A stretch of 31,153 nt of DNA from a virus: positions 1 to 31,153 of IMG/VR virus record IMGVR_UViG_3300028025_001763; one strand, 5' to 3'. The notes beneath the pieces were generated by a model, which worked only from the letters and a program-made list of their open reading frames with translations, did no database searches and was not told the DNA's origin. This document shows positions 1 through 31,153 of the stretch, in pieces (within the stretch, counting starts at the first letter, position 1; each line of letters starts with the position of its first letter). The translations under genes were made by a program, and so were the position numbers.

Positions 1-84
1 CACACACACACCACGCACACCCCACACATGACATGCATACACGCGGGCGCACCCGCGTATGCGTTGGCTACTAGTAGCCACGAG

Positions 85-112
85 TTGACAGTTGACAGCC
101 ATTGGTGATAAC
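85..112 (+). promoter_or_regulatory. Candidate sigma-70-type promoter
   Basis: TTGACA at 85-90 is followed after 16 bp by GATAAC (107-112), which matches four of six positions of TATAAT. A second TTGACA at 92-97 is too close to this -10 to be used with it. The site reads toward the first rightward gene at 248. The -35 is perfect and the -10 is weak. Confidence 0.4.
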
Positions 113-166
113 CGCATGCGGATGGACTGTTAGCAGCCGATACATAGCGCCATGATGCGGGCGCTA

Positions 167-204
167 CGCATCTCAAGATAGCAAAGCGTAGCTTTGCGTA
201 TATA
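167..204 (+). repeat. Repeated hairpin element, copy 1
   Basis: The flank CGCATCTCAAGATA is followed by a perfect 7-bp stem GCAAAGC/GCTTTGC (181-187 and 191-197) with loop GTA, then GTATATAT. Copies with the same flanks and a changed but still paired stem lie at 1322-1359 and 2629-2667. All three sit in gaps just upstream of a rightward gene. There is no T-run after the stem, so an intrinsic terminator is unlikely. A processing site or a protein-binding hairpin next to a TATATA box fits better. Confidence 0.75.
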
Positions 205-247
205 TGGGGGACGGCTTCAAATCGGAGCCAGAGATTGGAGATAAGCA

Positions 248-421
248 ATGAACGGTTATGGACTCTATTGGGGCGATTACCTCGCCGTAGGAATTCTTCT
301 CGGCATCCTTGGTGTGCTTATGGTGGCACTCATATGGGATGTAATCGCAATCAAGATAGCAGACTATAAGTCTGCATTAGATGAGGAACACTGGGCAACA
401 ACAATTCGAGAGGAGCAATGA
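248..421 (+). CDS. Small single-pass membrane protein (57 aa), function unknown
   Basis: The frame from ATG 248 follows a GGAG ribosome site at 237-240 with 7 nt spacing. The product has a short polar N-terminus, one strongly hydrophobic segment at about residues 11-33 (rich in L, I, V, G and A) and a charged C-terminal tail ending REEQ, so it is probably an inner-membrane protein with one helix. Its stop overlaps the next ATG by one base (TGATG), so it heads a translationally coupled run. An inverted repeat inside the gene (359-375) is preceded by AAGATAG, like the intergenic hairpin family. I do not recognise a family. Confidence 0.7.
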   Translation: MNGYGLYWGDYLAVGILLGILGVLMVALIWDVIAIKIADYKSALDEEHWATTIREEQ

Positions 422-597
422 TGAACCAATGGCTAGTGCAATTCGATTACTCAGAAGAGGAGAACTCCCCAACAGGGAGCCTCTATATATTCACAGCATC
501 AAAGAATGGAATCATTCTTTGCAACACTGAACACTACAACATGTCCACCGCTTGGGTAGATTTACTCGGCGAACTACAAAGTAGAGGAGAACTGTAA
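421..597 (+). CDS. Hypothetical small protein (58 aa)
   Basis: The gene starts at the ATG overlapping the previous stop by one base and ends TAATG, overlapping the next start by one base. The preceding GAGAGGAG at 409-415 is its ribosome site. The product is soluble and mildly acidic, with a predicted beta-rich middle (SLYIFTASKNGIILC). No family is recognised. A perfect 8-bp inverted repeat with a 4-nt loop (501-520) lies in the coding sequence. The coupling to both neighbours supports it as a real gene despite its size. Confidence 0.65.
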   Translation: MNQWLVQFDYSEEENSPTGSLYIFTASKNGIILCNTEHYNMSTAWVDLLGELQSRGEL

Positions 598-890
598 TGA
601 ACCAGCAATTCGTAGATGACTACCTATTGGTAGTAGAAAATGACAGAGAAGCATGGGATGACATCATCCAGATGGCTCGTGCTGAGAACTATAACATGCC
701 AGCGATTAGCGACATCATCAAGGAAGGCTACGAAACCATGGTTTCGGATGTCATTGGCTCGGTAAGAGAAGAACTGCCAGAGGCAGCGGTCAATCTCCTA
801 TCCCAAATGTTATTTGGGTGGGGCTTGGCTGAGTTCGATGCTATTGCCCGACGTGTAATCGAGGCAGATAAGGAGGCACTAGATGGCTAG
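597..890 (+). CDS. Hypothetical acidic protein (97 aa)
   Basis: The ATG overlaps the preceding stop by one base, and the gene ends with an 8-nt overlap (ATGGCTAG) with the next gene. The product is acidic and predicted mainly helical, with several D/E-rich segments and no membrane segment or metal motif. It resembles in style the short early proteins common in actinophages, but I cannot name a family. Three strong inverted repeats lie in the coding sequence: 619-634, the 16-bp palindrome 731-746, and 802-818. Confidence 0.7.
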   Translation: MNQQFVDDYLLVVENDREAWDDIIQMARAENYNMPAISDIIKEGYETMVSDVIGSVREELPEAAVNLLSQMLFGWGLAEFDAIARRVIEADKEALDG

Positions 891-1047
891 TTACATGGTA
901 ACTGAAGAACGCAAGTTCCTCTTCTACCAAGAGGTAGAAGCGGACAGTAAAGAGGAAGCGATTGAAATCGCTGAAGAGATTGGCGATTGGATACAAGATG
1001 ACAACTATGCCGAAGTGGAACACTTCGCTGGACTCAAGGAGGAATGA
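883..1047 (+). CDS. Small protein with a YxVxAxSxEEA-type alpha/beta domain (54 aa)
   Basis: The ATG at 883 follows AAGGAGG (871-877). The product has a strand (KFLFYQEVEAD) followed by a helix (SKEEAIEIAEEIGDW). This pattern is repeated in the C-terminal part of the protein at 2705-3178 (residues about 94-145, including IAEEIG), so the two share a domain. The function is unknown. Perfect hairpins lie at 921-940 (8-bp stem), 957-972 and 1011-1027 in this 165-nt gene, which is an extreme density. The stop overlaps the next start region (ATGA). Confidence 0.7.
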   Translation: MASYMVTEERKFLFYQEVEADSKEEAIEIAEEIGDWIQDDNYAEVEHFAGLKEE

Positions 1048-1319
1048 TGGGACGTAACACAGCGCAAGACCTAGCAGAAAATGTCATTGACATTCGGCAA
1101 TCAATTGCAATCCAATTGCAAAGCAATCACTATCCGCCAGTTCCACTTACTATGGTGGAACCATGTATCGAAGCAATCTATGCAGTATCAGAAGGTGATA
1201 CTCATAAGAGTATCAATCTCCCAGAGGGAGTTACATGGCGTGGCTATCCGACAGCACCTGCATATACCATCGTCGAAGGTCATCATCTCGAACCATGGTG
1301 TGACTACGACCACGAGTAA
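1047..1319 (+). CDS. Hypothetical protein (90 aa)
   Basis: Two adjacent ATGs (1044 and 1047) follow AAGGAGG at 1037-1043; 1047 gives the better spacing, and 1044 would add one Met. The N-terminal half looks helical, and the C-terminal half contains VTWRGYPTAPAYTIVEG followed by histidines and ends WCDYDHE. This tail style recurs in actinophage early proteins, but no function is known to me. The coding sequence contains inverted repeats at 1105-1121, 1140-1161, 1196-1215 (8 bp) and 1218-1230. It ends the first coupled gene run, and a 70-nt gap with a hairpin element follows. Confidence 0.65.
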   Translation: MGRNTAQDLAENVIDIRQSIAIQLQSNHYPPVPLTMVEPCIEAIYAVSEGDTHKSINLPEGVTWRGYPTAPAYTIVEGHHLEPWCDYDHE

Positions 1320-1321
1320 TC

Positions 1322-1359
1322 CGCATTTCAAGATAGCACAGCGAAGCTGTGCGTATATA
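1322..1359 (+). repeat. Repeated hairpin element, copy 2
   Basis: The flank CGCATTTCAAGATA precedes stem GCACAGC/GCTGTGC (1336-1342 and 1346-1352), loop GAA, then GTATATA. Compared with copy 1, the central stem pair changes from A-T to C-G, so pairing is kept while sequence changes. It lies between the stop at 1319 and the gene at 1390. It is followed by ACCAACCGAAAGGAGC, which holds the ribosome site. Confidence 0.75.
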
Positions 1360-1389
1360 GCAAACCAACCAACCGAAAGGAGCACCACA

Positions 1390-2115
1390 ATGGCAGGACT
1401 TAAACGGTCTAACGACCGAAAGATAACTAACTTACCAACACCAAACGGTAAACGCTCAGCGTTAGCCAACACATTCGGCTTGCCAAGTGGCAAGTCCTAC
1501 TCATGTCCTAATGCAACCAGTATATGCGAGAAGATTTGCTACGCTGGAAAGTTAGAACGTATCTTCCCCTCAGTAAGAGATACTCTCTTACATAACTGGA
1601 ACTTGCTGAAAGATGCAGACCTAGAAACCATGTCCAATTTATTGGACGATATGATTGCCTCATTCCGATTGGAATGCAAGGCAAAGGATGCCGAACTAAT
1701 CTTCCGCATCCATTGGGATGGGGATTTCTTCTCCGATACCTATACCAAAGCATGGCGAGCAGTAATCATGCTCAATCCAGACGTTAAGTTCTGGGTATAT
1801 ACACGAGTCCCATCCGCTGCCAGAATTCTGGATGGGATTGACAATCTCTCGCTGTATTTCAGCACAGATGATGAGAATAAATCCAACGCTGTTTATCTTC
1901 GCACCGAAGGTGTAAAGATAAAGGTTGCCTATCTATCTGACACCTTTGCTGATGCAAAGGAAACAATGCTCAGTCTGACAGGCAAGGTGGGTGCGAAATG
2001 CCCAGAGAATCTGGGTTCCATTCCACTAATCACTACCGAAGGTAGTGCTTGTGCAACATGCCGACTATGTATCGATGGCAAGGCAGATGTTCGCTTTGCT
2101 ATCGCAAAGAAATGA
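1390..2115 (+). CDS. GP88-like cysteine-cluster protein (241 aa)
   Basis: The ATG at 1390 follows AAAGGAGC; upstream in-frame codons are open but fall in the hairpin element, so this start is preferred. The protein resembles the actinophage Gene-product-88 family (function unknown). It has an N-terminal SCPNATSICEKICYAG cluster (C39, C46, C50), a central FRIHWDGDFFS motif at about 105-115 followed by WVYTR, and a C-terminal cluster C204, C221, C224, C227. Seven cysteines in two groups suggest an Fe-S or zinc site. The family name rests on motif order and spacing that I recognise by eye. At least twelve perfect inverted repeats lie inside it, including 1573-1591, 1892-1922, 1943-1960 and 2031-2047. 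Confidence 0.65.
   Translation: MAGLKRSNDRKITNLPTPNGKRSALANTFGLPSGKSYSCPNATSICEKICYAGKLERIFPSVRDTLLHNWNLLKDADLETMSNLLDDMIASFRLECKAKDAELIFRIHWDGDFFSDTYTKAWRAVIMLNPDVKFWVYTRVPSAARILDGIDNLSLYFSTDDENKSNAVYLRTEGVKIKVAYLSDTFADAKETMLSLTGKVGAKCPENLGSIPLITTEGSACATCRLCIDGKADVRFAIAKK
1892..1922 (+). repeat. Two-tier hairpin inside the GP88-like gene
   Basis: Outer arms TTTATCTT (1892-1899) and AAGATAAA (1915-1922) enclose inner arms CACC (1902-1905) and GGTG (1909-1912) around loop GAA. The two bases between tiers (CG and TA) allow one G-T pair, leaving a single C/A mismatch. This is one of the longest stems in the rightward block and lies wholly in coding sequence. Confidence 0.7.
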
Positions 2116-2122
2116 GGATGAT

Positions 2123-2452
2123 ATGAATACAGTAGAAGACAGCGTGGCTTTACTAAGTAAAGCATCTGAATCATTAACAACCTATCGCCTATCACTAGAT
2201 GGATGGCGTTCCGCCATGACCGACCTAGCAATCTGGCATTCGATAGAAGCAATTCTTGCAGAGCAAGAAGACTATGAAATCCAGACTACATTCACACGAG
2301 AAGTAATCATGGCGTGGATTATTCGTGACCGTTGGCAACCAGTATCCATCGATGATGATGGATATGAAGGTATCGATAATGCCGTATTGAATTACATACT
2401 CGATAGCAAACTAGCGATACGTCTAGAAGACATGGAGGATGAAGATGAGTAA
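2123..2452 (+). CDS. Hypothetical protein (109 aa)
   Basis: The start at ATG 2123 follows GAGGATGAT, eight bases after the GP88-like stop. A longer open frame upstream overlaps that gene and is not needed. The product is mostly helical, with a tryptophan-rich middle (about 27-75) and an acidic end (MEDEDE). No family is recognised. It overlaps the next gene by 8 nt (ATGAGTAA). Inverted repeats in the coding sequence lie at 2147-2163, 2203-2217, 2253-2269 and 2343-2364. Confidence 0.65.
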   Translation: MNTVEDSVALLSKASESLTTYRLSLDGWRSAMTDLAIWHSIEAILAEQEDYEIQTTFTREVIMAWIIRDRWQPVSIDDDGYEGIDNAVLNYILDSKLAIRLEDMEDEDE

Positions 2453-2627
2453 ACATATCTACGATATGACAGCCGATGAACTGGCTCAACTAGTGTGCTT
2501 CGGATACGAAGGACACTCATGCACTAACACGATGGATGAATATGGATGTCGGAATAGCATGAAGGACAACGAACCATTCTGTTCAGAATGCTGTGCCGAT
2601 ACTACCGATGGCTCATGCTGTGGATAA
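2445..2627 (+). CDS. Cysteine-rich putative zinc-binding protein (60 aa)
   Basis: ATG 2445 is preceded by GGAGG (2434-2438) at 6 nt spacing; the in-frame ATG at 2439 is too close to the ribosome site. The C-terminal two thirds contain seven or more cysteines in GHSC, GCRN, FCSECC and SCCG, which suits one or two zinc sites. The specific fold is not recognised. It contains a 10-bp stem with a single G/G mismatch (2492-2517) and a 7-bp inverted repeat (2575-2590). A gap with the third hairpin element follows. Confidence 0.65.
   Translation: MSKHIYDMTADELAQLVCFGYEGHSCTNTMDEYGCRNSMKDNEPFCSECCADTTDGSCCG
2492..2517 (+). repeat. Long in-gene hairpin with one mismatch
   Basis: AGTGT (2492-2496), an unpaired G, and CTTCG (2498-2502) pair with CGAAG (2507-2511), an unpaired G, and ACACT (2513-2517) around loop GATA. 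It lies fully inside the cysteine-rich gene. Confidence 0.7.
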
Positions 2628-2628
2628 T

Positions 2629-2667
2629 GCGTATCAAAGATAGCATAGCAAAGCTATGCATATATAT
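2629..2667 (+). repeat. Repeated hairpin element, copy 3
   Basis: GCGTATCAAAGATA precedes stem GCATAGC/GCTATGC (2643-2649 and 2653-2659), loop AAA, then ATATATA. The central stem pair is T-A here, against A-T in copy 1 and C-G in copy 2. It is followed by ACCAACCGAAAGGAAAA, ahead of the gene at 2705. Confidence 0.75.
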
Positions 2668-2704
2668 AAGGGCAAGACAAACCACCAACCGAAAGGAAAA
2701 CCAA

Positions 2705-3178
2705 ATGACAATGATTGACCCAACACTAGAAGCAGTTCCGTTTCCAGAGATACTAACTCTCAGCGAGGCAGACAAACTACGTGTCGACCTTGAAGGAGCA
2801 CAAACAATCAATGCAGGACTACGTAACACAATCAACGACCAACGCAACAAGGTTCGTGACTTATACACACAACTGAATGACATTATCCAAGAGGATAAGT
2901 TGGATGAGGCTGCAGAGATTTCATTCGGTGACCTGTCCAACATACTCAAAGAGGTATTCGGCAGTGAACTTGTGTTCACTAAAGAGTATGAAGTGCAGGT
3001 TCGATTCACTCTGTATGCAACATTCAAGGTAACAGCACAATCTGAAGATGATGCTCGCAATATCGCTGAGGAAATCGGCATCAGTGCAGACCCAGATTGG
3101 GATATCGATGGCGATAACACAGAGGTAGACACATGGTCTATCGACGATACTCGTATCGACTACTTACAGGAGGCATAA
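2705..3178 (+). CDS. Coiled-coil protein with the same C-terminal domain as 883-1047 (157 aa)
   Basis: The start is ATG 2705 after GAAAGGAAAACCAA; longer in-frame upstream sequence runs through the hairpin element and is rejected. Residues about 20-70 look like a coiled coil (SEADKLRVDLEGAQ onward). Residues about 94-145 form a strand-strand-helix unit containing IAEEIG, also present in the 54-aa protein at 883-1047. The tail is acidic. The role is unknown; the coiled coil suggests self-association. Hairpins lie at 2963-2980 and 3145-3158. Density is lower in the first half of the gene. Confidence 0.65.
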   Translation: MTMIDPTLEAVPFPEILTLSEADKLRVDLEGAQTINAGLRNTINDQRNKVRDLYTQLNDIIQEDKLDEAAEISFGDLSNILKEVFGSELVFTKEYEVQVRFTLYATFKVTAQSEDDARNIAEEIGISADPDWDIDGDNTEVDTWSIDDTRIDYLQEA

Positions 3179-3180
3179 CA

Positions 3181-3447
3181 ATGACAACACTTACCCTAGT
3201 TCCACGTCGTGGTGACCGCTGCAAGAATGGGGCGGTCATCGTAGATATCAAGCCAGCATGGGATTCATCTGGCTACATCGTCCTCTGTCTATGGACAGAA
3301 GACACACAATCAACACCACATAAGCGAACCTCAGACCCATATGTAACATGGTTCGCACGAGCTGAAGATAGCGGAATCATCTGCCATCAAGGTCATTATT
3401 ATGACCGACTCTCAGATGCAGTTGTTGACTTTGACAGCCGTATATGA
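3181..3447 (+). CDS. Hypothetical beta-rich protein (88 aa)
   Basis: ATG 3181 follows AGGAGG (3169-3174) just after the previous stop. The product begins MTTLTLVPRRGD and looks like a small beta-barrel or SH3-like fold: short strands, G/D turns and a tryptophan-rich middle. It ends DFDSRI. No family is recognised. Inverted repeats lie at 3213-3238, 3284-3299, 3324-3356 (long loop) and 3391-3406. Its stop codon lies in a 16-bp palindrome. Confidence 0.6.
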   Translation: MTTLTLVPRRGDRCKNGAVIVDIKPAWDSSGYIVLCLWTEDTQSTPHKRTSDPYVTWFARAEDSGIICHQGHYYDRLSDAVVDFDSRI

Positions 3448-3460
3448 GAATATATTCTCA
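3445..3460. repeat. Perfect 16-bp palindrome in the gap before the DUF932 gene
   Basis: TGAGAATATATTCTCA is its own reverse complement and overlaps the TGA stop at 3445-3447. It occupies the position held by the hairpin element before other genes and is likewise followed by CAACCAACCAACTACGAAAGG. It may be a dimer-protein operator or an RNA hairpin. Confidence 0.65.
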
Positions 3461-3488
3461 CAACCAACCAACTACGAAAGGAAATGAT

Positions 3489-4463
3489 ATGACAACAGTA
3501 ACAAACCGACGCTTCGCAGGAAGCATTGCAGGTTCAGAGGTAACAGCAACATCAGCACACGATGCAGCAGTTCAAGCAGGACTTGACTGGCAAGTTTCAC
3601 TTGCTGATGTCGAGGCACTGGCATTAAACAACGATGGCGTTAGCCGTCTAACAGTTCCGAATACATTCGCTACCATCCGCACCAATAACGACGGCACTCA
3701 GTCTGTATTGGGAACAGTTGGTGGACGATACAAAGTATTCCAGAATGATGAGATGTTCTCAGCGCTGGATGCACTAGTCGAATCAGGCGAAGCAAGATAT
3801 GCAGCAGCGGGTGAGCTCAAAGGTGGAGCCCAAGTCTGGATGATGCTGGCACTTCCTAGAGAAGTGCAGATTGCCAACGACCCTCATGCTGGTTACCTAC
3901 TAGCACGAACCTCTCACGATGGGTCATGCTCACTGGGTGTTAGCCCAGTGGTGAACCGTCTGTTCTGCAGTAATCAAATCAGTGGTATCTTCCGCAAGGA
4001 TACAAAGTATTCCTTGAAGCACACCACTAACGCTAACCTCAAGGTCAATGACCTTCGCCAGATGCTAGATATTATCTACACTGGTATCGAATCATACGAA
4101 CTAGTTGCAGACCAGTTGTTAAATACAACTGTCAACGACGGACAAGTAGCCGACATCTTCAAGAAGATGTGGTCACTACCATCTGCAGTTGAGTCTGTTC
4201 CTTACTACACCCTCTCCACTGGAGATAAGCGTAGATATAACAAGGCAATCGAAGCACGTGGCACTGCGATGAACATCTACCAAGGTGCGACTGGCACTCA
4301 ACAGAACATCAAAGGCACAGCCTTCGGTGCGTTCCAAGCAATCGTGGAATACGCTGATTGGTTTAGCCACAAGTCAGAAGCAACACGAGCAGAACGTGTA
4401 GTATCTGGCTCATTAGATAGCGTGAAGAGCAGAGCTCTTACCCTCATCTCGAAAGGAATATAA
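3489..4463 (+). CDS. DUF932 / TIGR03299 phage-plasmid protein (324 aa)
   Basis: ATG 3489 follows GAAAGG (3476-3481). The protein matches the DUF932 (phage/plasmid-like TIGR03299) family by pattern: an N-terminal V-P-N-x-F-A-T-I-R segment, GTVGGRYKVFQNDEMF at about 76-91, a GG-x-VW-M-LA strand near 111, then VNRLFCSNQISG and a helical C-terminus with a GTxQN-like segment. Members are widespread on phages and plasmids and are suspected to act in DNA metabolism, but no activity is proven to my knowledge. The length is normal for the family. The gene holds many inverted repeats, for example 3849-3867, 3931-3950, 3995-4016, 4113-4131 and 4153-4170. Confidence 0.8.
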   Translation: MTTVTNRRFAGSIAGSEVTATSAHDAAVQAGLDWQVSLADVEALALNNDGVSRLTVPNTFATIRTNNDGTQSVLGTVGGRYKVFQNDEMFSALDALVESGEARYAAAGELKGGAQVWMMLALPREVQIANDPHAGYLLARTSHDGSCSLGVSPVVNRLFCSNQISGIFRKDTKYSLKHTTNANLKVNDLRQMLDIIYTGIESYELVADQLLNTTVNDGQVADIFKKMWSLPSAVESVPYYTLSTGDKRRYNKAIEARGTAMNIYQGATGTQQNIKGTAFGAFQAIVEYADWFSHKSEATRAERVVSGSLDSVKSRALTLISKGI

Positions 4464-4465
4464 GC

Positions 4466-4702
4466 ATGACGGAGAATCCGTTACAGAAATATGTCGATGA
4501 ACTCGACAAGCAGAATGACTACGTCCAGCCTGCGTTAACAGCGCAGGCTGGGCAGTATCTGCTCAAGGCTCTGGACTACCTCACTATATATAGCACTGTT
4601 AATAATCAACCAGAGTTGATTGAACAGCCACGTCACGATGATGTAGAAGACATGCTCACCGAAGTTATCATGTATGCACCAGAGGAGGATGTCGATGGGT
4701 AA
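4466..4702 (+). CDS. Hypothetical acidic protein (78 aa)
   Basis: The gene starts at ATG 4466 two bases after the DUF932 stop, with GAAAGG (4452-4457) as ribosome site, and ends with an 8-nt overlap (ATGGGTAA) with the next gene. The product is helical and acidic, especially near its end (PEEDVDG). No domain is recognised. It carries the strongest in-gene hairpin of the block (4525-4551, 10-bp GC-rich arms) and another at 4604-4621. Confidence 0.65.
   Translation: MTENPLQKYVDELDKQNDYVQPALTAQAGQYLLKALDYLTIYSTVNNQPELIEQPRHDDVEDMLTEVIMYAPEEDVDG
4525..4551 (+). repeat. 10-bp GC-rich in-gene hairpin
   Basis: Arms CCAGCCTGCG (4525-4534) and CGCAGGCTGG (4542-4551) pair perfectly around loop TTAACAG. 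It lies at codons about 20-29 of the 78-aa gene. No T-tract follows, so it is not a conventional terminator, although it could still pause ribosomes or be a processing site. Confidence 0.75.
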
Positions 4703-4922
4703 ACTAAAAGACAGCACCACCTTAGTGGTGCGTGAACCATCACTAATAATCAAGCCAATCGCTGGTTGGTCTTGGTATTGTGGGTATCATGATACCTATG
4801 GTATCGGCGATGATAAAGACGAAGTCTTATTCATGGCTGGTGCTCACATGCATTACAAGGAAGTCGACGGTGATGTATGTGAAATCGTTACACGAGAATG
4901 GAAAGTAAAGGAGGAAGCATGA
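4695..4922 (+). CDS. Hypothetical protein (75 aa)
   Basis: ATG 4695 has GGAGG at 4684-4688, 6 nt away; the longer open frame starting at 4674 is inside the previous gene and has no ribosome site. The product contains an aromatic patch WSWYCGYHDTYGIGDD (about 25-40) and ends with charged residues. No family is recognised. The coding sequence has a 7-bp hairpin right after the start (4714-4731) and the GGTATC/GATACC/GGTATC trio at 4783-4805. It overlaps the next gene by ATGA. Confidence 0.65.
   Translation: MGKLKDSTTLVVREPSLIIKPIAGWSWYCGYHDTYGIGDDKDEVLFMAGAHMHYKEVDGDVCEIVTREWKVKEEA
4783..4805 (+). repeat. Three-part alternating inverted repeat
   Basis: GGTATC (4784-4788 with flanking G), GATACC (4791-4796) and GGTATC (4800-4805) allow two mutually exclusive pairings of the middle segment: a 14-bp palindrome with the left copy (4783-4796), or a 6-bp stem with loop TAT with the right copy (4791-4805). 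It lies within the 75-aa gene. Confidence 0.65.
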
Positions 4923-5050
4923 TTATACAAACAAGCGTGACTCTTGTATGTGAATACTGCAATGCAGAAATTGAAAGGCGCACTAACTTGGAAGCACGTG
5001 AGGCTCTGGCTGAACACCAGAATTATGTGCAATGTCTTAAGGGATACTGA
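4919..5050 (+). CDS. Mini zinc-finger-like protein (43 aa)
   Basis: The frame from ATG 4919 overlaps the previous stop by 4 nt (ATGA), follows AAAGGAGGAAG, and ends TGATG, overlapping the next start by one base. The product has CEYC (C11, C14), then H33 and C39, a plausible C2HC zinc site, within a hydrophobic N-terminus and a helical middle. Precise coupling to both neighbours supports it as a gene. The function is unknown; a nucleic-acid or protein adaptor is possible. Confidence 0.65.
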   Translation: MIIQTSVTLVCEYCNAEIERRTNLEAREALAEHQNYVQCLKGY

Positions 5051-5376
5051 TGCCTAAGCCACGCCCAACTGAAATCAAGTTAGTTGCTAACTTGTTAGAC
5101 CCAGATAACACTGACTCCGAAAGTGCTGCGGACTTAGCTGTAGAAATCATTGAAGCTCTGGATGAATCCAGAATGAAACGTGATAACTACATACTCGTAG
5201 CACAGTTAGCACGATGGGCTCCAGTCCAAGCGTGGGGTGAGTTCAGCACCAAGTTGCAGGTTGAGAAGTTCATGAAGAACTTATCGGCTGTCGACTCCGA
5301 AGGTGGACGAGCAGTGATTGTTCACCTTGAACAACCAGAAAAATTACTAGAACGGATTGGAGAAATAAAGAAATGA
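5050..5376 (+). CDS. Hypothetical protein (108 aa)
   Basis: ATG 5050 overlaps the previous stop by one base, and the gene ends with ATGA shared with the next start. The product is predicted helical in its first half (LVANLLDPDN to ALDESRMKRD), then a mixed alpha/beta part with QAWGEFSTKLQVEKFM. No known motif is seen. Perfect hairpins lie at 5076-5094 (8-bp arms, loop TTG), 5157-5172, 5266-5282 and 5318-5334. Confidence 0.65.
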   Translation: MPKPRPTEIKLVANLLDPDNTDSESAADLAVEIIEALDESRMKRDNYILVAQLARWAPVQAWGEFSTKLQVEKFMKNLSAVDSEGGRAVIVHLEQPEKLLERIGEIKK

Positions 5377-5516
5377 TTACCATCATCACGGCAATAGCAG
5401 TAGGTTTCATTGCCTATCGGTTGGGTAAGAGAAAAGGTGAAGCCGATATGTATCGGCTCTGCCAGAACGCCGAACAAACGAAAAGAGAATTCTTCTCTGA
5501 CGTTAGTCGGTGGTAA
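5373..5516 (+). CDS. Small N-terminally anchored membrane protein (47 aa)
   Basis: The frame from ATG 5373 overlaps the previous stop by 4 nt. The product begins with a hydrophobic helix (MITIITAIAVGFIAYRLG), followed by a basic, polar tail ending SDVSRW; it probably sits in the membrane with the tail in the cytoplasm. It is the last gene of the rightward block, with its stop just before the bidirectional terminator. Hairpins lie at 5441-5458 (8-bp arms) and 5484-5498. Confidence 0.6.
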   Translation: MITIITAIAVGFIAYRLGKRKGEADMYRLCQNAEQTKREFFSDVSRW

Positions 5517-5517
5517 A

Positions 5518-5551
5518 ACAAAAGGGGCGGGGGATTATTCCCCCGCCTTTT
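5518..5551. terminator. Bidirectional intrinsic terminator between converging blocks
   Basis: The stem GGCGGGGG (5526-5533) / CCCCCGCC (5540-5547) with loop ATTATT is flanked by A-rich sequence on the left and TTTTCTT on the right, so it has a T-tract in both directions. It separates the rightward stop at 5516 from the leftward stop at 5535. The leftward gene's last codons lie inside the hairpin. Confidence 0.9.
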
Positions 5552-6323
5552 CTTGTTTCTCCTGCGCCTTAATGCTATTCATCATCGTAATCCAATAGAG
5601 TTTATAAAACTCTTCGTCGTAAGCAAACCGTTTCATATGCTTAACCCCAGCACCAGTGTGTCCATACAACGGGACACCAGCTTCCTTCATGTTCATGAAG
5701 AACTGGATATCCTCACCAATAAATCTATCCTTACCATCATTGCCACCGCCATCTGTTTCTAAGAACAGTGGCTTATCACCATGGAATTCTCGTATCTTAT
5801 TAGCAGCATTGCGATGCATCAAAAGGAATCCAAACCCAGCGTAATCAATCTTCATCAGCTGGTCATGTGGCAGCGGATGTATATACGACATCGTGTATTT
5901 ATCGTTCTCGTCGTGGGCTGTAAACAGCGCTGCGTAAGGTTGCATGATGGAGGATTCCATCTGCTTGCTTATGTAATAAGTTCCAGATACAACTGGTCTT
6001 TCAATTGGGTCAGCTGAATCCCATACTTTCTTAAGCGCCTCGTTCGTAAGAACGATGTCGCTATCTACCCATAGTATCCAATCAAAGTCTGTCTTCTTAT
6101 GCCAGGTATCGAATGCAGTTTCACGCTGCCGACCTATCTGATTACCTTGCACACGCTGAGCTGATGTGATTGGTAGTCCCGCAGTTAACAGCGAGTAGAC
6201 AACACCCTCCATAAACTTGCCATCAACTGTGCCATTGTCACACCAAGCAATCATAATCTGATTGTTACTTGGACTGTTCTTAGCTTTCATCTTCTCAACC
6301 AGTTCGCGTTTATTAGCTGCCAT
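5535..6323 (-). CDS. GT-A-type glycosyltransferase-like protein (262 aa)
   Basis: The product looks like a GT-A fold sugar transferase. It has an N-terminal strand IMIAWCDNG, the segment RQRETAFDTWHKKTDFDWILWVDSDI with the metal-binding DSD at residues 87-89, a FGFLLMHR strand near 165-171, and FIGEDIQFF near 201-209 with H229 downstream. Such enzymes use nucleotide-sugars; a phage copy could decorate DNA bases, virion or host surface. ATG 6323 (MAANKRE) is chosen; a GTG at 6344 would extend it by seven residues but has no better ribosome site. It overlaps the upstream FmdB-like gene by 11 nt and ends in the terminator. The acceptor is unknown. Confidence 0.7.
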   Translation of the reverse strand: MAANKRELVEKMKAKNSPSNNQIMIAWCDNGTVDGKFMEGVVYSLLTAGLPITSAQRVQGNQIGRQRETAFDTWHKKTDFDWILWVDSDIVLTNEALKKVWDSADPIERPVVSGTYYISKQMESSIMQPYAALFTAHDENDKYTMSYIHPLPHDQLMKIDYAGFGFLLMHRNAANKIREFHGDKPLFLETDGGGNDGKDRFIGEDIQFFMNMKEAGVPLYGHTGAGVKHMKRFAYDEEFYKLYWITMMNSIKAQEKQEKAGE

Positions 6324-6489
6324 GATTACCGCCCCATCCGCCACCCTTGAAATGGATTGCAGGTGGGGTGAACACCTTGCTTAATGTAACGTTGCAGTCT
6401 TCACATTTAGGAAACTCATCGTCATCGTAACCGACGTAGAGTTCATACTCTTTGTCGCACATGCGACAGATGAAATTATAATTAGGCAT
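6313..6489 (-). CDS. FmdB-like zinc-ribbon protein (58 aa)
   Basis: The start MPNYNFICRMC matches the FmdB-type regulatory zinc-ribbon family, with CxxC at C8/C11 and a second pair CEDC near 29-32, followed by the typical SKVFTPPAIHFKGGGW tail. Members are small zinc proteins, often next to unrelated operons, with unclear roles. ATG 6489 is chosen for family agreement; GGAGG (6501-6505) lies 11 nt upstream, a little far, and a TTG at 6507 is possible. It overlaps the sigma-like gene by 8 nt (ATGCCTAA). Confidence 0.75.
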   Translation of the reverse strand: MPNYNFICRMCDKEYELYVGYDDDEFPKCEDCNVTLSKVFTPPAIHFKGGGWGGNHGS

Positions 6490-7123
6490 AAGGTGTTGGA
6501 CCTCCAAGCATTTCGATAATATCTTTCACACCTTTGGTTGCTATCTGTTCCACTCTTTGTGGTGATATATCCCAGGCGGTAGCTATCTCTGCTAGTGGTA
6601 GGTCTTGTGCGAATCGTGAGTTAAGAATCCCTTGTGTTCGTGGGTCAAGCCTACGCATAGCTCTGTCTACATCAGACAACAAAGCCAATAGGTTATTCCC
6701 TTCGCTTACCTGCCTCTTAGCCTGGACACCATGTGTATCTGGGTCTAGCACTTGATTAACTAGGTGAGCATCTTCAGAACCAAGCACCTTGATTAAGTTC
6801 TCAACCATCTCAATACGATAGAAGTATTCATCACCAAGTTCAAACCCTAAAGCTTTAGCCTTTTCTTTGCGAGCGTATCGCTCGCCTGCTCTACGCATGA
6901 AGGTGGTGAAAGCTTTGTATCCCATCCTTCGTTCGATATCATCCTCGCGCATAAGATACTCGTTGACTTTATCTTTACGCTTCCATGCATACTCATTCAT
7001 CGCCTGTTTAATATCATCGCGTTCAGCAAACCGATGGTATTTCTTGGACAAGTTGTATGCAATGATAGAAGTTATCTCATCTACCTGTATCCATATCTCA
7101 TGGTCACGATTTAAATCAACCAT
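6482..7123 (-). CDS. Sigma-70 region-4-like transcription factor (213 aa)
   Basis: The C-terminal part (about 152-208) reads as a sigma region-4 helix-turn-helix: AMRRLDPRTQGILNSRF, then LAEIATAWDISPQRVEQI, then KGVKDIIEML. The N-terminal 130 residues are helical and charged (RKRKDK, ERRMGYKAF), with weak resemblance to region 2. Actinophages often encode such factors to redirect host RNA polymerase, probably to late genes; that role is inferred. It overlaps the genes on both sides by 8 nt. A sigma-like DNA-binding protein without true sigma activity is the alternative. Confidence 0.75.
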   Translation of the reverse strand: MVDLNRDHEIWIQVDEITSIIAYNLSKKYHRFAERDDIKQAMNEYAWKRKDKVNEYLMREDDIERRMGYKAFTTFMRRAGERYARKEKAKALGFELGDEYFYRIEMVENLIKVLGSEDAHLVNQVLDPDTHGVQAKRQVSEGNNLLALLSDVDRAMRRLDPRTQGILNSRFAQDLPLAEIATAWDISPQRVEQIATKGVKDIIEMLGGPTPYA

Positions 7124-7403
7124 GATTCTTCACCAAGTATTCAACTGATTTCAATAACAAGTTAGGGTCATCACCTAATAAACCAAGGGCGCGATTATGG
7201 TTAGAGCAAAGCAGTCCTCTAACCTTGCCACTCGTATGACAATGGTCGATGTCGAGAGCTCTGTTTGTCGGAGCTTCCCCACAAATGTAACAACCACCGT
7301 TCTGTTCTGCAAACATGCGGTCGTATTCCTCGACACTAATACCGTAACTCCGTATACGAGAGATGCGCTGCTCTTCGTAAGTCTTATTTCTGTTTCTCGG
7401 CAT
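7116..7403 (-). CDS. Endonuclease VII-type HNH nuclease (95 aa)
   Basis: The pattern CYICG (C38, C41), DIDHCH (53-56), then VRGLLCSNHNRALG (C66, H69, N70) is that of recombination endonuclease VII / HNH nucleases, with a zinc site and a DH-N catalytic core. It probably resolves branched DNA before packaging or nicks DNA. ATG 7403 (MPRNRNKTYEEQ) is preferred over GTG 7421, which would sit deeper in the upstream gene. The length is typical of the phage family. It overlaps the upstream gene by 20 nt and the sigma-like gene by 8 nt. Confidence 0.85.
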   Translation of the reverse strand: MPRNRNKTYEEQRISRIRSYGISVEEYDRMFAEQNGGCYICGEAPTNRALDIDHCHTSGKVRGLLCSNHNRALGLLGDDPNLLLKSVEYLVKNHG

Positions 7404-7698
7404 ACTTAGCCCACACCCCACGCTGAACCATTAGTGCGATGATTGCATAGTTAGCCATATCAACAAACGAATCTTCTAAAGATTCATTGTTCGGTTCTCT
7501 ATTTTTATATATCAGATTCTTTAAACGTTCCAGCTTGTCTGACATACGCACCATCAGCCCATTGGTAGCACCACCTGGCGCATGCCAGATGTTGTATGGA
7601 CCATAGTCAAGTTGCTTCTTAACTAAGATAGCAAGCAACTCGTCATATATTTTTTGAGCATCCTCTTCAAATTCAAGGATGGTTGTATCTTCAGCCAA
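7384..7698 (-). CDS. Nmad1/DUF1599-like protein (104 aa)
   Basis: The pattern YDELLAILVKKQLDYGPYNIW ... MVRMSDKLERLKNL ... ESLEDSFVDMANYAIIALM resembles the nucleotide-modification-associated domain 1 (DUF1599) family, a MazG-like all-helical fold. Members are often near genes for modified nucleotides and may act on nucleotides. No ATG exists near the N-terminus; a TTG start at 7698 with AGAAGGGG upstream is used. Only a glycosyltransferase-like gene nearby might relate to base modification. Family assignment is fairly firm, function is not. Confidence 0.7.
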   Translation of the reverse strand: MAEDTTILEFEEDAQKIYDELLAILVKKQLDYGPYNIWHAPGGATNGLMVRMSDKLERLKNLIYKNREPNNESLEDSFVDMANYAIIALMVQRGVWAKYAEKQK

Positions 7699-7709
7699 GG
7701 TAGCCCCTT

Positions 7710-8357
7710 CTATTCGTCTAGTGCTTTAATCAAATCTGTTAAAGCTTGAGCTCCTTGGCTGGTAATTATACTATTGATGTCGCTATCAGGTGGTAACGAC
7801 ACGCGGATAGCTTGAGGAATTGTATCTTGTAATCGTCTAGCTAAATCTTGTCCTGGGTTAGAGCCATCTTCTTTAACATCATTGTCAGTGGCAATGATTA
7901 CCCTACCTATACCATCGAAACAACGTGCGAAATGAGGCTTCCAAGCGTTAACGCCAGCAACAGCGACAGCAGGATGACCAGCAAGGGTGGCAGATATCGC
8001 ATCAATTTCTCCTTCAACTATTAACACCTCTCTTACTGCATGAATGATTGCATCTACATTATACAGGTGATGCTTCTGCCCTGTTGGAATCATATACTTT
8101 GGGTCACCATCATCAATCCGACGGAACTTAAACCCAACTACACCAGCCTCTGTTATATAGGGGATGGATAGGTGATGCTTAAGTCTGTCTTCGTGACCTG
8201 CTGCTGGGTCAACTACGTAACCAAGTTGGAATCGTTCTGCTCCATCAAGGATGCCACGCTTCTCAAGGTATGCCTCAGCTGGTGAGCCAGCCAATGACTC
8301 ATGATAAGTCTTTGCTGCTCGTGTCCAGAGTTCAATGAGTTTAGGGTTTGTTCTCAT
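7710..8357 (-). CDS. DNA primase, TOPRIM catalytic part (215 aa)
   Basis: The protein carries a DnaG-type core without a zinc finger. The N-terminal RNA-polymerase-like part contains YLEKRGILDGAERFQLGY (30-47) and SIPYITEAGVVGFKFRRID. The TOPRIM domain has VLIVEGEIDA (111-120, E115) and VIIATDND (153-160, DxD), then PPDSDINSII. It lacks the helicase-binding C-terminal domain. The CHC2 zinc finger is encoded separately at 8881-9213, with an HslV-like gene between them. ATG 8357 overlaps the upstream stop by 4 nt, so all three are coupled. Confidence 0.85.
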   Translation of the reverse strand: MRTNPKLIELWTRAAKTYHESLAGSPAEAYLEKRGILDGAERFQLGYVVDPAAGHEDRLKHHLSIPYITEAGVVGFKFRRIDDGDPKYMIPTGQKHHLYNVDAIIHAVREVLIVEGEIDAISATLAGHPAVAVAGVNAWKPHFARCFDGIGRVIIATDNDVKEDGSNPGQDLARRLQDTIPQAIRVSLPPDSDINSIITSQGAQALTDLIKALDE

Positions 8358-8884
8358 TTCTTTTCCTGCCTATGCACTATGAATGGGGGAGCAGTATACA
8401 CGTCATTCTTTGCTGCGAGTTGCATAGCCTGCTTCCATGTTGCACCTGCTGCTATAGCACCAAGCGCCCACTGTGAACCAGACCCTATCCCATATAGCCC
8501 ATCATCACGCAGGTATACAGAGTAGGAATCATCTACCTGATAGATGGTTCCGTTAACAGCTAACAGTAATTCAAATCCAGCATCGGCATCATCCTTGTCT
8601 GGCAAATAGCCAGACTCTTTAATACATTCTCTGATACTAGGTGCGACTGTTGTAATCATGAAATGATATTCATCTTTAGTATTAGATGGAATTACTGGTG
8701 GCTTCCATATATGTTGGATTACGTCGCATGGTTGCACGTCACCTGCTCCTGCAATTAACCACTTGCCACGTTTGTTAATCTTAGTAACTGTTGGATGAGA
8801 GTATGGTCTGTTACCTGCGGTTGTCCGCGAGTCAGCTACTATCATGCATCCGTTGTCTTGCTGCATACCAATGATTGTTGTCAT
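8354..8884 (-). CDS. Proteasome beta/HslV-like Ntn hydrolase (176 aa)
   Basis: The sequence starts M-TTIIGMQQDNG, so Met removal would expose Thr1, the nucleophile of proteasome beta and HslV peptidases. Numbered from that Thr, D17 falls in IVADSRTT, a Lys lies at 34 (canonical 33), IAGAGD at 43-48 matches the HslV IAGxxG turn, and GIGSGSQWALGAIAAG (131-146) followed by AAKNDVYTAPP matches the HslV C-terminal half. The length suits HslV (about 175 aa) with no propeptide. A peptidase active after self-assembly is predicted; the ATPase partner is unknown. It overlaps the CHC2 and TOPRIM primase genes by 4 nt each. Confidence 0.75.
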   Translation of the reverse strand: MTTIIGMQQDNGCMIVADSRTTAGNRPYSHPTVTKINKRGKWLIAGAGDVQPCDVIQHIWKPPVIPSNTKDEYHFMITTVAPSIRECIKESGYLPDKDDADAGFELLLAVNGTIYQVDDSYSVYLRDDGLYGIGSGSQWALGAIAAGATWKQAMQLAAKNDVYTAPPFIVHRQEKK

Positions 8885-9213
8885 AGCGCAGCCCTTAATC
8901 TAGGTGGAGTCCAACGTCCGCTACTCTTCTTACGTCCACGTGATGGTGCTGCAGACTTAGATTCTTTGCCGATGTTTTTCTCTGCCCATTTGCGGGCTTC
9001 TGGGTATGTTAAGTTTTCACGACCCATGATTATCTGTATACCAGAACCACTTGCGTTACACGCATAACATACCCAGACTCCCTTGTCTGAATTAACCGAA
9101 GCAGATTTACGTGAGTCATCATGCACAGGACACAAGATTGATTTCTCTCCGCCAAGTGGCAGAGTTAATCCGTAGTGATTAAAGACTGCTTCGAGAAATT
9201 CAGACTGATTCAT
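8881..9213 (-). CDS. DNA primase, CHC2 zinc-finger part (110 aa)
   Basis: The pattern CPVHDDSRKSASVNSDKGVW followed by VCYACNASGSGIQII gives zinc ligands C28, H31, C49 and C52, the DnaG-type CHC2 finger that helps select primase start sites. The C-terminal third is basic (SRGRKKSSGRW) and may bind DNA. The catalytic TOPRIM half is a separate gene (7710-8357). Separate zinc and TOPRIM primase genes are known in some actinophages; here a hydrolase gene lies between them. ATG 9213 lies 3 nt past the transglycosylase stop and has a weak ribosome site. Confidence 0.85.
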   Translation of the reverse strand: MNQSEFLEAVFNHYGLTLPLGGEKSILCPVHDDSRKSASVNSDKGVWVCYACNASGSGIQIIMGRENLTYPEARKWAEKNIGKESKSAAPSRGRKKSSGRWTPPRLRAAL

Positions 9214-9216
9214 TTG

Positions 9217-9594
9217 CTAATACCAATTCCTTTCCTGGTGGAACTTGTATGCCCCGCACCAAGTGTCGTATCTGTGCAGCACATAGTCGTGTGCTTCCTG
9301 TGTTTGTTTCAGTAACGACCAGCCTGGCTTGCCCCATAGTAATTGCCAAGTTCCACGAGCCCCACTCTTTCTGTTGAATGAGTCCTCGTTGTATCGGCTT
9401 TCCTTGTAGGCTATGCGCTTGGCACATAGTCGTTCTTTGCTGTTGGTTACATACTGAGCTATCGCATACTCCACTTTCGTTTCCTTGTCCATAGTGGACA
9501 TGATAACTTCTCGTGTAAGTAATGGTGATGTTGCCTCCGCTGGTGATACCAGCACTAGCCCCATCGCTATGCTCATCGTTAACACTAACCGCAT
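9217..9594 (-). CDS. Secreted transglycosylase-like protein (125 aa)
   Basis: The N-terminus MRLVLTMSIAMGLVLVSPAEA is a clear signal peptide with an AxA-like cut near residue 21. The mature part has AYKESRYNEDSF with candidate catalytic E65 and the lysozyme-type segment SGARGTWQLLWG (77-88), then a helix. This matches small actinobacterial and phage transglycosylase domains. C57 and C113 could form a disulfide outside the cytoplasm. ATG 9594 follows AGAGG; the longer overlapping frame 9200-9646 is a shadow. It lies among replication genes, far from the lysis cassette. Confidence 0.7.
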   Translation of the reverse strand: MRLVLTMSIAMGLVLVSPAEATSPLLTREVIMSTMDKETKVEYAIAQYVTNSKERLCAKRIAYKESRYNEDSFNRKSGARGTWQLLWGKPGWSLLKQTQEAHDYVLHRYDTWCGAYKFHQERNWY

Positions 9595-9632
9595 AGTTAC
9601 CTCTTTTCATTTTGTGAGTAACTGTCACTTTC

Positions 9633-9986
9633 TCACTGATGTCCATTGTAACCTGCCTGTTTTAGCAGATTGACCCAGAGTTCCGCAGGCATTACTGCAT
9701 ACGACTCTGAGATATTAGAAGTGCCACGCTTCTTTATCAAGACAACACCTGTTTCAGCATCCGCATGTGTCATCTCATCCTCTAGTTCCCGAAGGTATTG
9801 AGGAATCCTAAATGATTTTTCATTCTTACATTCTATCACTACGCCATTGATACCGTCGATGTCACCGACATCGTCATGACGACCAGCACCATACGCACGT
9901 TCAGCACATGGATACCCCATTGAACGCAGCCACTTGACCACGTCACGTTCATACTGTGAACCTTTTCTTTTAGCTGGTGTTGTCAT
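9633..9986 (-). CDS. Holliday-junction resolvase-like PD-(D/E)XK nuclease (117 aa)
   Basis: The motifs KGSQYERDVVKWLRSMG (8-24), RAYGAGRHDDVGDIDG (about 30-45, metal-binding D) and VVIECKNEKS (48-57, the ExK pair) are those of small Hjc/Hjr-like archaeal-type resolvases and related PD-(D/E)XK nucleases. The length fits. It probably acts on recombination or replication intermediates. It overlaps the WhiB gene by 4 nt (ATGA). A restriction-like nuclease of the same fold is the alternative. Confidence 0.75.
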   Translation of the reverse strand: MTTPAKRKGSQYERDVVKWLRSMGYPCAERAYGAGRHDDVGDIDGINGVVIECKNEKSFRIPQYLRELEDEMTHADAETGVVLIKKRGTSNISESYAVMPAELWVNLLKQAGYNGHQ

Positions 9987-10252
9987 ACGTATTCTCCTGG
10001 GACAATTGATTCTAGTTTTATATTTAACTTGCGACGGATAGCCATTCGTTCACGTGGTGTAGCCCCACCCCATAAACCATATCCTTCATGATGAACTGCC
10101 CAATCAAGACACGTTTGTTTTATTTCACAGCTTGCACAAATCTTTTTACCAAAGGAATACATAGATGTATCACCTTCGTTCTCAGAATCTGGGTAAAAAA
10201 ATTCACTACCTATTTCACTGCAACGACCTGATGATAAATCTGGAAAGTCCAT
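9983..10252 (-). CDS. WhiB-family Fe-S transcription regulator (89 aa)
   Basis: Four cysteines in the WhiB arrangement (C11, C39, C42, C48: GKKICASCEIKQTCLDWA), followed by GLWGGATPRER and a basic patch RRKLNIKLE, define a WhiB-like [4Fe-4S] protein. The family is confined to actinobacteria and their phages, which fixes the host group. Phage copies can bind host sigma factor or WhiB promoters and block superinfection or host genes; which applies here is unknown. AAGGAG precedes ATG 10252. Confidence 0.92.
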   Translation of the reverse strand: MDFPDLSSGRCSEIGSEFFYPDSENEGDTSMYSFGKKICASCEIKQTCLDWAVHHEGYGLWGGATPRERMAIRRKLNIKLESIVPGEYV

Positions 10253-10261
10253 CTTGGCTCC

Positions 10262-10423
10262 TTATGGTTGTTGCTTAATCCTATATATATTTTCCCAATA
10301 TTGTAAAGATGTTTCATCGGTTACTATCAAATGTTTTAACCGCTTGGTTCTTTTCATACCAAGGTAGTCAAGCACCTGCCACTTAACCCATGCACCCCAT
10401 AATAATCTGTGTGGTTTAACCAT
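10262..10423 (-). CDS. Hypothetical small basic protein (53 aa)
   Basis: This short frame fills the gap between the nuclease-like gene and whiB. ATG 10423 overlaps the upstream stop by 8 nt (ATGGTTAA), and its TAA lies just before the AAGGAG of the WhiB gene. The product is basic and aromatic (LLWGAWVKWQVLDYLG, then KRTKRLKHL). No family is recognised. Evidence is the neat fit and the recurring 8-nt overlap. The alternative is a non-coding spacer. Confidence 0.5.
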   Translation of the reverse strand: MVKPHRLLWGAWVKWQVLDYLGMKRTKRLKHLIVTDETSLQYWENIYRIKQQP

Positions 10424-10805
10424 CCTTCAGGTTCCTCATTGCTGTAAGTAAATCATCTACAGTAATCAGGTAGCCCTTGCTTCTATTCGGTGGAATCTCA
10501 CAAGTAATCTCTCGACCGAAGTTCTTTATTGCATACAGCACATGGTCAGTCGGAACCATAAGCACACCCTTCTCTAATACGAATGCCCAGTATTCTGCTT
10601 TAGTAACCATGACACCAGATGGTTCCCATGACTCTGTTCGCATATACCAGCATTCAACTTCAACATATACATTGCCAGTTGAATGCCACTTACGGTCACG
10701 TTTAACTTCTACTGTTCTGCCCTGAGTTAATAGTTCTTCAACTAAATTCTCACCAGCTTGACCGTAACTTAAATCTAAATCAAAACTTGAATTGCCTACT
10801 GCCAT
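10416..10805 (-). CDS. Putative PD-(D/E)XK-fold protein (129 aa)
   Basis: The pattern FDLDLSYGQAGENLVEELL (helix), TVEVKRDRKWHSTGNVYVEVEC (E-V-K strand then a second strand) resembles the core of small PD-(D/E)XK nucleases, with E33 and K35 as candidate active-site residues and an upstream D. The remainder has strands and a helix ending MRNLKDG. It sits next to helicase and recombination genes. Assignment is by pattern only; an inactive structural relative is possible. It overlaps the helicase gene by 10 nt. Confidence 0.5.
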   Translation of the reverse strand: MAVGNSSFDLDLSYGQAGENLVEELLTQGRTVEVKRDRKWHSTGNVYVEVECWYMRTESWEPSGVMVTKAEYWAFVLEKGVLMVPTDHVLYAIKNFGREITCEIPPNRSKGYLITVDDLLTAMRNLKDG

Positions 10806-11629
10806 TGGCTCAACGTCCTATTACGGAACAGTTCCGCTGAGGAGTTATAGAGAGCCATCTTGCTAGCTTCTGCTGCTAGCGTTACATATTCTTCTGCGTT
10901 AGGGTCTGCCTTGCCATGGCGATTCTTTACTACGGCAACGCGATAAGCGTTTGCCATACTGTCTAACGCTACGCTCAATACCAATTCAGGTAGAGCAGCA
11001 ACCTTACCCATCAGCGCCTTGCGTGGTGCTGGATAGTTAGGCTTGGACATCTTCTCGTTCTCGGACACATGGTGTAGCACAATAAATGCTGACTCATATT
11101 CACGTGCCATATAGTGGAACGCTGACATGCAATCACGTAATGCAGTCCACTCATTATCACTAGTGGATGCTACGTTCATTAAGTTATCTACATAAACTGC
11201 AGCTGGGGCGGAGCCATGCAATTCAATCCACGCTTCTATCTCCTCTTCAATGTCTTGAAGAGAAGGTGCTGGGTCGAAGGCGAATCGCACATGGCTCGCG
11301 CCGTCAGCGAGAGCATCCTCTAATAGAACGCTTGCTTCATTGTCCATCAACTTCTCGACGGATGCTACCTCTTTGTCCATAATGATTGCACCTGCACGAG
11401 TTGCAATTGTTCTGGAGTCGGAGTCAGCTGAGATGTATAACGATGGAACCTTAGAAGTTATTGCATACCATAATGCAAGTAGTGTCTTTCCTCCGCCTGG
11501 TTGCCCAGCAATCAAATGCAATTGCGCTTGACGAAAGGTAACCTGACTGGCGGTGAGTTGAGGTAGGATTTCTGGTAGTTGATGACCAGCTGGTGATTCA
11601 ACACCCACTACTTGCAATAGGCTACGCAT
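10796..11629 (-). CDS. RecA/DnaB-like replicative helicase ATPase (277 aa)
   Basis: Walker A GQPGGGKT lies at 42-49, a Walker-B-like VYVDNL at 145-150, FIVLHHVSE (182-190) resembles the DnaB/KaiC sensor strand, and VVKNRHGKAD (233-242) matches the DnaB KxRxG loop. It lacks an N-terminal DnaB domain, as in many compact phage helicases. It probably unwinds DNA with the split primase downstream. A recombination ATPase is the alternative. ATG 11629 lies 2 nt past the stop of the gene upstream. Confidence 0.75.
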   Translation of the reverse strand: MRSLLQVVGVESPAGHQLPEILPQLTASQVTFRQAQLHLIAGQPGGGKTLLALWYAITSKVPSLYISADSDSRTIATRAGAIIMDKEVASVEKLMDNEASVLLEDALADGASHVRFAFDPAPSLQDIEEEIEAWIELHGSAPAAVYVDNLMNVASTSDNEWTALRDCMSAFHYMAREYESAFIVLHHVSENEKMSKPNYPAPRKALMGKVAALPELVLSVALDSMANAYRVAVVKNRHGKADPNAEEYVTLAAEASKMALYNSSAELFRNRTLSQWQ

Positions 11630-11631
11630 TG

Positions 11632-12108
11632 TTACTTAGCCCAAATAGTTTCGGCTTCGACTGCACCTGGCTTGAAAGGCTTTGGTCCCTTGGCTGGGTC
11701 GAACCAACCAACATAAGCCTTACCTGCTTTTGATACGCCCTTCTTCTTGGCGTATTTACCACGTCCGTCTGGTAGGTCTGGAGCATCTGGATGTCCATAT
11801 GTCCACTCGTTACCATACTTGTCTTTAACAACCTCAATTGATTGAGGTGCAGTTCCAGCAGCCACTGGCTGTGGATTTAACCCTGCATCCTGCAGCATTT
11901 GAATTGCTGCTTCAGCGTTAGGTGTGTAGGCATTGCCAGTTGTTTGAACTGGTCGACCCGATAGAGATGCTTGCAATTGTGCAGCATCGTTCACAGCCTC
12001 AAGGGCTGCCATTAAATTGGCTCTGAATTCAGCAGCGCTATTACCTCGGACGGTAAATAGTTCACTGCCATGCAGTTTGCCAGTAAATGAGAACATAGAT
12101 TCAGTCAT
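11632..12108 (-). CDS. Hypothetical replication-cluster protein (158 aa)
   Basis: The N-terminal MFSFTGKLHGSELFTVRGN (5-23) plus the helix AEFRANLMAALEAVND look like a small alpha/beta unit. A low-complexity A/P/Q linker follows (about 65-90), then a basic C-terminus with YGNEWTYGHPDAPDLPDGRG (98-117) and KAGKAYVGWFDPAKGPKPF. Similar proteins lie beside recombination nucleases in actinophages, and a single-strand DNA-binding role is conceivable, but I see no firm motif. It is between the nuclease and helicase genes. Confidence 0.55.
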   Translation of the reverse strand: MTESMFSFTGKLHGSELFTVRGNSAAEFRANLMAALEAVNDAAQLQASLSGRPVQTTGNAYTPNAEAAIQMLQDAGLNPQPVAAGTAPQSIEVVKDKYGNEWTYGHPDAPDLPDGRGKYAKKKGVSKAGKAYVGWFDPAKGPKPFKPGAVEAETIWAK

Positions 12109-12777
12109 CTACTTTCTCTCCTTTTCTTTCCCTGTTGTTGGTATTTGCAGTGGGAAATCTTTTGAGCCCCATGCGGGACACTTGTCTATATAAGAACACA
12201 TCTTACAGTTTTCTCCAACAAATGTTGGGAACCAACCATTAAGCACACCGTGATTCATTGATGCGAATGCATGCTCATAGTATTCTATACTAAGGTGAGA
12301 TAGGTCAACCAAATCATCAAGCTCGCCTTTGCGAGTCATAAAGAATGCGCCCCACTTGGGGCGGATTCCAAAAATCTTTTCAATACCGCTGGCATATAAG
12401 CCATTCTGAATAACACCAAATGGTGTCCTGGAACCAGTCTTGTAATCAACGATAACCAAGTCTTCCCCTACTTGGTATATCGCATCCACAATAAATCGAA
12501 CAGGTGTGCCTCCGAAATGCACATCTGCTGACCACTCAATTCCAGGACGACCATCTGGCATAGTAGCAATTTTCCAACCAGATTGTTCATACCATTTCTG
12601 GTATGCCTCTACCTGCTTGAGTCCATCGCTCTGCCAAAACGAAAGGTCCTCGCCATCTGGACGAGCAGCGGTCTTGCGACCAGCTGTCTTCCACTCTGAT
12701 GATGGGATTCCCGATTTGTCTTGGACATCCTTTACTTCATCATTAAAAATCTCTAGCCACTTCTCAGTTAAGCTCAT
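12109..12777 (-). CDS. Cas4/RecB-like nuclease, C-terminal part (222 aa)
   Basis: The product has the RecB-type nuclease core: VRFIVDAIYQVGEDLVIVDYKTG with D98, D111 and K113, a QNGLYASGI helix (124-132, motif Q), and a C-terminal CKMCSYIDKC (C191, C194, C200) that supplies three ligands of the Cas4-type 4Fe-4S cluster. The first cluster cysteine and the GxAxH motif are missing; both are in the separate frame at 12975-13169. The two add to about 286 aa, usual for the actinophage enzyme. It probably processes DNA ends in recombination, if the parts assemble. Confidence 0.85.
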   Translation of the reverse strand: MSLTEKWLEIFNDEVKDVQDKSGIPSSEWKTAGRKTAARPDGEDLSFWQSDGLKQVEAYQKWYEQSGWKIATMPDGRPGIEWSADVHFGGTPVRFIVDAIYQVGEDLVIVDYKTGSRTPFGVIQNGLYASGIEKIFGIRPKWGAFFMTRKGELDDLVDLSHLSIEYYEHAFASMNHGVLNGWFPTFVGENCKMCSYIDKCPAWGSKDFPLQIPTTGKEKERK

Positions 12778-12982
12778 CGTCTTCTTCCTCTGGATAGTGT
12801 GGCTTCACATATTCTGGGTGGTCCACTGGTGTAGGAGTAGTCATAGGAGAACCACATGTGCCACAGAAACTATCGGTGAACCACATAACCAATTCATAAT
12901 CCTGAAAGATAGCACGAACTACCTGGATATTGCTACCGCAATTTATGCATTCGTTACTGGGTATACCCCGCTGGTTAATCAT
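12764..12982 (-). CDS. Zinc-ribbon protein between the nuclease halves (72 aa)
   Basis: ECINCGSN and FCGTCGSP give two CxxC knuckles about 25 residues apart, a zinc ribbon, followed by an acidic proline-rich tail ending EEEDDELN. ATG 12982 overlaps the N-terminal nuclease frame by 8 nt (ATGATTAA); an ATG at 13009 would overlap more and has no ribosome site. Its end overlaps the C-terminal nuclease start by 14 nt. It may be a true insert or a partner protein of the nuclease. No function is known. Confidence 0.65.
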   Translation of the reverse strand: MINQRGIPSNECINCGSNIQVVRAIFQDYELVMWFTDSFCGTCGSPMTTPTPVDHPEYVKPHYPEEEDDELN

Positions 12983-13169
12983 TAGCCTGTTGCTGTTTGT
13001 AGAACTCATGATTCAACCACTCAATCATACTGTGGACTGCAGACCCTGCAGCTAGGTATACTGCTGGCTTCTCAGGAATCATGGCTACTTTACTCAGATA
13101 ATATTTCTGAGGGCAGGACTGCCATGTGGTAAGCTGACTGTAAGACCGATGAGGAGGAAGTTGATTCAT
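12975..13169 (-). CDS. Cas4/RecB-like nuclease, N-terminal part (64 aa)
   Basis: HRSYSQLTTWQSCPQKYYL (7-25) and PAVYLAAGSAVHSMIEWL (35-52) match the beginning of PDDEXK_1/Cas4-like nucleases. C19 is the first Fe-S ligand and H46 is in the GxAxH motif. The frame stops at 12975, after which the zinc-ribbon gene and then the rest of the nuclease (12109-12777) follow. It is the first gene of the leftward replication block. ATG 13169 has no clear ribosome site, so leaderless or weak initiation is possible. Three 10-bp repeats lie directly upstream. Confidence 0.8.
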   Translation of the reverse strand: MNQLPPHRSYSQLTTWQSCPQKYYLSKVAMIPEKPAVYLAAGSAVHSMIEWLNHEFYKQQQAND

Positions 13170-13174
13170 GCGCC

Positions 13175-13204
13175 AAGGTTACCAAAGGTTACCAAAGGTT
13201 ACTG
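13175..13204. repeat. Three tandem 10-bp repeats (iteron or operator)
   Basis: AAGGTTACCA, AAGGTTACCA and AAGGTTACTG are head to tail. The 10-bp period places the same face of DNA toward a bound protein at each repeat, and each holds the near-palindrome GGTTACC. They lie 6 nt upstream of the first leftward replication gene, so an operator or a replication iteron is plausible. Confidence 0.7.
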
Positions 13205-13267
13205 GCATAGACACGCCAAACATTATTACCAATAATCTGATAGGGTTGAGGGGTGGTGGGCGGGAAA

Positions 13268-13288
13268 GGCTCGCCCTGAAGGCGAGCC
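13268..13288 (+). promoter_or_regulatory. GC-rich hairpin immediately before a rightward start codon
   Basis: Arms GGCTCGCC (13268-13275) and GGCGAGCC (13281-13288) pair perfectly around loop CTGAA, ending one base before ATG 13290. The only purine-rich ribosome-site candidate (AAGG, 13279-13282) is inside it, so translation may be limited by the structure. Confidence 0.65.
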
Positions 13289-13289
13289 G

Positions 13290-13439
13290 ATGAAAGAGAT
13301 AGAAGAATTTATCAAAAGGATAGAGTCTGCTAAGACTCTCCTAGAGGAAACACATAAGGATTATGAATGGATAGATGGGTTTAATCATGGGCTTGACTGG
13401 GCTATCCGTATATTAAGAAAAGATAAATCTGCTTATTAA
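13290..13439 (+). CDS. Isolated small rightward gene (49 aa)
   Basis: The product begins MKEIEEFIKRIESAK, is helical and charged, has DYEWIDGFNHGLDWAIRIL in the middle and ends KDKSAY. No family is recognised; the FxHGLxxAI pattern recalls small phage proteins of unknown role. It is the only rightward gene right of 5516. It carries a 7-bp in-gene inverted repeat (13322-13339, loop GCTA) like the left-hand rightward block, is preceded by a hairpin and is followed by a terminator. Confidence 0.6.
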   Translation: MKEIEEFIKRIESAKTLLEETHKDYEWIDGFNHGLDWAIRILRKDKSAY

Positions 13440-13445
13440 ATAAAA

Positions 13446-13482
13446 AAAGGAGGGGGAACCATTTCTGATTCCCCCTTCCTTT
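13446..13482. terminator. Second bidirectional terminator
   Basis: The stem GGGGGAA (13452-13458) / TTCCCCC (13469-13475) with a 10-nt loop is flanked by seven A on the left and CCTTTTC on the right. It lies between the rightward 49-aa gene and the end of the leftward virion/lysis block (stop at 13490), so it can end both transcripts. Confidence 0.85.
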
Positions 13483-13489
13483 TCTCGCC

Positions 13490-13708
13490 CTACCATTCTG
13501 GTGGAGCAACTGCGAGCGCATCCAGCGTGGCTATATTGATGCACCCGACTGCTGGGATGGAAAGCCGATGCTGCAAACCCTTAAGCATTTCCGCTAGAGG
13601 AGCATCTAACACGTCACCGCCAGCAACGTTAAGAGCTAGCCGAACCTTCTCAACTAACTCACTTCGTTCACCTGGTGATACCAACGGTATCAATTTGTTT
13701 TGTTCCAT
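13490..13708 (-). CDS. Hypothetical, possibly peptidoglycan-binding-like (72 aa)
   Basis: The C-terminal part LKGLQHRLSIPAVGCINIATLDAL resembles the end of PG-binding-1 repeats (FQ..GL.xDG.xG..TxxAL), and the N-terminal part is a helix. This could be a cell-wall-binding piece working with the tail or endolysin. The match is partial and by eye. It is the last gene of the leftward virion block and overlaps the tail gene by one base. Confidence 0.45.
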   Translation of the reverse strand: MEQNKLIPLVSPGERSELVEKVRLALNVAGGDVLDAPLAEMLKGLQHRLSIPAVGCINIATLDALAVAPPEW

Positions 13709-15615
13709 TACTGGATTGCCTGCTCCGTATCAATAGTCTGTAGTTGGACGGTGACTATTCCACCGAACCCACTAGCAAATGATGGCGGAGATGTTTGTTC
13801 AAACTGGATAGCACGTATAGTGCAGATACGTTCTTCGTCTGATGAGAAGTCTTGGAACAATACTGCTCCACCGTTCTGCTCAATACGTTCAAGATATTTA
13901 ATACGCTCCCACGGATTAGATACACGTGTCACACCATTTGAATCTCGTTCTTCTTCAAAGCAGAGTAATGGGACAGTGATAGTTCTTGACCGTAGTGGTG
14001 CTGGCAATGCACGACATTGCCATTCTTCTAATGTTGGTCCAACCGTTGCAGAGCTTGTGCTTCTTGTAAGAGTCACTGTAATTTCAAAGTGGTCTGCTGG
14101 TTGCAAGGTTGCTGATAGTTGCACGTCAGTAGCTCCAGCTAAAGGAACAGCACCAACACCAGATGAGCGACCTTCTTGGTCTTCAACCGTAAAGTTAATA
14201 GTTCCACCTGTGCCAACTGCACGAATTGCAATAGAAACTGGTTGCTTTTTTTCTGCAGTTCCCCAGCGAATCCATCCAGATTTTAAAAATCCAGTTGTTG
14301 CTAATTCCGTTTCAGATTCTAACCAAGCTCCAGTTGTCGCAGTAATAAACTTACGACCAGTGCTACCAATAAATGCAACACCAGTTGCCGTTCCACCACT
14401 GATAGTGATGTCAGCTGCATAGGCATAGCCATTACCAATCTGTGTGCCTAGGTCAATACGCCATAGCCCAGCAGTGTTGTTTACATTTTTAACCGCGTAA
14501 ATATACGCATTGTTAAATGCAACGTCAGCAATAGGACTTGTAATAATAAGAGGTCCGTATGTAAAGCTAAGACCATCAGTTGATTGGTTACCTACACGAA
14601 GACCAGCTGAAGTAGCAAGCACTACATATTCACTGAGGTATGACCTAATCTGATTAAGTGTTTCACCACGTGGAAGTTCTGCAATAACTATTGGGTCTTG
14701 GATTGCAGCAAGAGGTGATGCTTGGTCAATTCCAAACGAAAGCACACGAGAGATGACACCTTGCGTATACCCAACGACAACAGCTGAGTTAAACTCAGTA
14801 ATAGAATTAACTACCGTAGATGTATTAGCCGTATCCCAACGTTCATGACTAGAGTCAAGCTTTGGTGTTGGTGTTGTATATGCTCTACCAGCTTCATAGA
14901 TACCGACTTCAGTCGTTCCTTCTAAAGCTCCAACGATAATACGTTCTTTAACGTAGGCAATAGATTGAACAGTCCAAGATGATGCTGCATATGTTGGCAA
15001 GTCCCATAACTTGCGGACTGCACCTGCTGTAGTTACATCATAGATACCATTTGTTGCGCCAACAATTGCATAAATTCCATCTGTTGTTAATTTATGTGGA
15101 GCAACTCCAGCTCCAAGTGAAATGCTAGTAGATGTATTAGTTGTTTGGTTATAGAATTTAAGGGAAGAATTCTCAATATAAAAAGTTCCGCCACTAACGG
15201 TTATTGGATTTGAAACCGATGCAGTAGATAGATTCGTTGTGGACTTAAGAAGTTTTAGTTCTCCTTGTGTCCATACATCTATGTTGTTTGATTCATAGAA
15301 TCTATACAAGTCTGATGAGTCTGCATCGTAGTAACGTTCTCCAGCACCGTTGTGCCAGGATGTGGCAGACCGAAGCCACCAGTTTGATAGAGAGTTTTCT
15401 CCAGCTGATGAGCCTTGGTCAATACGTTCCTTCTGGTATGTAGTCGTAATACGACTAATACGGTTCTGGTCTGTAGCACCAGATAACCAAGGAGTATTAC
15501 CTATCGCATAGCTTGCTGCGAAGTCTTCTCTTTTATACTTTACAAGCGCAGTCGGAATCGACTGGCTAAGGATAATAGGAAGGTCGCCAACTATTGCTTT
15601 GTTATTCGTTGCCAC
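13708..15615 (-). CDS. Large beta-rich tail or virion protein (635 aa)
   Basis: The protein is long, Thr/Ser/Gly-rich and beta-strand-rich, without signal peptide or enzyme motif. Its middle (about 170-450) has blade-like repeats such as GIYAIVGATNGIYDVT, ERIIVGALEGTTEVGIYE and YAVKNVNNTAGLWRIDLG, suggesting a beta-propeller. The C-terminal part looks like beta sandwiches (about 480-560). It starts at GTG 15615 after AAGGAG. The position beside fibres and lysis genes suggests a tail nozzle, hub or receptor-contact protein. No named family is recognised. Confidence 0.6.
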   Translation of the reverse strand: MATNNKAIVGDLPIILSQSIPTALVKYKREDFAASYAIGNTPWLSGATDQNRISRITTTYQKERIDQGSSAGENSLSNWWLRSATSWHNGAGERYYDADSSDLYRFYESNNIDVWTQGELKLLKSTTNLSTASVSNPITVSGGTFYIENSSLKFYNQTTNTSTSISLGAGVAPHKLTTDGIYAIVGATNGIYDVTTAGAVRKLWDLPTYAASSWTVQSIAYVKERIIVGALEGTTEVGIYEAGRAYTTPTPKLDSSHERWDTANTSTVVNSITEFNSAVVVGYTQGVISRVLSFGIDQASPLAAIQDPIVIAELPRGETLNQIRSYLSEYVVLATSAGLRVGNQSTDGLSFTYGPLIITSPIADVAFNNAYIYAVKNVNNTAGLWRIDLGTQIGNGYAYAADITISGGTATGVAFIGSTGRKFITATTGAWLESETELATTGFLKSGWIRWGTAEKKQPVSIAIRAVGTGGTINFTVEDQEGRSSGVGAVPLAGATDVQLSATLQPADHFEITVTLTRSTSSATVGPTLEEWQCRALPAPLRSRTITVPLLCFEEERDSNGVTRVSNPWERIKYLERIEQNGGAVLFQDFSSDEERICTIRAIQFEQTSPPSFASGFGGIVTVQLQTIDTEQAIQ

Positions 15616-15629
15616 GATTACTCCTTAAA

Positions 15630-16085
15630 CTATGGACGAGCTACTGCCATTACTAATGAGTATGAGCGTTTGCGCTTATACACACCATCTCCATTTGATT
15701 GGCTACCTGCACCACCGCTAGATGTGTTACCTTCAATACATACAAGGTTCTTTGTAATTGGATTGTTGCCAACAACAATACCTACATGGTCAGCCTGAGC
15801 ATCTCCATCAAACTGAAAGAAAACAATATCGCCAGGCTTTGCCTGACCTACTGGAACAACCTTGTTCTTTTTAACAAACCATTTCATTCCTGCATCGCAT
15901 GATGCAAACCCCTTTGGGTTTTGTGCAGCAATAGACTTGGATAAACCAGCTTGATTAAAGCACCAAGAAACAAACATTGCACACCATGGTTGACCGTTCA
16001 AGCCATACCATTTGCCATACTTTGTTTTATTAACTGGCGTTTCGCAATAGTTAATCTCTGCCTTAGCAATTTGAATTAAGCTCAT
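15630..16085 (-). CDS. CHAP-domain endolysin (151 aa)
   Basis: The CHAP pattern is present: NGQPWCAMFVSWCFNQAG with catalytic C35, GDIVFFQFDGDAQADHVGIV with H100, and CIEGN (116-120) completing the triad. Such enzymes cut peptide bonds or the amide in peptidoglycan at lysis. There is no signal peptide, so export would rely on the holin encoded upstream. No separate wall-binding domain is present, and the gene at 13490 might supply one. It overlaps the upstream 65-aa gene by 4 nt. Confidence 0.9.
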   Translation of the reverse strand: MSLIQIAKAEINYCETPVNKTKYGKWYGLNGQPWCAMFVSWCFNQAGLSKSIAAQNPKGFASCDAGMKWFVKKNKVVPVGQAKPGDIVFFQFDGDAQADHVGIVVGNNPITKNLVCIEGNTSSGGAGSQSNGDGVYKRKRSYSLVMAVARP

Positions 16086-16279
16086 TGCTTACCTGCTATC
16101 ATTGTGAATAGTTCGTCCACTCGTCGTTCTAATCTATCGAGTGAGTCACGCATCGAGCTGCCCGAATTCGGTTTAAGTTCTTGTAGATAGTGCTTGACTA
16201 ACCAACGAACTGAGCCAGCAAAGCTGGCGACTATTGTGGTTACCGCTACTGCGATACCAGCCCATTCGTTGGTAGACAT
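16082..16279 (-). CDS. Small membrane protein of the lysis cassette (65 aa)
   Basis: One transmembrane helix (about 6-27, AGIAVAVTTIVASFAGSV) is followed by a coiled-coil tail (SMRDSLDRLERRVDELFTMI). This layout is common in second holins or antiholins of actinophages. It lies between the holin-like gene and the endolysin, overlapping them by 1 and 4 nt. The function is inferred from position. Confidence 0.65.
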   Translation of the reverse strand: MSTNEWAGIAVAVTTIVASFAGSVRWLVKHYLQELKPNSGSSMRDSLDRLERRVDELFTMIAGKQ

Positions 16280-16476
16280 TACTCTTTAGACCCTATCCCG
16301 AATTCGCCTTCATTCTTATCTGCCCACTTGGCTAGAGGTGCAGCGACTGCACCGATAAGCACCGCATACTGCGGAGCAAGGTCAGTTAGAAGAGCGATAC
16401 CCATTACGATTGCAGAGGCAAGCACTGCACGTAAGTATGATTTGATTGCAGAAATCTGCTTCTTAGATAGTTTCAT
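16279..16476 (-). CDS. Holin-like membrane protein (65 aa)
   Basis: A basic N-terminus (MKLSKKQISAIKSYL) is followed by two hydrophobic segments (about 15-31 and 35-48) and a charged tail (KWADKNEGEFG). The pattern is typical of small phage holins, which form membrane lesions that release endolysin. The gene is immediately upstream of a second small membrane gene and the CHAP endolysin. The assignment rests on topology and context. Confidence 0.7.
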   Translation of the reverse strand: MKLSKKQISAIKSYLRAVLASAIVMGIALLTDLAPQYAVLIGAVAAPLAKWADKNEGEFGIGSKE

Positions 16477-16700
16477 TAGAGAGCAGCAATCTCATCTGCT
16501 GTTAGACCAAGTGCTGCAAGCTTTGCTTCGGCTGATGCCTTAGCTGCAGCCTTAGCTGCATCTGCTGCTTCACGTTCTGCTTGTTCAGCAGCAAACGCTG
16601 CTGTTCTTTCTTCCATTGCCTGGATTTCATCAGCCGTCATTGGACGTTCTGTCGAGATACCAGTTGAGCAATCGACTTCGATTACTGTAGGTGTTGTCAT
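16476..16700 (-). CDS. Ala/Glu-rich helical small protein (74 aa)
   Basis: A short N-terminal beta part (TVIEVDCSTGISTERPMT) is followed by a long A/E/K helix and the terminal motif LGLTADEIAAL. Similar short proteins accompany tail fibre genes and resemble tail-fibre assembly or chaperone proteins, though with low complexity. It lies between the putative receptor-binding array and the lysis genes, overlapping the holin-like gene by one base. The function is inferred from position. Confidence 0.55.
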   Translation of the reverse strand: MTTPTVIEVDCSTGISTERPMTADEIQAMEERTAAFAAEQAEREAADAAKAAAKASAEAKLAALGLTADEIAAL

Positions 16701-16719
16701 TTGTTTCTCCTTTGTCGGT

Positions 16720-17229
16720 TTATCGGCTGATGCCGTATAAAGTCATTGTTGAGCCAATTTGGAATAAGTTTCCGCCCATATCCATTGTTATGGAAGTAAC
16801 AGGGATGTTAATTCTGTCTAAACCAGAAAGCATAAATGTTTGCACTGCTGTTGCATTTGTTTCAGAAACTGAATCAACTATACATTGTTTAAATTTTGTT
16901 GTTCCATAGTCTGAAATATATATAGTGTGAGATGAAAATGTGTTTGCTGTATGTGTAGTATCATTTACATTTCCAAAATTTTGATAAGCTGAATTTCTAG
17001 AACTGCTAACTGACGAACCGTTGCCAACAGCTGTTGTCCAACTTGCAAGAGATGGATAAGTTTGTCCACTAAAGTAAGCACCGATAGAGCCAGAACCAGT
17101 GGAACCAGAAGAACGAACACTTAATACTAAGTATAAATCATTGTATATCTGTGGGATGTTATTAATATTTATATTAGTATTAGTTGAAGTTAATGTTCTA
17201 CTAAATATTGGTTGCATTCCTTTAGGCAT
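16720..17229 (-). CDS. Array member A2: putative receptor-binding protein (169 aa)
   Basis: This is one of six related tandem genes. It starts MPKGMQPIFSRTL like member A1 (18352-18873). Core motifs shared by the array are NINNIPQIYNDLYLVLSVRS (about 19-38), an SDYGTTKFKQ segment, SVTSITMD-like strands, and the ending STMTLYGISR. The fold looks like a single beta sandwich of about 170 residues. No enzyme motif is seen. As small Thr/Ser-rich proteins beside tail fibres, the set probably forms the adhesion tip; this is inference. Confidence 0.65.
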   Translation of the reverse strand: MPKGMQPIFSRTLTSTNTNININNIPQIYNDLYLVLSVRSSGSTGSGSIGAYFSGQTYPSLASWTTAVGNGSSVSSSRNSAYQNFGNVNDTTHTANTFSSHTIYISDYGTTKFKQCIVDSVSETNATAVQTFMLSGLDRINIPVTSITMDMGGNLFQIGSTMTLYGISR

Positions 17230-17230
17230 A

Positions 17231-17770
17231 TTACGCTCCAGTTGATATAGGGTTAGAAGTTATTCCATATAAATCAGCTCTTGAGCCAGCTGTTAGCAAG
17301 ATGTCCGCACCAATGGTTAGTGAAGTAATTGCACCAGTTTGCATAAATAAACTAGAGCCAACGCCTACAACACCGCTTCCGTTTCTATCGTTTCCGTATA
17401 GCATTTTTGCAACTTTGTTTTTAGATGTATTTGTATAATCAAATATATCCATAACTAGAGAACCAAATATATTAGCACTTGCGGTTGCTGTTGGAAAAGC
17501 CCAATATGCAACATAATATCCAATTCCAGAAGATGAAGTAAATGCTTGCGCTGCTGCTGATGAGCCAGTTCCATATAATGCATGTGCTGCATAGTTTGTT
17601 GTTGTAGAATTTCCATTAACGGTTACGTATACATTGGAGCTGCTTCCGCCAGTCCAAGTTGAACGACCGTATACTTTTAATTGTAAATGAGTAAATGTTT
17701 GAGGAATATTTGAAAATGTAATAGCGTTACTTCCGTTAGCAATACCGCTTGCAATATGATGCATTGTCAT
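17231..17770 (-). CDS. Array member B2: putative receptor-binding protein (179 aa)
   Basis: It starts MTMHHIASGIANGSNAI like member B1 (18876-19412, MTMYAINTQTIT). Core motifs are ITFSNIPQTFTHLQLKVYGR (18-37), DIFDYTNTSKNK, LTIGADILLTAG and the ending ADLYGITSN. It is beta-rich with many Ser/Thr/Asn and few charged residues. The stop codon region GGAGCGTAA doubles as ribosome site for the next gene (A2). Confidence 0.65.
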   Translation of the reverse strand: MTMHHIASGIANGSNAITFSNIPQTFTHLQLKVYGRSTWTGGSSSNVYVTVNGNSTTTNYAAHALYGTGSSAAAQAFTSSSGIGYYVAYWAFPTATASANIFGSLVMDIFDYTNTSKNKVAKMLYGNDRNGSGVVGVGSSLFMQTGAITSLTIGADILLTAGSRADLYGITSNPISTGA

Positions 17771-18352
17771 TTAAGCACCTGCCTTAATTCCGTATAGTGT
17801 TGCAGTTCCCACCCAATAAATTGAAGCATTGGCTGTGCTACATGCAATGTCGGTAATTGCATTAGTTGAACTAGTTGTAAACACTTCAACTCCAGTAAAT
17901 CCTGAACTATCAATGTCGGATGCTGTTCTTTGAATAAAAGTTTTTCTGGTTGTTGAATCTGCATAATTCAAAAAATGAACAATCATTGTTGCGGGGATTC
18001 CAGATGATGTTCCAAGAGCTCCAATAAGTGAGGCTCCATAACTCATTGATGTTCCTCTTGTGCTGGTTGTTGAGGTTCCATTACCTATAAGTGTTGTCGC
18101 ACCATATGTTACCCCACTTGGATTATTGTTATTTATAATCCAACCAGCTGCTGCTGTGCTTGTGCTTCTTATGTTTGCAACAATCATTAAATCTTGATAT
18201 CCCTGCGGGATACTGCCAAAACCAAAAGCTGTTGTTGTTCCATTCATATCTGAAACACCAATAGGAACCATTGCACCCTGAGCAGTATCCTGGTCCCAGA
18301 ATCTATTGGACTTTACCCCAGGTTTAGATGTTGAAAATCGTCTAATTGCCAT
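17771..18352 (-). CDS. Array member C2: putative receptor-binding protein (193 aa)
   Basis: It starts MAIRRFSTSKPG and contains RFWDQDTAQGAMVPIG, an N-terminal extension shared with member C1 (19412-20020: MAISRFSSSR, WDQDGVAQGAIEPIA). The common core follows: FGSIPQGYQDLMIVANIRS, HFLNYADSTTRKTF and the end ATLYGIKAGA. The extra N-terminal 45 residues of the C type may bind the fibre shaft. It overlaps the stop of A1 by one base. Confidence 0.65.
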   Translation of the reverse strand: MAIRRFSTSKPGVKSNRFWDQDTAQGAMVPIGVSDMNGTTTAFGFGSIPQGYQDLMIVANIRSTSTAAAGWIINNNNPSGVTYGATTLIGNGTSTTSTRGTSMSYGASLIGALGTSSGIPATMIVHFLNYADSTTRKTFIQRTASDIDSSGFTGVEVFTTSSTNAITDIACSTANASIYWVGTATLYGIKAGA

Positions 18353-18873
18353 TAGTCACCCGCTATTCCATATAATGTAAATATACTTTCAGAAGTAAAG
18401 TTAGCACCGTTTGCATCTGTTATTGAAATAGATGTTATTGGTGCGGTTGATTGTCCAACACATGCAATAAAATTTAATTGAGCTGCGGTTGCAAAATTTT
18501 CCTGAATACCATCTACAAAAAAAGATTTAAAATAATCTTTTGAATAATTTGGAAAGTAATAAAAAGAAGAACCATGAACATTTGCTGTTATTGTAGAATG
18601 TGCGTGACCGTTGTTATATACAGAACCATATGATTGTGCAGTAAACCTGTCACTACTAGCACCTGAGCCACTTCCTAAAAGCCTTGTGCTAGAATACATA
18701 TTTGTATTATTGCTGTTTAAGGTTACTAGCAATGCTGATTGAGAAGCAGCACCTGACCTTGAACCTACATATAGATGTAAGTCTGTATAGTTTTGTGGAA
18801 TATTATTAAACGTAACCGTAGTGGCTGAGCCACTAGCTTTTCTATTATAGATTACCTGCATTCCTTTTGGCAT
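18352..18873 (-). CDS. Array member A1: putative receptor-binding protein (173 aa)
   Basis: It starts MPKGMQVIYNRKASG, the A-type N-terminus. Shared motifs are VTFNNIPQNYTDLHLYVGSR (19-38), PNYSKDYFKSF, a short ITSISIT strand, and the ending STLYG-like FTLYGIAGD. The histidine/serine-rich centre (about 85-105) differs strongly from A2, as expected where ligand contact varies. Confidence 0.65.
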   Translation of the reverse strand: MPKGMQVIYNRKASGSATTVTFNNIPQNYTDLHLYVGSRSGAASQSALLVTLNSNNTNMYSSTRLLGSGSGASSDRFTAQSYGSVYNNGHAHSTITANVHGSSFYYFPNYSKDYFKSFFVDGIQENFATAAQLNFIACVGQSTAPITSISITDANGANFTSESIFTLYGIAGD

Positions 18874-18875
18874 GG

Positions 18876-19412
18876 TTACGCTCCTGTAGCCGTAGTAGTA
18901 TTAAATCCATATAAATCAAAACGAGTTCCAGCAACCATGGTTCCACCCCAGTTGACATCAATTCTATTAATTGCTGCTGAGGAGTTATTCCATGCACTGC
19001 TAAATAAAGCAACCAATCCATTACCATCATTCATATTTTGACCAGTAATGGTTCGACTTGTTTTAATTCTATTTGTATTCGTATAATCTAATATGTCTGT
19101 AATGCCGACGGAAAATGCATTGTTTGTTGCAACGTTTGCGCTTGTTACCCAACTTAATACTATTGCATCTGTAGAGTAATATTCACTAAAAGCGCTAGCG
19201 CTATTTCCACCAAGAGAGTGCCATGTATAATTTCCATTTGTATTATCTGAATTAAACCATGCTCTAATTTGATTACCGCCACCTCTGTTGCCAGTAAGCC
19301 TTGCATTAGTTCTTATTTGAAGATGCTGAAAAGTCTGAGGTATATTGGTAAAGCTAATAGTTCCAACGTTATCAGATGTTATGGTTTGAGTATTGATTGC
19401 ATACATTGTCAT
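18876..19412 (-). CDS. Array member B1: putative receptor-binding protein (178 aa)
   Basis: It is a B-type protein (MTMYAINTQTITSD). Core motifs are ISFTNIPQTFQHLQIRTNAR (19-38), DILDYTNTNRIKT, INRIDVNWG and FDLYGFN near the end. It ends with GGAGCGTAA, providing the ribosome site for A1. Its start overlaps the C1 stop by one base. Confidence 0.65.
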   Translation of the reverse strand: MTMYAINTQTITSDNVGTISFTNIPQTFQHLQIRTNARLTGNRGGGNQIRAWFNSDNTNGNYTWHSLGGNSASAFSEYYSTDAIVLSWVTSANVATNNAFSVGITDILDYTNTNRIKTSRTITGQNMNDGNGLVALFSSAWNNSSAAINRIDVNWGGTMVAGTRFDLYGFNTTTATGA

Positions 19413-20020
19413 TAAGATGCGCTCCTAATTCCGTATAGATATATTGTGCTTCCAGCTGTTAATACAGAACCATTTTCCGTAGCAACATTTATTGTCTGTA
19501 TTGCATTCATACTTCTCCACATACCAACAGATAACCCAGTTGTTCCAGAACCGCTAACATCAGAATTCCATCTCGTTAGAACAGTTTTAAATTTAGATGT
19601 TGATTTATAGTCCATAATATGAACTTGAGAAATTCCAAATAAATTTGCTGTTGCAGATGCTGCTGGAATAAAAAATCTATTTGCTACTGTTTGAGTTTGG
19701 GCATTACTTGATGTAGCCGAAGCACCATCTCCTTGAACCCAATTTGAACTATATGCAGATGTTGCATCGTCGTTAAATCTTTGCCAAAACTGCTCGGTTG
19801 TTGCCGCTCTATTTGAACGCAAATATTGAACAATTAATAAATCCGTATAGGTTTGTGGTATGTTTCTAAAATCAAACCCAGTTGCACCAGATGCACCTAT
19901 TGCAACATATTTAGCAATTGGTTCAATTGCACCTTGAGCAACTCCATCTTGGTCCCAAGCACTTTGATATTTAGGTAGACCTTGTGTCACCCTCGAAGAA
20001 GAAAATCTACTGATAGCCAT
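19412..20020 (-). CDS. Array member C1: putative receptor-binding protein (202 aa)
   Basis: It is a C-type protein with the longer N-terminus (MAISRFSSSRVTQG, then WDQDGVAQGAIEPIA) and is the first of the six in transcription order. Shared motifs are FDFRNIPQTYTDLLIVQYLR (49-68), HIMDYKSTSKFKT and IYLYGIRSAS at the end. The DNA of this gene and the next five looks AT-richer than flanking structural genes, which suggests separate origin or relaxed composition. Confidence 0.65.
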   Translation of the reverse strand: MAISRFSSSRVTQGLPKYQSAWDQDGVAQGAIEPIAKYVAIGASGATGFDFRNIPQTYTDLLIVQYLRSNRAATTEQFWQRFNDDATSAYSSNWVQGDGASATSSNAQTQTVANRFFIPAASATANLFGISQVHIMDYKSTSKFKTVLTRWNSDVSGSGTTGLSVGMWRSMNAIQTINVATENGSVLTAGSTIYLYGIRSAS

Positions 20021-20040
20021 AAAGCCTACCTACCTATCTA

Positions 20041-20364
20041 TTAAAGTTCAGAACCGAATGCTGAGAATGTTAAGTTTGCGTTTGATGCGTATGTGCGAAT
20101 TGCGTTAGTTGATGCAAGTGTTAAACCAAGTGTTAACGCTGTTGAATCATTTGCTGCAATTGGAACATCGTAAGCGATGTAGTGATTTGTAGCTAGTGTT
20201 GTAGCTGCTGTTGGCTTAACCGCAATACGGTAAGTTGCAGAAGTTGTTCCACGGTTAGCAATTACGATTGTTGATACTACTGCAGAAGAAGAAGAAGGAA
20301 CTGCGTATAGACCCTCTTCAGTTGTTGCTGCAGCAGCAAGTTGACCTAATACCTTGTATGCCAT
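20041..20364 (-). CDS. Small beta-sandwich virion protein (107 aa)
   Basis: The product begins MAYKVLGQLAAAATTEEGLY, is rich in Ala/Thr, and shows alternating strands such as VVSTIVIANRGTTSATYRIAV and HYIAYDVPIAANDSTALTLG. This style matches small head-fibre, decoration or tail proteins in phages, not a known enzyme. It is translated from ATG 20364 using GGAGCATAA of the preceding gene as ribosome site. It lies between the fibre modules and the six-gene array. Confidence 0.55.
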   Translation of the reverse strand: MAYKVLGQLAAAATTEEGLYAVPSSSSAVVSTIVIANRGTTSATYRIAVKPTAATTLATNHYIAYDVPIAANDSTALTLGLTLASTNAIRTYASNANLTFSAFGSEL

Positions 20365-20367
20365 TGT

Positions 20368-20553
20368 TTATGCTCCCATTAGTAAGAAAGGGTCTATCCC
20401 TGTTGAGTCAAGAGGTTTTCCTCCTGGCGTTACACCATCGTGAACCACGAGTGTGTCTTTGTCGGTGTCGACTGTGACTTCTCCGACCAAGCCTGTAAAT
20501 GTCGAGTGCTCCGCTGTTGTGCCTCGACGTAGTTGAAGTGCAAATGCTGGCAC
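20368..20553 (-). CDS. Mtd-N-like tail fibre module (61 aa)
   Basis: LQLRRGTTAEHSTFTGLVGE followed by VTVDTDKDTLVVHDG is the module seen at the start of phage tail fibre and hyaluronidase-like proteins (major tropism determinant N-terminal domain). Here it stands alone and ends DPFLLMGA. It starts at GTG 20553 with GGAGC upstream. It may cap or link the fibre encoded by the preceding gene. The module is firm, the role is inferred. Confidence 0.7.
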   Translation of the reverse strand: MPAFALQLRRGTTAEHSTFTGLVGEVTVDTDKDTLVVHDGVTPGGKPLDSTGIDPFLLMGA

Positions 20554-20554
20554 G

Positions 20555-22459
20555 TTATGCTCCCATCATCATTAATACATCTGGTATTGGGTCTGTTACA
20601 ACGTTAGACCATTTGACACCATCTGCAAGTGTGCTATCTGCTTGTAAGAATTGACCGTTGGCTCCAACTGGTTGGGCAACGAATGTTCCACTTCCAGTTG
20701 CAACAATGATGTCGCCCTTGGCTGTCATTGCTGTAGCCATTGCGTTTGTAATTGTTACCGCACCAGAACCACCACCTCCAGAGATACCAGTTCCAGCAGT
20801 AACTGCTGTGATATCACCAGATGTTGTTACAACTTCCCATGCGGTTCCGTTGTAAACATTCATGTTCTTGTTGGTTGAGTTCCAGTAAATTGCTCCTTCG
20901 AGAAGAGCATTACCATCATTATCTAATGTTGGTGCTGTTCCTAAAGAACCAAGGTATCTGTCATCAAAGCTATCAAAGCTGGCTGCTGCTGCAGTTGCAG
21001 AAGCTGCTGCTGATGTGGCTGACGTGGCAGCAGAGGTAGCCGATGTTGCAGCCTGGCTTGCTGATGTTGTAGCGGTAGCAGCTGAGTTAAGTGCAGTTGT
21101 TGCAGAAGCAGCAGCACTAGTTGCACTAGTTGCTGCGCTAGTGGCAGACGTTGCTGCACTGGTAGCGCTAGTCAAAGCACTGGATGCAGAGGTTGCTGCT
21201 GATGATGCACTGGTTACTGCTTGAGCAGCAGATGTAGTTGCAGTCGCTGCGCTATTTGAAGCGGTCGTTGCGCTAGTGCTAGCTGCTGTTTGAGAAGCAA
21301 GTGCTGATGCTGCACTTGTTGCAGCAGCGGTGGCGCTTGCTTGAGCAGATGCAGTTAATGTTGCTACGTTAAGATATGTTGTAGTTGTTGTGTCGGTATC
21401 TGTAATTGAACCAAGGTCACGCAAGATACCAGAACCAGTAAGACCAGTTACTGATACAAAAGATGCTGCAGCACTTGATGCTGACGTAGCAGCACTGCTT
21501 GCTGATGTAGCAGCTTGTGCTGCAGAAGTTGTTGCGGTTGCTGCAGAGTTGCTTGCAGTAGTTGCGAATGCTGAGATTGCAGCAACCGATGCTGCTGCTG
21601 TTGTAGCAGAGTTAGCTGCACTTGTTGCGCTTGTAGCTGCAGAGGTTGCACTGGTAGCAGCAGCTGTTGCACTAGCTGCAGCCGAAGTTGCACTGGTTGC
21701 TGCTGCGGTTTGTGATGCTAACGCTGATGCTGCAGATGTCGCTGCTGCTGTAACAGAGGCAAGCATTGTGCTTGCAGAGGTTGCTGCACTAGCAGCACTG
21801 GTGGCTGCAGCAGTAGCTGAGGTAGTAGCGGATGCAGCGCTTGTAGCTGCTGCGGTAGCACTTGTTAAAGCGCTAGCTGCTGAAGTTGCAGCAGCTGTCT
21901 GAGATGCCAATGCACTTGCAGCTGAAGTTGCTGCAGATGTTGCCGAACTTGCTGCAGCTGTTACCTGTGCATCAGCAAAGTCTTTACGAACAGCATCAGA
22001 AGATGATGTTGGTGTAGCAAGATTGGTAATCTTAAATCCACCAGCATTAAGAATTGTTCCGAGTTGAGCATCTGAAAGTGTTTTGCTGGTAAGGGTTTGT
22101 GCTCCGCCAGTTCCAACAACATCACCAGTTACTCCGTGAGCAGATGTTAATACTTCGTGTGCGCGAGAGTCGGTAAAGTCACGAGCAGATACACCGTGTT
22201 CTACTGTGGCTCCAACTCCGTGAGCCTTAGCTGTGCTTCCATCAACGCCACGTTCAACTCCGTAAGAAGCACCAAGTAGCGAATTAACCTGGACGATTTC
22301 TTCGTTAGCTGTATCCTTCTCAAGAATAAGAGTATACGGATATTGCGATGGAAAACCTGATGGTGCAGCAAGCTGTAAGCTTGTTGTCAATGAATCTACA
22401 GCACTAGACAGTGTTGTCTTAGCAGATGTAGAACTATAATAACGTGACGGTGATGGCAT
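20555..22459 (-). CDS. Tail fibre with long Ala-Ser-Thr repeat shaft (634 aa)
   Basis: The N-terminal domain (1-165) has YTLILEKDTANEEIVQV and VERGVDGSTAKAHGVGA, a common virion-attachment module. Two long A/S/T repeat stretches (about 167-335 and 375-500) with ATSAAS-type units are predicted as a trimeric coiled-coil shaft. The C-terminal part has FDDRYLGSLGTAPTLDNDG and LLEGAIYWNSTNKNMNVYNG, a familiar fibre module, then a Gly-rich tip. The repeats make long open frames on the opposite strand, which are artefacts. Confidence 0.85.
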   Translation of the reverse strand: MPSPSRYYSSTSAKTTLSSAVDSLTTSLQLAAPSGFPSQYPYTLILEKDTANEEIVQVNSLLGASYGVERGVDGSTAKAHGVGATVEHGVSARDFTDSRAHEVLTSAHGVTGDVVGTGGAQTLTSKTLSDAQLGTILNAGGFKITNLATPTSSSDAVRKDFADAQVTAAASSATSAATSAASALASQTAAATSAASALTSATAAATSAASATTSATAAATSAASAATSASTMLASVTAAATSAASALASQTAAATSATSAAASATAAATSATSAATSATSAANSATTAAASVAAISAFATTASNSAATATTSAAQAATSASSAATSASSAAASFVSVTGLTGSGILRDLGSITDTDTTTTTYLNVATLTASAQASATAAATSAASALASQTAASTSATTASNSAATATTSAAQAVTSASSAATSASSALTSATSAATSATSAATSATSAAASATTALNSAATATTSASQAATSATSAATSATSAAASATAAAASFDSFDDRYLGSLGTAPTLDNDGNALLEGAIYWNSTNKNMNVYNGTAWEVVTTSGDITAVTAGTGISGGGGSGAVTITNAMATAMTAKGDIIVATGSGTFVAQPVGANGQFLQADSTLADGVKWSNVVTDPIPDVLMMMGA

Positions 22460-22462
22460 TCG

Positions 22463-23362
22463 TTACCTCGTATACTGGATTATGTTTAGGAAGTTTGCCT
22501 GTTGCTTTGCGATTTCCTCCGCCAAGCGAACAGTGTAAAGCTGGAAAATATACTTAGCAGCATTCGTCGAAGAACCAGCTGCAACTGGTTGGTCAAGCGC
22601 ATCTGCAGATACAGATACTGCGGTAACTTTTCCTGCATCTACTGTTGACAGTAGACGATACATAGCACCGAGTCGAACTACATCTTCGCAAGAAGATGGT
22701 AGACCGCTAACGGTTAATTCTTGATTGTCTGTAATTACTGTTGGATACTTTGTATACTGGACTCTCACATCACGACCAGGCATCGGTGCTTCTTTTAATA
22801 CAAGAGCCTGTCGGGTTGTTCCAGTATCTGGGTCATAGTAGTTAGTATCTAAACGCCAGTTCTTAATAATCTGCCATACGCCAGTTGAATCTGGAACGTC
22901 CCATGAGATACCAGTGATATCTACCAATGAGTCTGGCATAATATATGAGTAGTCAGAACCATTAAATTGAAATGTTTCATTTGTTACTACAGGGAAGTTC
23001 ATTCCCTTAATTGTTTCTAGGATTGCTCGCTTTACCTGTGTCCGTGGAAACAGTGGATTGTTGCGGACAATACTGCCAACTGCATGGGAAGTGGCTGCTG
23101 TTCCGCGCCATCCTCGACCAGCTACTGTTGCACCTGTTCCTAGAACTTGAATTGTTCCGCTATCCTTGACTGACTTCTTAACGTAGATAAGCTCTTCGTC
23201 AATCTCAACGATACCTTTGCTGAGAGATGAGGCATCATCGACTGCAATCGTTACATCGTCTGAATCAATAGAGCTTGTGATGACCGTTACTGATTCCTGG
23301 TTCTTTACATAAGAACCAATCTCGGCAATGGTCTGTTCGACCAACTGGTTTAATGTTGCCAT
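22463..23362 (-). CDS. Head-tail adaptor-like virion protein (299 aa)
   Basis: The mixed alpha/beta protein begins MATLNQLVEQTIAEIGSYV. A beta module (26-110: VTIAVDDASSLSKGIVEIDEE) with RGVDG-like GRGWRGTAATSHAVGS resembles the N-terminal unit of the fibre protein next door. The C-terminal half has DVVRLGAMYRLLSTVDAGK and a long helix ending AKQQANFLNIIQYTR, as in short-tailed-phage adaptor or tubular proteins. The assignment is by layout, not by a named motif. Confidence 0.55.
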   Translation of the reverse strand: MATLNQLVEQTIAEIGSYVKNQESVTVITSSIDSDDVTIAVDDASSLSKGIVEIDEELIYVKKSVKDSGTIQVLGTGATVAGRGWRGTAATSHAVGSIVRNNPLFPRTQVKRAILETIKGMNFPVVTNETFQFNGSDYSYIMPDSLVDITGISWDVPDSTGVWQIIKNWRLDTNYYDPDTGTTRQALVLKEAPMPGRDVRVQYTKYPTVITDNQELTVSGLPSSCEDVVRLGAMYRLLSTVDAGKVTAVSVSADALDQPVAAGSSTNAAKYIFQLYTVRLAEEIAKQQANFLNIIQYTR

Positions 23363-23616
23363 TACGCTTTTGCTGCCCTTCCAGTAACGTCAGAAACCTT
23401 AATAGCTTTCTGAATGTCTTTCATTCTTGTTGATGCTGGTTGGATACCGACCTTACGTGCATCACGATAAGCGGTTAATTCTTTTTCATTCTTCTTTAAC
23501 GTGCTAATAACTTGCTCGTTACCAAAACTAATATTTGAAGCTTGCAGACATTCTGCATAGCTATCATGGTTTTGTTCTTTACAGCCACTTCTACAATTCG
23601 ACAATGTAATCCCCAT
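23362..23616 (-). CDS. Small cysteine-containing phage protein (84 aa)
   Basis: CRSGCKEQNHDSYAECLQAS (8-27) places C8, C12 and C23 in a pattern repeated in short structural-region proteins of other actinophages. A helical basic C-terminus follows (KNEKELTAYRDARKVG). It is not assigned a function. It overlaps the gene upstream by 26 nt and the adaptor-like gene by one base. Confidence 0.65.
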   Translation of the reverse strand: MGITLSNCRSGCKEQNHDSYAECLQASNISFGNEQVISTLKKNEKELTAYRDARKVGIQPASTRMKDIQKAIKVSDVTGRAAKA

Positions 23617-23845
23617 AACCAGCAGCAGTTAACTCTGCTGCTTCCGCATCTGTAATTGGGTTGTCATACCCACCACGCAGAACCTTGTCATAATCGGCAA
23701 GAGATGAATCTTGCGGGGATACGATTGTCTTCCAGGTTCCGTTGTCTTTAACAACAGTCTTTCCCCATGGGTATGAAACAAACCATAGGTCGTTTGTTAA
23801 CCCAAGCTTTATCTTCATAGTTGGTCCACGGAAAATCTTTGCCAT
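23591..23845 (-). CDS. Hypothetical virion-region protein (84 aa)
   Basis: ATG 23845 (MAKIFRGPTMKIKLG) overlaps the previous stop as TAATG; an upstream in-frame start would run into that gene. The product is a small mixed-fold protein with WFVSYPWGKTVVKDNGTWKT (about 20-39), a DAEAAELTAAGYGDYI helix and a hydrophobic end. This resembles short proteins in phage head-tail regions. No family name is recognised. Confidence 0.6.
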   Translation of the reverse strand: MAKIFRGPTMKIKLGLTNDLWFVSYPWGKTVVKDNGTWKTIVSPQDSSLADYDKVLRGGYDNPITDAEAAELTAAGYGDYIVEL

Positions 23846-24120
23846 TACCACTTCACCTTGTCTGCCCAATAGGCTGCCGACATGACACCCTTATTAATGT
23901 TCTTTGCGTGACGTGCCTTAAAACTCTGACGACGTTGACGGTATGACTTTGTTTCACCAGACTTCTTTGGTGAACCACTGACACCTTGCTGACCAAAACG
24001 AATAGTCTTTACTTGTGAGCCAGATTTAGCTACAACAACATGTGACTTCTTTGGATGACCAGGTGTTCGCTTAGGTTTATTAAAACCAGATACGCCTGCT
24101 CGTTTTAGTCTTGGGTCCAT
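23845..24120 (-). CDS. DUF6321-like basic protein (91 aa)
   Basis: The motifs KPKRTPGHPKKSHVVVAKSG (16-35), KTIRFGQQGVSG and SFKARHAKNINKGVMSAAYW match the DUF6321 family, widespread in phage structural regions. The protein is strongly basic and probably binds DNA or the capsid interior, but no function is proven. It overlaps the next gene by one base and directly follows the 52-aa basic gene in reverse order of the strand. Confidence 0.8.
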   Translation of the reverse strand: MDPRLKRAGVSGFNKPKRTPGHPKKSHVVVAKSGSQVKTIRFGQQGVSGSPKKSGETKSYRQRRQSFKARHAKNINKGVMSAAYWADKVKW

Positions 24121-24279
24121 TTACTTCTTCTTTGCTGCTCTCATGTTGTCAACTAGGTTTGGATACTTACGTCCGCCCGCTTTAGCTGCAGCTTTAGCTG
24201 CTGCCTTCTGTGCTGATGTAAGTGGTTTAGAAACTTTCTTTGGGTTTGGCTTATCCCAAACTTGCTTCTTCTTTGGCAT
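24121..24279 (-). CDS. Small basic Lys-rich protein (52 aa)
   Basis: The product starts MPKKKQVWDKPNPKKVSKPL, has an Ala/Lys helix and ends YPNLVDNMRAAKKK. ATG 24279 overlaps the upstream stop by one base (TAATG). Similar short, very basic proteins with a PNLVDN tail lie beside capsid genes in other phages; DNA condensation is a guess. It ends one base before the DUF6321-like start. Confidence 0.65.
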   Translation of the reverse strand: MPKKKQVWDKPNPKKVSKPLTSAQKAAAKAAAKAGGRKYPNLVDNMRAAKKK

Positions 24280-24446
24280 TACTTCTTCTTCTTGATAGCA
24301 GGCTTCTTAATGCCAGGCTTCTTCTTGCCGTATTCAACTGCTCGTTCCATCTTGCCTTCAGTTTTTTCGTGCTTCTTGTTCTTCTTCTTTGCTGTTGCAA
24401 TTCCCTTAGCAGTGTATGGAAACTTCTCTCCGTCGACCATTGGCAT
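24279..24446 (-). CDS. Small basic Lys-rich protein (55 aa)
   Basis: The product starts MPMVDGEKFPYTAKGIATAK and ends with runs of KKK. The MPMVxGxKFPYTxKG beginning is recognisable in many phage structural regions. Lysine makes up nearly a third of the residues. The gene is coupled one base to the next gene and starts one base after the 63-aa gene. The role is unknown. Confidence 0.65.
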   Translation of the reverse strand: MPMVDGEKFPYTAKGIATAKKKNKKHEKTEGKMERAVEYGKKKPGIKKPAIKKKK

Positions 24447-24447
24447 A

Positions 24448-24639
24448 CTATTCATCCTCTTCTATAAATCCGATTGTTTCTAATTCCAAATCAGGAAGTT
24501 GGCGCATTAATAATTCCCACGCTTCACCTTCTGTAAATCCTGCTTCTTTATATTCCGTATACAACTCATGCGCCTGGACGGCGTGAAGCTTTAGAGGTGT
24601 TAAGAAATCTACTTCTGGTTCTGGTTTTTTCTTTGCCAT
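24448..24639 (-). CDS. Hypothetical acidic protein (63 aa)
   Basis: The helical protein has LKLHAVQAHELYTEYKEAGF (17-36), then TEGEAWELLMRQLPDLELE and an acidic end IEEDE. It resembles small phage proteins with a FTExEAxxLL helix. It is the first gene after the capsid gene, behind a stable hairpin, so its expression may be reduced relative to capsid. No function is assigned. Confidence 0.6.
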   Translation of the reverse strand: MAKKKPEPEVDFLTPLKLHAVQAHELYTEYKEAGFTEGEAWELLMRQLPDLELETIGFIEEDE

Positions 24640-24653
24640 ATCTTCCTTAAGTA

Positions 24654-24679
24654 GAAGGGGGAGGTTGCCCTCCCCCTTC
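24654..24679 (-). terminator. Stable hairpin after the capsid gene
   Basis: An 11-bp perfect stem GAAGGGGGAGG (24654-24664) / CCTCCCCCTTC (24669-24679) has loop TTGC. On the leftward transcript it follows the capsid stop by 9 nt and is followed by TACTTAAGG, without a real U-run. It may be a partial terminator, or protect the capsid mRNA's 3' end. Confidence 0.65.
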
Positions 24680-24687
24680 CGTCAAAG

Positions 24688-25665
24688 TTACGCTGTTGCG
24701 ATGCTTGACTTGGTCTTGATAACGTAACGTGCTTCCTTGCGGTAGACGTTCCATCCAAGAAGACCCTTCCAACCCGCTGGGCGGAAGCGCATCAACTTAT
24801 CTGTAACTGGACCGATAACAGTCTTTGGTTCGTATGAAACAGCCTCAACAAGAGCCTGCTTTCCTAGGATTACTGTTGCGTAAACCTTAGATGTTCCTGA
24901 ACCTGATACTGACTCAGCACGTGGTGTTTCGATATAACGAACCTGGTCGTAGATACCGAGTTCACCATTCCAAAGGTTGGCTACGCCAGCCTCTGTGTAG
25001 GTGTGTGGAAGCTGCCATGAAACGTTACCCGCAGATGCTGCTTCTGAACGAAGGTCGAAAGAAACATCTGGGTGGATAAGCGCTGTGTAGAAGCCACCTT
25101 CACGTGGTTGAACAGATGCACCACGAAGCTTTGCTACAGCCTTACGAGAAAGAGCTGAAGAAATGTATGGTGCTGTTGTGCTTGAAGAAACATCTTCACC
25201 GTTGACAACTGTTTCGTCAGCAGAAGTTGTTCCTGTGTAACGCATTGTTGCAAGACCTGTAAGCTTAGCCCAAACTAGTGAGTCAAGTGAGTCACGCATG
25301 TTGAATGACAACATGTCTGCAACTGCTGGGTCGATTTCTGAAAGTGACTCAAGAGCCAAACGTTCAGTTGTGATAACTGCGTTACCGAATTCGTCAACAA
25401 CAACATTCACCTTATCGGTGTTGTTTAGTGTTACTGCATCTGGGTCAGCTGTTTGTGTTAGTGCTGTTGTAGCACGAGATAGGTCCTTGTAGACCTGGAA
25501 TACGACAGTGTTGCCTGGGTTTGTCACATCGACAGGGCGCTTGTCCGCAAACTTGCGGAACATTGGCTCTGAACGAAGGTTAAACTCAATCAGCTTGTCA
25601 TACGAGGTTTGAATCAAGTTCGACATCGTTGATGTCGTAGTTGATGTTACTGGTGTAGTAGGCAT
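24688..25665 (-). CDS. Major capsid protein, N4-gp56 type (325 aa)
   Basis: The protein matches the N4-gp56 major-capsid pattern: SNLIQTSYDKLIEFNLRSEP (15-34), an early strand after PGNTVVFQVY, NAVITTERLALESLSEIDPA followed by the helix ADMLSFNMRDSLDSLVW, ALIHPDVSFDLRSE, and late strands including KVYATVILGKQAL. The length (about 325) is typical of an HK97-type capsid without a large N-terminal delta domain. ATG 25665 follows AGAAGGA. The scaffold gene lies just upstream in the transcript. Confidence 0.88.
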   Translation of the reverse strand: MPTTPVTSTTTSTMSNLIQTSYDKLIEFNLRSEPMFRKFADKRPVDVTNPGNTVVFQVYKDLSRATTALTQTADPDAVTLNNTDKVNVVVDEFGNAVITTERLALESLSEIDPAVADMLSFNMRDSLDSLVWAKLTGLATMRYTGTTSADETVVNGEDVSSSTTAPYISSALSRKAVAKLRGASVQPREGGFYTALIHPDVSFDLRSEAASAGNVSWQLPHTYTEAGVANLWNGELGIYDQVRYIETPRAESVSGSGTSKVYATVILGKQALVEAVSYEPKTVIGPVTDKLMRFRPAGWKGLLGWNVYRKEARYVIKTKSSIATA

Positions 25666-25701
25666 GATTTCCTTCTATTAGGGTTTATATGGATGTTATG
25701 A

Positions 25702-26151
25702 TTAACCCTGAATCAGTTTCATTAACTCTTCCTTGGAACCGACATTGTTAATACGAGATTGCAAGTCTTGTCCAATGAAAGGGTCAATATCCCCATCATC
25801 AAAGTTAGCCATTTGCTCATGTGCCTGAGCATCTGGGGAGGCTTCCCCTCCCTCTTCAACGGCTTCAATACCAAAGGCATCACCGTATTCATTTAGCCAT
25901 TCAGCTACTGCATCAGGGTCGGCTTCGACTTCTGATGGAATGAACTGAGCGATTTTTGCATTTAGTCCGAATGATTCTAAGATTTCTCCGACTGATGATT
26001 CATGACTATAAGTCGTGAACTCTTCGATAAGTGAATCTTTTTCCTTCAATTGTTTCTGAAGTCCATCGATTTGCTTACGAAGTTTCTTGACTAAGTCAGT
26101 TCCAACATAGTCTTCGTCATCTTCGATATCGTATTCGTAGTTTTCTGCCAT
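25702..26151 (-). CDS. Capsid scaffold protein (149 aa)
   Basis: The acidic protein has an N-terminal coiled coil (LVKKLRKQIDGLQKQLKEKD), a middle with FIPSEVEADPDAVAEWLNEYG, and a C-terminal IDPFIGQDLQSRINNVGSKE helix. These are hallmarks of phage scaffold proteins, and it sits immediately before the capsid gene. The start at 26151 follows AGGGAGAAAAAGC. Confidence comes mainly from position and composition. Confidence 0.75.
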   Translation of the reverse strand: MAENYEYDIEDDEDYVGTDLVKKLRKQIDGLQKQLKEKDSLIEEFTTYSHESSVGEILESFGLNAKIAQFIPSEVEADPDAVAEWLNEYGDAFGIEAVEEGGEASPDAQAHEQMANFDDGDIDPFIGQDLQSRINNVGSKEELMKLIQG

Positions 26152-26294
26152 TGCTTTTTCTCCCTTTTAGTTGGTTGAACCCTCATCGGGTTTTGCATCA
26201 CACTTACTCCTCACCAGGGGTAGTGATTCGTAGACGTGACGGCTACCAGACTGATACACATCTCCAGGGCTGGTTGGTCTGGGATGGAACCTAA
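26152..26294 (-). other. 143-nt gap before the scaffold gene
   Basis: This gap lies between the LysM protein and the scaffold gene. On the leftward strand it holds a short inverted repeat AACCC/GGGTT with loop GATGA (around 26183-26197) and a GGTGAGGAG purine run, but no open frame that I can support. A promoter for scaffold and capsid may be here; no clear -35/-10 pair is visible. Confidence 0.4.
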
Positions 26295-27977
26295 TTAAAC
26301 GTCCGCTGCTGTAGCACGACCGAGTGATGTTCGGTCTATTGCACTACGAGTTGCGAACTTGGCTCGCTCTTTAGAAGCGAGCTTCTTGGTCCTGAGTGAC
26401 ACATCTGTGCCACCTGCAAGAGCAAGTGCTTCACGTGCAAGGTCTTCTTGTCCAGCTTCCTGTCCATATAGACCAAGCAATCTCTTGTAATCTGCTTGCT
26501 GACGTGCTGCACCTTGGAATGCTTGTTCAGCCATAGCGCCCTTGCCAGCAGAGTAAATCTCTTCAGCAAAGCCCTTGGTTGCATCCATGCCTGCACGTTC
26601 TGCAGCTCCACCAATTTCAGCAGCGCCATACATCTTCTTGGCTTCTTCTGTGGTGTATTGATAACGTGAGTTAAGAACATTGAATGCCTTATCCTTATCA
26701 AGAAGATAGGCAGTAAGGTCACCAGTTGACATACCGTAGTAATTCTTTAGAGCGTTTACGATATTCTGGTCAGCGTTATTTAACGCTTGTGATGCAATGT
26801 TTACACGTTCTGTTAGTTCAGCTGTGCTGATACTATTCTCAATAAGTTTTGTAAAGTCATCTTGTGTATCATAGAAACCAACTGGAAGACCAGCTGTTTG
26901 CAGAACCTCGCGGTATGCATCTTCTGTCTTGATGTATTCCGCTGGTGTTAGCAGTCTATCTCCAGGCATTCCTTTACCTTCAGCCATACGCTTTTTAATA
27001 GCTTCATTAGCTGCGAACCGTGTCTTGTATGCATCGCTTGAGTAGATACTGTTAAGAATCTGCTCATCTGTAGGCATGATGTTTTCATCATAAACTTTAT
27101 CAATAGTTGCTGCAAGAGAATCAATAAATGCTTGACCGAGTCCAGCGTTTGCAAACATTCTGCTTACTGAATCTTTAGCGCCAAAGTCTTTGTAGCTATC
27201 TACAACCTTGCCTTGAGAACCATCGGACATAATCTCAACGGTTTCAACAACGCCACCAGTTTTACGGACAGTCTTTACGCCAACAACTTTTGGCTTAGCA
27301 GCTTCTGCTGCTTGCTGTGCCTGTAGGTCTGCAAGTTGTTTTGTTAAAGTTGTAATCTGTTCTAGCACTGCGTTCATCGCAGCGTTATCAACGCCCGCAT
27401 TTCCTGCAGGAACTACTGGTTGATTCCCACCACCCACTGGTTCAACTGGCGGCTTTTCCTCTACTGGCTTTTCTTCTACAGGTTTTTCTTCTGTAGGCTT
27501 TTCCTCTAGAGGCGTTTCTGGAGCTTTTGGTGCTTCAGGAACTCCTGCTGGTGTAGCAGGTTTAGGTGTTGTGCCAGATGCCTTAACTGCAGGTTCAAGA
27601 ATAATCTTTGTGTTAGAAAAGATTGTGCTTCCACCGTTGTATTTAGGATTACTTGTCAACTGTGGGTTGATAGCAAGAAGTTCCTTAGTGGTCATGCCAT
27701 TCGCTGCAGCGATTTCGCTTACAGTATCTCCAGGCTTGACTCTATATGTTACCGCTGGTTTTGCTTCTACTGGTTTAGCAGCAGCAGCTGCTTTAGCAGA
27801 GGCAACGGATTCGCTACCAGAAGTAAACTGTGTAACAGCATCTGCTAATGGAACTGTTTTTGCAGTTGAAGTAACATTCCATGGAAGAGTGGTTGGCGCA
27901 ACTGGAGTAGCTGGTGGAGTGTATGGAAGATTGGTTGCACCACCGCCGTCAATCATCATGTCATCAAATCTTGGCAT
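26295..27977 (-). CDS. LysM-containing internal virion protein (560 aa)
   Basis: A LysM peptidoglycan-binding domain lies at about 77-128 (TYRVKPGDTVSEIAAANGM, then INPQL and NTKIIL). A Pro/Glu-rich linker with EKPxEEKP repeats (about 150-180) and a coiled coil (about 200-228) follow. The C-terminal 300 residues are helical, with repeated YxxEE segments. There is no signal peptide. It is probably a virion protein ejected or exposed to the cell wall during infection. It shares the LysM feature with the gene just upstream. Confidence 0.7.
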   Translation of the reverse strand: MPRFDDMMIDGGGATNLPYTPPATPVAPTTLPWNVTSTAKTVPLADAVTQFTSGSESVASAKAAAAAKPVEAKPAVTYRVKPGDTVSEIAAANGMTTKELLAINPQLTSNPKYNGGSTIFSNTKIILEPAVKASGTTPKPATPAGVPEAPKAPETPLEEKPTEEKPVEEKPVEEKPPVEPVGGGNQPVVPAGNAGVDNAAMNAVLEQITTLTKQLADLQAQQAAEAAKPKVVGVKTVRKTGGVVETVEIMSDGSQGKVVDSYKDFGAKDSVSRMFANAGLGQAFIDSLAATIDKVYDENIMPTDEQILNSIYSSDAYKTRFAANEAIKKRMAEGKGMPGDRLLTPAEYIKTEDAYREVLQTAGLPVGFYDTQDDFTKLIENSISTAELTERVNIASQALNNADQNIVNALKNYYGMSTGDLTAYLLDKDKAFNVLNSRYQYTTEEAKKMYGAAEIGGAAERAGMDATKGFAEEIYSAGKGAMAEQAFQGAARQQADYKRLLGLYGQEAGQEDLAREALALAGGTDVSLRTKKLASKERAKFATRSAIDRTSLGRATAADV

Positions 27978-27981
27978 CTAT

Positions 27982-29220
27982 TTACCCCAGAAATCCAAAG
28001 TCACGGAGAATAGTGTTAGCTATTCTTGTCTTTTCTTCTTTAGCTTGTTGCGTTCCATCAAACTTTACCTTGTTACGACGAGCTAATTTCTTAGCATCGT
28101 ATAGGTTGACAGGTTGAACATTGCCCTTTTCGTCTGTTACGTTTAATGCTCGCTGAACATACTCATCGTTAAGGTCAATTGAGTTTGCATCTGTTTCCCA
28201 TACATCAGCCATAGCTTGTAGCCATGGGTCTGCTGCTTGGCGAAGTGTTTGACCTTGGTCAATAAGATTAGATAAACCAGGAGCAAATGACTTTGCTCGT
28301 GCTTGAAGTTGGTCATCAATTTGTGCTGCATTTAATGTGCCAGCAACTAGACCCTTCATACTTGTTTCGAACCAGTTAGTAAATCCAGCATTAGACATAG
28401 TCTTGTCATACCCATAGTCCCATGCCTGCTTATATAAGCTTTGAGCTAGGGTTTCAAGGTTGCCACTTAGCTTGGTATATACAACTTTATCGGCAGTTCC
28501 GACCTTACCAGTCTGTGTAAAGTCAATTGCATTAGCCATCATCTGGTTTAGATAGTTAGCATCGTAGCTAATCACCTTACCGTTTTGAATAACAGCGGAC
28601 TTCATCATCTGCTCGCCATACGTAATAGCTTCTTGAGCAGTAATCTTTAGACCATTAGCAGCAAATTTGCGGACAATCTCCTGTGCATTTGCAGCTAAAT
28701 CTGCCTGGAACTGCGCTGGATTTGTTTCTTTAGCATAGTCAAATTGACGTTGCTTATCTGTTTGTGTCCGATACCAGTCGCTTTGCTTAATGATTTGCTC
28801 TTGAAGGTATGGGTCTGTAATCATTCCTTCACCATTTGGTCCACCAAGAATCTTATTAAGCGCATCTTGCAGAGATGGGTTGGCTTTTAATACAGCAGCT
28901 GCGATTGAATACTTCTTTTGCAACTCAGCCATTGAGAACTTATCTACAGTTTGAGCAGCAGTTGTGCTTAAAGTTGGAGCTGGCGTAGTTGGCGTAGTTG
29001 GTGTGGTAGGGGTTATAGGGGTTCCTGGCACAGTTGGGGTCTTTGGCTTCGCAGGTGTTGCTGGCTTGGCTGCAGTTGGAAGCGTAACCTTCTGACCAAC
29101 TCTAATAACGTTTACGTTTTTAATTTGTGGGTTGGCTTTGGCAATAGCAGCAACCGTTGTCTTGTTTGCTTTAGCGATAGCGCTGAGCGTATCGCCTTTC
29201 TTTACGGTTACTTGTGCCAT
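27982..29220 (-). CDS. LysM-containing virion protein (412 aa)
   Basis: The N-terminal LysM (about 3-48: VTVKKGDTLSAIAKANK, IAKANPQIKNVN, VGQKVTLP) is followed by a Pro/Thr linker (PTTPTTPTTPAP region, about 50-85). A helical domain follows with QYxQ and YxKQAWDYG segments. It starts at ATG 29220, overlapping the stop of the gene upstream by one base. The family resembles the neighbour at 26295-27977; the two may have arisen by duplication. A cell-wall contact or DNA-injection role is inferred. Confidence 0.7.
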   Translation of the reverse strand: MAQVTVKKGDTLSAIAKANKTTVAAIAKANPQIKNVNVIRVGQKVTLPTAAKPATPAKPKTPTVPGTPITPTTPTTPTTPAPTLSTTAAQTVDKFSMAELQKKYSIAAAVLKANPSLQDALNKILGGPNGEGMITDPYLQEQIIKQSDWYRTQTDKQRQFDYAKETNPAQFQADLAANAQEIVRKFAANGLKITAQEAITYGEQMMKSAVIQNGKVISYDANYLNQMMANAIDFTQTGKVGTADKVVYTKLSGNLETLAQSLYKQAWDYGYDKTMSNAGFTNWFETSMKGLVAGTLNAAQIDDQLQARAKSFAPGLSNLIDQGQTLRQAADPWLQAMADVWETDANSIDLNDEYVQRALNVTDEKGNVQPVNLYDAKKLARRNKVKFDGTQQAKEEKTRIANTILRDFGFLG

Positions 29221-30038
29221 TACTGAACCACCTTGCCAATTGCTGTGCGGTCTGGACCGATTAGACCTTCAATAATCTTTAATACATTCTTTGCTGCAAA
29301 AGATTCTGCATAGTCAGGCATGCTGCGAGCAAAGTTCTGTGCAAACAATGTTGGGTCAAACCCAGTAGTTGATGTAGCCATAGTAACTGACTGGTCTACT
29401 CCACCCTTACCAGGTGAGGTAGTAGTTGTTCCTGAATATACAGAAGGTTCTTTCTTGGCTCTTTCGTTTACCGCTTTAAGATATGCAGCAGTTTCTGAAG
29501 AGTATGCAGTCCGACCAATTTCTGACTCTATTGCTTTGTTTAAATCGCTAGCAGCACTAGATGGACTGTATTGGGTAATGGTTGTCTGCTTAGACTTTGT
29601 TGTTCCATACTTCTTTGTTGCAGTTTTATCTGCATAATCCGTAGGATTCATTAAAGACATAAACATCTTTGGGTCACCAGTAGAACCAGACCCTGGAGTT
29701 TGCACCCAAGTTACTGCATCATCCCATGCTGATTGCCAGTCCTTGCTTGCAATACCAAGACGAGCCATGGTTGCGGTTACTTCGTCATAATATACGCGGG
29801 CAGGTGTTCCTTTGGGAGATTTGGCTGCGGTAAATTTAAACCAATCGCTTGCCTGCTTGGCATCTACACCAGTCTTTAATCCTGGTAGACGAATAGCTGG
29901 AACATCAAGAGTGCCACCAGTGCTGGAATTATTTTTTCCAGCGTTTGCCTTGTTATATGCTGCCAAGGCTTTGGCGTATGCCTTATCTCCAGCAGCTCCT
30001 GTTTTGAAGTCTGACCTTACTGGTTTCTTAGTTGCCAT
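29220..30038 (-). CDS. Virion-region protein (272 aa)
   Basis: The protein starts MATKKPVRSDFKTGAAGDKA, has a low-complexity Ala/Lys N-terminus (1-40), then an alpha-rich domain with WFKFTAAKSPKGTPARVYYD and MPDYAESFAAKNVLKIIEGL near the end. It has no LysM but is otherwise built like the two genes downstream. A structural or internal virion role is inferred. It overlaps the large gene upstream by 11 nt. Confidence 0.55.
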   Translation of the reverse strand: MATKKPVRSDFKTGAAGDKAYAKALAAYNKANAGKNNSSTGGTLDVPAIRLPGLKTGVDAKQASDWFKFTAAKSPKGTPARVYYDEVTATMARLGIASKDWQSAWDDAVTWVQTPGSGSTGDPKMFMSLMNPTDYADKTATKKYGTTKSKQTTITQYSPSSAASDLNKAIESEIGRTAYSSETAAYLKAVNERAKKEPSVYSGTTTTSPGKGGVDQSVTMATSTTGFDPTLFAQNFARSMPDYAESFAAKNVLKIIEGLIGPDRTAIGKVVQ

Positions 30039-31153
30039 TTGCTCCCACGAATTCTGTGCTTAATTGAGGCATATTGTTTAACCATCTGTATGCAAACGCA
30101 GCGAATTCATCAGACGAAGTCTGAATGAAGTCGTAATGGAATTGAGCGAAGTTTTGCTTTAACTGCAGCTTGCGAGATGCAGTGTTATTCTGCTCTTCGT
30201 ATACTGTGTTAAATCTTCTTGCTTCTCTTACCCAATATGCAATTTCTTCCCACTTAGGGCTTCCTTGCGATAAAGCGTGGGCTCTCCACTTTGTATCATC
30301 CACAATCTTTTCGATTGAAGGAATTAAGCCAGCCCAGTAATCTTGACGATTCTCGTCGCGTTCCTGAACCCAGCCTGGGAAATCCTTTTCAATTTCGGAA
30401 ATCATGTTGTCGTATTCGCGTTTAATACCACTACGCTCATACATGACAGTTGATGTTGAACCAATGCCATACTCATACATCTTGGCATCACGCCACTCTT
30501 GAGCCTTCTGTGCTTCAGCCCAACCACGTCGGGCTTCAACTCCAGCCTTCAACTCAGAAGATGTTTTTCTTTGAGTGATAGGGTTGTTGAATTCACCAGG
30601 GAAGTTGAGTCGCTTATAGATTGCTGCAACTTCTGTTGAGTAATCATCTTTACCGCTACCAGAACCAGCAATATCGCCGTATCCTGATGAGAGCATTGCT
30701 GCATACTTTGTGTTGTAACGACCAACGCTAGCAAGTAACTCACCGTTCTTGCGAAGCATCTTGACATCGTTCATTGTTGCTGCAACGCCAGCCACATTCT
30801 TTTGGTTTGAACCAATAAATGCAAGACCGTCAATGCCCCAGTCATCCATAAAGATTTGCTCTGCTACTTTGTAATCACCGCTAGCTGCATCTACTAAGTC
30901 AGCGTAATACGCTGTAGCAGCACGTGTAACTGGGTCAAACGATGTAGCAATCGGTGCTGAGAACTGAACAACGGCACGAATAAACGCCATTGCTGCAGCG
31001 GACTTAGAAGCCTTCTGCATTGTAGGAGGTTCGCCTACGCGACCATTCCTATCCCATTCGGCATACGCCACACGCCAATGTGTATACACATCATCTACGT
31101 ATCGGTCGCTTGCACCTTGTGTAATCTTTCCGCCGTCACGCAAAGCGTAGACA
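30028..31153 (-). CDS. Large internal virion protein, 5' end outside the window (at least 375 aa)
   Basis: The frame is open through the right edge, so the true start lies beyond 31153; the apparent TTG at 31143 is inside it. Visible sequence is long, helical and charged, with AMAFIRAVVQFSAPIATSFD, ATAYYADLVDAASGDYKVAE and IFMDDWGIDGLAFIGSNQ, and it ends WLNNMPQLSTEFVGANGN. No catalytic motif is seen. It looks like the C-terminal part of a very large ejected or tail-internal protein of the block; this is inference. Confidence 0.6.
   Translation of the reverse strand, partial: VYALRDGGKITQGASDRYVDDVYTHWRVAYAEWDRNGRVGEPPTMQKASKSAAAMAFIRAVVQFSAPIATSFDPVTRAATAYYADLVDAASGDYKVAEQIFMDDWGIDGLAFIGSNQKNVAGVAATMNDVKMLRKNGELLASVGRYNTKYAAMLSSGYGDIAGSGSGKDDYSTEVAAIYKRLNFPGEFNNPITQRKTSSELKAGVEARRGWAEAQKAQEWRDAKMYEYGIGSTSTVMYERSGIKREYDNMISEIEKDFPGWVQERDENRQDYWAGLIPSIEKIVDDTKWRAHALSQGSPKWEEIAYWVREARRFNTVYEEQNNTASRKLQLKQNFAQFHYDFIQTSSDEFAAFAYRWLNNMPQLSTEFVGANGN

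What the first reader, a model, noticed from the sequence alone, without database searches (positions are those of the whole stretch)
248..5516. Rightward genes carry a very high density of perfect inverted repeats
By eye I count about thirty in-gene perfect inverted repeats with arms of at least 7 bp and loops of at most 8 nt in roughly 5.3 kb, plus about fifteen with 6-bp arms. A uniform-composition estimate (about 5,250 positions x 9 loop sizes / 16,384) gives roughly three. A 1-kb sample of the leftward block shows about one comparable structure. Most repeats have loops of 2-5 nt. Possible causes are mRNA hairpins that set stability, pausing or processing of the early transcript, DNA-level hairpins, or palindrome-perfecting mutation by replication. 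I know of no named system with this layout.
Basis: partly seen in the sequence, partly recalled or inferred. Interest (0 to 1): 0.9.

Follow-up and report, generated by a model that had tools for sequence, protein, structure and literature searches.

The report
Phage operon packed with mRNA hairpins
One operon of a family of freshwater bacterial viruses has been shaped by evolution so that its messenger RNA folds into a short hairpin roughly every 140 letters while leaving the ribosome docking sites bare, a degree of built-in RNA folding not expected in an ordinary protein-coding stretch of a DNA virus.

Summary
The rightward block (248-5516) holds 38 perfect inverted repeats (arm >=7, loop <=8) against 2.5 in dinucleotide shuffles; in its genes, 35 against 3.45 in synonymous shuffles. 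All 67 related IMG/VR early blocks show it (median 3.0/kb at arm >=7, loop 3-5, against 0.23/kb in 113 random viral contigs), and it coincides with the one divergent operon of ~41-kb relatives. The repeats behave as sense-strand RNA hairpins: stems peak at 7-8 bp and loops at 3; G-U mismatches are tolerated more than A-C (117 vs 35 expected; 69 vs 43); C-G closing pairs are preferred; homologues covary. They avoid the initiating-ribosome footprint (-20 to +10) and pile up just outside it. Local pairing is raised and long-range pairing lowered. Best reading: selection keeps the early mRNA as a chain of local hairpins that insulate ribosome-binding sites; any effect on decay is inferred. Replication-made palindromes, terminators and dsDNA sites are disfavoured. 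Streptomyces Beephvirinae phages show a weaker genome-wide in-gene excess.

The parts
248..5516 (+). Rightward operon of about 16 small genes carrying the hairpin array (38 perfect inverted repeats with arm >=7, loop <=8)
1390..2115 (+). GP88-family gene (PF17338) inside the block
3489..4463 (+). DUF932 gene (PF06067); used for homologue retrieval and the covariation test
175..204 (+). Leader element AAGATA-GCAAAGC-gta-GCTTTGC-GTATATA (hairpin followed by TATATA), copy 1
   Evidence: sequence; hairpin kept in all 7 close relatives alignable there; pattern in 37 IMG/VR stretches
1330..1359 (+). Leader element, copy 2, before the GP88 gene
2637..2666 (+). Leader element, copy 3, before the gene at 2705
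4153..4170 (+). In-gene hairpin ACATCTTC-aa-GAAGATGT in the DUF932 gene, 86% of cells paired across 39 relatives
   Evidence: helix 14
4425..4439 (+). In-gene hairpin AAGAGC-aga-GCTCTT near the 3' end of the DUF932 gene, 92% of cells paired across relatives
   Evidence: helix 18
1196..1215 (+). In-gene hairpin TGATACTC-ataa-GAGTATCA; 8/8 pairs kept with 2-4 changes in four of eight relatives
5076..5094 (+). In-gene hairpin CAAGTTAG-ttg-CTAACTTG, 26 nt after the start at 5050; 8/8 pairs kept with up to 4 changes in relatives
4525..4551 (+). Longest in-gene hairpin (10-bp stem, 7-nt loop)
5522..5551 (.). Bidirectional intrinsic terminator at the end of the rightward block, between convergent operons
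5535..31143 (-). Leftward genes (replication, structural); weaker excess of inverted repeats (3.4x over synonymous shuffles)

Best explanation
The inverted repeats are hairpins in the sense-strand mRNA of the divergent early operon, built mainly through synonymous changes and kept by selection. Each is a 7-8 bp stem with a 3-5 nt loop, in A-rich flanks, on average every ~140 nt. They keep the transcript folded locally: short-range pairs increase and long-range pairs decrease. They stay out of the ~40-nt window an initiating ribosome occupies and sit just outside it on both sides, so each ribosome-binding site is an open pad between two clamps. Shown by computation: sense-RNA hairpins, selection, avoidance and bracketing of start sites, local-for-long-range trade. 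Inferred: that the benefit is reliable ribosome access on a polycistronic mRNA of small genes, probably with better survival against decay or Rho-type termination. Which of these matters was not tested.
For: Excess over synonymous shuffles in the window and in 222 early genes of 17 dereplicated relatives: arm >=7, 348 against 24.8; arm >=8, 139 against 7.6. Arm-length peak with a fall after 8 bp: arm 7, 251 against 14; arm 8, 136 against 2.7; arm 9, 28. Shorter stems are more GC-rich than longer ones (0.517 at 6 bp, 0.44 at 8 bp), as expected for a stability optimum. G-U mismatch stems 3.3x against A-C 1.6x over synonymous shuffles at 7 bp; in homologous DUF932 stems 58 G-U against 15 A-C (24 against 10 distinct sequences). 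Triloop closing pair C-G 117, G-C 21. Covariation: 65.6% of cells paired against 32-38% for slid partners, 222 cells changed on both sides against 70-127. Start-site hole and flanking peaks, absent at non-start ATGs, robust when 47 gene families are weighted equally. Local pairs z +18, long-range pairs z -15.7; matched genes of random viral contigs z +3.3 and -0.3.
Against: No RNA probing, expression or decay data exist for this group. About half of homologous positions do not keep the pair, so most single hairpins are dispensable. The leftward genes and the Beephvirinae phages have an excess with little G-U/A-C asymmetry, so part of the signal may have another cause. Insulation of ribosome-binding sites alone does not explain the hairpins deep inside genes, where coverage stays about 0.12 against about 0.02 in controls. 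In the shuffle control, the counts of pairs with a both-side change and of extra pair types did not exceed chance.
Confidence: 0.6

Rival explanations
1. Transcript protection: the hairpins act mainly throughout the mRNA to slow nuclease decay, block Rho loading or prevent R-loops and RNAP backtracking during early transcription; avoidance of start sites is only a constraint.
For: Coverage is high deep inside genes, not only near starts; spacing is more even than random (mean CV 0.72 against 0.84); the array is confined to one operon.
Against: Linkers between hairpins stay A-rich and single-stranded, leaving room for endonucleases; the peaks next to start sites need a translation-linked reason. 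No direct data.
Confidence: 0.25
2. The repeats are made by replication (template switching, quasipalindrome correction) and have no function; they persist because the small early genes tolerate change.
For: Template switching is known to create perfect hairpins (PMC8794818). A weaker excess exists genome-wide and in Beephvirinae without G-U asymmetry.
Against: Stem length is peaked and capped, not long-tailed; differences are split between arms as by chance (26 of 102 in one arm, 21 expected); strand-asymmetric G-U tolerance and C-G closing bias; exclusion from ribosome-binding sites.
Confidence: 0.06
3. The hairpins are single-strand DNA structures of the + strand, used in replication or entry.
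For: Triloops GAA, GTA and AAA closed by C-G resemble very stable DNA mini-hairpins (own knowledge); G-T is also less disruptive than A-C in DNA (own knowledge).
Against: Boundaries match an operon and holes match start codons, which DNA-level use does not predict.
Confidence: 0.04
4. A phage or host protein binds these hairpins by shape (RNA regulon).
For: Narrow geometry (about 17 nt overall) and a loop-closing preference.
Against: Stem sequences differ almost everywhere and stem GC trades off with length, as expected from stability alone; no candidate binder was identified.
Confidence: 0.05

Closest known systems
Selection on mRNA folding near start codons in dsDNA viruses (survey of 650 strains, PMC3072339)
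   Same: The ribosome-binding window is kept unstructured.
   Different: That survey found T7 windows further downstream not different from chance and little rise overall; here the rest of the mRNA is packed with discrete 7-8 bp hairpins about 15-fold over synonymous expectation, with peaks right outside the footprint.
Genome-scale ordered RNA structure (GORS) of RNA virus genomes
   Same: Pervasive structure in coding RNA beyond what protein and codon use explain.
   Different: Here it lies in one operon of a dsDNA phage, consists of isolated short hairpins, and long-range pairing is reduced rather than raised. Comparison rests on own knowledge; no GORS paper was read.
Template-switch-made RNA hairpins (PMC8794818)
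   Same: Perfect stems and compensatory changes.
   Different: No one-arm clustering of changes; capped stem length; strand asymmetry.
Beephvirinae Streptomyces phages Zeigle, FlowerPower, Stella
   Same: Strong in-gene excess of short perfect inverted repeats (arm >=7, about 5-6x over synonymous shuffles), unstructured start sites.
   Different: Genome-wide in both operons, stems extend to 9-10 bp, almost no G-U/A-C asymmetry, no peak at +30.

Membership tests
Selected RNA secondary structure in coding mRNA | More structure than synonymous shuffles of the same genes | tested here: met
Selected RNA secondary structure in coding mRNA | Covariation that keeps pairs | tested here: met
   65.6% of cells paired against 32-38% slid; 222 both-side cells against 70-127
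Selected RNA secondary structure in coding mRNA | Structure forms in the cell | not testable with these tools
   needs chemical probing
GORS | Structure spread through the whole genome of an RNA virus | tested here: not met
   dsDNA phage; strongest in one operon
Template-switch hairpins | Clustered changes in one arm copied from the other | tested here: not met
Intrinsic terminators | T-run directly after the stem on the sense strand | tested here: not met
   2.3% of hairpins against 1.8% of random positions; a real terminator is at 5522-5551
dsDNA operators bound by dimers | Shared palindromic sequence | tested here: not met
   stem sequences differ and loop-0 palindromes are not enriched
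N4-type virion RNA polymerase hairpin promoters | Very large virion RNA polymerase gene | tested here: inconclusive
   largest ORF in the 31-kb window is 635 aa; the window is not a complete genome and relatives were not searched for it
Known Rfam RNA elements | Match to a curated family | tested here: not met
   no match at gathering thresholds

The most novel reading that the evidence does not exclude
The operon mRNA is a chain of sequence-independent hairpins with ribosome pads between them, a previously undescribed architecture used by an actinophage lineage to run a polycistronic early message, possibly with a dedicated hairpin-sensing factor.
Probability: 0.25. Interest if true: 0.9.

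Novelty: new variant of a known kind. Interest (0 to 1): 0.74.

Why it matters
It is a clear natural case where the DNA sequence of a phage operon encodes proteins and a dense, regular RNA fold at once. It makes a long-standing question testable: how far, and why, does selection shape mRNA folding inside genes? It offers natural rules (stem 7-8 bp, loop 3-5, keep -20 to +10 open, clamp at about -45 and +35) for polycistronic mRNAs. It also warns that counts of in-gene inverted repeats in phages can reflect mRNA folding rather than DNA sites.

Tried and rejected
Rfam and tRNA scans: nothing. blastn against INPHARED: no match. Cultured DUF932 or GP88 actinophages Abba, Maminiaina, Clawz, Jawnski: little or no excess; Tomas mild. 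Planktophila phages E7 and F5, the nearest cultured helicase hits: about 2x at arm 7 and none at arm 8. Terminators: sense T-tails at chance level; antisense-type A-tails 15% against 8.7%, explained by A-rich flanks; also at odds with + strand G-U tolerance. A first G-T/A-C count on all changed pairs in nine close relatives gave no asymmetry (100 against 96); it included stems destroyed outright, and the asymmetry appears when stems with one mismatch are counted. Periodic spacing: none, only avoidance of close neighbours. A genome-contig scan with DUF932 found no host or prophage of this lineage. Literature searches for a dense in-gene hairpin system in phages found none; only open-licence papers are held, so absence is weak evidence.
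Full report
WHAT IS THERE. The window is a 31,153-base virus record, apparently a tailed actinophage: GP88 and DUF932 genes in the rightward block, and DnaB-like helicase, primase, major head protein, tail fibre and a sigma-70 region-4 protein in the leftward block. The rightward block (248-5516) has about 16 small, mostly abutting or overlapping genes and ends at a bidirectional terminator (5522-5551).

THE OBSERVATION. Perfect inverted repeats with arm >=7 and loop <=8: 38 in 248-5516 against 2.5 +/- 1.6 in dinucleotide shuffles. Within genes 35 against 3.45 +/- 1.5 when synonymous codons are shuffled. The leftward genes have 47 against 13.7 in 25 kb, a weaker excess. In one search two of the sixteen rightward gene models (2123-2452 and 3489-4463) were entered one base out of frame, so their codons were shuffled in the wrong frame; the larger test, on 222 genes called in frame, gives the same result (348 against 24.8 at arm >=7, loop 1-5).

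HOW GENERAL. 80 loci with a DUF932 relative of 61-83% identity were fetched from IMG/VR (first set). All 67 early blocks long enough to score have 2.3-7.6 hairpins/kb at arm >=7, loop 1-5. At arm >=7, loop 3-5 they have 0.9-5.5/kb, median 3.0; 113 random IMG/VR contigs (1.05 Mb, picked by an arbitrary 14-mer) have median 0.23 and maximum 1.5. In five relatives of about 41 kb the dense stretch coincides with the single rightward operon in an otherwise leftward genome.

WHAT KIND OF OBJECT. (a) Geometry: in 17 dereplicated blocks (93 kb) the excess rises from 1.8x at 5 bp to 18x at 7 bp and 51x at 8 bp, then counts fall to 28 at 9 bp; loops peak at 3 and the excess ends near 8; perfect palindromes without loop are barely enriched; for loops 1-2 the stem is about one pair longer, as if one pair opens to make a loop of at least 3. 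(b) Stability: shorter stems are GC-richer (0.517 at 6 bp, 0.50 at 7, 0.44 at 8). (c) Strand: stems with one interior mismatch, loop 3-5, 7 bp: G-T 117 against 35.0 by synonymous shuffle (3.3x), A-C 69 against 42.9 (1.6x). On the other strand these classes swap, so the mismatch tolerated is G-U in sense RNA. (d) Closing pair of triloops: C-G 117, G-C 21. (e) Covariation: on 39 DUF932 genes, 18 recurrent hairpins give 65.6% paired cells against 32-38% with slid partners, and 222 cells with both sides changed against 70-127. Example: CTGTAC-tag-GTACAG, CAGTGC-ttg-GCACTG and CAGTAC-tag-GTACTG at one place. The shuffle control agrees on cells paired, both-side cells and covariation score, but not on the number of pairs with any both-side change. 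(f) Turnover: over all hairpins the mean pairing at homologous columns is 0.51 against 0.24, so many hairpins move while density stays. (g) Codon phase: arrangements in which a wobble base faces a fixed base are preferred (143 and 108 against 87), and 57% of arm differences are at third positions, so stems are made largely through synonymous change.

RELATION TO TRANSLATION. For 227 early-gene starts (ATG with a Shine-Dalgarno-like sequence) hairpin coverage is 0.014-0.035 from -20 to +10, rises to 0.24 at -50 to -30 and 0.25 at +30 to +40, and is 0.10-0.19 elsewhere; ATGs that are not starts show a flat 0.11-0.14, and random viral genes stay at about 0.02. With 47 gene families weighted equally the peaks remain (0.29 at -50, 0.22 at +30, 0.05 in the hole), and removing genes behind the conserved leader element does not remove them. 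The nearest hairpin edge begins sharply 20-25 nt upstream and 20-35 nt downstream of the start, about the edge of an initiating 30S footprint (own knowledge).

FOLDING. In partition-function folds of 300-nt windows, DUF932 genes have more local pairs (span <=24: 14.3 against 11.3 per 100 nt, z +18) and fewer long-range pairs (span >80: 5.7 against 7.9, z -15.7) than synonymous shuffles; 24 GC-matched genes from random viral contigs give z +3.3 and -0.3. The early mRNA trades long-range for local structure.

MECHANISM. Best reading: sense-mRNA hairpins that keep the message locally folded and its ribosome-binding sites open. The RNA nature, selection, start-site avoidance and bracketing are computed results; the benefit (initiation, decay, termination) is inference. 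Against a purely mutational origin: capped stems, strand asymmetry, closing-pair bias, start-site holes, and arm differences spread over both arms (26 of 102 in one arm, 21 expected). Against terminators: sense T-tails at chance level. Against dsDNA-binding sites: no shared sequence, no clear loop-0 excess, strand asymmetry. Single-strand DNA of the + strand is not formally excluded, but operon boundaries and start-site holes are hard to explain that way.

NEIGHBOURS. Cultured actinophages with DUF932 or GP88 mostly lack the trait. Planktophila phages E7 and F5 (PMC10202952; OX376640, OX376641), the closest cultured helicase match at 40%, show little. Streptomyces phages Zeigle, FlowerPower and Stella (Beephvirinae; Zeigle capsid 46% identical to the window's) show about 5-6x in-gene excess over synonymous shuffles at arm >=7 in both operons, and 77 related contigs have a median of 2.0/kb against 0.31, but with almost no G-U/A-C asymmetry and no +30 peak. 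So there may be a broad, weaker component whose level (RNA or DNA) is open, and a strong RNA component special to the early operon of the freshwater lineage. Host of the window: unknown; the gene content suggests an actinobacterium. 'Early' and 'freshwater' are inferences: from the divergent small-gene operon, and from the kinship with the Planktophila phages; no sample data or expression data were available.

LIMITS. All evidence is sequence-based; related genomes are not fully independent even after dereplication at 82% identity; gene starts were called by rule, not annotation; the novelty judgement rests on open-licence papers and own knowledge.

Noticed in passing
window 175-204, 1330-1359, 2637-2666; 37 IMG/VR stretches: Repeated leader element AAGATAGCA-N-AGC-NNN-GCT-N-TGC-N-TATATA ahead of early genes; could be a promoter, an RNA processing site or a translation leader.
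   Followed up: partly
L360, L361, L362 and L363-L442: Beephvirinae Streptomyces phages and related contigs carry a genome-wide in-gene excess of 7-10 bp hairpins without clear strand asymmetry.
   Followed up: partly
window 5535-31143 (leftward genes): Leftward genes also exceed synonymous shuffles (47 against 13.7), with broader loops and weak G-U asymmetry.
   Followed up: partly
IMGVR_UViG_3300027754_000069 (82,688 bp; L033 and L074): One contig holds two different DUF932 relatives (82% and 66% identity) about 42 kb apart: probably two phage genomes joined in one record.
   Followed up: no
window 8354-8884 (-): Gene with a weak proteasome-subunit match (PF00227, E 2.6e-5) in a phage replication region.
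   Followed up: no
window 6482-7123 (-): Sigma-70 region-4 protein whose only tblastn matches among INPHARED phages are the two Planktophila phages (about 24% identity).
   Followed up: no
window 26295-29220 (-): Two adjacent genes both carry transglycosylase/endolysin-like domains.
   Followed up: no
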